NCBI RefSeq assembly: GCF_010882175.1
Contig: NZ_WKLH01000002.1
Location: forward strand, 930,001 to 994,000
Origin: Mangrovibacterium lignilyticum
GTDB taxonomy: Bacteria > Bacteroidota > Bacteroidia > Bacteroidales > Prolixibacteraceae
Direction: 5' to 3'
DNA: 64,000 nt
Part shown: positions 1-64,000 of the stretch, one piece after another
Layout of the letters: the number at the start of each line of letters is the position of its first letter
Numbering within the stretch: the first letter of the stretch is position 1
The notes under the pieces: model-generated
Told to the model about the DNA's origin: nothing
What the model saw: the letters and a program-made list of their open reading frames with translations, nothing else
Database searches by the model: none
Translations under genes and position numbers: made by a program

Positions 1-1102
1 CCTGCGGATTAAACTCATGGTGGCGATAGATTGGTTCTTCGGGCAGATTATATTTCAATTGCTTGGGATCTCCCCATTTGCGGGCTTGAACTTCCATCGG
101 CTTTTTAACAGAAGAGGCCGTTGCAACGGCGTTCGACAAATCCATCGGTTGCTCCGTTTTAAGCTTTGCCAAAGCACCAACGCCTTTCCGATTCAGCTGA
201 ATTGGTTTTATTGTGCCATCTTCGTTAAACTCCATTTGATTGCAATACACCTGACGAGAGGTACCGCCAATGCCATATTCGAGGTAGACAAAATACCAGT
301 CATCGCTTCCTTCAGGAGAAAACGCAAAACCATGCCCCGGTCCCCAAACTTGTTGATCCAAATCCGACGAAATAATGACATCATTGTCTGGCGTCACGAA
401 AGGTCCAAGCGGCGACTCCTTGCTCATCACGTAGCCGTTTTGGTAATCGGCGTAACCGCCCATGGTATAGAAATAGTAATAAATACCTTTTCGTTTGATC
501 ATAAACGGCCCTTCGGAATAGCCATGCCACTGCGTTGGAATGGTGATGGTCTCACCCTCCGGCTTTGTCCAGTCAGCACTGAGCTTTGCGGCCTTTTTGC
601 GCCGCCAGAAAATATAGCCCTGTCCGTCGTCATCAATAAACGGACAACCATCAATATCATCGATCACCATCGACGGCTTTTCATCGCCAGTGTAGTTTTC
701 AGGGCCGTTAATAAAACTGAAAGGACCTTCGGGCGAATCAGCTACTGCCAACTGGGTAACATGATCAACCGTTACGAAGAGGTAATATTTACCGTCGCGT
801 TCCAATACACGCCCGGGCGCCCAGTATTTGTGTTCGTGCCAATCGATACCGGGGAAACAAATCCCTTCGAAGCTCCAGTTGACAAAATCCTTCGATTTCC
901 ACACTACCGGACTTCCGGAGAAGGCCAGATCCGTTTCAATATCCCCCACATCACTTGTGGCATAAAGGTAAAAAGTGTCGCCGAACTGAACGATGGTTGG
1001 ATCGGCCAGGTTGTCCGGAATAAGTGGGTTGTATTCATTTTGCTGGGCCGACACAAGCCTTGTCGCCAAAGCCAACAGTAGCAGGAAGAAAATTCTTTTC
1101 AT
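1..1102 (-). CDS. GH43 glycoside hydrolase with start of a C-terminal domain (3' end outside window)
   Basis: Secreted five-bladed beta-propeller glycosidase of family GH43, the last gene of the PUL1 enzyme run that is visible. The ATG at 1102 begins a typical signal peptide (MKRIFFLLLLALATRLVSAQ). Conserved GH43 features are visible: the early NLADPTIVQ motif with the general-base Asp, the DDDGQGYIFW blade motif, the acid Glu in SEGPFMIKR and a VWGPGHG motif. About 300 residues in, the propeller ends and a segment with NAVATASS begins, which looks like the start of a discoidin/CBM-like domain, but it is cut by the window edge. GH43 enzymes release arabinose, xylose or galactose; the subfamily cannot be told by eye. 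It lies 97 bp downstream of the phosphoesterase gene on the same strand. Confidence 0.85.
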   Translation of the reverse strand, partial: MKRIFFLLLLALATRLVSAQQNEYNPLIPDNLADPTIVQFGDTFYLYATSDVGDIETDLAFSGSPVVWKSKDFVNWSFEGICFPGIDWHEHKYWAPGRVLERDGKYYLFVTVDHVTQLAVADSPEGPFSFINGPENYTGDEKPSMVIDDIDGCPFIDDDGQGYIFWRRKKAAKLSADWTKPEGETITIPTQWHGYSEGPFMIKRKGIYYYFYTMGGYADYQNGYVMSKESPLGPFVTPDNDVIISSDLDQQVWGPGHGFAFSPEGSDDWYFVYLEYGIGGTSRQVYCNQMEFNEDGTIKPIQLNRKGVGALAKLKTEQPMDLSNAVATASSVKKPMEVQARKWGDPKQLKYNLPEEPIYRHHEFNPQ

Positions 1103-1199
1103 TATAATTTATCGTTTTTTTGAGTAGAACCGCTAAGATAAACAATCACCGCTAAATCACAGATGACAAGTGCTACGGCTATTCACATTACCTAAATAT

Positions 1200-3074
1200 T
1201 TAATCGACCGCCACTAAAATCGAGTCGGAAGAATTCAAATTAATATAGAAATGATCGGCCGGTGCACCTTGCATAAAATGGTCCAAAATTCGACCGATGC
1301 CTCTTAATTGCTCCACGCGTTCCGCTGCTTCTGTGTTCGGCGTGGCTTGTTCAACAAGGGCAAAGAAGCGCTGATACTGCCCCAATCTCTCTTTTCCGAT
1401 ATCCGGGAAAGCCAATTTATCGGCACTCCTCAAACGGTAAAGATCATAGATCAGGTCCTGTCCCGTCCAATCGCCAGCATTAAAGTCAGTCTCAGTCTCA
1501 GTCTCAGTCTCAGCACCTCGGCTATTTTGAACAAGGTAATCCAACATTTCCCGTCCGGTCGAGCCAACAATAAACTTCCGAAGATCAGTGGGCCAGTCAG
1601 CCTTCAGAAAACGCAAACGCACCAATTCCTTTAAATGCCAGGCTGTGTAATCGTGATAGTTGGCTGTCGAAAGAATCTCGCGGTTCCATATTGAAGGACT
1701 TTTTAGACTATCCAGACAGGCATATTCGCGTTCATACAAAGGAAATAATTCTTTAAAACGAGGCACTGAATCCAACTGAATCGTTTCGATCTCAATCAGA
1801 CTTGAGTTGTGAATCGTCAGTAATTTATAGGCCGGTATGTAAGCTGCTAATGAAGGAACCTGAACATTCACCAGAAATTTCCCGTCATCGTAAGTTCGAA
1901 TTCCCGTATCGTTGATGTGCATGTGCCCGCCAAAGTGCAGTTTGATGCCTGCTTCGGCAAACGTTCGTGCCACCTCTTCGGCCGGTACCCGATGAAGCTC
2001 CATGCTTTGGTCGCCCAGAAGTTGCCGAATCCCGGGGCTGGCATCGTCGTAAAACTCCACCATCGGATAATGACTGAAAGCGATCAAGGTTTTCCCGCGC
2101 TTTTCAGCTTCTCTGCAAACCTTTTTCACCCAATCCAGCAAATGCATTTTGTGGGTCAACACCTGGTTGTAGCCAATGCTGGCTCCCTCGTAATTTTCCG
2201 GGTCAGCGCCATCGGCAGCTGCTTTCTCTTTGGGGAGATAAACATTGCCGTCGATAGCCAGCAACCAAAGCCCCTGAACGGGCTCTTCCAAATAACTGAC
2301 ATCCGGCAATAATGAATTGGTGGGCGGAATCGGGTACTGCCGTATTTTCATTTGAGCTTCCTGTTTCGCCTTCTCGAACGAATAATCGTCATAATTATAG
2401 GTTGAAAAAGGCGTCTCCCAATAGACATCACCTGGTTTGGGAAAGAAACCGAAATCACCCATTTCACTCATGATTCCGGCATAGCCCATTTTGTGGATAT
2501 CATTCGTTATCACGACCGGATTCTCCTTCGGATCTTTAGGCGTATACATTCCGGATTTGCTCATCAACACCTGGTTCTTTCCGTCTGCCCCCAGGTAATC
2601 TGTTTTTCCGGCATCCGTCGCAAAAGGCCGGACAGGATCGTGATTACCGGTGATGACGACAAACTGCAGACCGTATTTCGATTCATAGTCGTGAAGGATT
2701 TCCTGCATTCCCCGAACATTCAAGGGCTGTCCGTCGTCGCTAAAATCGCCGGGTAGCACGACATATTTCACACCCCGGCGAACCACATCGTCCAAGGCCG
2801 CCAAAAAGGCAAAATAGTTCTCGTTGAACAGCCGGGTTGAATGCAACTGGGCTTCCATCGTTCGCCCCAACACGTAGCGACCATTACCGGGATTCAACAC
2901 GCCCTTGAAATCATTGTCGGAAAGTTTCCCGTACAAATTTTGCAAATGCACGTCCGACAGGAATGCTATTTTGATATCCTTCGGCTGCTCAGTCTGCTTG
3001 CTTGTACAAGCGCTTATTAAAAGAAACAGCATGACAAGTGCCATGCTGTGTTGGATTGAAAATATTCTTTTCAC
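1200..3074 (-). CDS. Calcineurin-like metallophosphoesterase lipoprotein
   Basis: Predicted surface or periplasmic lipoprotein (signal peptide ending LLISAC, Cys23) with a dinuclear-metal phosphoesterase domain. Visible metal and catalytic motifs in order are SDVH (about 41-43), PGDFSDDG, GNHDP, FSHYP and GGHMH. The remaining 200 residues at the C-terminus have no domain I recognise and include a run of Glu-Thr pairs (about residues 521-529) encoded by a hexanucleotide repeat. Translation starts with GTG at 3074, only 8 nt after the GH115 stop, so the two genes are surely co-transcribed. A phosphatase inside a mannosidase-rich PUL suggests a phosphorylated glycan, but the substrate (phosphosugar, phospholipid or nucleotide) cannot be read from sequence. 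Confidence 0.85.
   Translation of the reverse strand: MKRIFSIQHSMALVMLFLLISACTSKQTEQPKDIKIAFLSDVHLQNLYGKLSDNDFKGVLNPGNGRYVLGRTMEAQLHSTRLFNENYFAFLAALDDVVRRGVKYVVLPGDFSDDGQPLNVRGMQEILHDYESKYGLQFVVITGNHDPVRPFATDAGKTDYLGADGKNQVLMSKSGMYTPKDPKENPVVITNDIHKMGYAGIMSEMGDFGFFPKPGDVYWETPFSTYNYDDYSFEKAKQEAQMKIRQYPIPPTNSLLPDVSYLEEPVQGLWLLAIDGNVYLPKEKAAADGADPENYEGASIGYNQVLTHKMHLLDWVKKVCREAEKRGKTLIAFSHYPMVEFYDDASPGIRQLLGDQSMELHRVPAEEVARTFAEAGIKLHFGGHMHINDTGIRTYDDGKFLVNVQVPSLAAYIPAYKLLTIHNSSLIEIETIQLDSVPRFKELFPLYEREYACLDSLKSPSIWNREILSTANYHDYTAWHLKELVRLRFLKADWPTDLRKFIVGSTGREMLDYLVQNSRGAETETETETDFNAGDWTGQDLIYDLYRLRSADKLAFPDIGKERLGQYQRFFALVEQATPNTEAAERVEQLRGIGRILDHFMQGAPADHFYINLNSSDSILVAVD
1485..1513. repeat. 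Hexanucleotide microsatellite inside the phosphoesterase gene
   Basis: Four tandem copies of AGTCTC plus partial flanking copies. On the coding strand this is GAGACT repeated, giving Glu-Thr pairs. The unit is a multiple of three, so slippage would change protein length by two residues without breaking the frame. Confidence 0.9.
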
Positions 3075-3082
3075 TGTTTCAC

Positions 3083-6073
3083 TTATTTTTTCCTTGTTTC
3101 AGGTGGAAAGGCATAGCTGCTTTTCCATCCACCCAAATCAATTAAAATTTGATCAATCATCACGCCCGGATCAACCATCCATACTTTCAGTTTGTGCTTA
3201 CCGGGCTCAGCTACCATTTGCTTTGCTGACTTCACTGCTGCATTTTTCAGCACATTTTGCTTCCACTCGTTGCTGCGGCCAACGGTTTTAAAATCGATGA
3301 TAACCGGTTCAGCATCGTCAACAGCCAGAGCACAGCGAACACTCGCTCCCTCGTAAAACGGATGAGTAGGTACGGCCTGTACCTGAACATCAGCTTCACC
3401 GAAGTTGAAGGTATAAAAATCGTATTCCAACATGGGGCTTTGTTCTTTTATCGCAGTAGGCTCAACAACGGGTTTTGCATTATAAGGCAGAGCAACGACC
3501 ACATTTCCGCTGTATCCTATTCCTCCAAATTGTTTCCAGTCTGCTTCTTTTCCTGCCTTTTTCGATGAGGTGTTTTCGGCGTTAATTGACACGTAGCCAT
3601 TCCCCTCTACAAAGCCCTCATAATTTTCCAAATCTTTGAATTTAGGGTTGAAAGTTGATACATTAACCGTAACAGTTGTATCATCCGTGCTAAACTCAAT
3701 AGTTCCATACACCTTATATGCAGGAGGAATCAATTGATAATCTTGTCCCAGTGGCGCTTCTATTGTATTCTCACCCTGTGGAAGCTGATCCCAATCGATA
3801 CTTACCCATAAGCGCTGTTCTTGCTCTCCCGCAGCAGTTGTCAGTTTCCCATGATCGGCTGACAAGCGAATCCAGGGAGCTTTAGGCTCAGCTTTCCAAT
3901 CCACTTCCCTTCCTCCTTTCAGGAACACATCAACAAAAGCAGAATCTTTCAGGTAAGCATTCAACAGAGGAAGTACATCGGAATAAGCATTGGGGATACT
4001 TTTATTCGCCTCTATATCGTATCCTTCCAGAACTAATCCCCAATCAGCTTCACCATCCTCTGCAGGCAACGCATACGAAGGTTGCGAGAAAACAGGCAAG
4101 TTACGCGGTGCCATGCTCATCATGTTTTTCCACTTCCCGTTTACCAATTTATTGTTGAAGTTTTTAGTTTCTGTTTTTATCTGTTCGTAAGCCTCTTTTG
4201 ACAACTTGGCAAATTCTTGAGCGCTGGCTCTTCCCTGGCTGGCAACCAGTTCATTTTTATAATGGTACAACCATTTCTGATTCATCAAAGAAGCACCTGT
4301 AACCGGATAGTAAACCAACTCAAAAAAGGCATCTTTCTGTCCTGCAGGAATGTCATCATCCAATACCTTCACTTCTTGCGCCAGCCTTTCCCAGGCTTGC
4401 AGATATTTTGTTAGCTCATCTCCGTAACGAATTTGCGTCAATTCAGTTTCCTGTGGTTTTATTGTTGGCTCAGTTTGACTCCAGGCCATAAACTCGGGAC
4501 GACGCATAAAACACAGGTGATAATAGTCCATCATGAGCTTTGTCAATTGCGGAGCCTTTTCCTTGCCAAACAGAGAACTCAACCAGCCATTTAAATGTTT
4601 CTCAACGCCCTTTGTCCCGGTAAAAGCGTCAATATCCCAAGCCATATCCATGAACATCTCGATATTGTATTCGAGTGGTTTGATGTCGCCGCAGTTCAGA
4701 ATCCACATATCGTGACAATTGAACTGGTAAGCCTTATACATTTCTTCCCACATCAGCATCGGGTTTGTTGAACTGAGCCAAAGGTAATCGTGCGGACGTC
4801 CCCAATACGAAGCATGGTAATAAATACCGCCACCACCAGGGCGCTTTTGCTCTTCTGGCGTACTTAGCTGGCGAATGTATCCGTAATTATCGTCGGTCCA
4901 CATCAGGGTCACATCCTCGGGAACTTCCAATCCATTTTGATAGTAGTCCAGCACCTCTTTATAAGGAATGAAAGCTTGTGGAAGTGTTTCCGGATCTTTA
5001 CCGGTTTCCTTTGCCATGATTTCACGCTGATCAGCAATTACTTTTTCCAGCAATTTCATCTGATCCTCTTTGGTCAAATCTTTCGCATTCATTGGTGAAT
5101 CATGTTCACCACGCATACCAATGGTGTAAATGCTTTCAAAGTTTGAAGTTGCTTTTGTCCGTTTTTCAAACAAATCACGAATTGTTTCAGCATTGTTATC
5201 ATAGCGCCACTCGCCCATGGTGTTGTGATTCCACTCGGCATTGATATTGCACAACATCGGCTCGCAGTGCGAAGTTCCCACCACAATGGCATAATCATCG
5301 GCTGTTTGAGCATTTCCATCGATGGTATAAAAAGCTTTGGTACAACCGTGCATAGCCGGCCAAATGGTATTGGCGCGAAGACGCAGCATCAACTCGAAGA
5401 TCTTTGCATAGGTTTTAGGACCAATGTCGCCTGTTTCCGGCTCAAAGGTTTTTGCCGCCCAAGGTTGAAGTCCCCAATCTTCGTCATTCAAAAACAAACC
5501 ACGATACTTGACCGAAGGCGAGCTGTAGGTTTTACTTTCAATATCGAGGGTAATCTCCTTACGCTTTTGTGGCAACACATCAGCCCACCATTCCCAGGTC
5601 GAAACACCCATCATGCGCGACAGCTCCAAAATACCGTAGGTCGTTGCCCGTCGGTCGCTCCCAATGATGACCAAGGCTTTCTTTACGCCGGGAAAAGGCT
5701 TCTCAATCACCTGCATCGACCAACTTTCCCATTTACCGTCAACGGCAGAAACATCAATTTTCTTTTCAGCAATCAACTGATCGATGATATCATTTTTACC
5801 CATTGTTCCGGCAATGATTAACTCGTCTGCCGACTCGGAAAGTTCATTTATTATCTTGGGGTGTTTCTCTGTAATGTTTTCCACGTCGCGGGCAAAAAGA
5901 TTAGCAGCAATCGAGACCACTTTAGCGTCGTCTTCAGAAATTAAAATAGCTGAGGCCGCTTTCTTTTCTGAAATCGTAAAGGAATTAATTTCTCCGGCCT
6001 TTTGCGCATAAACCTGCATCTGAGGAAGGAGACAGATCGCACAGAAAATCGAAATAATGATCTTTTTTTTCAT
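3083..6073 (-). CDS. GH115 alpha-glucuronidase
   Basis: Large secreted enzyme (996 aa) matching family GH115, whose members remove alpha-1,2-linked glucuronic acid or 4-O-methyl-glucuronic acid from xylan or arabinogalactan side chains. Seen: signal peptide MKKKIIISIFCAICLLPQ...YAQ, an N-terminal domain with GSDRRATTYGILELSR, the RGLFLNDEDWGLQPWA segment, a barrel core with LRANTIWPAMH and GTSHCEPMLCN, MWTDDNYGYIR, and a long C-terminal beta-rich region (residues about 620-996) as in BoAgu115A-type proteins. The reading frame extends to a TTG at 6151, but the ATG at 6073 directly precedes the signal peptide and is preferred. It follows the acetyltransferase gene by 102 nt and abuts the phosphoesterase gene. 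Confidence 0.92.
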   Translation of the reverse strand: MKKKIIISIFCAICLLPQMQVYAQKAGEINSFTISEKKAASAILISEDDAKVVSIAANLFARDVENITEKHPKIINELSESADELIIAGTMGKNDIIDQLIAEKKIDVSAVDGKWESWSMQVIEKPFPGVKKALVIIGSDRRATTYGILELSRMMGVSTWEWWADVLPQKRKEITLDIESKTYSSPSVKYRGLFLNDEDWGLQPWAAKTFEPETGDIGPKTYAKIFELMLRLRANTIWPAMHGCTKAFYTIDGNAQTADDYAIVVGTSHCEPMLCNINAEWNHNTMGEWRYDNNAETIRDLFEKRTKATSNFESIYTIGMRGEHDSPMNAKDLTKEDQMKLLEKVIADQREIMAKETGKDPETLPQAFIPYKEVLDYYQNGLEVPEDVTLMWTDDNYGYIRQLSTPEEQKRPGGGGIYYHASYWGRPHDYLWLSSTNPMLMWEEMYKAYQFNCHDMWILNCGDIKPLEYNIEMFMDMAWDIDAFTGTKGVEKHLNGWLSSLFGKEKAPQLTKLMMDYYHLCFMRRPEFMAWSQTEPTIKPQETELTQIRYGDELTKYLQAWERLAQEVKVLDDDIPAGQKDAFFELVYYPVTGASLMNQKWLYHYKNELVASQGRASAQEFAKLSKEAYEQIKTETKNFNNKLVNGKWKNMMSMAPRNLPVFSQPSYALPAEDGEADWGLVLEGYDIEANKSIPNAYSDVLPLLNAYLKDSAFVDVFLKGGREVDWKAEPKAPWIRLSADHGKLTTAAGEQEQRLWVSIDWDQLPQGENTIEAPLGQDYQLIPPAYKVYGTIEFSTDDTTVTVNVSTFNPKFKDLENYEGFVEGNGYVSINAENTSSKKAGKEADWKQFGGIGYSGNVVVALPYNAKPVVEPTAIKEQSPMLEYDFYTFNFGEADVQVQAVPTHPFYEGASVRCALAVDDAEPVIIDFKTVGRSNEWKQNVLKNAAVKSAKQMVAEPGKHKLKVWMVDPGVMIDQILIDLGGWKSSYAFPPETRKK

Positions 6074-6175
6074 AGTGAATAGTTTCTTGGTTATTTGTAT
6101 GTAGTAGCTAAAGTCTGAAATTACACAAAGTTTAAGACGTTCTATAATCAATAATACATGGAGTTTGGAATTCTG

Positions 6176-7318
6176 TCAAATTTTAATGTAAATCTTTCGC
6201 CGATGTAGCCACCATCCCAGTGCCCAACACAGCAAAACATAGGCAATGGCGGTCATTAATGAGCCAAAAGCTCCGGGAAAGATTTGTTGAAAGACCTGCT
6301 CACTTACCCACTCAAAAGCGTCCTGGCTCGAATTAACGGGGATCATCCGTAATACAACATAAAAGAGTTCGGAGAAGAGATAAATAAACAAGGGATTCTT
6401 ACCGAATACATCGCAAAAATTAACGCCTACTTTTAGGTTTTTCAGTTCAATCAAATAAATCAGCACTGCCATAATCGAAAGATCCAATCCAACAGTATAA
6501 AGCACAAATGGACTTGTCCACAGTTTCTTGGAAATCGGAAAAATCAGATCCCACCAGAGTGCAGTTGAGGTCATCAAAAAACCAACCAGCAATAGCATGG
6601 CAATTCCTTCGAACGACTTTCCTTTCTTTTGAATAAAAACACCGGCAAGGTATCCCCATAATACATTGACAATAGCCGGCAAGGTACTCAGGATACCTTC
6701 TGGATCGAAAGGAATAGCATCCTTTTTATAAATATGGCCGTAGCCCAGAATTGACAAGTCGAATTTGGTTGCAGCATTGCTGGCCATTTCCAATTGCGCA
6801 CCCGGCTCGCCAAAGGCATATAAAATTCCCCAGTAGGCCAATAAGATGACCACTGAAATGATGATCGCTACCCGCTCTGATAAGTAGAGAACGATTACTG
6901 ACGCGAAGAAATAACACAATGCGATCCGCTGCAGAACTCCCATGATACGGGTTTCAGCAATTGGCTTGAGAAGAAAACTTCCGTCGTCACCAATTTTGAA
7001 GAAAGGAAACCAATACATCAGGTAACCGAGCAGGAAGATAATCACGGTGCGTTTAATAATTTTGGTCCAAACCTGCCCCGGAGAAGCGGTTTTCATCTTT
7101 TTCATCGAGAAACTCATGGCATTCCCAACTGCAAACAAGAAAGAAGGGAAAACCAAGTCGGCCAGTGTAAAGCCGAACCAATGCGCATGGATGAAATAGT
7201 CGTATATCCTGGCACCAGTTCCGGGGGTATTTACCACGATCATCAAAGCAATGGTTAATCCCCGGAATACATCGAGCGACAGAAAGCGTTCCGGCTTTTG
7301 TTTGATTATTTGTTCCAT
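6176..7318 (-). CDS. HGSNAT/NagX-type transmembrane acetyltransferase (DUF5009 family)
   Basis: Polytopic inner-membrane protein of 380 aa with about ten hydrophobic segments. The N-terminus carries the hallmarks of the heparan-alpha-glucosaminide N-acetyltransferase family: LDVFRG, then a His-Ala-x-Trp motif (His44) and GFTLADLVFPSFLFAVG. Recalled from the human enzyme, the equivalent histidine (His269) carries the acetyl group from cytosolic acetyl-CoA across the membrane. The predicted role is therefore N-acetylation of glucosamine residues on the periplasmic side. The gene starts 2 nt after the GH89 stop, which implies tight coupling with the enzyme that would cleave the acetylated product. 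Transport of another acyl group or sugar cannot be excluded. Confidence 0.85.
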   Translation of the reverse strand: MEQIIKQKPERFLSLDVFRGLTIALMIVVNTPGTGARIYDYFIHAHWFGFTLADLVFPSFLFAVGNAMSFSMKKMKTASPGQVWTKIIKRTVIIFLLGYLMYWFPFFKIGDDGSFLLKPIAETRIMGVLQRIALCYFFASVIVLYLSERVAIIISVVILLAYWGILYAFGEPGAQLEMASNAATKFDLSILGYGHIYKKDAIPFDPEGILSTLPAIVNVLWGYLAGVFIQKKGKSFEGIAMLLLVGFLMTSTALWWDLIFPISKKLWTSPFVLYTVGLDLSIMAVLIYLIELKNLKVGVNFCDVFGKNPLFIYLFSELFYVVLRMIPVNSSQDAFEWVSEQVFQQIFPGAFGSLMTAIAYVLLCWALGWWLHRRKIYIKI

Positions 7319-7320
7319 TA

Positions 7321-9555
7321 TTAGTAGTTGTAATTGATGACAGGTAAAGTTTTCGTCAGCGGCGCTATCCGGTCGCGGTATTTGTGATAAAGTTCTTCGG
7401 TTACTCCCGTTGGGCTACCACTCGCTTGAATCGGAAATTCTTTCTGCGATGTCACCCAATTCCATTCCCATTGTTTCATCTGATCGTCGAAAGCCTCCTG
7501 ATCAAAACTTCCCCAGTTGTTACTTACCTCCGAAAAGAAATGTTCCCAGCGCGGTCTGTAGAAATCACTCAGCAAGCCGCTCCACTGGCGATTACTGTAT
7601 TCGTGCAACCGATTATCAGCTCCTCCCCAAAGGGTGATCAAATCGCGGGCATTCTGTTCATACAATGCTTTCTCATCCGGCGTTGTTCCCCAACTGCGGG
7701 CATCAGCAATCCAGGGTCCCAGAAGGAAATCCTTGCGCGTTGCCAACAGACGATCCAAGTCTGCAATCAACTCCAGAAACTCGCGGCTGTACTGCGCAAA
7801 TTTATCTTTGTCGTTGCTTTTATAAGCCATGGCAATTTGTTGCTGAACAGGTAAGGCATAATTTGCCAGTATTTGCCGGGTTAGATCGACCAAATCATAC
7901 TGAAAACCGTCTGATGCACCGAACTCCGGGATAACCTCAACAAATGAGTCCCAGGCCGGCAATAAATCTTCCGGAGCATAATTCAGTTTTGTGCGTGCCC
8001 AACGACGATATCCCTCGAAGGTTGGCCGGGAAACAATAATAGACTCCGCACCGTCACGAATAACCTGCCCGTTGTAAACGGTTTGGACCAAAATGTCCCA
8101 GGCCTTTTCCATATCGGAACTATTGTTACCATAGCGATTGCGAATGTATTTCTTTAACCACTCCGTCAAGTCGATCGGTGTATCGCGCCAGGTATTGTCG
8201 GTCATTAACTCGTAAAGCACCGGCGTTTGCTCAATGGCTTCCATGGTCAGGCCGATTCCTTTTAGTTGTCCCGATGTCGAATCATTCAGTGCCTCTGCCG
8301 GATGCTCAGCCACATTCTCAATGCGCCCAAATAAACTGATATTTCCCCCGAAATTATGCAGCATGCACCAGATCCATTCTTTTCCATAGAACGCCTCGGT
8401 ACGTTTCCAAACTGGCTCAATCTCGGCTGCCAAATCCAGAATAATCATCCGGTCGTTGGGAACGGCGCCCAACAGACCCTGAATTTGCGGCGCCTTCCAG
8501 AAATCGCGGTGACTATAGAACAACCACCCTTGCATCACCCAAACTGCTTCGGGGTCGGCCGACTTCATGCCTTCAAAAACTTTGGCACTCAATTCAGAAA
8601 GGTATTGCGGATCGTCTGATGGCGGCTCATTCTCGTTGAAGGTATCAGCAGAATACAGATGGTCGGTTCCGTAAATTTCCCGCTGAACTTCCAGAAACTT
8701 CATACCAATCTCGGCAAACAGCGGATCATCGGCATCCAGGATGTAAGTATCCTCAAAATCGTTCCCCCAGTTGGTTTGTTTCAACCGGGCATTGGGGAAG
8801 TACTTCTTAAATGAAGCGGGAACATGTCCGGTAAAGGCCGGCAAAACAGTTTTCATACCTAGCTCGCGCTCGCGCTGCACAATCTTTTTTTGCAAATCGC
8901 GGTGGCTTTCCTTCCAGCTCTTAGGCAGAGGACCGCCCCAGCCATCGAGGTTGCCCATCCAAAACCAACCGAAATAGGCCGGCCCACTGAAAAACGGATC
9001 CAGATCTTCGTCGGTAAAACCGTACGACCGGTAAACCTCATCCCAAACAGACTCTTCGCCGGTAATGGCCAGCGGCATATTGATGCCGTGCAACGCCATC
9101 CAGTCAATTTCCTTTTCCCAACGATCCCAATCCCACCAGCTCATGGTGTAATTGAAGGTGCAATAATTCAAATAATAGCGATACTCGTACGGACTGTCCT
9201 TGCGCACTTTCTCCGGAATCACCGGTAACTCTTCCGGTAAATTCAGATTCGTTCCGTTCCAGGTAATCTGACAATGGCAATATTCTGTCAGGTAATAATA
9301 CAGGGCAGAAGCGACAGAAACGCCGTTATTTCCGCGCAGAACAATTTTATCAGCCTTCGATTCCAGCTCGAACCAATCGACTGTGTCTGATAGAATAATT
9401 TCTACTACAAAATGGTCGGCCCGTTCCGGAATAATTCGCTGGATCAAGTCTACTTCGGGACTGATTATTTGAGTCTCCTGTTTCTGCGTTTTACATCCAT
9501 AAAATGAAAAGGCAAATATTACGAACAGGAAAGTCAATCTTATTCTTGCACTCAT
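7321..9555 (-). CDS. GH89 alpha-N-acetylglucosaminidase (NAGLU family) lipoprotein
   Basis: 744-aa lipoprotein (SFYGC, Cys21) closely resembling the lysosomal NAGLU family, which removes terminal alpha-linked GlcNAc. Seen: the N-terminal small alpha/beta domain, then the TIM-barrel region with YYLNYCTFNYTMSWWDWDRW, WMALHGINMPLA, GHVPASFKKYFP, the ADTFNENEPP motif with catalytic Glu308, and a second conserved Glu439 in GLTMEAIEQTPVLYELM (aligned by eye to Glu316 and Glu446 of human NAGLU), followed by the all-helical C-terminal domain ending near KYRDR. It sits 24 nt after a GH43 stop and 2 nt before the HGSNAT-like gene. Confidence 0.95.
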   Translation of the reverse strand: MSARIRLTFLFVIFAFSFYGCKTQKQETQIISPEVDLIQRIIPERADHFVVEIILSDTVDWFELESKADKIVLRGNNGVSVASALYYYLTEYCHCQITWNGTNLNLPEELPVIPEKVRKDSPYEYRYYLNYCTFNYTMSWWDWDRWEKEIDWMALHGINMPLAITGEESVWDEVYRSYGFTDEDLDPFFSGPAYFGWFWMGNLDGWGGPLPKSWKESHRDLQKKIVQRERELGMKTVLPAFTGHVPASFKKYFPNARLKQTNWGNDFEDTYILDADDPLFAEIGMKFLEVQREIYGTDHLYSADTFNENEPPSDDPQYLSELSAKVFEGMKSADPEAVWVMQGWLFYSHRDFWKAPQIQGLLGAVPNDRMIILDLAAEIEPVWKRTEAFYGKEWIWCMLHNFGGNISLFGRIENVAEHPAEALNDSTSGQLKGIGLTMEAIEQTPVLYELMTDNTWRDTPIDLTEWLKKYIRNRYGNNSSDMEKAWDILVQTVYNGQVIRDGAESIIVSRPTFEGYRRWARTKLNYAPEDLLPAWDSFVEVIPEFGASDGFQYDLVDLTRQILANYALPVQQQIAMAYKSNDKDKFAQYSREFLELIADLDRLLATRKDFLLGPWIADARSWGTTPDEKALYEQNARDLITLWGGADNRLHEYSNRQWSGLLSDFYRPRWEHFFSEVSNNWGSFDQEAFDDQMKQWEWNWVTSQKEFPIQASGSPTGVTEELYHKYRDRIAPLTKTLPVINYNY

Positions 9556-9579
9556 TCTTCGAAATTTTTAGTGTTAAAA

Positions 9580-10566
9580 TCAAAAGTTTACAATGCCGGT
9601 GGGCTTAACTTTCAAGATATTGTGATTTGCATCAAAGTTTAGGCTATCGACACATAACTGCCGTAACACATACGCTGAGTCTTGCGGAAAAATGCGGTGA
9701 TACAAAATGTAATCCTGTCCTCCTTCGTTGAATACCGAATGGTGCCCCGGCCCATAAGTTGTACTGTCCGCAGAAGTTTCCAATATTGGACTATTAATGC
9801 CTGTTTCAAAAGGTCCGAGAGGTGAATTCCCAACCGCATAACCCATTTTGTAAGTCGCATCAATCGCCTTTCCTGACGAATACATCAGATAGTATTTTCC
9901 GAAACGCTTAATCATGTACGGCGCTTCAAAGTAGTCAGCCGGAGTGACATCAACCGGTTCTCCCTGAAAGGAAATCATATCCGGATTAAGCTTAACCGCC
10001 ATACAGACGCCATTGATCCAATGAAATCCGGATCCCCAGTACAGGTATGCCTGACCATCGTCGTCGATGAAGCAATCAGCATCAATCGTATGCACATCGG
10101 GAAAGTCACTGGAAGCAACCAGTGGTGAATTGTCCTCCTTTGCATTTTGCCAGGGACCTAAGGGCAAATCGCTCACACCAGCCCATATCTCACTTCCAAC
10201 CGATACATACATGTAATATTTTCCATTGGCAGCTTTCCGGACAGAAGGCGCCCAAACCATCGAATTATTGGAGCCATCACTTGTACAAGCCTTTTTAGTT
10301 GGCCAGTTTAAATGATGGCGATCAAAGGTCAAAAAATCTTTGGTTGAAAACACAGCCAGCTCTTCTCCTCCCCAAGGATCAATTGTGGCATAGATATAAA
10401 AAGTATCACCGTCCTTGACGATACAGGGATCGGCGAAATAGCCATCAATAATTGGATTAGCAATCAACTTTGCGCTTTGTATATTTTCCTTCTTTGCCAA
10501 ATTTATACAAGCAGTTAGCAGAATTGGCGTCAACAGAAATAAAACACTTGTTCTTACATTTTTCAT
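9580..10566 (-). CDS. GH43 glycoside hydrolase lipoprotein
   Basis: Compact 328-aa single-domain GH43 with a lipoprotein signal (LLTAC). Seen: the first-blade motif GYFADPCIVKDGDTFYIYA with the base Asp, VWAPSVR, the transition-state-modulating Asp in TIDADCFIDDDGQAYLYWG, acid Glu in FEAPYMIKR and the YGPGHHS motif. The family covers alpha-L-arabinofuranosidases, beta-xylosidases and galactan exo-enzymes; subfamily and substrate cannot be fixed by eye. It lies 44 nt after the GH92 stop and 24 nt before GH89, within a run of co-directed enzymes. Confidence 0.88.
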   Translation of the reverse strand: MKNVRTSVLFLLTPILLTACINLAKKENIQSAKLIANPIIDGYFADPCIVKDGDTFYIYATIDPWGGEELAVFSTKDFLTFDRHHLNWPTKKACTSDGSNNSMVWAPSVRKAANGKYYMYVSVGSEIWAGVSDLPLGPWQNAKEDNSPLVASSDFPDVHTIDADCFIDDDGQAYLYWGSGFHWINGVCMAVKLNPDMISFQGEPVDVTPADYFEAPYMIKRFGKYYLMYSSGKAIDATYKMGYAVGNSPLGPFETGINSPILETSADSTTYGPGHHSVFNEGGQDYILYHRIFPQDSAYVLRQLCVDSLNFDANHNILKVKPTGIVNF

Positions 10567-10610
10567 TACTAATTCTTTTTACGGGAGAATAACATTACTT
10601 TTTTTTATCG

Positions 10611-12902
10611 CTACAGTTCCTGATCGGATTTTGAAGGAGGAAGGAGCTCCGCTCCCCACTTTGAAGGCGCGGGCCCCATCTCCAGAATTAGTGTTCCTCC
10701 CATTACAATATTTTGATGTTCAAGCCAGGCTTTCGGGAAGTCTTTTCCGTTAAGCTCGGCCGATTGTATATACTTATTTTTTGGTGATCGATTTTTCGCC
10801 AAAATGACAAAGTCTTTTCCGTTTTCCTGATGAATAACCGTTTTTTCGAAATAAGGAGCATTGATCAGGTAATACGACTGGCCGGCATTCGGATACAATC
10901 CGATGAGGTGAAAAGCCAACCAGGATGACATTGCTCCGGAGTCGTCGTTCCCTGGAATGCCGCTGTGACTGCTGTTGTAGTTCTCATCGATTATTTGGTG
11001 AATTCGCTCACTACTCAACTCAGGGCGACCGATCCAATGATACAGGTTTGGACTCAGGAACGAAGGCTCGTTAGCCACATTGTAAAGCCCCTTATCATAC
11101 AAGGTATCGAGGCGTTTTCTGAAGGCTTTTTTCCCTCCTGATTTTTCAACCAGCGTCGCCACATCGTGCGGAACGGAAAGCGAATATTCCCATGAGCTCG
11201 CTTCGTAAAAGAAACCGCACCACCAACAAACGCAAATTGGCCAATCCTGCGCAACCGGTGTGTATGGAATGTAAGTGATCCGGCCGTTACTGGCGTCACA
11301 CTGAATACTGTCGACCCAATTGCCATGCGCATCTTTAGGCATAATGAAGCCGTTCGATCCATGATCGTCAATATCCCGCCACAAGTTTTGCCAGTTATCC
11401 GATTGCTTGATAAACCGCCAGTATTCGCCTTTTCGCTTAATGCCCCTGGCAACCGTTGCCAAGCAATAATCGTCGTAAGCATATTCCAGCGTGCGATTGC
11501 CTGCCCTGACAAAATCAGTCGAAACATAGCCCAACCGGTTATAATCCGTTAGTCCACCGCGACCTTCTTTTTCCTCGTTGCCACCGGGAGGAACTGTGGC
11601 ATCTTTCAGCATCGCTTCAAGCGCCAGTTTATAATTAATTCCGTCCAACCCTTTCACAAAGGCATCGGCGATAACCACTTCTGCATTCGATCCGCCCTGC
11701 GTACGACCGTTACAATTTCCACTGCGGGCCTCAGGCAGATAGCCATCGCGCTTGTATATCTGAAGCATGGCATTTACAATAGCAATTTGCCGCGATGGTG
11801 TCAACAAAGTAATCAGCGGACTCGACGAACGATAAGTATCCCAAATGGCGTAAAAATCATCGTAATACGGACTATTATTTTCCCACTTTGGATTTTCCCC
11901 GGTGCGATCAACCGGCATCAGCATGGTATGGTACAAACCGGTGTAAAACATGGTTTTGAGCTCAGAAGAAGCATCTTGATCAACCTCAACCCGTTGGAGA
12001 ATTCTCTCCCATTTCTCCTGAGTTTCGGTCAATGCCTGTTGAAAATTCCAATGCGGAATTTCTGCATTTATATTTTCATGCGCCTTCAAACTACTGACGA
12101 AAGAAATACCAATTTTTAGCTGAAGATCATCACTCGAAGAATCGAAATAAAGCAGGGCACCGGTTTTTCCGCCGTCATCAATTCTGACTTTCCGGCCAGC
12201 TTCTATTTGATCATTTTTCCAAGTTGAAAACTGCTTGAAGGGTCGATCAAATACCGCTGTAAAATAAACGGTGTAGGCACTTCCATTATTCCATCCACCG
12301 CGAATCCGGGTGTAACCGCGCACTTCGGTTTCTGAGATAATTTCAATTTCGGAACCAACAAACTGCTGTGCCTCACGCGCATCGGGGTTCGGAATATTCG
12401 GCTCGCCCAAAAACTTACCCAAGTCAATTTTCACAGCCTGCTTATTTCCCGGTTGATACGAGAAGTGATAAAAGGCAGCCCGATCCGAAGTGGTAATCTC
12501 GGTTTGAATCCCCCAATTTTGTAGCATTACACTGTAATAACCCAACTTAACTTGTTCTTCTCCTTTTACCGATTCCTGATCAATGGCCTCCAGATCACCG
12601 GAGAAAGGCATCACAGATACATTCCCGTATTTTGGGCCGCCTCCGGTGCCACTTACATGCACTTGACTAAAGCCGTAGATTGGCTTCGCCGGATCAGATG
12701 AATAGCCACTGTTCGACGATACATCATTATCCGGTCCAGGTTTAACCATGCCATAAGGGCAGGATGGACCAATAAACACATTGCCCAGTCCTTCGGAACC
12801 GATCAACGGATCAACAAACTGGTGCAATTGCGCCTGAGCAACGAATGCAAAACACAGTGTGAAAATTAAAAGTCCGAGCTTGATTTGATTCTGCTTCATC
12901 AT
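10611..12902 (-). CDS. GH92 alpha-mannosidase (second copy)
   Basis: 763-aa secreted exo-alpha-mannosidase of the calcium-dependent family GH92. Seen: signal peptide ending FVAQAQ, the N-terminal beta-sandwich opening QFVDPLIGSEGLGNVFIGPSCPYG, a helical linker, and the (alpha/alpha)6 barrel with WDTYRS, the acid-carrying segment FYEASSWEYS, and GIPGNDDSGAMSSW, whose Asp residues act as base in characterised members. Linkage specificity (alpha-1,2, 1,3, 1,4 or 1,6) is not readable by eye. It starts 9 nt after the stop of the other GH92. Confidence 0.95.
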   Translation of the reverse strand: MMKQNQIKLGLLIFTLCFAFVAQAQLHQFVDPLIGSEGLGNVFIGPSCPYGMVKPGPDNDVSSNSGYSSDPAKPIYGFSQVHVSGTGGGPKYGNVSVMPFSGDLEAIDQESVKGEEQVKLGYYSVMLQNWGIQTEITTSDRAAFYHFSYQPGNKQAVKIDLGKFLGEPNIPNPDAREAQQFVGSEIEIISETEVRGYTRIRGGWNNGSAYTVYFTAVFDRPFKQFSTWKNDQIEAGRKVRIDDGGKTGALLYFDSSSDDLQLKIGISFVSSLKAHENINAEIPHWNFQQALTETQEKWERILQRVEVDQDASSELKTMFYTGLYHTMLMPVDRTGENPKWENNSPYYDDFYAIWDTYRSSSPLITLLTPSRQIAIVNAMLQIYKRDGYLPEARSGNCNGRTQGGSNAEVVIADAFVKGLDGINYKLALEAMLKDATVPPGGNEEKEGRGGLTDYNRLGYVSTDFVRAGNRTLEYAYDDYCLATVARGIKRKGEYWRFIKQSDNWQNLWRDIDDHGSNGFIMPKDAHGNWVDSIQCDASNGRITYIPYTPVAQDWPICVCWWCGFFYEASSWEYSLSVPHDVATLVEKSGGKKAFRKRLDTLYDKGLYNVANEPSFLSPNLYHWIGRPELSSERIHQIIDENYNSSHSGIPGNDDSGAMSSWLAFHLIGLYPNAGQSYYLINAPYFEKTVIHQENGKDFVILAKNRSPKNKYIQSAELNGKDFPKAWLEHQNIVMGGTLILEMGPAPSKWGAELLPPSKSDQEL

Positions 12903-12911
12903 TTTAGTCGT

Positions 12912-15236
12912 TTAGTCGTTCGACAGTGAATAAGGTTGATCATCAGGCGCTACGCCCCATGATTTATTGGACTGGTCGCCCATCTCAAAATCGATTGTTC
13001 CTCCTTTGACCAAATCGAAATGATTCAGAAAGTTTTGTGTTATTTCCTCGCCGTTCAGCTTCAGTCGCTGAATGAATTTTTTACCGGACGAGGCTCCGTC
13101 GGCATTTATAACCAACTGCTTGCCACTTTCCAACTGAATCGTGATTTTATCGAAATGCGGCCCGGAAATAACATACTCGGGCACAGACGGACTAACCGGA
13201 TAAAATCCGAGCGCAGCAAACACATACCAGGCTGACATTTGGCCCGCATCATCATTACCGCTTAAACCACCGGCATCGGCACCATATTCTGTTTTCATGA
13301 TCTCAGAGACCAACTGCTGTGTTTTCCACGGCTGGCCTGAATAGTTGTACAAAAACGGAATCTGGTGTCCCGGTTCATTGCCGTGCCAATACTGGCCGGA
13401 AGCATGAAAATGATCCAAATTCTTATTAAAACCCTCCTGTCCGCCCATCAAATGCATCAAGCCTTTAATATCCTGCGGAACGTACCAAGTGTACTGATAA
13501 GGTGTTCCTTCGGTAATGTAAGGCATGCGGATAAACTTGTTAAACTCAGTGGTAAAACTGCCGTCGACATAGCGTCCGCGAACACACGAGTCGGCGGCAC
13601 TGTATACATTTTGATAGTTTAAAGCACGTTTTGTTAGCTGATCAGCCCTAACTGTATCACCCCTTTTTTCAGCAATCCGGCTCAAGGCAAAATCATCGAA
13701 GGCATATTCCAAGGTCCTCGAAACCTGTTCCTTTTTATGAAAGGATTCCTGTACGCTGTCCTCTAAAGGAATGTAACCGTATTCCAGATACGACTCCAGC
13801 GCCCGGCGACCTTTCCCTTCCTGATATTCAGGAAAAGTCTCCGGAGATTGAAAGGCATTTTTGACTAGCAATTCGTATTGAGCGTCACTCAAATCAATGA
13901 CATCCTTTGAATAGGCATCCGCAACTGCAGCAATCACGTGGTCACCAACCATAGCCGAGGTGTAGCTGTTCCAGCAGGGAAAAATAGGTAACCAACCGCC
14001 TTGCTGAGCCTTGTCCAATAAGCTGTACATCATATCAGCATTGGTTTTCGGCACCAACAAATTGAATAACGGATGCGAAGCCCGGTAGGTATCCCACATC
14101 GAGAAATCAACAAAGTAATCCCGATCTCCGGAATTCATCTGTTCATTTCCTCCTGCAAAACTTGGATATGAACCGTCGATATCGTTAAATGTCCGGGGCT
14201 GCAAAAAGCTGTGATAAAGTGCTGTATAAAATTTGATTTTATCTTCCTCATTCGTTCCTTCAACCTGAACTTTACCAAGCAGTTGCTTCCAAGTCTCTTC
14301 CAGTTGTCCCTTTGCCTGATCGAAATCCAAATCTGCGGTTTCGGCATCCAGATTTTTGCGCGCTTCCTCAATGCTCGTAAACGAAGTTCCTATTTCAACA
14401 TAAACGGGCTCATTTTCCTTCAGCGAGAACGAAGCCCAGCCGCCGAGCTTGCTTTGATTGGCCAGTTCGGTACTCATCGCATTGATGATGCTGTCCTGAA
14501 AAACACCATAGCTTTCAAAATCGTGGCTGAACCGCGCGACAAAGTAACCGCTGAAGCCAGCTGGTTCGCCCCATCCCTGATAAATCCGGTGAACCGGATT
14601 GTAACCGACTATCTCATTCGTTTCGGGAAGTATATGAATGTATCCTTGTGCCTCGTCGCTATTCGGGTTAATTACAATATGCGACTCGCCTCCTTTTTCG
14701 AAAGTGAATTTGAAAAGACCACAACGTTTAGTGGCAGTTATCTCCGCCTGAATCGCGTAGTCGTCCAAGTGAACGCCGTAATAAAAAGGGGTTGAAATTT
14801 CGTTGTCATGGGAAAACGATGAACCACGTTCCTCAGGCAGCCATTTCAGTTGCCCTGCAACCGGCATGATAGTCATGCTTCCGTAATCCTGTACACAGGA
14901 GCCGCTCAGCCAGTGACTTCCCCGGAATCCCTGGATAACCGAGTCGGTATAATAGTAAGGAGCCACACACTTGGTTTCTGTATCTTTGGTTTGAGCTGTC
15001 CAATTGGTCATACCGAAAGGAACAGTGACATAGGGAACCACCTGCGAGTTGTTTTCACTTCCCTCTCCGTGCTTTATTGCACTGATCGTTGTAGACGGCG
15101 CCGTACCGATTAGCGGATTCACATAATCGACAACATTTTTTTGTTGAACGGCCTCCTGACAACCGGACAGACACAAACTGAAAATCAGTAATTGTAATAA
15201 TCTCATTCGTTCAATTTTTTTAAATACAAACCTCAT
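12912..15236 (-). CDS. GH92 alpha-mannosidase lipoprotein (first copy)
   Basis: 774-aa GH92 with a lipoprotein signal (CLSGC). Seen: VVDYVNPLIGTAPSTT in the beta-sandwich, RGSHWLSGSCVQDYGSM, WDTYRASHPLF, the acid segment YITEGTPYQYTWYVP and the GLSGNDDAGQMSAWY motif. It is clearly different from its tandem neighbour: the N-terminal active-site loops and the acid segment do not match, so the two probably cleave different mannoside linkages. The ATG at 15236 lies 1 nt after the preceding stop, suggesting translational coupling; an ATG at 15206 gives a more compact signal peptide and is the alternative start. Confidence 0.95.
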   Translation of the reverse strand: MRFVFKKIERMRLLQLLIFSLCLSGCQEAVQQKNVVDYVNPLIGTAPSTTISAIKHGEGSENNSQVVPYVTVPFGMTNWTAQTKDTETKCVAPYYYTDSVIQGFRGSHWLSGSCVQDYGSMTIMPVAGQLKWLPEERGSSFSHDNEISTPFYYGVHLDDYAIQAEITATKRCGLFKFTFEKGGESHIVINPNSDEAQGYIHILPETNEIVGYNPVHRIYQGWGEPAGFSGYFVARFSHDFESYGVFQDSIINAMSTELANQSKLGGWASFSLKENEPVYVEIGTSFTSIEEARKNLDAETADLDFDQAKGQLEETWKQLLGKVQVEGTNEEDKIKFYTALYHSFLQPRTFNDIDGSYPSFAGGNEQMNSGDRDYFVDFSMWDTYRASHPLFNLLVPKTNADMMYSLLDKAQQGGWLPIFPCWNSYTSAMVGDHVIAAVADAYSKDVIDLSDAQYELLVKNAFQSPETFPEYQEGKGRRALESYLEYGYIPLEDSVQESFHKKEQVSRTLEYAFDDFALSRIAEKRGDTVRADQLTKRALNYQNVYSAADSCVRGRYVDGSFTTEFNKFIRMPYITEGTPYQYTWYVPQDIKGLMHLMGGQEGFNKNLDHFHASGQYWHGNEPGHQIPFLYNYSGQPWKTQQLVSEIMKTEYGADAGGLSGNDDAGQMSAWYVFAALGFYPVSPSVPEYVISGPHFDKITIQLESGKQLVINADGASSGKKFIQRLKLNGEEITQNFLNHFDLVKGGTIDFEMGDQSNKSWGVAPDDQPYSLSND

Positions 15237-15237
15237 C

Positions 15238-17064
15238 TCACTTCAACGTTATCACATGTAAAAATGGTGTTCTTCCGGTTAAAAACAGGTGCATTCCTTT
15301 TCCTTTGATCGATCCAAAATGGGTCGAATATAGTTCGCCGTCAATCCGGCCTACGTTTTGATGTTCCCTGATTCCGGGTCCAACCTGAATTTTATCGCTT
15401 CCAAATTGATAGGTCGCATAACCTTCTTTCAAAAAGAAATCCGATTCATTTTCCGATTTCTGCACAGCCGATAATTGCCCTCCGGATCTGAAACAAAGTT
15501 CCAAAGTCACGTCTACTCCTTTGGGACCATCTACGTTAATCACCAGTTCAAATTCGCCCTTATTTTCCCGTATCGTTACGTCTGTTTCCATCGCCTGGAC
15601 ATCACTGACGGACCTGTCCTTAAAATCCATTTTGCTCCAAAAACGACCGTCCGGCGATTCCGTTAATTTATAATCTCCCTCTGGATTTTGTTTGTCCGCA
15701 GGAAGAGGTTGGTAGTAATAAGCTTCTTTCCGTTCATGTAGCATGCAGCTGTTTTGCTCTTGCCGCAGCCCCTCACTTCTGAAATACCCGGTATTGAAAA
15801 ATGAAGTAGATAAACGGGCATATTCCAGAATTGCCTCCCCTTTTCGAAAAGTGAAGAAAGTTGGATTGGTCGAACGACCAGATGAAATTTGCAATGGAAA
15901 ATCATTTCCCCCAAATACTGTTGCCGTCATTCGGTCGCGCTTCATACGAACCATATTGGTAGCAGACAAGTCGACGTTGAAATCTTCAGGTAGAGCATCT
16001 GCCCGCGAAAGTTTTTTCTGCAACAATGGAACATCAAGGAAATGAAGCAAAGCACCAGACAAGACATGCTCGTCAAACGTGTCCATATCTTCAATTTTAC
16101 GGGCTATTGCAGCAAAAAGAGAATCATTCAACCGAACAGCTATAAAGCGATAACACCAATAATAGTTAGTTGCCTGAATAATCATGTTCTGATCTTGTCT
16201 TCTGGAATCTAATGAAACCAAGTCACCATTGTTCTCCATCAGGAAAAAGGTGGTCTCTAGATTTTTTCGCACCGGCTTCAGTAAATCCGGCCGCCCCAGA
16301 ATTGTTGCCATTGTAATTAGTGCATGGTCTACAACCTTGGAATAAATACGGCTTCGTTCCGGATACTGACCGTCCTCGTCGATATAAATACCTTCCGACA
16401 ACCACTCCTCAATACGCTCCTTGTATCGGTTGTCTCCATAAATTTGATAGAGATGAGCCAACGCGGAAGAGGTCACCCAACGATGATTAGGCGTATGGAT
16501 TCCACCGGTTATTAAAGCCTCGCCAGCACTTAGTAAAAAGTCATCCAACCGCTTTTTCAATAGCATCGACTCTTCTGAATTTCGGTTTGCCAACACTTTT
16601 GCTGCCGGCCCCAGATTATCAATCAAAAAAGCAGTATCAGGCGGTGATTGTTTGTTACCTCCTGCATCAACGGTTCCATTCGCGCGTTGAGCATCAAGCA
16701 GGTACCCCATGATCTTCATGAGCCGTTGAAATACGGCTTCAGAATTGAAATAATCAGCGCCGATGGTACAAAACGACGCTGTTAATATTCCAAACTGAAC
16801 GCTCAGGCTTCGGGGATTGTCCTTTTGAATGCCTTTATTCAGCAGATTGCTTACCGTTTGGTCGTTTGCCTGAATCAACCGCTGATAGAGTTCGTGGTCG
16901 AATTCAGTGTGACTACCAACAAGAGTGTCTCCGACACCCTCTTTTTTAGGAGCCTCTGAATTTGAGCTTCCCCTTGCTGAAGCAAAGAAAAAACAAGAAA
17001 AAACAAGAAGCACAATGAATAAACTTCGAATACTTCGTTTCAAATAAACGCGATATAAATACAT
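15238..17064 (-). CDS. Secreted alpha-toroid/beta-sandwich protein, putative polysaccharide lyase-like enzyme
   Basis: 608-aa protein I cannot assign to a CAZy family. It begins with a hydrophobic signal segment (residues 12-31). Residues about 60-350 are helix-rich with spaced aromatic and Arg residues typical of an (alpha/alpha) toroid, including PNHRWVTSSALAHLYQIYGD and DGQYPERSRIYSKVVDHAL; the Asn-His, Tyr and His residues are arranged as in heparinase-like or other toroid lyases. Residues about 370-608 are beta-rich. It is the first gene after SusD and runs into the GH92 gene with 1 nt between stop and start, so it is almost certainly part of the degradation apparatus. A lyase acting on the uronic acid that GH115 also targets would fit but is inference. 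Confidence 0.45.
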   Translation of the reverse strand: MYLYRVYLKRSIRSLFIVLLVFSCFFFASARGSSNSEAPKKEGVGDTLVGSHTEFDHELYQRLIQANDQTVSNLLNKGIQKDNPRSLSVQFGILTASFCTIGADYFNSEAVFQRLMKIMGYLLDAQRANGTVDAGGNKQSPPDTAFLIDNLGPAAKVLANRNSEESMLLKKRLDDFLLSAGEALITGGIHTPNHRWVTSSALAHLYQIYGDNRYKERIEEWLSEGIYIDEDGQYPERSRIYSKVVDHALITMATILGRPDLLKPVRKNLETTFFLMENNGDLVSLDSRRQDQNMIIQATNYYWCYRFIAVRLNDSLFAAIARKIEDMDTFDEHVLSGALLHFLDVPLLQKKLSRADALPEDFNVDLSATNMVRMKRDRMTATVFGGNDFPLQISSGRSTNPTFFTFRKGEAILEYARLSTSFFNTGYFRSEGLRQEQNSCMLHERKEAYYYQPLPADKQNPEGDYKLTESPDGRFWSKMDFKDRSVSDVQAMETDVTIRENKGEFELVINVDGPKGVDVTLELCFRSGGQLSAVQKSENESDFFLKEGYATYQFGSDKIQVGPGIREHQNVGRIDGELYSTHFGSIKGKGMHLFLTGRTPFLHVITLK

Positions 17065-17133
17065 TGATATTTAGCTAGTAGGATTATTTCAGGAAGAGAA
17101 TCCGCAGAGAAACTCAACAAAGTATATTTAAAA

Positions 17134-17165
17134 ATATAGGCAGGCAATTGCTCACCTGCCTATAT
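17134..17165 (-). terminator. Intrinsic terminator between susD and the enzyme genes of PUL1
   Basis: Perfect 11-bp inverted repeat (17134-17144 and 17155-17165) with a 10-nt loop, followed on the minus strand by TTTTTAAATAT. It lies 48 nt after the SusD stop and would partly end transcription there, giving more SusC/D transcript than enzyme transcript. Confidence 0.8.
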
Positions 17166-17212
17166 CAATAGCTCAATAAATTTTCAGGTATAAACCTGTA
17201 TTTTGGATCTTA

Positions 17213-18856
17213 TTAATAACCTGTATTTTGCGTAATAGTTCCGCCACTATTGTCGATCTCTGTCTGAGGAATTGGTCTTAAAAGGTGCTTTGCTTCAAGC
17301 GCATTATTTAACGCAGCATGTGGATTATGCGCTAAAGTACGTTCGATCAACTTTCCTGTTCTCTTCAGATCCAGCCAGCGATTTGCCTCTCCGGTTAACT
17401 CGCGGGCCCTTTCGTCAAGAATTAAATCAAGCGTAACATCTCCCGCAGCAACAGCTGCTGTTAATCCTGCTCTGGAGCGCAATTCAGTAAGCAACTGAGC
17501 AGCTTTGGTGCTATTGGATGATTCCAGGTAAGCTTCTGCTGCAACCAGGTAAGCCTCACCACTTCTCATCACTACCATATCTCTTTCGCCCTGAGATTCT
17601 TGATCAGGCTGAGTGAAGGTTACACCAGGGTCATCAAACTTCTTAAACATCGGATAATGAACTGTTGTCACACCATCACTTGTCAAATACTCGTCCGGGT
17701 TAATCACTTTATAAGGAACAGCTGATTTTTCGGCATCTGTCCATGCTACTTTAGGAAAATACATGGCAGTGTCTCCAACGGTCATATACCTTGTTTCTCC
17801 TCCAACTGTAGCCTCATAATCTTCTGTCGCATAAAGAACTCTGGCAAATGTAGCGTCAGCACGTTCGTCATCGTCGCTAAACAAAGAGTAGTAGAAGGGA
17901 GTAGGCATTGGTCCAAGACCTTTTACTGTTCTCGACAGCCCCGGATAATCGAAGAACCGGAATTTATACATCATGTGTTTTGAGTTACCCCAACCTCTGC
18001 TAACCGAGTTCGATCCAAACAAATAGGCAAATACAACCTCCGAGTTACGCTGGTTATCAATACTTACCAAGTCTTCGAAAGACCCAACCAAATCGTGATT
18101 TGAAATTACTGTTTCAGCCAAAGAAGCTGCTTGGGTAAAATCGGTACTTGCACCAAATGACTTGTAACCTCTGGTCAATAAAACTTTTGACAAAAGATGT
18201 CTTACGGCGTCCTTTGAAACGCGTCCGTATGCATCCGGGCTTGATGGCACTGCAGCCAAGGCATCTTCCAGATCCGCAACAATTTGGGTGTACACTTCCT
18301 GTTCTGAAGCACGCACATAGTTTGTTTCGGCAGTAGTTACCTGGTTCAAAACCAATGGTACGCCACCAAAATTCTCAACCAAATTGAAGTACGACATCGC
18401 TCTGAAGAATTTAGCTTCACCCAGACCTACTGCTTTAACGTCTTCATCCAAATTCAGAATCTCTTCAGCATTGTCTATTGCGACATTGGCCGCAGCAATA
18501 ATGCCATATTCATTAGTCCAATAAACACTAACATTCCAGTTTTGAGAGTTGAAATTTACATAGTCGTTTATATCACTGGTACCGGAAACCGCGGAGCCGC
18601 GGGTAACAATGTCAGTTCCCAGATCTTCCAACGAATAGTACATGTCAGAAGTGTAATGAGTCGTTGTTTCTCTGGAAATTTCATATACATAAGCAACTAA
18701 CTGGTCAAAGGTTTCAGAATTGCTTTTCGCAGTCTCAATCGTTAACGAAGTATAGTTTTCTTCCTCAAGGTAACTCTCGCAACCGGTAACTAACACACCG
18801 GCAGCTAACAGTATTCCTAATATTTTAGAATTAATATATTTCATTTTTAATTTCAT
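17213..18856 (-). CDS. SusD/RagB-family glycan-binding lipoprotein (PUL1)
   Basis: 547-aa outer-membrane surface lipoprotein (GVLVTGC lipobox) that caps the SusC channel and captures oligosaccharides. Seen: N-terminal helices and TPR-like repeats with AKFFRAMSYFNLVENFGGVPLV, the characteristic C-terminal RSRAGL and ERARELTGEANRWLDLKRTGKL motifs. It follows SusC by 10 nt. A second ATG at 18844 is an equally plausible start. The ligand is not predictable from sequence. Confidence 0.97.
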   Translation of the reverse strand: MKLKMKYINSKILGILLAAGVLVTGCESYLEEENYTSLTIETAKSNSETFDQLVAYVYEISRETTTHYTSDMYYSLEDLGTDIVTRGSAVSGTSDINDYVNFNSQNWNVSVYWTNEYGIIAAANVAIDNAEEILNLDEDVKAVGLGEAKFFRAMSYFNLVENFGGVPLVLNQVTTAETNYVRASEQEVYTQIVADLEDALAAVPSSPDAYGRVSKDAVRHLLSKVLLTRGYKSFGASTDFTQAASLAETVISNHDLVGSFEDLVSIDNQRNSEVVFAYLFGSNSVSRGWGNSKHMMYKFRFFDYPGLSRTVKGLGPMPTPFYYSLFSDDDERADATFARVLYATEDYEATVGGETRYMTVGDTAMYFPKVAWTDAEKSAVPYKVINPDEYLTSDGVTTVHYPMFKKFDDPGVTFTQPDQESQGERDMVVMRSGEAYLVAAEAYLESSNSTKAAQLLTELRSRAGLTAAVAAGDVTLDLILDERARELTGEANRWLDLKRTGKLIERTLAHNPHAALNNALEAKHLLRPIPQTEIDNSGGTITQNTGY

Positions 18857-18866
18857 TTATTGGTAG

Positions 18867-21800
18867 TTAAAAGTTTAAACTAATACCTGCCATATATGTG
18901 CGTGACATAAATGCAGCTCCCCAAGTATTTCTACCTGCACTCTCAGGATCCCATCCGTCATAAGAAGTAAAGATGAACGGATTCTGCACTGTGGTATAAA
19001 TTCTTAAACCATCAACATGCATTCTGTTTAAGATGCTGGAAGGCAATTTGTACCCTACAGTAATGTATCCAACCTTTGTGTAAGAGATATCCTTGTATTT
19101 GACAGCATTTTGATATGAACCACCATTACCTGGCTGATACCAGCTGTTTATTTGATTTGTTGGAGTCCAGTAATTCACATCATAGGCGTTAAACATTCTT
19201 GATGGGTCGCCATCCCATGGGAACGATGCCGAACTATGGAAATTACTCAACATCTTATTTCCATAACTCATAATCAAAGAGAATGAGAAATCGAAATTCT
19301 TATATTCCATATTGCTTGAAATACCTCCGGTCCACTTGGGAGTAACCTGACCAATTACTTTCCGGTCTCCGTCAGGAGTAATTGCACCATCATTGTTTAA
19401 ATCTTTAACTCTTACCTGACCGGGAGTTTGTCCGTATTTGGCAGCCTCGGTCACTTCATCGAGTTGCCAGATACCATCAAATTCGTAGTCATAAACAGAA
19501 CCAATTGATTCTCCAACTTTGTGGATCAAATTTGTACCGGATACGTTGAAAATGATTTCATCCAAATCACCATATAGTTTATCAATCTTGTTTTTATTGG
19601 TTGCAAAATTGAAATTTGTTGTCCATTTGAAATCAGCTCGATCAATATTCACGGTATTTAAACCAATCTCGATCCCTTTATTGGTCGATTCCCCTACGTT
19701 ATCATATGTTCCACTATAACCGGTTACAGTTGGCAGCGGTGTATAAAAGATAATGCCGGTGGTTTTTCTGTTGTAAACATCAATTGAACCGAACACCCGG
19801 TTATTTAAGAATCCATAGTCAATTCCCAGGTTGATCTCAGTCGTTTTCTCCCAAGTCAGATCTTTGTTCGCCAATCCGGTAACATAAGCAGTTGATACAG
19901 AAGCGTCACCTAAATTAGTTGCACTACTTCCCAACAATGACTGAGATGCCAGCGGGCCTAATCCTCCTCCTTGTCCATTATTACCAGTTTGTCCGTAACT
20001 TAATCTCAACTTGGCATTGGACAAAACATCCTGACTCTTCATGAAATTTTCCTCCATCATTTTCCATGCAAAAGCTACAGATGGAAAGAAAGCCCATTTA
20101 TTTTCTTTTGAGAGTATTGACGAACCGTCGTAACGACCTGTAGCAGTTAACAGATACCGATCCATCAGGCTATAGCTTAAACGGCCAGTGTACGATTCCA
20201 ACGTTTGTTTTGAATAATCACTTGAAACGTCATTAATACTTAAGCCGGCTCCTAAATTGTGGAAAAGATAATCGTCAGTAGTGAAGTTTCTCACTTGGGT
20301 ATAATATCCTTCAGATTGCTCTGAGAATCTTGACACTACCGCTGTAACATCCAAACTATGAACATCTTTTGTAAACTTGTAGTTAAAAATGTTATCCCAT
20401 GAGTAAGAGAAATAATTAAAGTTATTCACCTGGGCTCTTCTGTTAGAAACATTCCCACTTACCGCTTTCGAATACAGTCCACGGTATTCGCCGTAACGTG
20501 TATACTTAATATTTGGAGAGAATTTAGAGGTAAACGTCAAACCTTTTGCAGGGGTTAACTTAATTGCAATATCTCCAAGCCACTGCAAATATTTTGTTTG
20601 CTTAGTGATGTTATCAGCTTCAAATAACGGGTTCGTAATTTGAGTTTCTTTTGCCAAAGCATAGTAACGTAATGAACCGTCATCATTGTAAGGGCGACCA
20701 ATTGGCTTTAACCGATAGGCACTACGAAATGCTTCCCAACTTCCGGTATTTTGAATGCCAATAGTTGTATAGTTACTGATACTAAAGTTGAACCAATCAG
20801 CCAGGTCTGAAGACAAACTACCTCTGATATTGTATCGTTTAAAGTCCTCCCCTTCAATTGTTCCGTTATCTTTAGTATAACCTAAACCCGCAGAGTAAAG
20901 TGTTTTTTCTGTTCCTCCATTCAAATTAACGGTATGGTTTGTCTGAAAGCCATTAACCAGAATCAGGTCAACCCAGTCGGTATTCACGCCGTTTGCAATA
21001 TTTTCCAACTCTTCAGCATCAAACACGTCTGACATAACAACATCATCGATTGAGTAATCCAGGTTTCCTGCTGCATACTGGTTTCCAACAACAGCATCCT
21101 TAACAATCTGAACATAGCCATTCGCATCCATCATTGGTGGTAAATGGTAAGCCTGTTTTGTTCCTACGTAGCCGTTGTATGTTACTTTCAATGACCCTTC
21201 TTTACCCTTTTTCGTTTCTATTAAGATAACACCACTACTACCTCTCGAACCGTAAATAGCTGTCGCAGAAGCATCTTTCAACACATCCATACGTTCAATA
21301 TCCGCAGGGTTTAGGAATGAAATATCATCAACGAAAATACCATCAACAATGAAAAGTGGGTTTTGTCCCGGGCTGTATCCCCCTTGGTCTGCCGTTTGGT
21401 TTGAGTTGATTGTACTCGCACCACGAATACGAATATTAAAGCCTCCCGAACCAGGTTTGTTATCAGTGCGCTGAATAAAAACCCCTGCTGTCTGTCCCTC
21501 AAGAGCTGAAATTGCATCAACTTTATTTGCTTTCTCCAATTTCGCATGATCAACAGAAGAAACAGATCCGGTCAAGTCAGCCTTTTTAACAGAACCGTAA
21601 CCAATTGCTACAACTTCGTCGAGCCCAATTGTACTCGATTTCAACGTAACGTCCAATGTACCTTGTCCGGTATAAGCTACTTCAGTCGGTTCCATTCCTA
21701 CAAACGAAATAACCAACATTGGATTTTCGCCGCTAACACTAATCGTGAATTTACCATCGAAATCCGTAACTGTTCCCTTCGTTGTTCCTTTCAAAACCAC

Positions 21801-22268
21801 AGTGGCTCCGGGAACAGGGTTACCATCTTCATCTAAAACAGTACCTTTTACTTCTGTGGGTTGTTGAAAGAAATAATTCTTTGCCTCCCCGTTTTCAGTA
21901 TCAGGGCTCAAAATAATCTGACGATCTTTAATGTCATACTTCACATTAACCCCGCGAAAAACTTCGTCCAATACTTCTGTGATATTACTTTCATTCAGGT
22001 TCACATCAACTCGTCTATCAACATCGATGAACTTATTACTGTACAAGAAAAAGTAATCACTGCTTTTTTCAATATGCATCAACACATCTTTCACTGTAGA
22101 GTTGCGCATATTGACCGAAATTCGGGTCGTCTGAGAATAAGAATCAATTGCCAACACCTGTCCTGCGAGGAGTAGCAAGCATACAATAGTTAGTTTCATA
22201 CGTCTCATAAATTTAGCGACCATGGGATAATATAACCCAGGGCCAAACCTTTTACGAATTTTTTCCAT
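18867..22268 (-). CDS. SusC-family TonB-dependent transporter with STN domain (PUL1)
   Basis: 1133-aa outer-membrane oligosaccharide importer. Domains in order: long signal region ending near SYSQ, STN signalling domain (about 48-110), a carboxypeptidase-regulatory-like beta domain (PGATVVLKGTTKGTVTDFDG), the plug with VVAIGYG and the A-Y-G-S-R-G-S-S-G-V-I-L motif, and a 22-strand barrel ending in a terminal Phe (SLNF). The STN domain means the transporter signals ligand binding to the FecR/ECF pair encoded immediately upstream. The frame opens at a TTG (22295), but the ATG at 22268 (MEKIRKRF) matches the usual start of STN-bearing SusC proteins. Confidence 0.96.
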   Translation of the reverse strand: MEKIRKRFGPGLYYPMVAKFMRRMKLTIVCLLLLAGQVLAIDSYSQTTRISVNMRNSTVKDVLMHIEKSSDYFFLYSNKFIDVDRRVDVNLNESNITEVLDEVFRGVNVKYDIKDRQIILSPDTENGEAKNYFFQQPTEVKGTVLDEDGNPVPGATVVLKGTTKGTVTDFDGKFTISVSGENPMLVISFVGMEPTEVAYTGQGTLDVTLKSSTIGLDEVVAIGYGSVKKADLTGSVSSVDHAKLEKANKVDAISALEGQTAGVFIQRTDNKPGSGGFNIRIRGASTINSNQTADQGGYSPGQNPLFIVDGIFVDDISFLNPADIERMDVLKDASATAIYGSRGSSGVILIETKKGKEGSLKVTYNGYVGTKQAYHLPPMMDANGYVQIVKDAVVGNQYAAGNLDYSIDDVVMSDVFDAEELENIANGVNTDWVDLILVNGFQTNHTVNLNGGTEKTLYSAGLGYTKDNGTIEGEDFKRYNIRGSLSSDLADWFNFSISNYTTIGIQNTGSWEAFRSAYRLKPIGRPYNDDGSLRYYALAKETQITNPLFEADNITKQTKYLQWLGDIAIKLTPAKGLTFTSKFSPNIKYTRYGEYRGLYSKAVSGNVSNRRAQVNNFNYFSYSWDNIFNYKFTKDVHSLDVTAVVSRFSEQSEGYYTQVRNFTTDDYLFHNLGAGLSINDVSSDYSKQTLESYTGRLSYSLMDRYLLTATGRYDGSSILSKENKWAFFPSVAFAWKMMEENFMKSQDVLSNAKLRLSYGQTGNNGQGGGLGPLASQSLLGSSATNLGDASVSTAYVTGLANKDLTWEKTTEINLGIDYGFLNNRVFGSIDVYNRKTTGIIFYTPLPTVTGYSGTYDNVGESTNKGIEIGLNTVNIDRADFKWTTNFNFATNKNKIDKLYGDLDEIIFNVSGTNLIHKVGESIGSVYDYEFDGIWQLDEVTEAAKYGQTPGQVRVKDLNNDGAITPDGDRKVIGQVTPKWTGGISSNMEYKNFDFSFSLIMSYGNKMLSNFHSSASFPWDGDPSRMFNAYDVNYWTPTNQINSWYQPGNGGSYQNAVKYKDISYTKVGYITVGYKLPSSILNRMHVDGLRIYTTVQNPFIFTSYDGWDPESAGRNTWGAAFMSRTYMAGISLNF

Positions 22269-22328
22269 AGTTTTGTAATGGTTTGAATTAAACAATTTAA
22301 ATTCTCAAGTTGTATTTTTTTCAACCTT

Positions 22329-22356
22329 AAGGGAGGATGTGCCAGCATCTTCCCTT
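22329..22356. other. Hairpin between fecR and susC of PUL1
   Basis: Inverted repeat with 11-nt arms (22329-22339 and 22346-22356), one non-Watson-Crick position, 6-nt loop, lying 20 nt after the FecR stop and about 60 nt before the SusC start. No U-run follows on the minus strand, so it may be an attenuation or RNA-stability element rather than a simple terminator. Confidence 0.6.
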
Positions 22357-22375
22357 GTTGATTTTTCAACACCTT

Positions 22376-23428
22376 TTATCTCATTTCATAATCTTGTTTT
22401 GAAATTTCATATTTGGTTTTTATCACTGATCCATTTGACTTAATTTCTTCCTGTTTTAATTTTAACCCGGAAGCTTGTGTGATATACTGCAGCACTTGTT
22501 CAACCGTTTCTTGCTGAACAGTCATTGTAAACGTGTAATCTTTTAGCTTTTTGTCCGGGTCAGCGATCTTGATATCAGCATTGTACCAACGATTCAATCG
22601 GGTCACTATTTCTTCGAGCGGATCATTTCTGAAAATCAATTTCCCGTCTTTCCACGAAGTGAACTTCTCTGCATCAATATTCCTCTTTTCCAGTTGACCG
22701 CTTTTTTTGTGTAATACAATTTGTTCCGATGGTTTCAGGCGGATCTCACCAGACGCGCCTTTGGGTGTAAAACTCACCTTTCCTTCTTCCAATACAACCG
22801 AATAATTATCGTCTGTGTCATAATTAGAGACGTTGAATCGGGTTCCGGTTACGGTTACCGTTCCTTCAGCTGTTTTAACATGGAATGGATGTGCTTCATC
22901 CGATGTTACATGAAAATATGCTTCTCCAACCAGGATTACTTCCCGATTTCTTTCTGAAAAATCAGTTGGATATTTTAAAGTAGTCCCGGCATTCTGCCAG
23001 ACTTCAGTTCCATCGGGTAAGGTCGTTTTCATCTTCGATCCCATCGGTGTTTCCAGCGTAAGATACCGTTCGCCCAAGATGCTTGAATTGGAAACAACTT
23101 GCCACACCGAGAAAATCAACAACGGAATAAATAAGATAGCTGCAGCTTTGTAAGCATATAAATACAACTGCCTAACAAAAGGCCTTTTAGTTGCTCGTTC
23201 TATGTTTATTTGGTGATGAATAGAGTCTAGCATCTGTCCCAATTCGTTTTCAGCAATTTCATTCCTAAAAGATGGCGTGTTATTCCAATAATCGGAAAGG
23301 AGCGGTTGCAATTTCTTCCGATATTCATCTGACTTAAAAATCTCCGCCACCGTTTCTAGTTCGGTCACTGAACACTGATCATTCAGATATTTTTCGATGA
23401 GTAAGCCTATGTTCTCTGATTTATCCAT
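22376..23428 (-). CDS. FecR-type anti-sigma factor (PUL1)
   Basis: 350-aa inner-membrane regulator. Seen: N-terminal cytoplasmic anti-sigma region (about 1-85), a single transmembrane helix around 92-110 (AAAILFIPLLIFSVW), the FecR domain with TPMGSKMKTTLPDGTEVWQNAGT, VGEAYFHV and GTRFNVSNY, and a C-terminal DUF4974 secretin-like domain (FRNDPLEEIVTRLNRWYNADI). It receives the signal from the SusC STN domain and releases or activates the neighbouring ECF sigma factor. Confidence 0.96.
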   Translation of the reverse strand: MDKSENIGLLIEKYLNDQCSVTELETVAEIFKSDEYRKKLQPLLSDYWNNTPSFRNEIAENELGQMLDSIHHQINIERATKRPFVRQLYLYAYKAAAILFIPLLIFSVWQVVSNSSILGERYLTLETPMGSKMKTTLPDGTEVWQNAGTTLKYPTDFSERNREVILVGEAYFHVTSDEAHPFHVKTAEGTVTVTGTRFNVSNYDTDDNYSVVLEEGKVSFTPKGASGEIRLKPSEQIVLHKKSGQLEKRNIDAEKFTSWKDGKLIFRNDPLEEIVTRLNRWYNADIKIADPDKKLKDYTFTMTVQQETVEQVLQYITQASGLKLKQEEIKSNGSVIKTKYEISKQDYEMR

Positions 23429-23562
23429 TTAAATACCGTATTAAGAACTTCAGCAAAACATTACTGTTTTTTATCGAAGTTCAAAGGTATTACGGAGAAC
23501 TAAGACTTAGCCCCCAATGGAAAATGAAAAAAAAACACTTTTTATTGAAAAAAGGATGACAA

Positions 23563-24165
23563 CTAAAAGAAAAGAGCTGAAAATAAAAGCGTTCCGAAAT
23601 TTCCGTTACTTAATTTTTTTCGTACAGTTTTAAGGGCCAGGTTAATGTGGTTTTCAACCGTCTTGGGTGATATACCCAGTTTCTCCGCAATTTGCGCGTG
23701 AGTTAATCCCTCTTCCCGACTCATCCGGAATATTTTTCTACGTTGTTCCGGGAATTCATCAGTAATCTTCTGTAACTCCTCGGTTAAGGCATTAAAATCG
23801 GCCAGGCTTTCAACATCTCCCGCGTCTTCCGAAAAGTGAAGCTTCAGGTAATTGAAATACTTCTCATTTTTAAGCCGAAACCGAATCAGGTCAATCGAGA
23901 TATTGTAAGAGATTTTAAACAGGTAGGCTTTCAGCGATTGATCGCTCTTTAACTTTTCCCTTGTATTCCACAACTTCAGAAAGGTCTCCTGCACAATTTC
24001 TTTGGAGTCTTCATGATTTTTCAGAATGGAAAATGCAAAACCATACAACCGTTGGCTATATTGCTTATACACTATATCGAAAGATTGCAGATCACCTTGC
24101 TGCAACCGTTTGATCCAAACACTGGATTGATCTCGTGTCGTTTCGCTTCCCATTCCCAATTTCAT
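23563..24165 (-). CDS. ECF-type RNA polymerase sigma factor (PUL1)
   Basis: About 200-aa sigma-70 family ECF factor. Region 2 is seen as DLQSFDIVYKQYSQRLYGFA followed by SKEIVQETFLKLW, and region 4 as LPEQ-like FPEQRRKIF and GLTHAQIAEKLGISPKTVENH. It should activate the SusC/D operon below it when released by FecR. The open frame runs back to a TTG at 24258 inside rarA, but that part has no sigma similarity; ATGs at 24165 and 24153 are the credible starts. Confidence 0.95.
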   Translation of the reverse strand: MKLGMGSETTRDQSSVWIKRLQQGDLQSFDIVYKQYSQRLYGFAFSILKNHEDSKEIVQETFLKLWNTREKLKSDQSLKAYLFKISYNISIDLIRFRLKNEKYFNYLKLHFSEDAGDVESLADFNALTEELQKITDEFPEQRRKIFRMSREEGLTHAQIAEKLGISPKTVENHINLALKTVRKKLSNGNFGTLLFSALFF

Positions 24166-24236
24166 TGGGCATAAATCTATAAAAATATTCTTAAAACGAT
24201 AGCTTCTGTCACCAATGTGTGCATTAAACACAAGCA

Positions 24237-25508
24237 TCAATAACGTTTCTTCCACCAATTCTTGAGCCGTTCCAGAATCTTTAGTTCCGACGCATTGTTT
24301 TGCGGCACGTAGAAATGCTCTTTCTTAATTTGCTCAGGCAGAAAGTCTTGCTCAGCAAAATTGCCGTCGTAAGCATGCGAATATTTGTATTCCTTACCGT
24401 AACCCAATTCTTTCATCAGCTTAGTGGGTGCATTGCGGATAGGCAGGGGAACGGGAAGATCGCCGGTTCGCTGAACCATTTGCATGGCTTTATTGATTGC
24501 TTCGTAAGCCGAATTGCTTTTGGGTGAAGTCGCCAGGTAAATTACACATTCCGAAAGAATGATCCGGGCTTCGGGCATCCCGATTTTATGAACGGCATCA
24601 AAGGTATTCTGAGCCAGCAGCAAAGCATTGGGATTTGCCAAGCCAACATCTTCGGCCGATAAAATCAACAAGCGCCGGGCAATGAATTTCACATCTTCAC
24701 CCCCTTCAAGCATTCGTGCCAACCAATAGACAGCCGCATCGGGATCGCTACCCCGAATACTTTTAATAAAGGCCGAAATGATGTCGTAATGCATTTCGCC
24801 CTTCTTGTCGTAAGTGGCTAAGTTGTTTTGAAGGCGTTTGGTCACCTTCTCGTTGGTAATTTCAACTTGGTTGTTTTCTTCAGCGTTGATGACCAGCTCC
24901 AATACATTTAACAGCTTACGCGCATCACCACCTGAAAACCGAAGCAGCGCTTCATATTCTTTCAAATCAACTTGTTTCTGCTTGAGCTCAACGTCTTTGA
25001 CAAAGGCATTATCCAGCAAACGCAACAAATCGGCTTTCTCCAAATGTTTCAGGATATAAACCTGGCAACGCGACAGCAACGGAGAGATTACCTCAAAAGA
25101 CGGATTTTCAGTTGTGGCACCAATCAGAGTTACCAAGCCCTGTTCGACTGCTCCCAGCAGCGAATCTTGCTGTGCTTTGCTAAAACGATGAATTTCGTCG
25201 ATAAACAGAATTGGATTCTTGCGATTGAAAAATTGCTGCTTTTGTGCTTTTTCAATCACCTCCCGAACATCTTTCACCCCCGAACTAATAGCGCTTAAAA
25301 TATGGAAAGGCCTGTCAAGAGTGTTGGCAATAATTTTAGCCAGGGTTGTTTTTCCCACCCCTGGAGGTCCCCACAAAATCAGCGATGAGATATTTCCCGA
25401 CTCAATCATTTTGCGCAAAACGGCTCCCTGTCCGACAAGGTGTTCCTGACCGATATAATCGTCTAATGTTTTCGGACGCAAGCGTTCTGCCAGTGGTTGT
25501 TGACTCAT
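24237..25508 (-). CDS. rarA: Replication-associated recombination protein A (AAA+ ATPase)
   Basis: 423-aa RarA/MgsA family clamp-loader-like ATPase acting at stalled replication forks. Seen: N-terminal [20 protein letters not shown], Walker A GPPGVGKT (47-54), Walker B FIDEIH (about 102-107), [11 protein letters not shown] sensor 1, SRCQ arginine finger region, and the conserved C-terminal tetramerisation domain with [13 protein letters not shown] and [14 protein letters not shown]. Its ATG overlaps the stop of the preceding small gene by one base (TAATG). Confidence 0.97.
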
Positions 25509-25732
25509 TATCCCAGGTGTCTGCGTTGTACTTCGTTATAATGTTTATAAAAGCCGCGGGCAACAAGCAAAAAGGGAACAACGACAACCAGAATAAACAG
25601 GAAATGCAATTTATAAATGATGATAATTGCCATACATGCGAAAACGGACATCACGGCAAAGAAAGCTCTTGTTCTGTGTTTGGCCATCTTTTCGAGCAGT
25701 TCATGGTTATTCAACGTTTTTGGATCTTTCAT
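25508..25732 (-). CDS. Small two-helix membrane protein
   Basis: 74 aa with two hydrophobic segments (about 23-40 and 43-60) flanked by charged ends. No recognised family. It overlaps the rarA start by one base, so it is probably translationally coupled to rarA. Confidence 0.7.
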   Translation of the reverse strand: MKDPKTLNNHELLEKMAKHRTRAFFAVMSVFACMAIIIIYKLHFLFILVVVVPFLLVARGFYKHYNEVQRRHLG

Positions 25733-25845
25733 GTGTTTTTTAGTTTGTATCTCAGTGGTCCGATGAACCCCGCCAAAGCAATCGTTCTAAAAGGATTATG
25801 CTTGTCCTTTGCGGTTCATTTTTCGAAAGAGAGAAATTATATGCG

Positions 25846-27780
25846 TTAATTACAATAGCGTTTTATAATGTTATAAGCTTCCTCGATACCCAACTCGCCG
25901 GCTTTACTCAAATCGATTGCACCACCGTTAACATCATCGAGATAGATGCGCGTCAACCCGCGGTTGAAATAGGCTTCAGCAAAATCGGGCTGCAACTCAA
26001 TGGCTTTATCCAGGTTCCCCATCGCCTCGTCGTATTTTCCCAATTTACACAAAATATACGCTTTGTTGTAGTAAACGAACGGGAAGGACGATTTTAGCTT
26101 GATACAGTTTTCGTAATCGTTCAGAATATCTTTATAATCATTCAGGAACTCCTTTTTAACCGTCTGGTTGTTCGCGTCGTCATTCATCGCAATAGTCATA
26201 TCCTGCGATAAATCCGGCACAGACTCCAGCAATTCAACCATCTTCACCTTACAATTTGCCCGGCTGAAATAAGCCATCAGACTTTTATTATCCTCCTTCA
26301 AACTTTGGTTGAAATCATCCATCGCTTCATTATACCGATTGGTGAGGAACTCGAAAATCCCCCGACTCAGGTAGTTTTCCGACGATGGGTTGGCTTTTAT
26401 CTTTTCGTTGAAGTAAAGAATGTTATTCCGGAAACTATCGGTAAAATCACTGGTTTCGTGATTTGTAATGGTCATTTGTGGCGTGTAGTTGTTGTATTTA
26501 TTCAACTCTTCCAAAGCCATATTGTAATATTGAAGTCGTTCGTAGTTCACCGCGTTTTCGCTGAACGAAGCAATGCGGAAAATACTTTGAAGCTCAATGA
26601 TCACATTTTTATTCTGAATACGTCCGTCATCAACCTCCTCGTCGTAATTCGGGATGTTACGCGTATCGGCCAGTGAAAGTCTGAAACGACGACGTTCGCG
26701 TTCGGCTTCTTCATCCTTCGGCTTATTATCCGCTTGCTGACCTTGCGCATTGGCCTGTGCTTGCTGTTGGTTGTTGTTTTGTGCCTGTCCCTGTGTTTGT
26801 GTTTGGCCCTGACCTTGATTCTGACTTTGGCCCTGTTGCTGCTGCTGTTTTTGTTGTTGCAGCTGAGCGTAGTATTCTTCTTCGGTCGGACGACGTTTGA
26901 TATCCAGTTTCGGATCCAGTTTCGCCGCTATGCGGTAATCTTCTTCATAGCCCGGCAAGCCAAGTGCTTCTTTGGCAATCCCCCGGTTGAAATAAGCGTT
27001 CGGCATGGTCGGGTCCAACTGCAAGGCCAGGTCGTAATCCATAATGGCTCCCTGGTAATCCTCCAAACGTTGCTTCACAATCCCCCGGTTGTTATACGCA
27101 TAAGCATTTTGAGCGTCCAGCTTAATGGTCTGGTCAAAATCGCGCAAAGCCGCTGCAAAGTCATCCATTTCGAAACGAGCCAAACCCCGCAACAAATAAG
27201 CGCTGGCATAATGAGGCCGGATAACGATCGCCCGGTTTAAGTCGCGGATGGCTTCCTTTAAATCGCCTTTCACAATATTGGCGTTGCTTCGGTTAATGTA
27301 ACCATTTACAAAGTTGGGATTCTCCTCCAGTGCTTTGTCGTAATCGGCAATGGCTCCGTCAACGTCTTTCATCGAAATTTTCGCAATCCCCCGGTTATTA
27401 TATATTCCGGCATTGCGTGGCGAAAGCTCCAAGGCACTGTTATAATCGGCGATGGCATCGGCATACTCATGTAGCGACAAGTGAGCCAATCCCCGGTTGA
27501 TGTAGGCATCGGGGTAATACGGTTTTATTTTCAGGGCTTCATTATAATCAGCAATCGCTCCCCGGAAGTCATCCAGCTGATGCTTCGCCAATCCCCTTAA
27601 AAAATAGGGCTCTGGCAATTGCGGCTTAAACTTGATCACAATGTTGAAGTTTTCAATCGCTCCCACATAATTTCCAATCGAAATACGGGTTTGCCCAACC
27701 CGGATATAGTGGTTGATGTTCAACTGTGCCGAAGCGACAGTGCTCAGAAGAATGAAAACAACGAATATTTTAAATTTCAT
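25846..27780 (-). CDS. Exported tetratricopeptide-repeat protein with Gln/Asn-rich linker
   Basis: 644-aa protein with a signal peptide (MKFKIFVVFILLSTVASAQ). Residues about 22-295 form a series of 34-residue TPR units with the repeated AxAYxNRGxAK and GAIADYxxAL patterns. Residues about 303-348 are low complexity, almost only Gln, Asn, Gly and Thr. A conserved middle segment and three further TPRs follow at the C-terminus (YNKAYILCKLGKYDEAM, AYFNRGLTRIYL). TPR proteins of this size in Bacteroidota are periplasmic scaffolds; the partner is unknown. Transcribed divergently from tag. Confidence 0.9.
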   Translation of the reverse strand: MKFKIFVVFILLSTVASAQLNINHYIRVGQTRISIGNYVGAIENFNIVIKFKPQLPEPYFLRGLAKHQLDDFRGAIADYNEALKIKPYYPDAYINRGLAHLSLHEYADAIADYNSALELSPRNAGIYNNRGIAKISMKDVDGAIADYDKALEENPNFVNGYINRSNANIVKGDLKEAIRDLNRAIVIRPHYASAYLLRGLARFEMDDFAAALRDFDQTIKLDAQNAYAYNNRGIVKQRLEDYQGAIMDYDLALQLDPTMPNAYFNRGIAKEALGLPGYEEDYRIAAKLDPKLDIKRRPTEEEYYAQLQQQKQQQQQGQSQNQGQGQTQTQGQAQNNNQQQAQANAQGQQADNKPKDEEAERERRRFRLSLADTRNIPNYDEEVDDGRIQNKNVIIELQSIFRIASFSENAVNYERLQYYNMALEELNKYNNYTPQMTITNHETSDFTDSFRNNILYFNEKIKANPSSENYLSRGIFEFLTNRYNEAMDDFNQSLKEDNKSLMAYFSRANCKVKMVELLESVPDLSQDMTIAMNDDANNQTVKKEFLNDYKDILNDYENCIKLKSSFPFVYYNKAYILCKLGKYDEAMGNLDKAIELQPDFAEAYFNRGLTRIYLDDVNGGAIDLSKAGELGIEEAYNIIKRYCN

Positions 27781-27881
27781 AGGGTGGACAATTTACGAAG
27801 AGCAAAAATAATATTTTAGCCCGGTATCAGCTGTTTTAAGTATTTTTATCTTGATTTCGAATTTTTAACAATTAGCAGAAC

Positions 27882-28448
27882 ATGGAAAATCGATGTGAGT
27901 GGTGTTTGAAGGATGACTTGTACCGTGCGTATCACGATCAGGAATGGGGAGTACCGGTTTATGACGATCGGGTGTTGTTTGAATTTTTGATTTTGGAAGG
28001 AGTACAGGCCGGACTGAGTTGGCATACGGTTTTGAAGAAACGGGAGAACTACCGGAAGGCCTACGACGATTTCGATCCGGAGAAAGTGGCACGCTACGAT
28101 GAAAGAAAGTTCGACGAACTAATGCAAAACGCAGGGCTTGTGCGCAATCGTTTGAAAATAGCAGCCAGTATTACCAATGCACAACGGTTTTTGGAGGTTC
28201 AAAAAGAATTCGGTTCCTTTTCCAAATACATCTGGGAATTTGTCGGGCATAAACCTGTTGTGAACCATTACACCAGTTTTAAGGAAGTTCCTGCCACAAC
28301 AGCGATCTCGGATCAAATCAGCAAAAACATGAAAAAGCGAGGCTTCAAGTTCGTGGGGAGCACCATTATTTATGCCCACATGCAAGCGACCGGAATGGTG
28401 AATGATCATTTGGTGAGTTGCTTCCGGCATAAAGAAAGTATGAAATAA
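27882..28448 (+). CDS. tag: DNA-3-methyladenine glycosylase I
   Basis: 188-aa base-excision repair enzyme removing 3-methyladenine. Seen: zinc-site and substrate motifs at the N-terminus (CEWC, LYRAYHDQEWGVP), EFLILEGVQAGLSW with the catalytic-pocket Glu, and the C-terminal MVNDHLVSCFRH that supplies the remaining zinc ligands. The length is that of the family. A terminator follows at 28489-28517. Confidence 0.95.
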   Translation: MENRCEWCLKDDLYRAYHDQEWGVPVYDDRVLFEFLILEGVQAGLSWHTVLKKRENYRKAYDDFDPEKVARYDERKFDELMQNAGLVRNRLKIAASITNAQRFLEVQKEFGSFSKYIWEFVGHKPVVNHYTSFKEVPATTAISDQISKNMKKRGFKFVGSTIIYAHMQATGMVNDHLVSCFRHKESMK

Positions 28449-28488
28449 AGAGTAAGGGTTGAACACCCTCAGGTAACCGTTTTCTCCT

Positions 28489-28517
28489 CACCCTCGCTTG
28501 GGAACGGGGGTGTTTTT
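28489..28517 (+). terminator. Terminator after tag
   Basis: GC-rich hairpin CACCC...GGGGGTG followed by TTTTT on the plus strand, about 40 nt after the tag stop. An upstream AACACCC can compete for the same 3' arm. Confidence 0.65.
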
Positions 28518-28593
28518 GGTTGCTGTTTGCTACCGCCCCGGGGAACTGTCGTGGAAGTCGAATTGCAGCCATAACTTATGCACAATGTCACTC

Positions 28594-29658
28594 TTAGTAC
28601 TTTTTGTAATTATCTTTCTTATAGCTCTTCACCATTTTCCCGAAATCCTTGTCTTTCTTTCGTTTCTCAGCAATAGTCGATTCAAAATGTTCTTTTTCCC
28701 GTTCCATTTTTAAGTAATTTTCGTAGGACGACTTATCGATTTCACCTCTTTCTACCGCTGCGATAACGGCACAACCTGTCTCTGTTGTATGAGTGCAATC
28801 TTTAAATTTACAGCCCTTTGATTGTTCGACGATTGTTGCAAATGTCATTTCTAATCCGCCTGTAGCATCTGCAATTCCGACTTCTCTCATTCCCGGATTA
28901 TCAATTAAAATCCCGCCATTTTCAAGAACCTGCAATTCCCGATGACTCGTAACATGCCTGCCTCTGTTTGAGCTTTCACTTATTGCATTTGTCCTCATCC
29001 AATGCTTGCCCAAAAGATTGTTTAGCAAAGTGGATTTCCCCACACCCGATGAGCCTAACAAACAATACGTTTTGCCCTTTTCGATCATCTCTTGCAGTTG
29101 CTCAATCCCTTTTTGAGATTCATTACTTATGGCAAATAGTGGCACCTTCATTATCCTTTCCTGAACACTGCCGATCAAGCTTGTTAATTCGGCCTCATTT
29201 ACCAAATCGATTTTATTCAGAATGATAATTGGTTTTACTTTCGAAGTATTACAAATGGTCAGGTATCTTTCGATCCGGTTGATGTTAAAATCCCTGTCAA
29301 CAGCTTGAACAATGAATGCAAAATCAATATTTGTCGCTATAATTTGCTTCTCGCCCTGTTTTCCGACTGCATGACGTTCGATAATTGTTTTCCGTGGAAA
29401 GACAGCATGAATTAGCACTTTATTTTCATCATATTCGGAAATGGCGACCCAATCGCCAACAGCTGCAAAATCAGACCTGCTTTGTGCGGTATAGCGTAAA
29501 TTCCCAAGGATCTCAGCATCATATTCTTTTTCAGCGTTTTTTACAAGGTATCTTTCTTTATGCTCCGATATAACCCGTGCCACTCCAAATGAATCAAGAT
29601 TCTGATTCTTTCGATAGTTTTCCAACTCCAAATTATATCCTAAATCTTCAAGTGTCAT
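28594..29658 (-). CDS. rsgA: Small ribosomal subunit biogenesis GTPase RsgA
   Basis: 354-aa circularly permuted GTPase that helps 30S maturation. Seen: N-terminal OB-fold region, then the G motifs in permuted order: NKID (148-151), G-loop GSSGVGKS (202-209) and DNPG (253-256), followed by the zinc-binding C-terminal motif with Cys283, Cys288, His290 and Cys296, and a lysine-rich tail. The roughly 20-residue N-terminal extension before the OB fold is typical of the second RsgA subtype. Convergent with tag. Confidence 0.93.
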   Translation of the reverse strand: MTLEDLGYNLELENYRKNQNLDSFGVARVISEHKERYLVKNAEKEYDAEILGNLRYTAQSRSDFAAVGDWVAISEYDENKVLIHAVFPRKTIIERHAVGKQGEKQIIATNIDFAFIVQAVDRDFNINRIERYLTICNTSKVKPIIILNKIDLVNEAELTSLIGSVQERIMKVPLFAISNESQKGIEQLQEMIEKGKTYCLLGSSGVGKSTLLNNLLGKHWMRTNAISESSNRGRHVTSHRELQVLENGGILIDNPGMREVGIADATGGLEMTFATIVEQSKGCKFKDCTHTTETGCAVIAAVERGEIDKSSYENYLKMEREKEHFESTIAEKRKKDKDFGKMVKSYKKDNYKKY

Positions 29659-30075
29659 TTCATTTCTCCTGTATTAAACTCAAGGGGCTTGTTTATTATC
29701 GTTCTTTGGTTCGAAGTGCTCTCTCCTCGCCATATTGGGTTTAAAAAACACCTGCAAGCCACCATTGTCTATGATGTGTTCAAATTGTTTTTTGTTTTCT
29801 TCAATTTACGAAATTTCCCCAAAATATATTCAGAAGAACGATCGCTTATGAATCTGCGAAACAAAGTCATGAAACAATCCGGTGGGCACGTTGGAAGTAA
29901 AGAAGAGTGCCAGGTGGCCTTGTTAGGCTATCCGGCGTTTTGCGTTCCACCCAAATGAACAAATCGTCCTTCTTTTTTATTTAATAATACGATCTTGTAT
30001 GCTCACGGAATTTCAAAATAGTTTGGAACCGACATTTTAAATAATGCCCGCGATAAAAAATTAGTGTTTCCATAA
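29659..30075. other. Intergenic region between rsgA and an AraC gene
   Basis: A 417-bp divergent spacer that must hold the rsgA and AraC promoters. A plus-strand open frame (29689-29958) has no family features and starts inside the rsgA leader, so it is not called. No clear operator, hairpin or repeat seen. Confidence 0.5.
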
Positions 30076-30948
30076 ATGATTGACCTGTATTCCTATATCA
30101 AAAACAATAAATACTACAAAAAGCTGGTAATAGACGACTTGCTGTTTGTTGAGTACAGGTGTGTGGTTGAAGAAACCAAAGCAGGCATTTGGTCGGATAC
30201 AAATTATTTTGTCTTTGTGACCAGCGGCAAAAAAATGTGGAAAAGCATTTATAATGAATATGTCGTACAAACGGGAGACTCATTATTTGTAAAAAAAGGC
30301 GCCAACCTGGTTCACCAGTATTTCGATGAAGATTATTGTGCCTTGATGGTCTTTATCCCGGACGAATTCATCAAAAACTTTATGACCCGATTTTCAGATG
30401 CGATTCATCGGGTCGCCGGAGAAAACGCTGAAATAGATTCCGTAATCCGGATCCAGCTTGATGAATATTTGGAGTCCTATATCAATTCCCTCGCAATTTT
30501 TCTGGGAGGCGATTTTGTTCCTGACAAGAATTTGCTGGTCCATAAATTCGAAGAACTGCTATTGAATATTTTCACCCGTCCTTTGCATAAAAATGTAGCC
30601 AAATACCTGAATTCGCTCAACATGGATCAGAGTACACAACTGAGACAGGTAATGGAAGAGAATTTTGCCTATAACCTGAAGCTGGAAGAATTTGCAAAAC
30701 TGTGCAATACAAGTTTAAGCTCGTTTAAACGACTGTTTAAAGCAACTTTTAATTCATCGCCGGGTAAATGGCTAACGCAAAAAAGACTCGATTTTGCGTC
30801 ACACCTTCTTTTAACTTCAGATAAACCGGTCGGCCAAATTGCATTTGAAAGCGGATTCGAAGAACCCTCAAGTTTTATTCGTGTTTTCAAGCAAAAATTT
30901 AACTGTACTCCTCTTCGGTACCGTTCAGTTAAAGCCCAGTCATTCTGA
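30076..30948 (+). CDS. AraC-family transcriptional regulator
   Basis: 290-aa regulator with a cupin-like effector domain (about 1-160; GIWSDTNYFVFVTSG, GDSLFVKKGANLVHQYF) and a C-terminal double helix-turn-helix (about 195-285) containing LEEFAKLCNTSLSSFKRLFK and SDKPVGQIAFESGFEEPSSFIRVFKQKF. It lies 159 nt upstream of, and in line with, the OsmC-like gene, which is its most likely target. Confidence 0.92.
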   Translation: MIDLYSYIKNNKYYKKLVIDDLLFVEYRCVVEETKAGIWSDTNYFVFVTSGKKMWKSIYNEYVVQTGDSLFVKKGANLVHQYFDEDYCALMVFIPDEFIKNFMTRFSDAIHRVAGENAEIDSVIRIQLDEYLESYINSLAIFLGGDFVPDKNLLVHKFEELLLNIFTRPLHKNVAKYLNSLNMDQSTQLRQVMEENFAYNLKLEEFAKLCNTSLSSFKRLFKATFNSSPGKWLTQKRLDFASHLLLTSDKPVGQIAFESGFEEPSSFIRVFKQKFNCTPLRYRSVKAQSF

Positions 30949-31062
30949 ATATCCGTGTTTCTCTAAATCGAAATCCGACACAAATTTCAAGAAAAAGATC
31001 ATTTGGCCTTTTTTGCATATTTTATGAGCTAAGGTGTCTATCCCCATGGCGTTGGTCGCCTG

Positions 31063-31070
31063 TATCTTTG
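31063..31070 (+). promoter_or_regulatory. Candidate -7 promoter element (TAnnTTTG) for the OsmC gene
   Basis: TATCTTTG matches the Bacteroidota -7 consensus TAnnTTTG and lies 37 nt before the OsmC ATG. No good -33 TTTG at the usual spacing, which would fit an activator-dependent (AraC) promoter. Confidence 0.4.
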
Positions 31071-31107
31071 CATTGTTACTTGATTTTTAACCTAAAAAAT
31101 AATTAAA

Positions 31108-31662
31108 ATGGAAACAACAGTAAAGATGATCAACGGCTTCAGTGCAGAAGGAATCATGAACACAGTAACTGCCATTCAGGGCAATCCTGAAATCGCGAAA
31201 TTCGAACTACGTGCAAAAAACAACTGGATCTCAGGCGGACACAATCGCAGCTATATCCAGGGATTTTATGGCGCTTGCCAGGAAGACACATCACGCGAAA
31301 CGCCTTTTGTTTACGACAACGATGAACCTCCTGTATTATTGGGTGAAAACAAAGGCGCCAATCCAGGCGAAGTACTGCTGCATGGTTTGCTGGCCTGTAT
31401 GACAACGGCAATGGTTTTGCTGGCCGCCGGAAAGGGAATTGAAGTATCCGGTGTTTCTTCCAGTATCGAGGGAGATATCGATCTTCAGGGATTTCTTGGA
31501 ATGGATCCCGGTGTTCAGAAAGAATTCAGCCAGATTCGTGTTAAATTCAACATCGAAGGTGCGAGCGACGAAGAAAAGGAACAATTGCTAAACTTCGCCA
31601 AACAGTCTCCGGTATTCAATACCCTGATCAATCCGGTTGACGTGCAGGTTTCGGTTCAGTAA
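31108..31662 (+). CDS. OsmC-family protein
   Basis: 184-aa member of the OsmC/Ohr-like fold family of thiol peroxidases and related proteins. Seen: PGEVLLHGLLACMTTAMVLLAAGKGI with the conserved cysteine of the helix (LLACM) and the C-terminal beta-sheet segment ending NPVDVQVSV. The N-terminal 75 residues are longer than in Ohr and carry no partner Cys in the usual place; one Cys (GACQED) is present nearer the middle. Role in organic hydroperoxide or electrophile defence is inferred from family. Confidence 0.88.
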   Translation: METTVKMINGFSAEGIMNTVTAIQGNPEIAKFELRAKNNWISGGHNRSYIQGFYGACQEDTSRETPFVYDNDEPPVLLGENKGANPGEVLLHGLLACMTTAMVLLAAGKGIEVSGVSSSIEGDIDLQGFLGMDPGVQKEFSQIRVKFNIEGASDEEKEQLLNFAKQSPVFNTLINPVDVQVSVQ

Positions 31663-31721
31663 ACGGAAGGGAGATTAAACGGTCAATTTGCTTTTTTTTT
31701 GAAAGTCCGGAAATTGAAAAG

Positions 31722-31758
31722 CACCTCAAATGTTGTATCCACATTTGGGGTGTTTTTT
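31722..31758 (+). terminator. Terminator shared by osmC-like and rluA-like genes
   Basis: 12-nt arms (31722-31733 and 31741-31752) pairing with one G-T, 7-nt loop, followed by six T on the plus strand; on the minus strand it is followed by CTTTTC, so it can serve both convergent genes. Confidence 0.85.
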
Positions 31759-31804
31759 AGGCCTCTGAACGCATCAAATGTAACAGGCTGCTTAGTTTCT
31801 AAAA

Positions 31805-33478
31805 TCAAAAAGGAGCAGGAATCGTAAATTCCATTTTCGCGCCCGATTGGGGGTGAATGATCCCGATGTATTCAGCATGAAGATATAAACGATCGGCAGC
31901 TATGCCGTAAAGTTCGTCGCCCATAATTGGAGTGTTTAAGCCGTTAGGATGGGCAGCATGTACCCGAAGTTGGTGAGTACGCCCAGTAACCGGGTAAAAA
32001 TGAATGCGTGTTTTCCCGTTCTCCCGACTGATTACTTCCCATTTTGTACGAGCCGATTTGCCATGCTCGTAACAAACCAGTTGTCGGGGACGGTTATCCA
32101 GATCAACGCGAATGGGTAAATCAATCACTCCCCGATCTTCTTGTACCAAACCATCCAGGATAGCCACATAACGTTTACGGGTGGTTCGTTTGATGAACTG
32201 ACTTTGCAGTGCTTTGTGTGTTAGCTGATCTTTGGCAACCAGGAGTATTCCTGATGTTGACATATCGAGCCGATGAACCAGCAAAGGACCTTCAGCTTCG
32301 GGCCTCATCTGTTTTATCCGCTGCAATACCGAGTCGGTGATTTCTTTCCCGGGAACAGAAAGAAACTGCTCCGGCTTATTGACTACCATCAACCAATCGT
32401 CCTCAAAGATCATCTCCAACTCGCGGGGCTGGTAGATTTCCCCGTGCAACGGATCCGTTTCCATATCGAGGTGTTTGAGCATGTGTTGCATGATGGGCGC
32501 ACATTTGCTGCGGCAGGGCGGATAAAATTGTTTGTGTTTCCGGATCTCCGACTTTGGCGATGCTCCCCACCAAAACTCAGCCATCGCTATAGGTTTTAAC
32601 TTTTGCTGAAAAGCAAACTGCAACAGCTTTGGACCGGCACAATCTCCGGCACCTGCCGGCGGAGTGTCTTCTCCCAGTTCCCGAAAGATTTCCGGAACCG
32701 TTTTCACCTCCGCCTTGTCATTCAGCAGCCGGAACTGATCAAAGATTTCAAACTGCAGTTGTGCCGACTTCACTTTTCGTTGTTCCTTCAAAGCCTCCAA
32801 CGGCTCCAGTAAGCTTGTCCATATTTTCTGCGCCAGCTCAACCTCCCTTTTTTGTTCTGCCATTGCTTTCTTATAAGCCATCTTCTCTAACTGGCTCGCA
32901 CGGTTCAACTCTTCGAAACAATCTTCAAGGGCTTCTCCTTCCAGGCTTTCCGCTGCTTCGTGGCGCTGCCTTTTCCGTTCTTTTTTACCGGCTTTCATTC
33001 GGGCTTTCCAATCGGTTTGCAATTGTTCCAATGCTTCTGTTGCAAGGTTTAACTGATTTTTAGCCGTTTGCAAACCGTTGCTGTTCTCTAATTGCTCGAT
33101 CGCTGCATTGATCTCGTTCAGCTTAATCTCGCCTTGTTTGAAAAAGCCTTTAGGATTCAGCAAATCAAAAACAGGAGGAACAAAACCCGGGTAATTATTA
33201 CTGCCCGCAATAGCACCCGAAAAGCCTGCCAGGTAGCCAAGGGTGCCTTCTTGTTGTTGCACCACTAAAACACCAAACATCTTCCCGACTCCGCCTTGTT
33301 CGCCCTCCAGGCCAAAGCGTTTATTCCATTCGGGGTTTCGACAAATCTTTTCCTGCAATTCATCTGCTGCGATGCGACACAACGGATGCGGTTCGTAGGT
33401 GTACAAATAGGGAAATTGTTCCGGAACAACCAAATGGCTGACAGCTGACTTGAAGGCTATAAAAGGCTCTTGATGCAC
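31805..33478 (-). CDS. RluA-family pseudouridine synthase with long coiled-coil N-terminal extension
   Basis: 557 aa. The C-terminal half (about 335-557) is a pseudouridine synthase with the catalytic HRLDMSTSGIL motif (Asp near residue 405), LVCYEHGKSARTKW and GRTHQLRVH. The N-terminal half is unusual: residues about 1-110 form a globular domain (FGLEGEQGGVGKMFGVLV, LGYLAGFSGAI), about 115-265 a charged coiled coil, and about 270-330 holds GDCAGPKLL and PPCRSKCAPIM cysteines. This layout is found in a known but poorly characterised RluA subgroup modifying rRNA or tRNA. Translation starts at GTG. Confidence 0.88.
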   Translation of the reverse strand: MHQEPFIAFKSAVSHLVVPEQFPYLYTYEPHPLCRIAADELQEKICRNPEWNKRFGLEGEQGGVGKMFGVLVVQQQEGTLGYLAGFSGAIAGSNNYPGFVPPVFDLLNPKGFFKQGEIKLNEINAAIEQLENSNGLQTAKNQLNLATEALEQLQTDWKARMKAGKKERKRQRHEAAESLEGEALEDCFEELNRASQLEKMAYKKAMAEQKREVELAQKIWTSLLEPLEALKEQRKVKSAQLQFEIFDQFRLLNDKAEVKTVPEIFRELGEDTPPAGAGDCAGPKLLQFAFQQKLKPIAMAEFWWGASPKSEIRKHKQFYPPCRSKCAPIMQHMLKHLDMETDPLHGEIYQPRELEMIFEDDWLMVVNKPEQFLSVPGKEITDSVLQRIKQMRPEAEGPLLVHRLDMSTSGILLVAKDQLTHKALQSQFIKRTTRKRYVAILDGLVQEDRGVIDLPIRVDLDNRPRQLVCYEHGKSARTKWEVISRENGKTRIHFYPVTGRTHQLRVHAAHPNGLNTPIMGDELYGIAADRLYLHAEYIGIIHPQSGAKMEFTIPAPF

Positions 33479-33844
33479 GAGTTTAAATTGTTTATCGACC
33501 GCAAATGTAAGAATTTACGAAGGATAACTTTTTCCAAATCTTCCGACAATTCTGTATCGGGTCATAAGACACGCGATGACCTACCGGAACAGATCCTTTT
33601 GTAATCCCACTAAATACCACGCGAAAGCTTGCCTGTCGCAAACGGGGATTCGCGCAGTAGCAGGGCAAATATATGCCAACTTTGACGGCTGCTTTGTATA
33701 ACGATACACCACCAAAAATGAGAAGCATTATTATGCATTCATTATAACATCATTTGGGATCAGTTCAATTGACAAATTTGTCTTCGGAACTCACCTTAAC
33801 TACAATTCAATTTAATCGCAGTCCAAACAATTCAATAAAACAGC

Positions 33845-33874
33845 AAAAAAGGGAAGTTCCCGCCTCCCTTTTTT
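33845..33874. terminator. Bidirectional terminator-like hairpin
   Basis: Ten-nt arms (AAAAAAGGGA and TCCCTTTTTT) with a 10-nt loop, giving a T-run on either strand. No annotated gene ends here; it may end a small untranslated transcript. Confidence 0.5.
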
Positions 33875-34115
33875 TATTGGTTTTGTTGGTTGAAACCGTA
33901 AAAACACATCAACTGCTGTCTGTTCTCCCGAAAATAAATGAATCGTACCCGGTTTAAAGCACGTAACTGTTTACTTCGTCGCTCCAGTTGCGTTGGGAGT
34001 TACTCCCCACCGCCAGGACGCGAAAAGCATATTGGTTTCTATCTGCATGGTTGATCCTTTTCTCCGTCCAACCGGACAAATACAGCCAAGTCAGATCCGA
34101 ATTTTCTTACACGCA

Positions 34116-34146
34116 AAAAACGCCCCGTAAGTACAGAGCGTTTTTC
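34116..34146 (-). terminator. Terminator after the alpha/beta hydrolase gene
   Basis: Hairpin with AACGCTC and GGGCGTT arms (one wobble) followed on the minus strand by TTTTTTG, starting about 23 nt after the stop at 34169. It closes the island operon. Confidence 0.75.
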
Positions 34147-34168
34147 TCATTAGGCTTATTCAGCTCTA

Positions 34169-35212
34169 TTATTTCAAATTCTCTTCAAAGAATGACTCCA
34201 ACTTATCGAATGGGATCACATCTACTTTGTCATACAAATCAGTGTGAACAGCTCCCGGGATATTCATCAATTCTTTGGGCTCGTTCGCCGCTTCATAGGC
34301 ATCTTCGCTAAAATAGCGGGAGTGGGCATTTTCGCCGGCAATAATCAGTATTGGCCGAGGTGAAATTTCATTGATGTATGTCAGTAACGGCATGTTCATG
34401 AATGACAAAGGATTGGTTGCTGTCCATGAACCATTTGAGTTGATTGAGCGAGGATGAAAACCTCTTTCGGTTTTGTAATAGTTAACGTAACCTTGCACAA
34501 ATTCCGGCTCGTTACCTGTTAATTGATCCGCTTCCGGCAAGCCAGCTTGTCCGTAGGCCGGTTTTCCGTTTTCAGCATCTTTCCAGCGTTGTTGTCCCAA
34601 CTGTTCCAGCATTTCTGAACGTTGTTCTGCTGTCATGCTATCGAAATAACCACGTGCTGTAACGCGCGACATGTCGTACATACTGGCAACAGCAACCGCT
34701 TTCACACGCTTATCAACTGCAGCTGCATTTAATCCCATACCGCCAAAACCACAGATCCCCATGATGCCTACTTTTTCACGATCTACAATTTCCTGTGTTC
34801 CGAGGAAATCGATAGCAGCGCTGAAATCTTCCGTATTGATATCCGGTGAAGCAACATTGCGAGGTTCTCCACCGCTCTCCCCGGTATATGAAGAGTCGAA
34901 TGCCACCACGGCAAAACCGCGTTGTGCAAACTGGTTGGCATACAATCCCGATGATTGTTCTTTTACTGCTCCGTAAGGACCACTAATGGCCAGCGCCGGC
35001 AATTTTTCGTTGCTGTGGTTTTTGGGAAGATACAAATCACCAGTCAGGGTAATTCCGTAACGATTTGTAAAATGTACTTTTTCGCGAGTAACGTCATCGC
35101 TTAATTCAAATGTGTATTGATCTGCTGTTCTTTTCATGTTCTTTGTTTCTTTTGCTTGTGTTGATGCCAGCATTCCGACAGACATCAGCACAACTAATGC
35201 GATTTTTCTCAT
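34169..35212 (-). CDS. Exported alpha/beta hydrolase with Cys nucleophile
   Basis: 347 aa with a signal peptide (MRKIALVVLMSVGMLASTQA). Alpha/beta-hydrolase fold of the dienelactone-hydrolase/YcjY-like kind: oxyanion region ISGPYGAVKEQ, RGFAVVAFDSSYTGESGG, and the nucleophile elbow GICGFGG in which Cys154 replaces the usual Ser, plus a C-terminal GAVHTDLYD histidine. The acid position reads GENAHS. A Cys nucleophile is known in dienelactone hydrolases. It is the last gene of a leftward run with cupin, CMD and tautomerase genes, which all suit ring- or enol-type substrates. Confidence 0.82.
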   Translation of the reverse strand: MRKIALVVLMSVGMLASTQAKETKNMKRTADQYTFELSDDVTREKVHFTNRYGITLTGDLYLPKNHSNEKLPALAISGPYGAVKEQSSGLYANQFAQRGFAVVAFDSSYTGESGGEPRNVASPDINTEDFSAAIDFLGTQEIVDREKVGIMGICGFGGMGLNAAAVDKRVKAVAVASMYDMSRVTARGYFDSMTAEQRSEMLEQLGQQRWKDAENGKPAYGQAGLPEADQLTGNEPEFVQGYVNYYKTERGFHPRSINSNGSWTATNPLSFMNMPLLTYINEISPRPILIIAGENAHSRYFSEDAYEAANEPKELMNIPGAVHTDLYDKVDVIPFDKLESFFEENLK

Positions 35213-35273
35213 TAAAAATTGTTTTCTATTTTCTGGTTCTTATCCAATTGTTTCAACTACTGCGGAAATTGAT

Positions 35274-35675
35274 TTATTCCCCCAGCTTATTATATTCTTC
35301 ATCGGTAACAGGGCCTAACCATTCGTTAGTTGAACCTTCAACAGGTACCGAAAGTGCAACGTGCGCAAACCAGCTGTCTTTTGCAGCTCCGTGCCAGTGA
35401 TTTACTCCGGCGGGAATATTGACCACATCTCCTGGTTTTAAAGCTTGTGCTGGTTTACCTTCTTCCTGGTACCATCCTGTACCGGCAGTACACAACAATA
35501 TTTGTCCGCCACCATGATGAATGTGCCAGTTGTTGCGACATCCCGGCTCGAAGGTTACGTTAAATGCCGGAACACCTTCAAGTGTTAACACGGCTAAATA
35601 ACTTTGGCCAATAAAGTATTGGGCATAAGCGTCATTTTTCTGACCTAACGGAAATGGTTGTTTAAACTCACTCAT
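35274..35675 (-). CDS. Cytoplasmic cupin-domain protein
   Basis: 133-aa single cupin. Seen metal ligands: NNWHIHHGGGQIL in motif 1 and the PAGVNHWHGA motif 2 with His. No signal peptide. It is clearly paralogous to the lipoprotein cupin at 38850-39341 (shared GQIL, HWHGAxKDS and the identical C-terminal VTDEEY). Such short cupins commonly accompany CMD genes; function unknown. Confidence 0.9.
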   Translation of the reverse strand: MSEFKQPFPLGQKNDAYAQYFIGQSYLAVLTLEGVPAFNVTFEPGCRNNWHIHHGGGQILLCTAGTGWYQEEGKPAQALKPGDVVNIPAGVNHWHGAAKDSWFAHVALSVPVEGSTNEWLGPVTDEEYNKLGE

Positions 35676-35702
35676 TATTTTATCTCCTCTATTTTTAGTT
35701 TA

Positions 35703-36461
35703 TTATTTATTTTCCGGTATCACCTCATTAATACAGCTTAGCGCATTCAGCGTACGTGGGAAACCCATGTAAGGCAAACATTGCGTGACTGCTTCAATTA
35801 AGGTGTTCTTGTCATTTCCCACCTTCAGGTTTCCAAACACATGCGATTTAACCTGGCTTTCGCAACCGCCCAAGGCACTTAAAATACATAGGGTTAAAAG
35901 CTCACGAACTTTCAGGTCCAGGCATCCGCGGGTATAAATATCACCGAAGCAAAATGCCGAGAGGTAATTCTGAATATGTTTCTGGTTTTCCGGCGCGGTT
36001 TGATGCATTTGATCAATCACTTCACCAAAGATGCTTTTCTGCATGTTTAGCCCCTCGTCGAAACGGGATTCTTCGGTTACCGTTTTTTGGCTTTCCACCG
36101 AAAGCGAAATACCCAGCATTTTAAAAACTTCGTTGGCCTGTTGAATGGCATTCAATGTTTTTGGAAATCCGAGGTAAGGGACACACTGGTAGATCGCCTC
36201 TTTAATTTCGACGGGCGAAGCTCCTACATTAAGGGCTGCAAAAACATGCGCCTTCAGTTGTTCTAATGTTTGATTGGTAGTTAGAACAACCAACGTGATC
36301 AACTCCCTTAGTTTATCAGACAAGTTACCCTGGTAGAAAACTTCACCGAAAATAAAGCGGTTAAGCATCTCTTGCATATCCGGGTCAGTTTCGCCAAGCG
36401 GACCAGTGTGTTTCCCAAACAATTCTTCGCATTTCTTATCACCTAATTCTACCCTATTCAT
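35703..36461 (-). CDS. Tandem carboxymuconolactone-decarboxylase-like protein
   Basis: 252 aa made of two CMD/AhpD-like all-helical domains (about 20-110 and 145-245), each ending in the same signature: QCVPYLGFPKTLNAI and QCLPYMGFPRTLNAL. Family members include gamma-carboxymuconolactone decarboxylase and AhpD-type peroxidase partners; no CxxC redox pair is present, so a peroxidase role is unlikely. The open frame reaches a TTG at 36578, but the ATG at 36461 (MNRVELGDKKC) begins the conserved part. It is 27 nt upstream of the cupin gene. Confidence 0.9.
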   Translation of the reverse strand: MNRVELGDKKCEELFGKHTGPLGETDPDMQEMLNRFIFGEVFYQGNLSDKLRELITLVVLTTNQTLEQLKAHVFAALNVGASPVEIKEAIYQCVPYLGFPKTLNAIQQANEVFKMLGISLSVESQKTVTEESRFDEGLNMQKSIFGEVIDQMHQTAPENQKHIQNYLSAFCFGDIYTRGCLDLKVRELLTLCILSALGGCESQVKSHVFGNLKVGNDKNTLIEAVTQCLPYMGFPRTLNALSCINEVIPENK

Positions 36462-36608
36462 AACAATTTCTGTTTTAATTCTTTGTTGTTGACATCTACT
36501 GAACAGTTTGCATAACCAGTAATCGGCGTTGCCAATCGGGCGGTAAAAATCAACAATACAAAGTTCGGTATTAGGCAATTAAGGAGAATACCAGAATAAC
36601 GGATTTAC

Positions 36609-36623
36609 TTACCACTTTTACCG
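36609..36623. promoter_or_regulatory. Possible AraC half-site upstream of the CMD gene
   Basis: TTACCACTTTTACCG matches 10 of 15 positions of the direct repeat found at 39425-39439. It lies in the 284-bp gap between the tautomerase stop and the CMD start, the only other long leader in this run. Confidence 0.25.
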
Positions 36624-36745
36624 AAGCATGTATTTGGAGGGGATAGAAATTCGGGCAACTTTACCTTACTGTCTTTTTCGATGCTTGATACTGAAAATCG
36701 CCCGCAGGTTCGCTCACTATTTGAAGTAACCGGGTTGCTTGTTTC

Positions 36746-36976
36746 TTACTCCATCTTATAACCCGGCGCCTTGTAAAGAATCTCCTTCCGGCCCATAATA
36801 TCAGTGGGATAAACTTTATTTTTCCATTCTCCGAAGGTAAAATCCTCAATAGTCACAGAGTAAGATTCGTCACCATATCCGATCACGCGTTGAGCTGCTT
36901 TCACAACTTCTTCAGCTAGTTTCTGCTTTTGCTCTTCGGTTTTCCCTTCGAGCAACTTTATTTGAAAATGTGGCAT
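36746..36976 (-). CDS. 4-oxalocrotonate tautomerase-family protein
   Basis: 76-aa tautomerase. After Met removal the N-terminus is Pro, the catalytic base of the superfamily (MPHFQIKLLEGKTEEQKQKLAEEV). Residues TIEDF and the C-terminal KPGY-like KAPGY fit the PptA/4-OT fold. It isomerises enols to ketones in aromatic degradation routes; here the substrate is unknown. It follows the alcohol dehydrogenase gene, with a strong hairpin between. Confidence 0.85.
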   Translation of the reverse strand: MPHFQIKLLEGKTEEQKQKLAEEVVKAAQRVIGYGDESYSVTIEDFTFGEWKNKVYPTDIMGRKEILYKAPGYKME

Positions 36977-36991
36977 ATTTTATACGTTAAG

Positions 36992-37021
36992 AACAGCCTT
37001 CCGGACTTGCGGAAGGCTGTT
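36992..37021 (-). terminator. Strong hairpin between alcohol dehydrogenase and tautomerase genes
   Basis: Perfect 12-bp stem (36992-37003 and 37010-37021) with 6-nt loop. On the minus strand only TTCTT follows, so it is a weak terminator or an RNA processing/stability element between the two genes. Confidence 0.6.
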
Positions 37022-37052
37022 TCGGGATTTCAATTCCTTTTGATTTTAACGA

Positions 37053-38249
37053 CTAGAAAGTAGCTGTATCAATCACGTAACGGTAACGTGCTTTTTTATT
37101 GACGACATTCTCCCAGGCTTCGTTAATTTGATCTCCACTGATCATCTGAATTTCCGGTTTCACACCATTATCCGCACAGTAGTGAACAACTTCCTGAGTC
37201 TCTGGAATACCACCGATCAACGAAACATTCAGGTTCACCCGGCTGAACATTAAGCTGAAGGTATTAATCGTTAACTGCCCACCAACAGGAACCCCCACTT
37301 GCGTATAGTGCCCGTCAGGTTTTACGCAGCTTGCATACGATGAAATGTCGTACGCATAAGGAATTGTTGAAATCATATAATCCAGTTTGCCTCTCATTGG
37401 CTGTAGTTTCTTGGGACTATCGACCACAATCACTTCTTTGGCTCCAAACGACTTAATGTCATCCACTTTGTCAGCTGAAGTCGTAAAGGCATACACTTCG
37501 GCCCCTTTTGATACGGCCAATTTTACGGCCATGTGTCCCAAACCACCAATTCCGGCAACACCAACTTTGTCTCCAATTTTGAAGTCAGCTTTCATCAGGG
37601 GCGAATAGGTTGTGATCCCCGCACAAAGCAATGGCGCAGCTTCCTGCATACTGATATGCTCCGGAATATGCACGGCAAAATGATCGCGAACAACAATGTT
37701 CTTTGAATAGCCTCCCTGGGTGATTCCCGTTGGTGATGTTTTATCCGGGTAACCATAGGTGAACAACGTCTGTCCATTCTCGCAGTAGTGTTCATCACCG
37801 TGATTACAATTATCGCAGGCCATACAGCTGTCGACCATACAACCAACTCCGGCACGGTCGCCCACTTTAAACTTGGTCACGTTTTTTCCAACGGCTGCTA
37901 CAATACCAACAATTTCGTGCCCCGGAACTTGGGGGTATTGTTGCGGTCCCCAGTGACCTTTCATTTGGTGAATATCAGAGTGACAAATACTCGCGTACTT
38001 GACATCAATTAGAACGTCATTGTCGCCAACCGCACGACGTTCAAACTCCCAGGGTTGAAGCTTTCCGGATGTATCGAAGGCTGCATAACCTTTCGATTTG
38101 ATATTTTGTTCCATATTTGATGAATTTGAATTATTTGCAAACAAAGTAGCCGGGTTGCTCAATAAAACTGAGGCACCGGCACCAGCCAAAGCCGTTTTCT
38201 GAATAAATTCTCTTCGCGAGCTTTTTCTGTTGAACTGATTTTCACTCAT
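37053..38249 (-). CDS. Zinc-dependent alcohol dehydrogenase (YahK-like) with Tat signal
   Basis: 398-aa medium-chain dehydrogenase. The catalytic-zinc site is visible (ICHSDIH, GHE), as are the four structural-zinc cysteines (CMACDNCNHGDEHYC) and the Rossmann GIGGLGHMAVKLA motif. The residues match YahK-type NADP-dependent aldehyde reductases. Unusually, the protein begins with a twin-arginine signal (SSRREFIQK, then a hydrophobic stretch ending near LFANN), so it should be folded in the cytoplasm with its cofactor and exported. It lies 34 nt after the acetyltransferase gene. Confidence 0.93.
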   Translation of the reverse strand: MSENQFNRKSSRREFIQKTALAGAGASVLLSNPATLFANNSNSSNMEQNIKSKGYAAFDTSGKLQPWEFERRAVGDNDVLIDVKYASICHSDIHQMKGHWGPQQYPQVPGHEIVGIVAAVGKNVTKFKVGDRAGVGCMVDSCMACDNCNHGDEHYCENGQTLFTYGYPDKTSPTGITQGGYSKNIVVRDHFAVHIPEHISMQEAAPLLCAGITTYSPLMKADFKIGDKVGVAGIGGLGHMAVKLAVSKGAEVYAFTTSADKVDDIKSFGAKEVIVVDSPKKLQPMRGKLDYMISTIPYAYDISSYASCVKPDGHYTQVGVPVGGQLTINTFSLMFSRVNLNVSLIGGIPETQEVVHYCADNGVKPEIQMISGDQINEAWENVVNKKARYRYVIDTATF

Positions 38250-38283
38250 ACGATCTGGGTTTAGGATTTATGTTTGAGAATAT

Positions 38284-38853
38284 TTAGTCAATACGCTTGA
38301 TAACCTTTGCCGGGACACCTGCAACAACTGTATTATCCGGAACATCCCGGTTAACCACTGCTCCCGCTGCCACTATCGAATTTTCGCCAACTGTTACACC
38401 TGGTAAAATGGTTGCAGCTGCCCCAATCCAGGCATTTCGTTTAATCACGACTGGTTTTACCGACAAAGCTTTACGTTCTGCCGGGTTTACCGGATGTTCT
38501 TCTGTCAGGATATTCACTTTCGGGCCAATCAACACATCGTCTTCAATGGTTATTGTTCCCATATCGAGCATCGAGCAGAGATGATTGATGTAGACATTTT
38601 TACCAATTCGCGTGAACTGGCCGATGTTCACATACACCGGTATCTGGATCGTCGAACTGGAGTCGAGTGGCTGACCCGTAATCTCGCCCCACTGTTTGCG
38701 AACTTCCTCAACATCGGGAGTTGCATTTAACCCGACCAGCAATTGCGTTGTACGTGTCGCAAATTCGCTGATATCGAGGTACTGCGGATCAGTGTATGGG
38801 ACTGCTTCGCCAGCTTGTAATCGTTCAAAAATGGTTGTGCTCATTTCATTCAA
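38284..38853 (-). CDS. Hexapeptide-repeat acetyltransferase (maltose/galactoside acetyltransferase type)
   Basis: 189-aa left-handed beta-helix O-acetyltransferase. Seen: helical N-terminal part, then hexapeptide repeats ([35 protein letters not shown]), the catalytic-type His in LTEEHPV, and the VAGVPAKVI end. Its ATG overlaps the cupin stop as ATGA, which fixes the start and implies translational coupling. Acceptor unknown. Confidence 0.92.
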
Positions 38854-39341
38854 TCGTTTACGGTTAAATATTCCTCATCCGTAACCGGCTGCTTCCATTC
38901 CACAATGCCTTTTTCAGTATTTGGAACAATGTAGATGTGGCTCATTGCTGAATCTTTCGAAGCTCCGTGCCAATGCAGCACATTGGGTGGACACTTTACC
39001 ACGTCGCCTTTATGAATGACCTCGATTGGTTCGCCGATTAATTGGTGATAACCAACACCCGAAGTTACAATCAGGATTTGGCCGCTTGGGTGCAAATGCC
39101 AGTTGCTGCGAGCGCCTGCTTCAAAATAGACTTCCCCGGCTGCTGTAGTAAAAACCGAATCATTGGAAACCAAACCAGTGACATAAGCATTTCCGGTAAA
39201 AAACTGAGCAGGTGCTAATTGCCCTTGCTGAAATACTTGCGACACCTGTTTTACGGGATCTTTCTGCGAACTACAGCCTGCCAGTGAAAAAAGCGCAACG
39301 ACTGTACACGCAACAAGTAGATTATTCAATAATTTTCTCAT
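38850..39341 (-). CDS. Cupin-domain lipoprotein
   Basis: 163-aa periplasmic lipoprotein (LFSLAGC lipobox) with one cupin domain: [11 protein letters not shown] and [14 protein letters not shown] carry the metal-binding His residues. It is the exported paralogue of the cytoplasmic cupin at 35274-35675. First gene of the leftward run, divergent from the AraC gene. The ATG at 39371 is an alternative start with ten extra residues. Confidence 0.9.
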
Positions 39342-39424
39342 ATGTATTGTTCTCTTGTGATTAATCTTCATCGTTTATTTACGAAAAGCAGGATACAAAG
39401 GTCCGCCAAAACTTCCCCAGCGAA

Positions 39425-39460
39425 TTACCCAAATTACGGAAAGACTTACCCCAATTACTG
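39425..39460. promoter_or_regulatory. Candidate AraC operator: direct repeat with 21-bp spacing
   Basis: TTACCCAAATTACGG (39425-39439) and TTACCCCAATTACTG (39446-39460) are identical at 13 of 15 positions, in direct orientation, 21 bp apart start to start (two helical turns). They lie in the 190-bp divergent region between the lipoprotein-cupin gene and the AraC gene, the usual place for an AraC-family operator. Confidence 0.6.
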
Positions 39461-39531
39461 AACATGCATTACAGCCATAACGTATTTGAATTAAGTTCCT
39501 TACTTTTATTGCAGTTAACAAGAACAAGGCT

Positions 39532-40428
39532 ATGAGCGAGATTTTAAAAATCAATTCAGTCGGAGAATACAACAATTTTGTGGGGCAGGAAACCTTGCAT
39601 CCGCTAGTCAGTGTTATTGACTTTGCGAAGATGGATCCCTTCTGCTTTTTCAAAGCACAAATGAATGTTTACGCGATCTTTCTAAAGGATATCAAATGCG
39701 GCAATATCACATACGGGATTAACAATTACGACTATGAAGACGGAACCTTGATTTTTATTGCTCCTGGACAAGTATACGGAGTGGAAAGCAATAACGAGAA
39801 GCGACAGGCACAAGGAACTGCTTTAATTTTCCATCCGGATTTGATTCACGGAACTTCACTGGGAAAACACATTAAGGATTATACCTTCTTCTCCTACGAA
39901 GTAAACGAAGCGCTTCACCTTTCCGCCCGCGAACGAGCAATGGTAAATCAATGTATAGAAAACATTCAATATGAACTGGAACATGCCATTGACACGCATA
40001 GCAAGACGTTAATTGTATCTTACCTTGAACTGTTCCTCAACTATTGCAAACGGTTTTACGAGCGTCAGTTTATTACCCGTGGCCACGTCAACAAAGACCT
40101 GCTGATACGTTTTGAAAAAGTTATGGATGATTATTTCGCTGCCGAAATGGCGCTCGAGCACGGTGCCCCTAGTGTTCGCTATTGCGCCGACAAGCTTTTT
40201 CTCTCGGCTAATTACCTGGGAGACCTATTAAAAAAGGAAACAGGCAAATCGGCACAGGAACATATCCAGCAAAAAATGATTGACTTTGCTAAAGAACGAT
40301 TATTCGACGCCAATAAATCAATCAGTGAAATCGCTTACGAGCTGGGCTTTAAACATCCCCAGCACTTCACCCGGATGTTTAAAAAACAGGTCGGCATGTC
40401 GCCGGCAGAGTACCGGTCGGTGAATTAA
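39532..40428 (+). CDS. AraC-family transcriptional regulator of the redox island
   Basis: 298 aa with a cupin-like N-terminal sensor (about 1-160; FIAPGQVYGVES) and a C-terminal double helix-turn-helix (about 200-295) with RYCADKLFLSANYLGDLLKKETGKSAQEHI and KSISEIAYELGFKHPQHFTRMFKKQVGMSPAEYR. Divergent to the seven-gene leftward run that starts with the lipoprotein cupin; likely its activator. Confidence 0.94.
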   Translation: MSEILKINSVGEYNNFVGQETLHPLVSVIDFAKMDPFCFFKAQMNVYAIFLKDIKCGNITYGINNYDYEDGTLIFIAPGQVYGVESNNEKRQAQGTALIFHPDLIHGTSLGKHIKDYTFFSYEVNEALHLSARERAMVNQCIENIQYELEHAIDTHSKTLIVSYLELFLNYCKRFYERQFITRGHVNKDLLIRFEKVMDDYFAAEMALEHGAPSVRYCADKLFLSANYLGDLLKKETGKSAQEHIQQKMIDFAKERLFDANKSISEIAYELGFKHPQHFTRMFKKQVGMSPAEYRSVN

Positions 40429-40525
40429 AGCAGCAAGGGAATTTATTTAGAGGTTGATATAAAATTAGGGAAAAACATCTACGAAAAAGTCCCCCAAAAA
40501 TAAACTCTGAGGACAAATGAAAATT

Positions 40526-40774
40526 CTATTCAACTTCAGTAGAGTTTACCTTATTAGTAGTTACCAGCAATTTTCTGTTTCTTTTCCCCTGTGATAAAAA
40601 TGAGTAAACGCCCATAAAGCCACCCATAAAACCACTGATGGCGCCGGTTATGCCGTGTGCAAACGCATGGTCAACGACGGTTTCGGGAACAGGAACAATT
40701 AGATAATTCATCAGGAAGCTCATGATAAATCCCATTACTGCGCCAATAATTCCGGCAATTAGTATCTGTTTCAT
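40526..40774 (-). CDS. Small membrane protein
   Basis: 82 aa with two glycine-rich hydrophobic helices (IAGIIGAVMGFIMSF and GITGAISGFMGGFMGVYSF) and a charged tail. The ATG at 40774 is used; the upstream TTG at 40807 would overlap the MFS gene. It starts 19 nt after the MFS stop and is probably co-transcribed with it. Function unknown. Confidence 0.75.
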   Translation of the reverse strand: MKQILIAGIIGAVMGFIMSFLMNYLIVPVPETVVDHAFAHGITGAISGFMGGFMGVYSFLSQGKRNRKLLVTTNKVNSTEVE

Positions 40775-40793
40775 TTTATTCGTTTTTGTTTGA

Positions 40794-41963
40794 TTAATTG
40801 ATTGCAATCCGCAGTGTCTGTCTGCGGATTACGAAATACAGGACAGTTAAAGAAGCCAGGGCAATTCCCAGCACATAAAAGCTCGTATTCATGCCGACCA
40901 GTTTCTGAACCGGCTGAATAATCATCGGTGAGAAAAACATGCCTAAAAAAGTTGCTGTCGTTAACATGCCGATGTATTTACCGCGAACATGAACGGGAAC
41001 CAGGGAAATGACCCACAAGTTACCATTGGGAATTAAAAGGCCCACTCCCAGTCCGCAAGTCATCACTCCCAAAATAACCTGCCAGTAAAGCACGCTGAAA
41101 CCAATAATACAAAAGCCGATTGCCATGGGAATAAAACCCAAGATGTAGATGCTAATAAAATCGAGCTTCATTTTTACGCGTTTGTAAAAGAATGAAGCAA
41201 TGGCTTGTGCAAACGGAAGACTACCAAGTGCCAGCCCAACTTTGTTCCCATTCACCCCTTCCAGCCGTTGCAGAAAGAAAGGCAATTGCACCGGAATGAC
41301 ATAAAAACTCACTGTTGTGATAAACGCGCTGATAAAAGCCAGCCAAACAATCGGAGGAACCGCATCAGAATCTTCAGCGCTGGACACAGATCGCTCCATG
41401 TTCGATTTTGGCTCGTGCAAGGCAAGTGGTACCATAACCATTACAATGGCAGAAAATGCATAGATCAAGAAAGCATATCTCCAGTTTATATCGGTCAATA
41501 CTCCTGCCGTTGTTATAAACAACAATCCACCTAAAGCAACAAATGCTCCCTGCAGTCCCATGAAATGTTCCCGTTTGGCCCCGGTAAAATAATCGCCCAC
41601 CAAGGTTGTGGATACCGTCATGATACCGGCAACCCCCAGACCGAAAATAAAGCGGCCAACCAGGATTCCCCAAAGATCGCTCAACCAAAAGCCGGAGGTT
41701 CCAGCCAAAAGATAGATCAAAAGAGACGCGTTTAACACTTTAATCCGGCCCACTTTGTCGAGTAAGCGGCCTGCCAGCGGAGCAACAATGGCAATCGTCA
41801 ATGCCGGCAGTGTCAACATCATCTTTGTCAAGATCTCCACATTTCCGATACTTTTGAACGTCTCGCTAATGAGTGGTAAAGATGGCGCGATGATCGCATT
41901 TGCTAAAATCGTTAACATGCTCGCTAATAGCAATGTTATCTCCAACAGCTTCGTATTCTTCAT
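40794..41963 (-). CDS. Major facilitator superfamily transporter
   Basis: 389-aa transporter with about 12 predicted transmembrane segments. Seen: the DHA1-type motif A after TM2 (LAGRLLDKVGRIKVL) and motif with GLGVAGIMTVSTTLVGDYF. Probable drug/proton antiporter. The ATG at 41963 (MKNTKLLE) directly precedes TM1; the frame's TTG at 42035 is not needed. It follows the outer-membrane protein gene. Confidence 0.92.
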   Translation of the reverse strand: MKNTKLLEITLLLASMLTILANAIIAPSLPLISETFKSIGNVEILTKMMLTLPALTIAIVAPLAGRLLDKVGRIKVLNASLLIYLLAGTSGFWLSDLWGILVGRFIFGLGVAGIMTVSTTLVGDYFTGAKREHFMGLQGAFVALGGLLFITTAGVLTDINWRYAFLIYAFSAIVMVMVPLALHEPKSNMERSVSSAEDSDAVPPIVWLAFISAFITTVSFYVIPVQLPFFLQRLEGVNGNKVGLALGSLPFAQAIASFFYKRVKMKLDFISIYILGFIPMAIGFCIIGFSVLYWQVILGVMTCGLGVGLLIPNGNLWVISLVPVHVRGKYIGMLTTATFLGMFFSPMIIQPVQKLVGMNTSFYVLGIALASLTVLYFVIRRQTLRIAIN

Positions 41964-42042
41964 CGTATAACTTCGTTTTAACGAGTTTTGTATTCCATCA
42001 AAGTACAATCCCAGGAACAAGATGAAATAGATCAACTCAGGA

Positions 42043-42729
42043 CTAGTTTAAGATCGTACTGATAAAAATTCCCCACTGGTGATTCTCAATTTTCATCGGA
42101 CCATTCCCGTACCAGTCGTAGTTCAGCGCAGCTCCAAACGAAACGGTTTTATAGCTCACTCCCAGGCGACTGTATAAAAAGCTACGATCGTGTTTCCCGG
42201 TTTCTGTCAGGTGACTATACAAGCCCTGTGCACGTGTGTATAACGACCAGGCATCCTTTAATTGAGGGCGATATTCGACGATTGCCAATGATTCGAAATT
42301 ATGAGTTGCTGTTAAATGGAATCCCGAACTCAATACGCCCATAAAAGTGCGACTGTGATAGCCATACTGGGCACCGGCATAAGGTCGGAATCCCCAATTT
42401 GAATTGAACAGCGCACCACCGACAACACTTACATTCTTCACCACATCGTACTTTAATACCGCCATGTTTATTGACTCTCTCAAGAAGTCCTCGTTGTCGT
42501 AATCTGCTTTCAAAAACGACAATCCGAAAAGGCCAAATTTGTTAATCCCGACAAACTTTTTATCGACAATTAACTGCGATGTAAAACCATCCTTTCCCAG
42601 AAATACCTCGAAAGGAATTGGAGCCGAAGGTGCAGCCGGTGCTTCTGCCTCCTGCGCATAAACCGGCTTCGGGGAGAACGCGGCCAAAGCCATCAGTAAA
42701 ACCACTGCTATTTTAATTTTCTTTTTCAT
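42043..42729 (-). CDS. Putative outer-membrane beta-barrel protein
   Basis: 228 aa with signal peptide (MKKKIKIAVVLLMALAAFSPKPVYAQ) followed by a short Ala/Pro-rich segment and repeated amphipathic strands with aromatic girdle residues (FRPYAGAQYGYHSR, LYTRAQGLYSHL, SFGAALNYDWYG). Family not recognised. An ATG at 42750 is possible. It may provide an outer-membrane exit next to the MFS transporter. Confidence 0.75.
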   Translation of the reverse strand: MKKKIKIAVVLLMALAAFSPKPVYAQEAEAPAAPSAPIPFEVFLGKDGFTSQLIVDKKFVGINKFGLFGLSFLKADYDNEDFLRESINMAVLKYDVVKNVSVVGGALFNSNWGFRPYAGAQYGYHSRTFMGVLSSGFHLTATHNFESLAIVEYRPQLKDAWSLYTRAQGLYSHLTETGKHDRSFLYSRLGVSYKTVSFGAALNYDWYGNGPMKIENHQWGIFISTILN

Positions 42730-42825
42730 TTTTCTTTGATTTAAATTCATGATTTCAAAATTGGAGCGCAAACAAGTCCTTCTTATTCAGGCAGGAACGA
42801 TCTCACCCCATCTGGCCATAGCTTC

Positions 42826-43431
42826 TCAAAAGGTTAATGCAACCTCTTGTGCCTTGCCGACAGCATCAGTCAAGAGTTTTTCAGTGTCTTCTGTGAAAAT
42901 GTCCAGGCGATCAGCCGCAATGGTTGTATAATCGGTAATGCCCATGAATCCGAAAATGTTACGCAAATACTTATCGGCCATCTCGATCGATTCAACCGGT
43001 GCTGAAGAATAGTCGCCCCCGCGTGTAATGATATTGACGGCCTTTTTATTTTGGCATAAGCCCACCGGTCCTTTTTCGGTGTAAGTGAAAGTGATACCAC
43101 CAACAGCCACATAATCGATGTAAGCTTTCAGAATAGCCGGAATACCGAGGTTCCAGATTGGCTCGGCAACAACATACTTGTCAGCATCCATAAATTCGTA
43201 GGCAAATTTCAAGACCGGATGATTTCTGTCCTGGTTTTGCACGGCCTGCCGCAATTCCATCATCTTACCTTTTGGCAGGAATTGTAAACCCGCGTCGTAC
43301 AAATCAAGCTCTACCACCTCGTCGCCGGGATTGTTTGCCTTGTAGGTTTCGATAAAACTGTCGGATATCCGGAACGTTCTTGACTCCCCTTCTGCTTTTG
43401 CATTCGTCTTGATGTACAATACTTTACTCAT
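42826..43431 (-). CDS. azoR: FMN-dependent NADH-azoreductase / quinone reductase
   Basis: 201-aa flavodoxin-like oxidoreductase. Seen: MSKVLYIKTNAKAEGESRTFRISDSFIETY with the phosphate-binding loop, the FMN contact PIWNLGIPAILKAYIDY, and NIITRGGDYSS. AzoR-type enzymes carry out two-electron reduction of quinones and azo compounds. The ATG at 43431 is preferred over the TTG at 43473. Its leader contains long A-tracts and nested palindromes (43568-43623). Confidence 0.92.
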   Translation of the reverse strand: MSKVLYIKTNAKAEGESRTFRISDSFIETYKANNPGDEVVELDLYDAGLQFLPKGKMMELRQAVQNQDRNHPVLKFAYEFMDADKYVVAEPIWNLGIPAILKAYIDYVAVGGITFTYTEKGPVGLCQNKKAVNIITRGGDYSSAPVESIEMADKYLRNIFGFMGITDYTTIAADRLDIFTEDTEKLLTDAVGKAQEVALTF

Positions 43432-43591
43432 TTTCTGTTTTTTTTTTCTGTTCTGCACTTGTTTAACTTTCAACTCAGCCCTGAGGCTTTTTACAATCTT
43501 GTCCTGCGTGTCTGTATGAATCCGGAGACGGATCCGTCAACGCATAGCAAACCCATTTAAAGCCCGATTTTTTTTTTTTTTTAGCTTTATG

Positions 43592-43623
43592 GTCATGACG
43601 TCATAAAGGCGCCTTTTTATGAC
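43592..43623. promoter_or_regulatory. Nested palindromes upstream of azoR
   Basis: GTCATGAC (43592-43599) overlaps ATGACGTCAT (43595-43604), followed by an inverted repeat GTCATAAAGGC/GCCTTTTTATGAC (43600-43623). Four GTCAT/ATGAC half-sites in 32 bp lie between the Crp-like gene and azoR and suggest a dimeric regulator site. Confidence 0.45.
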
Positions 43624-43704
43624 AATCGATATAGTTTATTGAAAAAGATTGTGATACAAATGTAGATTCCTGGTTGCGGAATTCTTTTTACAAATGTTAA
43701 AAAG

Positions 43705-44268
43705 TTACTTTTTAGATCTGATCCGGCTGAGAGATACCTGGGAGATCCCCAGAAAAGCGGCTGTATCGCCTAAGCTGATTCGCTGTTGCAGATGTCCGTA
43801 TTCCCTTAAAAACTTGGTATAGCGCCCAGTGGCATCAAGATAAAGCAGCCCTTTAAGATTGGAGATGGCCGTGTAGGCAACAATAGAGACAAATTTCCGG
43901 GCAAAGGTTTCAAACGAATGATGCCGTTGACAAAGCCCTTCGAAATCGTCATACTCCAGGTGAATAATTGTTGTATCCTCCAAGGCCAGGGTGGAATATT
44001 CAGCAGGCGAATCATTGAAGAAGCTATCGGTAGCAATGAAAAAATGATCTTCTTCGAAGAAGCGAAAAACATACTGGTTGCCATCATGATAGTAAAAATG
44101 TTTGGCCAGACCGGATTCGATGAAAAAAAGATTTTTACAAACCTTCCCTTCCTGGTGGATTAATTCCCCTTTACGGTAAGAAGTTGTGTGGAGGCAATTC
44201 ACCAATTCTTCAGTTGCTTTATCTGACAAAGCTGAAATATGATTTACTTTTTCGATAAACGCTTGCAT
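43705..44268 (-). CDS. Crp/Fnr-family transcriptional regulator
   Basis: 187 aa with an N-terminal cyclic-nucleotide-binding-like jelly roll (YRKGELIHQEGKVCKNLFFIESGLAKHFYY) and a short C-terminal helix-turn-helix (GDTAAFLGISQVSLSRIRSKK). The ligand-binding residues for cAMP are not evident, as in most Bacteroidota members of this family. Same strand as azoR, 273 nt upstream of it; a likely regulator of azoR. Confidence 0.93.
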   Translation of the reverse strand: MQAFIEKVNHISALSDKATEELVNCLHTTSYRKGELIHQEGKVCKNLFFIESGLAKHFYYHDGNQYVFRFFEEDHFFIATDSFFNDSPAEYSTLALEDTTIIHLEYDDFEGLCQRHHSFETFARKFVSIVAYTAISNLKGLLYLDATGRYTKFLREYGHLQQRISLGDTAAFLGISQVSLSRIRSKK

Positions 44269-44760
44269 TGATTAAATCTTGAATAAATTTCCTCAGAAGA
44301 CCTTACCGTACTTTGTAAGTAAGAGGACCTCCGAGCCGTTGAATATAGTTAATATCTTCCTTTTGCCGAAAATTGGAAACCATTGCGCGGTGTAAAACAC
44401 ATTTCGATTTCTTGTGGACAGGTTTGTCGTCTTTAATTATCTTAAGGCCTCCAAATAAAATAGTCGATCTCCACCGATGAAAAAATCGGTTTTAAAGACC
44501 GTCCATGCAATCAACTGAGTTTTCAAAAGTGAATTAAACACAAGTCCCTAAGCATACCGGAACTGTCAGCTGCAATAGGCTAATTTGATAACAAAAGGTG
44601 TTCATTTTCGACAAGACAGGCAATCATGAACTTTTTGCAAAAGGTTTAGCCGTTTTTGTCAAGGAAAAATTCACTCAAAAAACTATTCTTGTATGCGGCA
44701 TCTTCCAATACCTGCAGTTTCTTATTTTTAGAATCAATAAACAACCAAACTAAACAAAGT
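44269..44760. other. Divergent intergenic region between crp-like and GH39 genes
   Basis: 492 bp. It contains CTTAC/GTAAG arms (44302-44306 and 44315-44319) 34-51 nt upstream of the crp-like start, possibly an autoregulatory site, and a weak CCGAT/ATCGG hairpin at 44474-44489. No exact TAnnTTTG promoter and no gene seen. A plus frame opens at a TTG (44656) but the signal peptide starts at 44761. Confidence 0.5.
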
Positions 44761-46338
44761 ATGAAAATATCATCTGTTGTTTTTTGCCTCGCCATATTCC
44801 TGTCAATGCAGAGCGTCCTCGCTCAAAGCAATTCGGGGGAACGGCTTATCTCGGTAAATCTGCAAAACGAAAAAGGCCCGATGAACACCATGTTCAAGGA
44901 GTGCATTGGTGCCGGCCGCGCCAACGAAGGCTTACGGGCCGATTGGCAGCAACAATTGGAAATAGTCAAACAGGATTGTGATTTCAAATACATTCGTATG
45001 CACGGTTTGCTAACCGACGATATGGCTGTTTACAAAGAAGATCGCCAGGGAAACCCCGTATATAATTTTCAATACATCGATGTGTTGTACGATTACATCC
45101 TGGAAATTGGGATGAAGCCTTTTGTAGAACTCGGTTTTATGCCGAATGCACTGGCTAGCGGCGACCAAACCATTTTCTGGTGGCGCGGCAACGTGACGCC
45201 TCCCAAAGATTACAACAAATGGGAAGCGCTGATCCGCAACCTGGTTCAACACTGGACCGACCGTTACGGCGAAGAAGAAGTTAAAACCTGGTACTTCGAA
45301 GTCTGGAACGAGCCAAACCTCTCTCCCGGCTTCTGGACCGGTACACAGGACGAATATTTTAAACTGTATCAATACGCGGCACAAGGTGTTAAGGCCGTCA
45401 ATCCGGCCTATAAAGTTGGTGGACCAGCAACAGCCGGAGCTGCCTGGGTACCCGAGACCATCGCATTCTGCGAAAAGAACAACGTGCCCATTGATTTTAT
45501 CAGCACGCACTCCTACGGGGTAGATGTCGGCTTTTTAGATGAATTTGGAGGTACGGGCACACGTCTAAGTGCAAACGACCGGGCAGTCAGCCAGGATGTC
45601 ATTAACTCCAGAAAACAGATCACGGAATCGACTAAACCGCAACTCGAATTACACTATACAGAGTGGAGTTCTTCGTACACACCGGCCGATCCCATTCACG
45701 ACAGCTATCACGAAGCGGCCTATATTCTAAACAAGATTAAGCAAATAGGCGATGCAGCTACTTCCATGTCGTACTGGGTATTCACCGATATCTTCGAGGA
45801 ACCGGGCCCACGCTTTACGCCCTTCCACGGTGGCTTCGGACTAATGAATACGCAAGGCATTAAAAAGCCGGCCTATCAAGCCTACGCGCTCCTGAACAAA
45901 CTAGGCGATACCGAATTGGCAAATACCGACGATAAATCGTGGGCTTGCAAAAACGAACAGGGTAATTTCCAGCTTTTGCTTTGGGATTACACTTATACCC
46001 TGCCCGACGACTCAATTAACAACCAGGATTACTACATTCGGAATTTACCAGCGAAAAGCAAAGGTTCGTGTCGTGTCTCCATTTCCGGTGTTCCGCAAGG
46101 AAACTACCAGCTTGAGGTCTACCAGGTTGGTTACATGCACAATGATCCATATAGTCTTTACGACCAATTGGGTAAGCCCAGTCAACTGAGCAAGCAACAG
46201 GTTGAATTTCTAAAAGAAAGCAGCAACGGAATGCCTGAAAAATCAGAATTAGTGAAAGTGAAGGCTGACGGCAGCTTCGAGCGGGAAATTCCACTCCATG
46301 AAAACGATGTGTATCTGCTTCGCTTTAGAAAGTTGTAA
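44761..46338 (+). CDS. GH39 glycoside hydrolase (probable beta-xylosidase)
   Basis: 525-aa secreted TIM-barrel glycosidase. Signal peptide MKISSVVFCLAIFLSMQSVLAQ. GH39 signatures: YIRMHGLLTDDM, the acid/base in YFEVWNEPNLSPGFW (Glu184), and the nucleophile in LHYTEWSSSY (Glu301), then a beta-sandwich tail. GH39 enzymes are mainly beta-xylosidases, with some iduronidases and arabinosidases. Followed 50 nt later by a GH43 in the same direction, a classic xylan side pair. Confidence 0.92.
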   Translation: MKISSVVFCLAIFLSMQSVLAQSNSGERLISVNLQNEKGPMNTMFKECIGAGRANEGLRADWQQQLEIVKQDCDFKYIRMHGLLTDDMAVYKEDRQGNPVYNFQYIDVLYDYILEIGMKPFVELGFMPNALASGDQTIFWWRGNVTPPKDYNKWEALIRNLVQHWTDRYGEEEVKTWYFEVWNEPNLSPGFWTGTQDEYFKLYQYAAQGVKAVNPAYKVGGPATAGAAWVPETIAFCEKNNVPIDFISTHSYGVDVGFLDEFGGTGTRLSANDRAVSQDVINSRKQITESTKPQLELHYTEWSSSYTPADPIHDSYHEAAYILNKIKQIGDAATSMSYWVFTDIFEEPGPRFTPFHGGFGLMNTQGIKKPAYQAYALLNKLGDTELANTDDKSWACKNEQGNFQLLLWDYTYTLPDDSINNQDYYIRNLPAKSKGSCRVSISGVPQGNYQLEVYQVGYMHNDPYSLYDQLGKPSQLSKQQVEFLKESSNGMPEKSELVKVKADGSFEREIPLHENDVYLLRFRKL

Positions 46339-46388
46339 TCTAAAACTCAACAATCGTATCTACTTCAAATAAAGTCAAGATCAAAAAT

Positions 46389-47894
46389 ATGAAAGCTCTT
46401 TTTACCATCCTTTTAGCTTGTTTGGGGCTAATTGCCAACGCACAAAGTACATCAGGGAAAGTCCCGACCAACACCTACTCGAACCCGATTTTCGCCGGCG
46501 ATTACCCGGACCCGAGTATTCTGCGCGATGGCGATGATTTTTATATCGTCCATTCGTCGTTTGAATACTACCCGGGCTTGCTGATCTGGCATTCGACTGA
46601 TTTAATCAACTGGACTCCGGTAGCCAATGCTCTAAACACCTATGTTGGTTCCGTTTGGGCTCCCGATTTGGTCAAATATGACGGTAAGTACTACATCTAC
46701 TTCCCGGCCGATAACACGAACTATGTGATTACGGCCGACAACATTGAAGGTCCGTGGAGCGAACCGGCAGAGCTAAAAGTTACGATGATTGACCCAGGCC
46801 ATGTGGTTGATGAAAAAGGCAACCGCTACCTGTATTTCAGCAGTGGCAGTTATGTGCCGTTGTCGAAAGACGGGCTTTCAATCGCCGGAGATATTCAACA
46901 CAGCTACGATGGCTGGGAAATTCCGCGCGACTGGTCGATCGAATGTTTTTGTATGGAAGGACCCAAATTGATGAAGCGGGGGGATTATTACTATCTCACC
47001 GTTGCCGAAGGCGGAACAGCCGGACCACCAACTGGTCACATGGTTATTTCGGCCCGCTCTAAATCGCCACTCGGTCCGTGGGAGAACTCCCCTTTCAATC
47101 CCATTCTGAGGGCCGAATCGAATAAGGAGCGCTGGTGCTCCGTTGGACACGGAACGGTGTTCGACGATGGCAAAGGAAACTGGTATATGTTGTTCCATGG
47201 TTACGAAAACGGCCACTACAACATGGGACGCCAAACCATGTTGGTCCCGGTCGAATGGACAGAAGATGGCTGGTACAAAATTCCGGACGATATTGATATT
47301 GCCAAGCCAATTAAACTGTCTGACGGTGAGCAAGTCGTACAAAGTCGCTACCCTCTAAGCGACCAGTTTGACGACAATACCCTAAACCCGCAATGGAAAT
47401 TCTTTGGCGGATACGATGAAGGCCGCTTCACATTGACCGATAACAGCATCACCATTGAAGGACAGGGCCATGCAATTGCCGACTGTTCCCCTATGCTCTG
47501 CATCCCAACCGACCATTCCTATACGGCCGAGGTAGAACTGGAAATTGAAGGTGATGCTATTGGCGGGTTGGCTATGTTCTACAACCGGCAAGCTTCATCG
47601 GGCGTTTTAGCCGACAGCAAAAATATCCTGACAAACATCAAAGGATGGCAATTTGTGACCGAAAAAGACGTGATCGACCACCATGTTTTCCTCCGCATTC
47701 AGAATGTCGATAACGTCGTGAACATGTATTACAGTCTAGACGGCGAAAACTGGACCCAAACTGAGAACTCTCTTGAAGTATCAGGATTCCATCACAACGT
47801 TCTTGGCGGATTCCTAAGTTTACGAATCGGGCTGTGCGCTATTGGCAATGGAAAAGTCACTTTCAAAAACTTTGTCTATAAGCCCATCCGTTAG
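46389..47894 (+). CDS. GH43 glycoside hydrolase with C-terminal beta-sandwich (probable beta-xylosidase)
   Basis: 501 aa. Signal peptide, then the GH43 propeller with GDYPDPSILRDGDDFY (base Asp41), VWAPDLVKYDGKYYIYF, MIDPGHVVDEKGNRYLYF, acid Glu in FCMEGPKLMKRG and SVGHGT. Residues about 320-501 form a DUF1349/concanavalin-like domain (FDDNTLNPQWKFFGG, WTQTENSLEVSG) found in many xylan-active GH43s. Second gene after GH39. Confidence 0.93.
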   Translation: MKALFTILLACLGLIANAQSTSGKVPTNTYSNPIFAGDYPDPSILRDGDDFYIVHSSFEYYPGLLIWHSTDLINWTPVANALNTYVGSVWAPDLVKYDGKYYIYFPADNTNYVITADNIEGPWSEPAELKVTMIDPGHVVDEKGNRYLYFSSGSYVPLSKDGLSIAGDIQHSYDGWEIPRDWSIECFCMEGPKLMKRGDYYYLTVAEGGTAGPPTGHMVISARSKSPLGPWENSPFNPILRAESNKERWCSVGHGTVFDDGKGNWYMLFHGYENGHYNMGRQTMLVPVEWTEDGWYKIPDDIDIAKPIKLSDGEQVVQSRYPLSDQFDDNTLNPQWKFFGGYDEGRFTLTDNSITIEGQGHAIADCSPMLCIPTDHSYTAEVELEIEGDAIGGLAMFYNRQASSGVLADSKNILTNIKGWQFVTEKDVIDHHVFLRIQNVDNVVNMYYSLDGENWTQTENSLEVSGFHHNVLGGFLSLRIGLCAIGNGKVTFKNFVYKPIR

Positions 47895-47931
47895 ACATTT
47901 TATAAACGAACAAGAACAAATTAAAAAAATA

Positions 47932-47972
47932 TGCCCTATTGACAATTGCCTCGAAGCTGCGTCAATAGGGCA
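47932..47972 (-). terminator. Terminator of the decayed GH78 gene
   Basis: Perfect 12-bp stem TGCCCTATTGAC/GTCAATAGGGCA with a 17-nt loop, followed on the minus strand by ATATTTTTTTAA. It lies 30 nt after the remnant's stop codon and may also fold in the transcript of the convergent GH43 gene. Confidence 0.75.
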
Positions 47973-48002
47973 AAATTATCGGAATTTAAACGAACATATT
48001 AA

Positions 48003-48185
48003 CTATAGTCCGAGCGTATTCTCGCCTGCTTTTAAGGGATAGCTTTTACCTTCCCAAACAAAGGTTCCACTTACACCATCAGGCAAGTTGATTTCGGCCT
48101 CCAGACCTTTTTTTGAGTTGCTATAGGCTACTGAAATAGAGCCGTTCGGATGAGGCATTTCTCCTTCAATTTCTAGATTACTCGC
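48003..48185 (-). pseudogene. Remnant of a GH78 alpha-L-rhamnosidase C-terminus
   Basis: A 60-codon open stretch between an in-frame TAG (48186-48188) and a TAG stop (48003-48005). Its translation contains IEGEMPHPNGSISVAYS, then LEAEINLPDGVSGTFVWEG and a KAGENTLGL end, the pattern of the C-terminal beta-sandwich of Bacteroidota GH78 rhamnosidases. Everything upstream of about 48190 is non-coding, so the body of the gene (normally more than 800 codons) is missing. An internal ATG at 48158 has GGAG nearby but would give only 51 aa. It sits downstream of SusD on the same strand, where a PUL rhamnosidase would be expected. Confidence 0.75.
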
Positions 48186-48284
48186 CTATCGATTTTTAAT
48201 TTTTAAAAGCCCTCCCGGACCTTTCTGTTAACAATGATAAAAAGGGATTACCCTATCTACTTTTTTGATTATTCAAATTGAAAC

Positions 48285-48320
48285 AAAAAAGGAGATGCGA
48301 ACAGATAAGTTCACATCCCC
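48285..48320 (-). terminator. Terminator after susD of PUL2
   Basis: 12-nt arms (48291-48302 and 48309-48320, two wobble positions), 6-nt loop, followed on the minus strand by TTTTTT. It lies 45 nt after the SusD stop. Confidence 0.8.
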
Positions 48321-48364
48321 AATTATTATACTAAACAAAACGTTACTTATTTGTCTCATTTAGG

Positions 48365-49882
48365 CTATTTCCATACATCACTCTGAGTCATATTTGGATT
48401 ATTATTCAATTCGTTTTCTGGAATTGGGTAATATTCAAATTTTGAAGTATAGTTCTGATAGCCCAACTGTTGCGCATTTTTAATCGTTGATTCCAATAAT
48501 CCCCAACGACGTAAATCGTAGAAATGCAATCCTTCGCGAGCAAATTCCAGGTTTCTTTGGCGACGAATCTCCTGCATCATCTCATCCTGTGAATACTGCG
48601 TCATTTCGCTTAGCTTATTACTCAAGTTAGCCCGTTCGCGAATACGATGAACCAGCGGAGCTGCTCCAGCAACATCACCGGTCATGGTGTAGGCTTCGGC
48701 CAACATTAAAAGCACATCGGCATACCGGATACCATACTCATTTAGCTCCGACTTCCATTCGCCTTCGTTGGCATCCCACCAATTTTGGTTTTTACGAAGC
48801 CAAACCTCATCTCCAAAGGTTGCGCCAAAATCCAGCTGATAGTACATACTTCCCGGATAATCCCAAGCAATAGTCGCCAAAGCTCTGGGATCAACTTCGC
48901 CGTCCGCTGTAGGCTCGACCAGAAATGAATCGCGTAAAACTTTTGAGGGTTGCATCTCAAACCAACCTCCCACTTCGCCCGGAGCACATTCCTGGGCAAT
49001 AAAGGTCGTTTGCGGTTTATCAACTTCATTGCCGGCCCAAATACTTGTACCGCCAATGTTACTGTATTGAATTTCAAATACCCCTTCGACGCCATTTTCG
49101 TGTTGTCCATCAAACAATTCAGCATAGTTCTGCTGTAATCCGTAACCAAAATCATCCTCATTATCTACGATCTGCTCAAGCATGATAATGGTACTGTCGT
49201 AATCAGCCTGGTACAAATATGATCGTCCCAAGTAAGCCAAAGCAGCACCACGAGTAGCACGTCCTTTCTCTGCAGATTCTCTTGTATTCGGCAAATATTC
49301 GGCACCTGCCTTGAAATCCTTTATCGTCTGATTCCATACCTGTTCCATACTTGATTTTTCTTTAAAGTAGTCACCTGAGCTCTCTGCGACAGCTGTTGTT
49401 ACAGGAACTGCGCCGAAATCGGTTACCAAAAAGAAATAATTCAATCCGCGTAGAAAATAGGCCTCTGCCAAAAGTTTATTCTGCTCGTTGGTATCAATTC
49501 CTTCAATTGCTCCACCATACTGAATAATTTGGTTTGCCCTGAAAATACCGACGTATGCACCTTTATACAAATTAGCGGCGTAGTCGTTACTAAAGGTATT
49601 CTGGAATACTGAAATCTCGTAACGAGCACGAACATCATTTCGCTCAATAAAATTTTCAGTTTTCGACTCCATTAATTGCCAATTAACCGTACCATAATGC
49701 CCATTATAGTCATCAGTAATGGCATTATATCCCGTAGCTAAAGCAGATTCAATATCACCTGCGCTCTTCCAAAACTCAGTGGTTGTAATCTGGTTTGGAT
49801 CTGATTCATCCAGAAAAGAGTCTGAACACGAACTCAAAATGAGGATGAATAAAATGATAGTTGGAAAATATTTAAGTTTCAT
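48365..49882 (-). CDS. SusD/RagB-family glycan-binding lipoprotein (PUL2)
   Basis: 505-aa surface lipoprotein (ILILSSC lipobox). SusD features: AEAYFLRGLNYFFLVTDFGAVPV, RGAALAYLGRSYLYQADYDS TPR-like helices, YADVLLMLAEAYTMTGD and the RRQRNLEFAREGLHFYDLRRWG C-terminal motif. It follows SusC by 21 nt and is followed by a terminator. Confidence 0.97.
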   Translation of the reverse strand: MKLKYFPTIILFILILSSCSDSFLDESDPNQITTTEFWKSAGDIESALATGYNAITDDYNGHYGTVNWQLMESKTENFIERNDVRARYEISVFQNTFSNDYAANLYKGAYVGIFRANQIIQYGGAIEGIDTNEQNKLLAEAYFLRGLNYFFLVTDFGAVPVTTAVAESSGDYFKEKSSMEQVWNQTIKDFKAGAEYLPNTRESAEKGRATRGAALAYLGRSYLYQADYDSTIIMLEQIVDNEDDFGYGLQQNYAELFDGQHENGVEGVFEIQYSNIGGTSIWAGNEVDKPQTTFIAQECAPGEVGGWFEMQPSKVLRDSFLVEPTADGEVDPRALATIAWDYPGSMYYQLDFGATFGDEVWLRKNQNWWDANEGEWKSELNEYGIRYADVLLMLAEAYTMTGDVAGAAPLVHRIRERANLSNKLSEMTQYSQDEMMQEIRRQRNLEFAREGLHFYDLRRWGLLESTIKNAQQLGYQNYTSKFEYYPIPENELNNNPNMTQSDVWK

Positions 49883-49903
49883 ATTATCTGGTTATTTATG
49901 GTC

Positions 49904-52900
49904 TTAAAAATTCATCTGTAATCCAATATGATAAGATCTATTTAAAGGGTACTGTCTGAAATCGATACCTCTTGCGGAAATAGAACTGTTACCAATATCC
50001 GGGTTATACCCTTTATAGTCGGTCCAGGTAACCAGGTTATTTGCTCCAATATAGAAGCGACAATTCTCGAAAGCAATCCGTTTGGTCCAACTGTCAGGTA
50101 AGGTAAATCCAATTTGAATTGTTTTGATCCTCAAATAAGATCCATCTTCCAGGAAACGATCACTGTTATCAACTCCATTACCATTTGCATCATTCATGTC
50201 TAAACGAGGGATATCTGAAGATGTATCAAACGAGTATGAATTTAACAGATCGGTGGAGTATTCGCAGGTGTAAATCGCAGACTCGGTGTAGGTACGAATA
50301 CCATTATAAATTTTATTCCCATGTGTTCCCTGCAGGTAAACACTGGCATCGATAAACTTCCAGGCTCCTTCCAGTCTCAATCCGTATTCATATTTAGGGA
50401 ACGGGCTGCCAGAGTATACACGGTCATTTCCGTCTATTTGTCCATCATCATTCGCATCAACAAAACGGATATCTCCAACCTGTGCATTCGGCTGAATCAG
50501 CTCACCATCCTTACTATGCGCCTGAATTTCATCTTCTGATCTAAATAAGCCATCCGTTTTAATCAGGAAAAATGAATAGACCGGATAACCAACTTTGGTA
50601 TAAGTAACTGCCGATCCGCCATGAGTAGCACCACTCCCCGTTAACACCTGTGAACCAGTCGACAATTCCATCACTTCGTTCTTGATATGAGATAAAGTAC
50701 CGGTAACCGAGAATTTGAAATCTTTAATATTACCGTTATAGTTTAACATCATCTCGAACCCCTTATTTTTAATTTCTCCGGCATTGCTATACGGGTTTTG
50801 ATTAGCCCCTGCCGACAATGGAATAGGAACTCTTAATAACAAGTCTGTTGTTTTCTTTTGGAATACGTCTAATGTATAATTTATTTTTCCGTTCAAAAAC
50901 CCGAGATCTAACCCGGCATTCGTTGTAGTCGTGGTTTCCCATTTGAGATTGGTTGGCACATATTCTGTTTGAATATTACCCACCCAAAGCGTATTCGGAT
51001 CACCCGAGGCATAGCTAACTCCTGAAGTAATCGCACCTGCATACTGATAATCTCCAATCTCCTGGTTTCCTAGTTTTCCATAACTAGCCCGAACCTTCAT
51101 CTGAGAAATTGTCCGATTCATGTTTTCAAAGAAACGCTCGTTAGCAACATTCCAGGCCCCTGATATCGATGGGAAATTACCCCATCTCTTTGTGTCACTA
51201 AAGCGGGAAGATCCATCCCGGCGAAATGTTCCGGTAAAGATATAGCGGTTGTCGTATGAATAAATCACACGTCCCAAATAAGACAACATGGTATTTGTAG
51301 AAGCTGTTCCTCCTGATGTTGGCGAATCAGAGCCTGCGTTCAACGCCCAGATTCCGTCGGCCATTCCCTTTTTGGAAGCAGAGAAAGAATCGTACTTATT
51401 CTTATAAGTTGTGTAACCGACAACTGCATTTACCGAATGTTTACCAAACTCATTCGCGTAAGACAAGGTATTTTCAATTTGCCAGTATTTCGTCATTGCA
51501 CTGCTTCTATAGGCATAGTTTTGTGTGTTTGAGAAAAACGTTCCGACCTGGTAAGCAGCTTCCTTGCTATCGTTTTTGTGTTCGTTCAAGGTTACACCGG
51601 TACTCAACCGATACTTAAGACCATCCATTATTTCGATTTCTCCGTAAAGGTTGATCAATGCCTTGTAATAGTCACTTTGACTACTCTTAAGATTTAATGC
51701 AGCTACCGGGTTGAAAACATCAAGCACTGCTCCGGAAGCACCTCCGTAACCACCTATGGCGTCTTCGTTTTTAACTGAAAAGCCGGGAATCATCATAACT
51801 GTTGCACCAACAACATTTCCTCCCTGTCCGCCAACACCAGGCATATCGTGCACTGTTTCCTGTGTTAAAAGGATAGATTCTCCAACTTTCACTTTCCCTT
51901 TTTGGAACTCTGATTTTAATCGCATATTCAGGCGACTATAATCTGTTTTGTCAACAATCCCGTCCTGATCCAGGTAACCGAGCGAAAAATTGTATTTCAG
52001 ATTATCAGAACCACCGGATGCACCGACGCTATAATTTTGCACCATGGCATTTCGATATACTTCATCTTGCCAATCGACTCCTGTCCCCGGTTCTTCCGGA
52101 TTCAAAGCAATGTCAGGAACACTGTTTCCAGCAGCTGTTGCAGCTTCTGTTATAATCTTTGTCCATTGTTCAGTAGTAGCCAGATCCAAGGTTTTGCCTA
52201 CTTCCTGCATGCCGAAATCAACCGAAGCGGTAATCTTTACTGCACCTTTTTTACCGCTCTTAGTTGTAATCAAAACAACACCATTTGCTGCACGCGAACC
52301 ATAAATAGCTGCAGCGGAGGCATCTTTAAGGACCTGAATCGATTCAATATCGTTCGGATTGATATTGTTCATCGAACTCACCGCAATATCGTCAACCAGA
52401 ATCAATGGATTATTATTATTAAGCGATCCGGCCCCCCTAATTTGAAGGTTCATTCCGGCACCTGGGGCACCACCGGCTGATTCAACTGAAACACCTGCTA
52501 TTTTCCCTTGAATTGCAGTTCCCAAATTACTATTGGTTTGCTGATCCAACTGATTGGCTTTAACGACTCCTACAGAACCGGTTAAATCGCTCTTTTTGAC
52601 AGTACCGTATCCAATTGCTACAACTTCTTCCAAGCCAATTGTTTCATCCTGAAGAACGACATCAATAGTCGACTTTCCAGCAACAGCAATTTCCTGCGAA
52701 CTCATTCCAACAAATGAAAAAACCAATATGGCATCACCGGGAATGTTATTAATTACATAATTTCCATCGAAATCAGTAATTGTCCCGTGGGATGTTCCTT
52801 TTAACACAACGGTTACACCAGGCAACGGATTTCCGGATGAATCGGAAACAGCTCCCTTAACGGACAAGGTTTGTTGCAATCTCGCCTCCTGATCAACCTC

Positions 52901-53263
52901 CGATTTCGGAAAAATCACAATGTTACGATCGACTACTTTGAATGTTAGTTCTGTTCCTTCTAATAATTCACCGACCAAATCATCAATATCTTCATCGACA
53001 ACTTCAATTGCCTGATGTCTTACGTCTTTAATTTGTTCATTCTGGTAGAAAAAGCGATATTCAGTCACCTCTTCTATTTCTCCGAGAATTACACTCAAGG
53101 AATTATTCTCAAGCTTCATGGTCACTTTTGAATTTTGAGAATACACAGAAGCATTTGCATGAAGCAAACACAGTAACAAGAAACAGGTTGTTAGTTTCAT
53201 AATTCTAAAAATTTTCAACCACCTTGACCTGAGCAAAGCAGTTGATAGTTCGATTTTTTCCAT
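49904..53263 (-). CDS. SusC-family TonB-dependent transporter with STN domain (PUL2)
   Basis: 1119-aa outer-membrane importer. Domains: signal region ending SVYSQ, STN domain (about 45-115; KVTMKLENNSLSVILGEIEEVTEYRFFYQ), carboxypeptidase-regulatory-like domain (PGVTVVLKGTSHGTITDFDG), plug with EVVAIGYGTVKKSDLTGSV and AIYGSRAANGVVLITTK, and a barrel ending in Phe (LQMNF). The STN domain couples it to the FecR/ECF pair just upstream. Confidence 0.97.
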   Translation of the reverse strand: MEKIELSTALLRSRWLKIFRIMKLTTCFLLLCLLHANASVYSQNSKVTMKLENNSLSVILGEIEEVTEYRFFYQNEQIKDVRHQAIEVVDEDIDDLVGELLEGTELTFKVVDRNIVIFPKSEVDQEARLQQTLSVKGAVSDSSGNPLPGVTVVLKGTSHGTITDFDGNYVINNIPGDAILVFSFVGMSSQEIAVAGKSTIDVVLQDETIGLEEVVAIGYGTVKKSDLTGSVGVVKANQLDQQTNSNLGTAIQGKIAGVSVESAGGAPGAGMNLQIRGAGSLNNNNPLILVDDIAVSSMNNINPNDIESIQVLKDASAAAIYGSRAANGVVLITTKSGKKGAVKITASVDFGMQEVGKTLDLATTEQWTKIITEAATAAGNSVPDIALNPEEPGTGVDWQDEVYRNAMVQNYSVGASGGSDNLKYNFSLGYLDQDGIVDKTDYSRLNMRLKSEFQKGKVKVGESILLTQETVHDMPGVGGQGGNVVGATVMMIPGFSVKNEDAIGGYGGASGAVLDVFNPVAALNLKSSQSDYYKALINLYGEIEIMDGLKYRLSTGVTLNEHKNDSKEAAYQVGTFFSNTQNYAYRSSAMTKYWQIENTLSYANEFGKHSVNAVVGYTTYKNKYDSFSASKKGMADGIWALNAGSDSPTSGGTASTNTMLSYLGRVIYSYDNRYIFTGTFRRDGSSRFSDTKRWGNFPSISGAWNVANERFFENMNRTISQMKVRASYGKLGNQEIGDYQYAGAITSGVSYASGDPNTLWVGNIQTEYVPTNLKWETTTTTNAGLDLGFLNGKINYTLDVFQKKTTDLLLRVPIPLSAGANQNPYSNAGEIKNKGFEMMLNYNGNIKDFKFSVTGTLSHIKNEVMELSTGSQVLTGSGATHGGSAVTYTKVGYPVYSFFLIKTDGLFRSEDEIQAHSKDGELIQPNAQVGDIRFVDANDDGQIDGNDRVYSGSPFPKYEYGLRLEGAWKFIDASVYLQGTHGNKIYNGIRTYTESAIYTCEYSTDLLNSYSFDTSSDIPRLDMNDANGNGVDNSDRFLEDGSYLRIKTIQIGFTLPDSWTKRIAFENCRFYIGANNLVTWTDYKGYNPDIGNSSISARGIDFRQYPLNRSYHIGLQMNF

Positions 53264-53304
53264 AATTTAGCTAGGATTTTTTGTTACTAAATCAAATTGA
53301 CTTC

Positions 53305-53335
53305 GGGTGGTATTTCGTTGGCGCGGGTACCACCC
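53305..53335. other. Hairpin between fecR and susC of PUL2
   Basis: Perfect 8-bp arms GGGTGGTA/TACCACCC with a 15-nt loop, beginning 5 nt after the FecR stop. The adjacent T-run is on the plus strand, where no gene needs it, so on the minus transcript it is a hairpin without U-run, at the same place as the hairpin in PUL1. Confidence 0.6.
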
Positions 53336-53340
53336 TTTTT

Positions 53341-54333
53341 TTATTTTCTGGTTATTATTACTTTGTTTTTTTCGATTTTATATTTCACAGGCATCGTTAA
53401 ACTCATAAATTCCAACACATTGCGAAGGCTTAAATTATCGAGCTGCCCCGTATAGTGGATATTTTTGAAATCATCCGGGTTATACTCAAAACTCACCCCG
53501 TAATATTTCTCCAGTCGCAGTACAATTTCCTGAAATGACTCATTATTAAATAGTAACACGCCATCTACCCAGAGTATATCATCTTTCACTGAGGCTTTCT
53601 CTTTTACAATATCCTTAGTCTTCGCATTGAAAGTGATCTTTTCACCAGGGATGATTTCCATATCTGCCTCATGATTCCTGGTCTGAACCGAAATTTTTCC
53701 CTCCAAAAGAGACGCTTCTTTCATTTCTGATTCCGGATAATTAGAAACATTAAATTTTGTTCCTAATACCCGGATATTCCAACCTCCCAACTTCACGACA
53801 AACGGATGATCTTTTGAATGAGCAACTTCAAAATAAGCCTCACCACTGAGCGTCACGATTCGGTTATTGCGATCCGTAGAATACTCAAGTTCAGTGTCTG
53901 AATTAATCCAAACACTCGTACCATCAGGTAACTTAACTTTGCTCTTCTGTCCCGGAAGAGTTGATATAACAAATTGATTGTTTGTCAACGGGTAGTTTCG
54001 CTGACCAAGGAAATAGGCTGTTACAGACACAACCGACAAAACAATCAAAAGAACAGCTGCAATTCTTTTGAAATTCAAATTGATTGTTCTAAGCTTATTG
54101 AGCGACTTGCCAGTGGAGGTTTCGTTTGTGCGTATTAGCAATCTGCCTTTCGCCGATTCCATTCTTTCTGCTTGTTCCGAATTCTCCGGGCTATCCCAAT
54201 ATTGCTTAAGCAAATTCAAAAATGATTGGTTCTCCGGGGAATTGTCCTCCCATTGTTTCAACAAGCGTCTTTCCTCTTCAGATTCAGCACGCATAAGATA
54301 TCTTCCTATAATTTCAGCCAACTTTTTCTCCAT
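53341..54333 (-). CDS. FecR-type anti-sigma factor (PUL2)
   Basis: 330 aa. Cytoplasmic N-terminal region (WEDNSPENQSFLNLLKQYW), one transmembrane helix at about 90-108 (IAAVLLIVLSVVSVTAYFL), the FecR domain (STLPGQKSKVKLPDGTSVWINSDTELEYS, LSGEAYFEVAHS, GTKFNVSNYP) and a C-terminal DUF4974 (FNNESFQEIVLRLEKYYGVSF). The frame begins at a TTG (54384); the ATG at 54333 (MEKKLAEIIG) is the likely start. Confidence 0.95.
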   Translation of the reverse strand: MEKKLAEIIGRYLMRAESEEERRLLKQWEDNSPENQSFLNLLKQYWDSPENSEQAERMESAKGRLLIRTNETSTGKSLNKLRTINLNFKRIAAVLLIVLSVVSVTAYFLGQRNYPLTNNQFVISTLPGQKSKVKLPDGTSVWINSDTELEYSTDRNNRIVTLSGEAYFEVAHSKDHPFVVKLGGWNIRVLGTKFNVSNYPESEMKEASLLEGKISVQTRNHEADMEIIPGEKITFNAKTKDIVKEKASVKDDILWVDGVLLFNNESFQEIVLRLEKYYGVSFEYNPDDFKNIHYTGQLDNLSLRNVLEFMSLTMPVKYKIEKNKVIITRK

Positions 54334-54410
54334 ATCGGGATGCTCATTTATTAATAAGACTAAGCATTGGCTGATATTCCCCAAAAGAATATCCTTTTAT
54401 TTTCTAAAAT

Positions 54411-55010
54411 TTAGTTCGCGCTAAAAAGAAGAGCCAACAGGCTAATTGATTTTGCCGGGCTACAGAGGTCTATATTCAATCGATCAGCAATTTTACGAAC
54501 AGCAATAGCAATCTGATTATCAACCGTTTTGACAGAAATACCAAGAATATCTGCCACTTCATTTCGATTTAATCCATCCTCCCTGATCAACTTGAAAATT
54601 ATTTTACATTTTTCAGGTAAGCTTTTAACAGCCTCATTAAAATCCTGAAACATTTCTTCTTCAATAAGCTCATTTTCTGCTGACAACTGATAGTCTGATA
54701 AAGAAACAGACGCGCTATCAAAAATTTCGAAGACAACCTTCTTCTTTGCTCTTATTGCAGTAATTGCACTATTTCGTACAGCAATATACATGTAAGCTTT
54801 AATATTTGTAATCCTCGCCAAATCCTCTCTCTTTCCCCATAGTTTCATAAAAACATCCAGGACAATTTCTTCAGCCAGCAATTCTGATTTTACGATTGTC
54901 ATCGCAAACTGAAAAAGCCTGTTAAAATAATGTTCAAAAAGTTGCGCGAATGAATCCTGATCTTTTCTAACGACAAATTTTTCAAATATATTTTTCCCTA
55001 TTTCGTCCAA
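54411..55010 (-). CDS. ECF-type RNA polymerase sigma factor (PUL2)
   Basis: 199-aa sigma factor. Region 2: DQDSFAQLFEHYFNRLFQFAMTIVKSELLAEEIVLDVFMKLW; region 4: LPEKCKIIFKLIREDGLNRNEVADILGISVKTVDNQ. No ATG exists between the upstream in-frame stop and region 2, so a TTG at 55010 is the likely start, which would keep expression low. Expected to drive the SusC/D operon of PUL2. Confidence 0.93.
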   Translation of the reverse strand: MDEIGKNIFEKFVVRKDQDSFAQLFEHYFNRLFQFAMTIVKSELLAEEIVLDVFMKLWGKREDLARITNIKAYMYIAVRNSAITAIRAKKKVVFEIFDSASVSLSDYQLSAENELIEEEMFQDFNEAVKSLPEKCKIIFKLIREDGLNRNEVADILGISVKTVDNQIAIAVRKIADRLNIDLCSPAKSISLLALLFSAN

Positions 55011-55393
55011 TGTCCGGAATTTTAAGTTGAGGTCTCTGTTTATAAGTCACCATTTTCAAAGCCTAAAATTATCCGGCTTTTGAACTATTCTCGTTAAGTA
55101 CTTTTTCACAATAAAATTATTTCAATTTTCTTATTAACCAAAACAATTCTATAAATCATAAAACGGGCTCATTTTCGTCCAGTAAAAATATTGTTCTCCT
55201 TTCAATCAACATAAAACGTGAATATAAAAAATCACACATCCAATAGACAAGACTGCATCATAGACACTTAACCAATGCTATTTCAGAAGAAAGTCTACGA
55301 AACAACCTCTATCCTCAGATCGAATTAAAATTAAAAATCAGATCGAATTCACTATCGATCTGATTTCAAACATACATATTGAATTGGTAATGT
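55011..55393. other. Intergenic region between GH36 and ECF sigma genes
   Basis: 383 AT-rich bases holding the GH36 terminator (55319-55366) and the unassigned promoter of the ECF gene. No coding signal, tRNA or exact TAnnTTTG motif seen. Confidence 0.5.
55319..55366 (-). terminator. Terminator after GH36
   Basis: Perfect 11-bp arms AAATCAGATCG/CGATCTGATTT (55335-55345 and 55356-55366), 10-nt loop, followed on the minus strand by TTTTTAATTTTAATT. A second copy of CAGATCGAATT sits directly beyond it, forming a short direct repeat. Confidence 0.8.
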
Positions 55394-57613
55394 CTAATTT
55401 GTCTCTTTAAGTATAAAAACTGCACTTTCGTATTGACCGCCTACATAAAGTTCCAATCCTGCATTCATCAAATAATCGGCTTTAAATGTTTGACCATCTC
55501 CCCAGAAACGGGATCGGCCATTCGGGTTGATTTCCTCGATCTGATAAGTCTTCGTCGTGTCCAATCCATTCAACTTAATGGTGGGGAACACACCGCGCAG
55601 ATGAGGCTCAAGGCTGAAAACAAACAACACTGCAGAGGCTTTCTCTTTTGAGACATACATCTGAGATGCCCATCCTCCCTCATCGTAAGGTGATTTTAAC
55701 CGGTACAAGTCACCATTGGTAATCAATGGTCTAACATACTGTTTGTAATTTCTGATAGCATCCGCTGCAAAATCCCGATCTTTCCCTTGGATATCTTTGG
55801 GTTGAAGCTCCATTCCCAATCGACCGGTCATGGCCACATCAAAGCGAAATTTCAATGGTGCCATCCGCTGCGTTTGATGATTGGGACTGGTAGAAACATG
55901 CGAAGCCGTTCCAACGGGCGGATAAATCAGGTTTGTTCCATACTGAATGAAAATTCTTGAAAGTGGATCAGTGTTATCCGACGTCCAAAATTCGTTGTGG
56001 TATTTCAAGGCTCCGTAATCCAACCGCCCACCACCAGAGGCACAATCCTGCATCACAAAATCAGGATATCTTGCACGAATCCGCTCATAAACGGAATATA
56101 AACCTTTCGTGTAGTCAACCCAGAAGTGGGTTTGTTCCGACGTTGGCAACCAAGTCGATCCGGCCTGTTCAACATGCCGATTCGCATCCCATTTGATGTA
56201 TTCGATTCCCGGATGAGTTGTCAACAGGCTATCAAATACATTGTAAACAAAATCCTGCACTTTCGGATTGGATAAATCCAGTAACAATTGGTTTCGCCAG
56301 GTTATTTTTTCACGCCCCGGGCTTTGAACAATCCAATCCGGGTGCTTCCCCGCCAGTTCACTTTCAGGGTTCACCATCTCGGGTTCAATCCACAAACCGA
56401 ATTTCAAACCTTTTGAATGTGCGTAATCGATCAGATAATCCAATCCATCAGGCAGCTTTTGCGTATTGGTTTGCCAATCACCCAAACCGGCATCATCGTT
56501 ATTACGCGGATATTTGTTCCCAAACCAGCCATCATCCAATACAAAAGTTTCAATGCCCATTTCGGCAGCATCATCCATCATTCCTGTTAAGGTATTCTCG
56601 TTAAAGGTGAAATACGCCCCTTCCCAACTGTTCAATACGATATCGTGCAATTTGGTACCACCGACCATTCCATATTTTCGTCCCCAGTCGTGCAAATTTC
56701 TGGAAACTTGTCCTCTCCCCTGACTACTGAATGTATAAATCATTTCGGGAGTCGTGAAACGCTCACCAACCTTCAATGTCCAAGATGATAAAAAGGGATT
56801 TATCCCTGTAGTTATATTCAACCTTTTCCACTCGTCAACCTGAAAAGCCAAGCGATAATTGCCCGACCAGGCCAAAGCTCCGCCATAACAGTCTCCGGCA
56901 TTCTCCAAGGCTGGGGTGTTGACACTTAAAATGAACGAAGGATTTTCTGTTTGTGTTGTACGCACTCCCTTTTTGCTTTCGATAACTTTTATGCCGTTCT
57001 CAAGCTTTTCTTCTGTCACATTCATCTCACCGGCCCATGAGCCATAAAAGTGTGTCAAATAATAGGTCTCGGCTTTGATCGGCAAAAACGACGAGGCAAA
57101 CCGCCTAAGATTCACCGGTTGGTTTTCATTGTTTGTAATCACAGCCCACTGCGTAATCACATCTTCTGCCCAATAAGCTTTAAAGTGAAGTTCGACGTTA
57201 AACTTACAAATCCGGTCATTTAAGTGAATTACCGTTTCTGACACACCCGGTTGCGGGCTTTTTGTTTCTGTTCCTTCAAAAGCCAGCTCTGTATTCAAAC
57301 TTCCATCGGCATTAATGACCGCCAAGGCAGGTTCATTAACATTCCCCAAGCCAAAGGTTGGATACGCTTCGTAAGAAAAATCACGATTGGTATCCGGTTT
57401 CGGATAGGCTTGCTGTCGGAGAAAACTATCGGGAGCATCGACAGCCTTTCCATAATACTGAAAGACCAGGCGTTTGTTATGATCAACTGCATAAACAAGC
57501 GAGGTTGATTTCGTTTTGACTTCGATTACTTTCGTGTTCTGACCGACTGCTGCTGTGCAGAAAAGCAAGGTAATGCCAAGACTATAAAAAATGCATTTCA
57601 GATAGGTTTTCAT
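55394..57613 (-). CDS. GH36 alpha-galactosidase
   Basis: 739-aa secreted enzyme removing terminal alpha-galactose. Signal peptide ending AAVGQ, N-terminal beta-supersandwich (about 28-310), then the TIM barrel with ETFVLDDGWFG, LKFGLWIEPEMVNPESELA, the nucleophile in YIKWDANR (Asp476), CASGGGRLDYG, and the acid/base in WTSDNTDP (Asp546), plus a C-terminal sheet. Last gene of the DUF5107-GH35-SGNH-GH36 run. Confidence 0.96.
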   Translation of the reverse strand: MKTYLKCIFYSLGITLLFCTAAVGQNTKVIEVKTKSTSLVYAVDHNKRLVFQYYGKAVDAPDSFLRQQAYPKPDTNRDFSYEAYPTFGLGNVNEPALAVINADGSLNTELAFEGTETKSPQPGVSETVIHLNDRICKFNVELHFKAYWAEDVITQWAVITNNENQPVNLRRFASSFLPIKAETYYLTHFYGSWAGEMNVTEEKLENGIKVIESKKGVRTTQTENPSFILSVNTPALENAGDCYGGALAWSGNYRLAFQVDEWKRLNITTGINPFLSSWTLKVGERFTTPEMIYTFSSQGRGQVSRNLHDWGRKYGMVGGTKLHDIVLNSWEGAYFTFNENTLTGMMDDAAEMGIETFVLDDGWFGNKYPRNNDDAGLGDWQTNTQKLPDGLDYLIDYAHSKGLKFGLWIEPEMVNPESELAGKHPDWIVQSPGREKITWRNQLLLDLSNPKVQDFVYNVFDSLLTTHPGIEYIKWDANRHVEQAGSTWLPTSEQTHFWVDYTKGLYSVYERIRARYPDFVMQDCASGGGRLDYGALKYHNEFWTSDNTDPLSRIFIQYGTNLIYPPVGTASHVSTSPNHQTQRMAPLKFRFDVAMTGRLGMELQPKDIQGKDRDFAADAIRNYKQYVRPLITNGDLYRLKSPYDEGGWASQMYVSKEKASAVLFVFSLEPHLRGVFPTIKLNGLDTTKTYQIEEINPNGRSRFWGDGQTFKADYLMNAGLELYVGGQYESAVFILKETN

Positions 57614-57846
57614 TCGTTCTAAGTTTAGTTGATGCCTCTTACCTAATTAGACGCGGAAACGGTACACATTCCCCAAAATGCCATGCAAAAATGTCCTTTT
57701 CCAAACTGTAACCGGGCATTGTTGCGCAAATCCAAAGGCCTGAGCTATCCGACACAAAAAAGCTATCGTATCCTTCCGGTTGGCTTGGCTAATGTGAAGC
57801 AGAACACGCTGGCCCAATCGGAACCAATAGAGCTGAACCCGAATAT

Positions 57847-58512
57847 TTATTCTGCTATTTTTTTTGCAATAATTCCGGCCATCACTTTGACGGCCCTTTC
57901 ATTGGGATGAATACTATCCGGGAAATCGGCCCCTTGATCCTGCATTTGGTGGTAAAGGTCAATCACGGGTAGCTGATTTTCTTTTGCCAGCTTTTCAACG
58001 ATCGGAACTACACCATTAATCACCGTGGAATCGTTAATCCCCCATTTGGTTTTAAACACAGGAACCGGCAGACATAAATAAATTTGTGGATCCTCCGGAA
58101 TCGTTCTAAAGGTGTCGATTAAAGCCTGGTAATCTTTTTCGAACCGATCGGCTTGCCAGTTTTGCGGTTTAGTATCGTTGGTTCCTAACTTGATAATGAT
58201 GATATCGGGGTTGTACACAAAAACATTGGAAAACTCCTTGCAAATCCAATAAGGAAAATTGCCTTCCTTTTGTAAAGTAGTGGAACTTCTGCCGGAATTT
58301 AACACGTGGTATCCTGGACCAAGTATACTATCGAGCACCACCGGATATCCCGTCTTACTTTGAACGGCCAGTCCATAGCCTTCAGTAATGCTGTCGCCTA
58401 CACAAGCCACTCGGGAAATCTTGGTTGTACACGAACTCATGATTCCCAACAGAAGAAAAAAACAGGTATATTTTCGCATCCTCTTAAAGTACAGTCTCAT
58501 TGCCATGTTCAT
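57847..58512 (-). CDS. SGNH/GDSL hydrolase lipoprotein
   Basis: 221-aa lipoprotein (GIMSSC) with SGNH blocks: GDSITEG (nucleophile Ser), the block II Gly in NSGRSSTTL, GTND (block III) and DSIHPNERA (catalytic Asp-x-x-His). Family members are esterases, often carbohydrate O-deacetylases. It starts 50 nt after GH35. Downstream ATGs (58500, 58479) are possible starts. Confidence 0.9.
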   Translation of the reverse strand: MNMAMRLYFKRMRKYTCFFLLLGIMSSCTTKISRVACVGDSITEGYGLAVQSKTGYPVVLDSILGPGYHVLNSGRSSTTLQKEGNFPYWICKEFSNVFVYNPDIIIIKLGTNDTKPQNWQADRFEKDYQALIDTFRTIPEDPQIYLCLPVPVFKTKWGINDSTVINGVVPIVEKLAKENQLPVIDLYHQMQDQGADFPDSIHPNERAVKVMAGIIAKKIAE

Positions 58513-58562
58513 TATGAGTGTTCCTAATTATTCATTCATCATCCGACCTCGAAAGATAGCGA

Positions 58563-61313
58563 TTAAAAAGCGACCGACACCCGATATTCCGGTACCAGGC
58601 TCACCTTATTAACCAAAGCTTTTGTTGCCGCTTCCTGAGCTAGCTCATCATCAAAATAAACACGGGAGTTGGCTGGCATCGGACTAATCTCCAACTTCAG
58701 CGGCTGAGCATCCAATGGCAAATGCAGACGATTGAGCCCAATTTCCCACAAATCGCCGTTGTAAAAGTTGTCGGCTACCAACAACTGGTTGAAATACAGT
58801 TTCCCTTTATCGCCGGTATAATCAATTTGCAGATACACATTATTCAAACCATCGGCATAATTTTCCGGCAAGCTGAACGTGTAATGCTGATTGGCCAACT
58901 GTTCTTCCCCAGCAATCTCTCGACGCCCGACCACCTCAGGTGCCGAAAAGCCGCCATAGCCAGTTAAAAAGCTCGGGTAGATATACGAATCCTTCATCAG
59001 CCACGACTGGTTGGTGGCGAACTCTATGCGATTCGAGTTGAAATGTTCTACTTGCAGTTCCGCAGCAAAAGCTTGATCCCCGGCTTCAAACGGAAAATCG
59101 ATCATCAGCTTATTTTCGCCTTTTTGCGTGTAACCGGTCACATCCAGCATGGTCAGTTCGCCCGGCGTTACCGGTTGGTTTACCCAGCGGTTATTAAGCT
59201 GCACTTTGCAATCGGTATCCGCATAGATCAGCAACTGAGCACGCTTCACTTCTGACGGATTATTCAGACTGAATTCCTTCAGGAAGAAACGGTGACGCAG
59301 GATGCTCTTGCTATCCAGCACGTCCACTGCCGATGTTTTCAGGAAGGCTGCATTTTGAAGCAGTTCTACTTTTTCGACCGCAACCTGTAGCTGTTTTTCC
59401 GGTAGTTGATACGCGTATTTTTCGAAGTTTTGGTCTCCATCCGCGTTTAGTTTCAAAACAGAGATATTCGGCTTGGTATCGAACGCGAAAACGTTCCCTT
59501 GGTTAGCATACAAATCTGCATCGGAAATGAAGAATGCTTTTCCTCCATCTTCGGCATCCAGTAGCCAACTGTTCAGCGCTTCGGCTTTCGACAGTACAAT
59601 AATCTTCCGTTCGCTGCCATCCGCTCCTGTCAGGCTGATTTCGCAATCAACACCTGGCTTGATATCGCTTACCAGATAATTGCCATCCTCTTCTTTCACT
59701 TTCCCCGTGCTCGCCGTTACGCTACTTAAACCTTCAGCTTTCAGGCTAAACTCGGGCGAAGCATCGGCATCTTCAATAAAAACCCATTTATTGCCGACAT
59801 GGCAAAATGGTTGGGCTGTGGCATAGTTCAGACTGATATTTTCCAAGTCAAAGTTCAGCGGCCACATGAAAATGGCACCATCCGAAATTGTTATGGGTTT
59901 CGATGGAAAAGTGACCGTTCCACCGGCCAACTTCACTTCAAACTGAACCCCTTTTTGCGTCTCCAGTTGGTGATGACGAAAGTAATTCATGCCGAAAATA
60001 AAGGCTGCCTTTCCCGATGAGCGAACCACATATCGGAAGTCGGCATTATCTTCCGGGAACACCGGCACCATGGGCGCCAAACGATCGCCAAATTCGTGCA
60101 AAAAGTAATGCAGCTTTTTCACTTCGTGGTAGGGCCCGTTCAATCGTCCCGATTCGTTAATAGCCGCCTGAAAATCGTACGAAATAACCGGGTTGGTATT
60201 GTAATAACCGGTTTCCTCCCGATTTTCTTCCAAGGTAGTCAGCTGCCCCAACGGATTGGAACCACCGGCAAACATGTAATAACCAGGCAAGTTGCTACCC
60301 GAGCCAATCTTCGCCATAATCAGTCCCAAGCCATCGCGCAAGCCAATTTGCAAACGGCGGTGGTCGGTATTCATAACTCCAACGCCGATTTCGCAGGTGA
60401 AGTACGGATAAGCCCCGTAATCGATGTACGCCCCACGATCTTGCTGCACATTGTCGCCAACGGCATCGGTATCCCGGTATTTTTTAAACAAGAAGTCCTT
60501 TTTGTCTTCGTTTCGTCGCAGGTTATCCGCCCAGGGAGCGTCGGGATACGCAGCCCACAACGGAATGACCTCCATCGGTGGAACCGATCCATTTTGCCAA
60601 CCGGTAACGGTGTAGAGCGGTGTGTCGAATCCGTATTTCCGGGCGGTTTCCTTCAACCACATAATATGTGCTTCTCCGCCCTTTCCTCTGCGGTATTCAT
60701 TTTCCAACTGAACACCGATGATTGGGCCCCCATCTTTATACATCAAACCTTGCAACTGCAGCCCAAGCTGCTTGTACCATTCCTCAGCATACTGCTGATA
60801 AACCGGATCGTTCGAGCGGTCTTTCAGATTTGTTTTTGTCAGAATCCAGTCGGGCGTGCCGCCATTACGTACCTCAGCGTGACACCAGGGACCAATGCGC
60901 GGATAAAACCATAAACCATGTTTGGCGCAAAGCTTCGCAAACTCACGGATGTCCTTGTTGCCACTCCAATCAAACTGTCCTTCAATCTCTTCGTGATGAA
61001 TCCACAACGCATACGAAGCGATGATATTTACCCCGCAAGCCTTCATTTTCTGCAATACATCTTCCCACTGTTCCTTGGGGATTCGCGAGTAGTGCACCTC
61101 TCCCATCACCGGGATGATGGGTTTTCCGTTCAGCGTCAGGTAATGGTTATTTACTTCCAGCTCTTTCCCTTCGGGGCCGGAATTCCCCATTTTTAGCTGG
61201 CCGGAAATTACTACAGGGCCGGGCTTCGACGCATCGATGCATTTTAGGTTTTGCGCCCCGCCGGTTCCAACTCCAATTAGAATCAGTATGATCGTATAGA
61301 AGATGTATTTCAT
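58563..61313 (-). CDS. GH35 beta-galactosidase
   Basis: 916-aa secreted enzyme. Signal peptide from the ATG at 61313 (MKYIFYTIILILIGVGTGGAQ); the TTG at 61361 is rejected. GH35 barrel: GEVHYSRIPKEQWEDVLQKMKACGVN, WFYPRIGPWCHAEVRNGG, the acid/base in IGVQLENEYRRG (about 204-206), and the nucleophile in YFTCEIGVG (Glu308). Long beta-rich C-terminal half with galactose-binding-like domains. Large Bacteroidota members act on galactan or pectin side chains. Confidence 0.94.
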   Translation of the reverse strand: MKYIFYTIILILIGVGTGGAQNLKCIDASKPGPVVISGQLKMGNSGPEGKELEVNNHYLTLNGKPIIPVMGEVHYSRIPKEQWEDVLQKMKACGVNIIASYALWIHHEEIEGQFDWSGNKDIREFAKLCAKHGLWFYPRIGPWCHAEVRNGGTPDWILTKTNLKDRSNDPVYQQYAEEWYKQLGLQLQGLMYKDGGPIIGVQLENEYRRGKGGEAHIMWLKETARKYGFDTPLYTVTGWQNGSVPPMEVIPLWAAYPDAPWADNLRRNEDKKDFLFKKYRDTDAVGDNVQQDRGAYIDYGAYPYFTCEIGVGVMNTDHRRLQIGLRDGLGLIMAKIGSGSNLPGYYMFAGGSNPLGQLTTLEENREETGYYNTNPVISYDFQAAINESGRLNGPYHEVKKLHYFLHEFGDRLAPMVPVFPEDNADFRYVVRSSGKAAFIFGMNYFRHHQLETQKGVQFEVKLAGGTVTFPSKPITISDGAIFMWPLNFDLENISLNYATAQPFCHVGNKWVFIEDADASPEFSLKAEGLSSVTASTGKVKEEDGNYLVSDIKPGVDCEISLTGADGSERKIIVLSKAEALNSWLLDAEDGGKAFFISDADLYANQGNVFAFDTKPNISVLKLNADGDQNFEKYAYQLPEKQLQVAVEKVELLQNAAFLKTSAVDVLDSKSILRHRFFLKEFSLNNPSEVKRAQLLIYADTDCKVQLNNRWVNQPVTPGELTMLDVTGYTQKGENKLMIDFPFEAGDQAFAAELQVEHFNSNRIEFATNQSWLMKDSYIYPSFLTGYGGFSAPEVVGRREIAGEEQLANQHYTFSLPENYADGLNNVYLQIDYTGDKGKLYFNQLLVADNFYNGDLWEIGLNRLHLPLDAQPLKLEISPMPANSRVYFDDELAQEAATKALVNKVSLVPEYRVSVAF

Positions 61314-61374
61314 GAAAGTCTGGTTGATTCGGTTCAATATTCTTGTTAAAACAACATTCAAATTCTCTTGAAAT

Positions 61375-64000
61375 TTAATTCAATTTCTGATGATTAGTCA
61401 GCTCTTTTGCCAAATCAAATGCTCCAACGTGCATTGAATTTAGCTCCAATATGTCTTTGGTTTGTTGTGCAGTGACTTTTTCATCACCGAGGCCTACTTC
61501 GGCCAGAGCAATCAAAAACTCAGCGTCGATTGTATTTCGTTTTTGCATATTATCCTCAAATACCAGCATTAACGGCAAAGAGGTTGCGAAATAATCAATC
61601 TGCACTTTCTCCTTCAGTTTTGCCTCACCAAATGCTTTTATATTCTTCAGCAAATCTTCCGCTTCAGCAGTTTTGCCCAATTGTTTCAACGAAAGGGCTT
61701 TGTAATACGACAATTCCGAATAGACACTGACGGCCATATCAATAAAGTCGCCCTCCTCGTTGGTGCTAGCGGTAAAATGAACATTGGCTTCTTCGGTTTT
61801 GCCCAAAGCTTTCAAGGCCATTCCTTTCCAGTAGTTAATATGAGCAACGGCCTGCAATGGATGGTATTTTTCCCCTAGGTTATCCGGTGTATTCATTGAT
61901 TTTTCGAAATATGCCAAAGCTGCTTCTGCATTGCCTGCCTGCAATGCCAATTGGCCCAGCTTCAAGCACGCGTAGGTAAATTGTCGCAGCACCTGTCCTT
62001 CGCCGCCTTCCCAAGGGTGGAAGTGTCTATTCTCCAACAAGTTTAAGGCTTCCTCACATTCACCGTTAAAATTATAGAGCGCAGCCAATTCAACCGAAAA
62101 ATCATCGCGGGTGGTTATCTGGTTCAGAATTGGCAACAAACTTTCCAATCTTTCCTTTGGGCTATCGTTCAGTTTTTTCCTTAACTGGTCGAACTCATAA
62201 CGAACACGCATATCATTCGGAACCAATTCAACAGCTTTCAGGAATGCGTGTCTGGCTTTGTCTCCATCCTCAAAAGTGTTCCAATAGGCGATGCCTAAGT
62301 TGCGGTACAAAGTTCCATAACGACTATTGGCATCAGCAGCCATTTCCCAAACGTGAATGGCATCTTGGTGTCGTTTCAGGTTGAAGAAATAGTTACCCAA
62401 TCCAAAGGCTGCAACCGTATTCTTTTGGTCGACTTGCAAAGTCCAATCCAACACGAGCTGCTCGTAGATGCGAGATGGGAACACGTAATCACAAGAAGCT
62501 GTCTTCGTCATTTCCAGGATTTCTGCAGCTTTGGTTTGATCACCACTCAATGCATACAACCATGCTAAAGTAAACCCGGTCATGATTGATTTTGCCATTG
62601 GATTTGGCACGGCACAGTCCGGAATTTCATTTTGTTGATGCAACTCGATAACGGCAATTGCCTCCTTGTAAAATCCGGCTTCCGCATAATCAAAGGCAAT
62701 GTCAAGGATCGTCTGAGCATCGTTCCGTGACGATTGAATAAAGTCAGCATAATTACCCGATAAATTGGCCAATTCAAATTTAGCCCATTGATCCAGCGCA
62801 TCCGCTTTGAAAAGTTCTGCCAACACGCTTTGCGCTGCTTCTTTCTTGCCCTGACGTTTCAATACAACAGCCTTCAAAATCGCGGCTTTGTTATTCTGAC
62901 GATTGGTATCCAACGAAGCTTCGAGATGTTCCAGTGCAGTTTCGTAGTCCGCTTTCAAACAATCCAAGGTTGCTAATTGGTAGTAGGCAGATGAACGCCA
63001 TTCGAAGTTCCAGGTTGATTTATAGAATAAAGCATAAGCTTCATCTTTTCGACCTTGAAGCGAGCAGGCTAAACCACAGAAGTAATGCGCCTCGCCCGAT
63101 GCCGGGTTGGGATGATAAGTGGTCATGATCTCAATAGCGGCCCGTAAGCTTTTCTCGGCTTCGGCAAACTTGCCATTTTTCAATTCCACGCGTCCCAGTG
63201 CAATATATGATTTGTAGCTCTTCGGATCTTTCTTGATCGCTTCTCTCCAGTAAGGCTCCGGATAGCGGGTCGGGTGACGGTACAACTCCAGGTGCTCGCC
63301 AATTAATTCCAGTTCGTTGGCACTTTCAACCTCTTGCGGTTGCTTCGGTTCGAAAGCCAACTTCCGGTTCCGCTCTTTGCTCACTTCGCGATGGTGATAA
63401 GCGATTAATTCATTTCCTTGTTCATCCAATACGATCAGGGAAATTGAATTTTCCTGTCCGGCTTCAATTTGAATGGAATTGTCTTTCCAAGGTTGTTCAG
63501 GTGATATGCTTTGTTTGTCGAATACTTTTTTCTCGTTCCCGATAAGCAGGATGAATTGCAGGTTCTCGAATTTCCGGCTGCCGGCAACTCCCAAATCCAG
63601 TTTATTGCCTTGCTGAATCTCCAAACGGATTGCCAAATCTTTGTTCGCATTTTGGACCGGTCCCAAATTTTTGTAACTCCACCAGAATTGCGAGAAAGTC
63701 TTGGTTTCGTACGGCAACAGGTAGGTGAAATCCGGTTGGTTATCGGTATAAACACCGGCCATCAACTCGAAATACGGTCCACCTTCGTCAGTCAATTCGC
63801 GATCCCAGGCACGACCAAAGGCTTCATTACCCCAGGTCCACTGCTTTTTACCGGGAGCGATATGACGATTGGCAACATGGATGAATCCACCATTTTCTTT
63901 AAAGTCATATCCTCCGAAGAAATCGTATTTGTTGTCGCAAACCATGTAACTGGTTGGCACCGGAATATTATTGTAGTTACGCAAATCGTTTCTGCCTTGA
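61375..64000 (-). CDS. DUF5107 / tetratricopeptide-repeat protein (5' end outside window)
   Basis: At least 874 codons remain; the frame is open through the right edge, so the N-terminus is missing. The visible N-terminal part (FFGGYDFKENGGFIHVANRHIAPGKKQWTWG, TYLLPYETKTFSQFWW) matches DUF5107, a beta-sandwich domain resembling the galactose-mutarotase/GH-associated fold. From about residue 230 to the end are many TPRs. Proteins of this kind are found in Bacteroidota PULs beside GH35/GH2 genes; function unproven, perhaps a glycosidase or binding scaffold. It lies 61 nt upstream of GH35. Confidence 0.85.
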   Translation of the reverse strand, partial: QGRNDLRNYNNIPVPTSYMVCDNKYDFFGGYDFKENGGFIHVANRHIAPGKKQWTWGNEAFGRAWDRELTDEGGPYFELMAGVYTDNQPDFTYLLPYETKTFSQFWWSYKNLGPVQNANKDLAIRLEIQQGNKLDLGVAGSRKFENLQFILLIGNEKKVFDKQSISPEQPWKDNSIQIEAGQENSISLIVLDEQGNELIAYHHREVSKERNRKLAFEPKQPQEVESANELELIGEHLELYRHPTRYPEPYWREAIKKDPKSYKSYIALGRVELKNGKFAEAEKSLRAAIEIMTTYHPNPASGEAHYFCGLACSLQGRKDEAYALFYKSTWNFEWRSSAYYQLATLDCLKADYETALEHLEASLDTNRQNNKAAILKAVVLKRQGKKEAAQSVLAELFKADALDQWAKFELANLSGNYADFIQSSRNDAQTILDIAFDYAEAGFYKEAIAVIELHQQNEIPDCAVPNPMAKSIMTGFTLAWLYALSGDQTKAAEILEMTKTASCDYVFPSRIYEQLVLDWTLQVDQKNTVAAFGLGNYFFNLKRHQDAIHVWEMAADANSRYGTLYRNLGIAYWNTFEDGDKARHAFLKAVELVPNDMRVRYEFDQLRKKLNDSPKERLESLLPILNQITTRDDFSVELAALYNFNGECEEALNLLENRHFHPWEGGEGQVLRQFTYACLKLGQLALQAGNAEAALAYFEKSMNTPDNLGEKYHPLQAVAHINYWKGMALKALGKTEEANVHFTASTNEEGDFIDMAVSVYSELSYYKALSLKQLGKTAEAEDLLKNIKAFGEAKLKEKVQIDYFATSLPLMLVFEDNMQKRNTIDAEFLIALAEVGLGDEKVTAQQTKDILELNSMHVGAFDLAKELTNHQKLN

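Follow-up and report, generated by a model that had tools for sequence, protein, structure and literature searches.

Why does a bacterial PUL carry, side by side, homologues of the two human enzymes, HGSNAT and NAGLU, that act in lysosomal heparan sulfate breakdown? The question is raised by two genes of the window, that is, the whole stretch of 64,000 nucleotides (nt) of Mangrovibacterium lignilyticum DNA that was analysed. A GH89 open reading frame (ORF; positions 7321 to 9555, negative strand, 744 amino acids) is followed in the direction of transcription by that of an HGSNAT/NagX-like transmembrane acetyltransferase, here termed AT (6176 to 7318, negative strand, 380 amino acids), and the two are separated by 2 nt (7319 to 7320), as the original prediction had stated. 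That prediction had also called the arrangement fusion-like. The adjacency holds, but these are two separate genes, and no GH89-AT fusion was seen, the ORFs being separate in every AT-linked locus (33 loci among the best 80 of 584 GH89 relatives).

All neighbouring genes discussed here lie on the negative strand as well. On the AT side are a GH115 family alpha-glucuronidase (3083 to 6151, an ORF from TTG with an ATG start at 6073), whose best solved relative is BtGH115A, and a calcineurin-like metallophosphoesterase (1200 to 3074) with homologues in GH89-AT loci of Flavobacteriaceae. On the GH89 side are a GH43 gene (9580 to 10566), two copies of GH92 (10611 to 12902 and 12912 to 15236) and a gene for a 608-amino-acid protein (15238 to 17064), which has homologues in Flavobacterium-type loci and for which we found no Pfam, NCBIfam or PDB sequence match and no solved relative; its structure model, built from two sequences, reached a pLDDT of 42.5 and was too poor for reading. 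These are followed by genes for a SusD-like lipoprotein (17213 to 18856), a SusC-like TonB-dependent transporter (18867 to 22295), a FecR-like anti-sigma factor (22376 to 23428) and an ECF sigma factor (TIGR02985; 23563 to 24258). The SusC/SusD and ECF sigma/FecR genes around the pair, recognized by Pfam and NCBIfam models, thus confirm that it resides in a PUL.

The GH89 assignment was corroborated by Pfam (NAGLU, 496.9 bits against a cut-off of 25.5; NAGLU_C, 289.3; NAGLU_N, 94.9). The best solved relative is 4xwh (E value of 1.8e-169), identified in PMC8225759 as human NAGLU. The N terminus appears, by eye, lipoprotein-like. By alignment, the catalytic residues are E308 and E439, which correspond to chain positions 293 and 423 of 4xwh (counted by hand), positions that we take to be E316 and E446 of human NAGLU; both glutamates are invariant in 20 aligned sequences. 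The protein is a predicted alpha-N-acetylglucosaminidase. One feature counts against the explanation that we favour below: in alignments read by hand, the Gal-directed Trp of CpGH89 is matched by a Trp in the GH89 protein of the window, whereas human NAGLU lacks one there.

The AT protein contains the motifs LDVFRG (residues 15 to 20), H44-A45-H46-W47 and LADLVFP (52 to 58), and, at an E value of ≤0.001, human HGSNAT sequences are the only solved relatives that it has (best E value of 1.2e-20). When its structure model (pLDDT of 87.3) was searched with Foldseek, ranks 1 to 15 were all HGSNAT entries, including 8jkv and 8jl4 (TMq of 0.75 to 0.80); PDB fold matches below an E value of 0.001 comprised only HGSNAT and GWT1, and transporters appeared among the top 50 matches listed from an E value of 0.013, with a TM of about 0.2. 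H44, the predicted acetyl-carrying residue, was aligned by hand to H297 of HGSNAT and is present in 110 of 110 AT sequences compared, the window's included, and D16 and R19 of the DxxR motif are present in each of the 105 rows that span these positions. The domain models were less clear-cut. DUF5009, to which AT had been ascribed, was the only Pfam model listed but, at 19.2 bits, fell short of the cut-off (25); HGSNAT_cat (PF07786) gave no match at an E value of ≤0.001; and the best curated model, NCBIfam NagX (NF046061), scored 160.2 bits against a cut-off of 480. According to PMC12423673, experiments have yet to confirm a function for any DUF5009 protein. On the evidence of sequence and structure model, AT is a bacterial HGSNAT-family enzyme, with a predicted acetyl-CoA-dependent transfer to alpha-glucosamine.

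The pairing recurs in other genomes. Among the best 80 of 584 GH89 relatives, a sample thus biased to close GH89s, AT lies in the fetched flank of 33 loci and is the direct neighbour in 24, in both gene orders (start codons and gaps being those of a simple gene caller). In the remaining 47 loci, some on short contigs, the fetched flank is free of AT; hence, GH89 needs no AT in general. An even sample of the phylum comprised 55 merged AT places, with the five weakest AT rows left out, and distances were taken from matched stretches rather than gene ends; here, of 30 GH89 matches, 7 had an AT within 500 nt and 8 had one within 4 kb, as opposed to 0 of 87 GH20 matches within 4 kb (87 of 102 GH20 rows; none of the last 15, left out, shares a contig with a listed AT at a distance of 35 kb or less). 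The neighbourhood search proposed with the original prediction therefore revealed a recurrent adjacency, the lack of which was to speak against it. These counts also ruled out chance adjacency, and the GH20 result ruled out AT as a general partner of GlcNAc-releasing enzymes. In genome G238, the second GH89 has one of the weak AT rows left out at a distance of some 1.6 kb.

Linked pairs recur in Bacteroidota, with one additional case in a Verrucomicrobiota MAG. An AT tree of 110 rows, built by a quick method, gave 7 linkage changes (6 without eight cases at 21 to 30 kb), and the AT nearest to that of the window was from Draconibacterium (locus L064). An 80-row AT tree, from which the unlinked relatives of the Pedobacter-type AT are absent, gave 4 changes, and a GH89 tree of 54 rows gave 8, of which 6 were forced by starred branches. 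Around ATs themselves, 40 stretches were collected; one (L171) contained GH89 and another (L193) gave no AT. Ten neighbour proteins from six AT stretches revealed mixed contexts. The neighbour types were GH3 plus beta-lactamase domain, beta-lactamase domain, SusD, SusC, GDPD-alkaline phosphatase, amidase-like, metallophosphoesterase with beta-propeller, sodium symporter, peptidase M16 and FGE-sulfatase domain. The second AT of the window's genome lies beside GH3/beta-lactamase-type proteins.

Inositol genes are frequent in the linked loci. Among the same best 80 of 584 relatives, myo-inositol oxygenase (MIOX) was found in 13 of 33 AT-linked and 0 of 47 other GH89 loci, the latter class including short contigs (e.g., L080, 3 kb); with full flanks only, the counts were 11 of 26 and 0 of 27. 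As the query genes were picked from linked loci, these locus counts favour linked loci. The sole count free of this bias is genome-wide, MIOX exceeding the cut-off in 14 of 26 GH89 genomes and 14 of 369 others, a contrast weakened by the fact that 8 of the 14 genomes with both genes belong to one genus. Moreover, the GH89 tree offers 0 to 1 informative independent pairs for AT versus inositol genes, and the Fisher values of the even-sample counts therefore overstate independence. Altogether, 17 of the 33 linked loci (best 80 of 584) carry inositol genes (MIOX in 13, PI-PLC in 3 and a GDPD-phosphatase in 1), and phosphoesterases are also found among AT-linked loci. The remaining 16, including the Draconibacterium locus, have no MIOX, PI-PLC, GDPD-phosphatase or either metallophosphoesterase type in the fetched flank. 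Two examples are the G202 locus, with GH89, two GH92, the 608-amino-acid homologue, PI-PLC, the window-type metallophosphoesterase, MIOX, GH2, AT and a symporter, and G014, where iolC, D, E and G and an iolA-type gene accompany GH92-AT-GH89 as the one iol operon. A separate SSS symporter occurs in 10 of 33 linked loci. NagB-PIG-L fusions were seen in some loci. GH115, present in 3 of 33 linked and 3 of 47 unlinked loci (best 80 of 584), was ruled out as a constant AT partner. This inositol and phosphate context is a new observation, absent from the original prediction.

The window shares a gene block with three Flavobacterium/Wenyingzhuangia loci (L066, L067 and L083), which have PI-PLC between AT and GH115. 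Its own genome yielded no MIOX and no iolG above the cut-off, and its PI-PLC gene holds stops and is broken; thus, the inositol step is either lacking in this genome or takes another form. It keeps, in turn, a metallophosphoesterase of the same type as in those three loci. GH92, GH43 and GH115 together with inositol genes in linked loci fit the head groups of glycosyl inositol phosphorylceramides (GIPCs), and GIPC PSL2 is a plausible native representative of the glycans with non-acetylated GlcN that had been proposed as substrate. GIPCs are described in PMC8099651 as major plant plasma-membrane lipids, making up to 40% of total sphingolipids.

We lean, by a modest degree of belief, towards a reading in which AT acetylates alpha-GlcN and GH89 then cleaves, within the use of GIPC-type head groups; families, recurrence, histidine, fold and gene company were computed, and we infer the step order, the GIPC substrate and the assignment of glycoside hydrolases to residues. 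AT would load H44 with acetyl from cytosolic acetyl-CoA; on the other side of the inner membrane, in the periplasm, the recipient would be an oligosaccharide that ends in an alpha-linked glucosamine with a free amino group. GH89, as a probable lipoprotein, would cut off the alpha-GlcNAc thus formed, and removal of alpha-GlcA, phosphate and inositol would come after this cleavage.

The same two steps may, however, serve another glycan in the window, either one that resembles glucuronoxylan or a polysaccharide of microbial origin that contains alpha-GlcN, alpha-Man and alpha-GlcA. Xylan-active families include GH115 and GH43, the window's genome lacks MIOX and an iolG above the cut-off, and the linked loci are varied, about half being without the inositol or phosphate gene types sought. 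We consider this unlikely in view of the block shared with the three loci that add PI-PLC and of the common metallophosphoesterase type.

Quite unlikely, too, is a salvage route in which AT acetylates free periplasmic glucosamine for uptake as GlcNAc and the glycan cut by GH89 is acetylated from the outset, both enzymes being only parts of one amino-sugar route. NagX is the best curated model of AT, fitness data in five bacteria link NagX with growth on glucosamine (PMC9007349), and the NagB-PIG-L fusions would suit such a route. Yet GH89 would free GlcNAc and not GlcN, none of the 87 matches to the GlcNAc-releasing family GH20 has an AT within 4 kb, and AT reaches a third of the NagX cut-off. 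That AT is instead a MurT-like importer of the amino sugar freed by GH89 is very improbable: the putative MurNAc transporter TfMurT is a distant NagX relative (PMC9007349, PMC7670621) and the surroundings of the genome's second AT would agree with such a role, but the fold matches, the conservation of H44, D16 and R19 and the separate symporters all argue against it.

The favoured order, acetylation before cleavage, resembles the human HGSNAT and NAGLU system in its homologous enzymes, conserved acetyl-carrying His and fold and, if GIPC is the substrate here, in the GlcN(Ac)-alpha-1,4-GlcA linkage. It differs in that human HGSNAT has 663 residues with an N-terminal luminal part, which AT lacks (the alignment with HGSNAT does not begin before chain residue 264 of the latter), and in that the window lies in a bacterial PUL. 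The uronic acids of heparan sulfate are beta-GlcA and IdoA, whereas alpha-GlcA is expected here, and no sulfatase was found among the PUL genes scanned with Pfam and NCBIfam. Among bacterial relatives, the Bacteroides thetaiotaomicron GH89 Bt3590 cleaves GlcNAc-alpha-1,4-GlcA of heparosan oligosaccharides, an acetyltransferase partner being unmentioned in the consulted passages of PMC8225759. NagX, of the same family as AT, is a proposed transmembrane N-acetyltransferase using cytosolic acetyl-CoA on a periplasmic amino sugar; it differs in its proposed action on free glucosamine and in its chitin operons, with no GH89 partner in the passages of PMC9007349 consulted. A Botrytis GIPC phospholipase C exemplifies microbial attack on plant GIPC, freeing inositol phosphate glycans, but is fungal and sphingomyelinase-type, and the parts of PMC11496612 seen describe no glycan dismantling. 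Titles and abstracts in PMC yielded no paper on a bacterial GIPC utilization locus; PMC9246714, on Bacteroidetes, concerns, as far as consulted, the making of inositol lipids.

Collectively, our results suggest that the pair contributes to consuming the sugar head groups of membrane lipids that contain inositol, plant lipids being one example. It is roughly an even call whether it represents a bacterial counterpart of lysosomal heparan sulfate logic, repeatedly assembled in Bacteroidota, for glycosyl inositol phosphoryl lipids. If true, bacteria would possess a system for using the GIPC head groups of plants (or of fungi and algae), and DUF5009/HGSNAT-like proteins would have a native role in glycan use. 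The pair also provides a testable function for DUF5009-type proteins and a bacterial system for studying HGSNAT, whose deficiency in humans is, according to the title of a cited reference, mucopolysaccharidosis IIIC.

The original prediction had joined a GH89 (alpha-N-acetylglucosaminidase, NAGLU family) gene to an HGSNAT-like gene in a two-step route of alpha-GlcN acetylation and subsequent cleavage. The claimed adjacency was borne out: the GH89 gene (7321-9555, minus strand, 744 aa) is followed after 2 nt by the gene of a 380-aa membrane protein (6176-7318, minus strand), here referred to as AT. The Pfam scores of GH89 lay far above the cut-offs, its closest solved relative is human NAGLU (4xwh, 568 bits), and the C. 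perfringens GH89 of solved structure matched with 452 bits. Human HGSNAT provided the only solved sequence relatives of the AT (E <= 0.001). A fold search with the predicted AT structure (pLDDT 87) placed HGSNAT at ranks 1-15 and GWT1 at ranks 16-17, and transporters appeared only at E >0.01 among the matches listed (top 50). Residue H44 of the AT (position counted by hand) aligned to H297 of HGSNAT, described in an excerpt of PMC9007349 as the catalytic histidine, and was kept in 80/80 AT sequences of the first set and 110/110 of a wider set, in GH89-adjacent ATs and in those away from GH89 alike.

The pair belongs to an operon-like block encoding, in order, an ECF sigma factor, FecR, SusC, SusD, a 608-aa protein unassigned to any known family (15238-17064, minus strand), two GH92 enzymes, GH43, GH89, the AT, GH115, and a metallophosphoesterase. 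This block is common to Flavobacterium and Wenyingzhuangia loci (L066, L067, and L083), and homologues of the 608-aa protein occur in Flavobacterium-type loci carrying myo-inositol oxygenase (MIOX). By eye, GH89, GH43, one GH92, and the phosphoesterase have lipoprotein-signal-like N-termini; if so, GH89 would sit on the periplasmic or outer side, to which the AT would deliver acetyl groups. Elsewhere in the window, adjoining GH39 and GH43 genes (44656-47894) and large ORFs at 48365-53263 possibly form a second carbohydrate locus. A second HGSNAT-like AT of this genome (9254-10363 of L187, G000:C10:49500-69400) lies in a SusC/SusD locus beside a GH3 plus beta-lactamase-domain protein and another beta-lactamase-domain protein; its role is perhaps in amino-sugar or peptidoglycan metabolism.

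A neighbourhood search showed that the pairing recurs. When the GH89 alignment was scanned against named genomes and the best 80 of 584 relatives were taken, an AT was present in the fetched flank of 33/80 loci (linked loci) and was the direct neighbour of GH89 in 24 of the 80 (16 downstream, 7 upstream, 1 on the opposite strand), with gaps of -73 to +103 nt according to a simple gene caller. The GH89-AT loci included Draconibacterium, Flavobacterium, Wenyingzhuangia, Leeuwenhoekiella, Chitinophaga, Mucilaginibacter, Pedobacter, Dyadobacter, and one Opitutaceae MAG. No AT was found in the fetched flank of 47/80 loci (unlinked loci), and the AT therefore seems to go with only some GH89 substrates. 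Among 395 genomes drawn evenly from the phylum (26 with GH89, 30 matches), distances taken from matched stretches put an AT within 500 nt, 4 kb, and 35 kb of GH89 in 7/30, 8/30, and 16/30 cases, versus 0/87, 0/87, and 5/87 for GH20 in the same genomes. With a Pedobacter AT as the query, the four best matches adjoin GH89 and the next eight, all of one genus, lie 21-30 kb from it. An AT tree of 110 rows including unlinked relatives needs seven changes of linkage (six without these eight cases) and a GH89 tree of 54 rows needs eight (six forced by starred branches), which indicates that the pairing was formed or broken up several times.

Linked loci also carry inositol and phosphate genes. In a comparison whose query proteins were chosen from linked loci, so that the count favours these, MIOX accompanied 13/33 linked versus 0/47 unlinked loci among the best 80 of 584 relatives (11/26 versus 0/27 for full-flank loci only), GH92 19/33 versus 1/47, two metallophosphoesterase types 11/33 versus 1/47, PI-PLC-C1 3/33 versus 0/47, and GH115 3/33 versus 3/47. 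MIOX, PI-PLC, or a GDPD-phosphatase was present in 17/33 linked loci; 16/33, including Draconibacterium L064 with the AT nearest to that of the window, had none of these and neither metallophosphoesterase type. A whole-genome MIOX family search, free of this query bias, gave matches above the cut-off in 28/395 genomes of the even sample, namely, 14/26 with GH89 (8 of one genus) versus 14/369 others, the Fisher values for association treating loci as independent. MIOX lay within 6 kb of an AT and within 26 kb of GH89 in 11 of the 26, and five MIOX genes of different genera were confirmed by Pfam. A tree-aware test of AT against inositol genes on the GH89 tree offered only 0 to 1 informative pairs.

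Genome G202 of the even sample has these genes in a single run: GH89, NagB-PIG-L, SusC, SusD, two GH92, a 188-aa gene, a 608-aa homologue, DUF4861, PI-PLC, a metallophosphoesterase of the window's type, a 1343-aa gene, MIOX, GH2, AT, a sodium symporter, and GH28-like genes. In G014 (L246 and L256; G014:C13), also from the even sample, inositol catabolism (iol) genes stand between two GH92 genes upstream of AT-GH89, in the order arabinofuranosidase, GH92, iolC, iolD, an iolA-type dehydrogenase (split by a stretch border into two pieces), iolE, iolG, GH92, GH28-like, symporter, AT, and GH89; iolC, iolD, and iolG scored above the cut-off and iolE below it. MIOX and iol are two distinct inositol routes, which, taken with the differing gene arrangements, favours a shared substrate over a single inherited cluster. 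In L087, a GDPD-alkaline phosphatase fusion immediately follows the AT. In L181 (G182:C20, 2759-10438), genes resembling those of SusC and SusD by their size alone, such a fusion, and an AT stand in a row, with no GH89 within the fetched stretch. Tandem AT genes, two each, occur in L174 (8576-10855) and L247 (14530-16891).

In the window's own genome, MIOX was not found, no iolG scored above the cut-off, and the PI-PLC-C1 gene (G000:C9:1018857-1019836), ~25 kb beyond the window's end, is in two pieces with internal stop codons; intact relatives occur elsewhere in the even sample. The inositol reading here thus rests on the shared gene block and the phosphoesterase.

Judging from gene content, we lean towards the reading that the AT would acetylate alpha-GlcN and GH89 would then cleave it on head groups of the glycosyl inositol phosphorylceramide (GIPC) type, although the 16 linked loci devoid of the inositol and phosphate genes sought slightly lower our confidence in this reading and in the broader one below. 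Candidate families for each GIPC residue (GH43 or arabinofuranosidase; GH2/GH35/GH27; GH92; AT plus GH89; GH115; PLC/phosphatase; MIOX/iol) were found in one or other AT-GH89 locus. Fungal GIPCs and GPI anchors carry unacetylated alpha-GlcN on inositol and are alternative candidate substrates, especially at loci without GH115. It is also possible that the AT is a NagX-type enzyme for free glucosamine; it scored below the curated cut-offs of both NagX and DUF5009 and by that measure is a member of neither. As to the GIPC reading, an excerpt of PMC9113257 relays the view that deacetylation gives rise to the GlcN form.

Searches of PMC found no paper on GH89 together with HGSNAT, none linking the HGSNAT enzyme by name to Bacteroid and PUL, and, at title and abstract level, none on a bacterial GIPC utilisation locus. 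More tentatively, these loci may represent a bacterial lysosome-like route for eating glycosyl inositol phosphoryl lipids that was repeatedly assembled.
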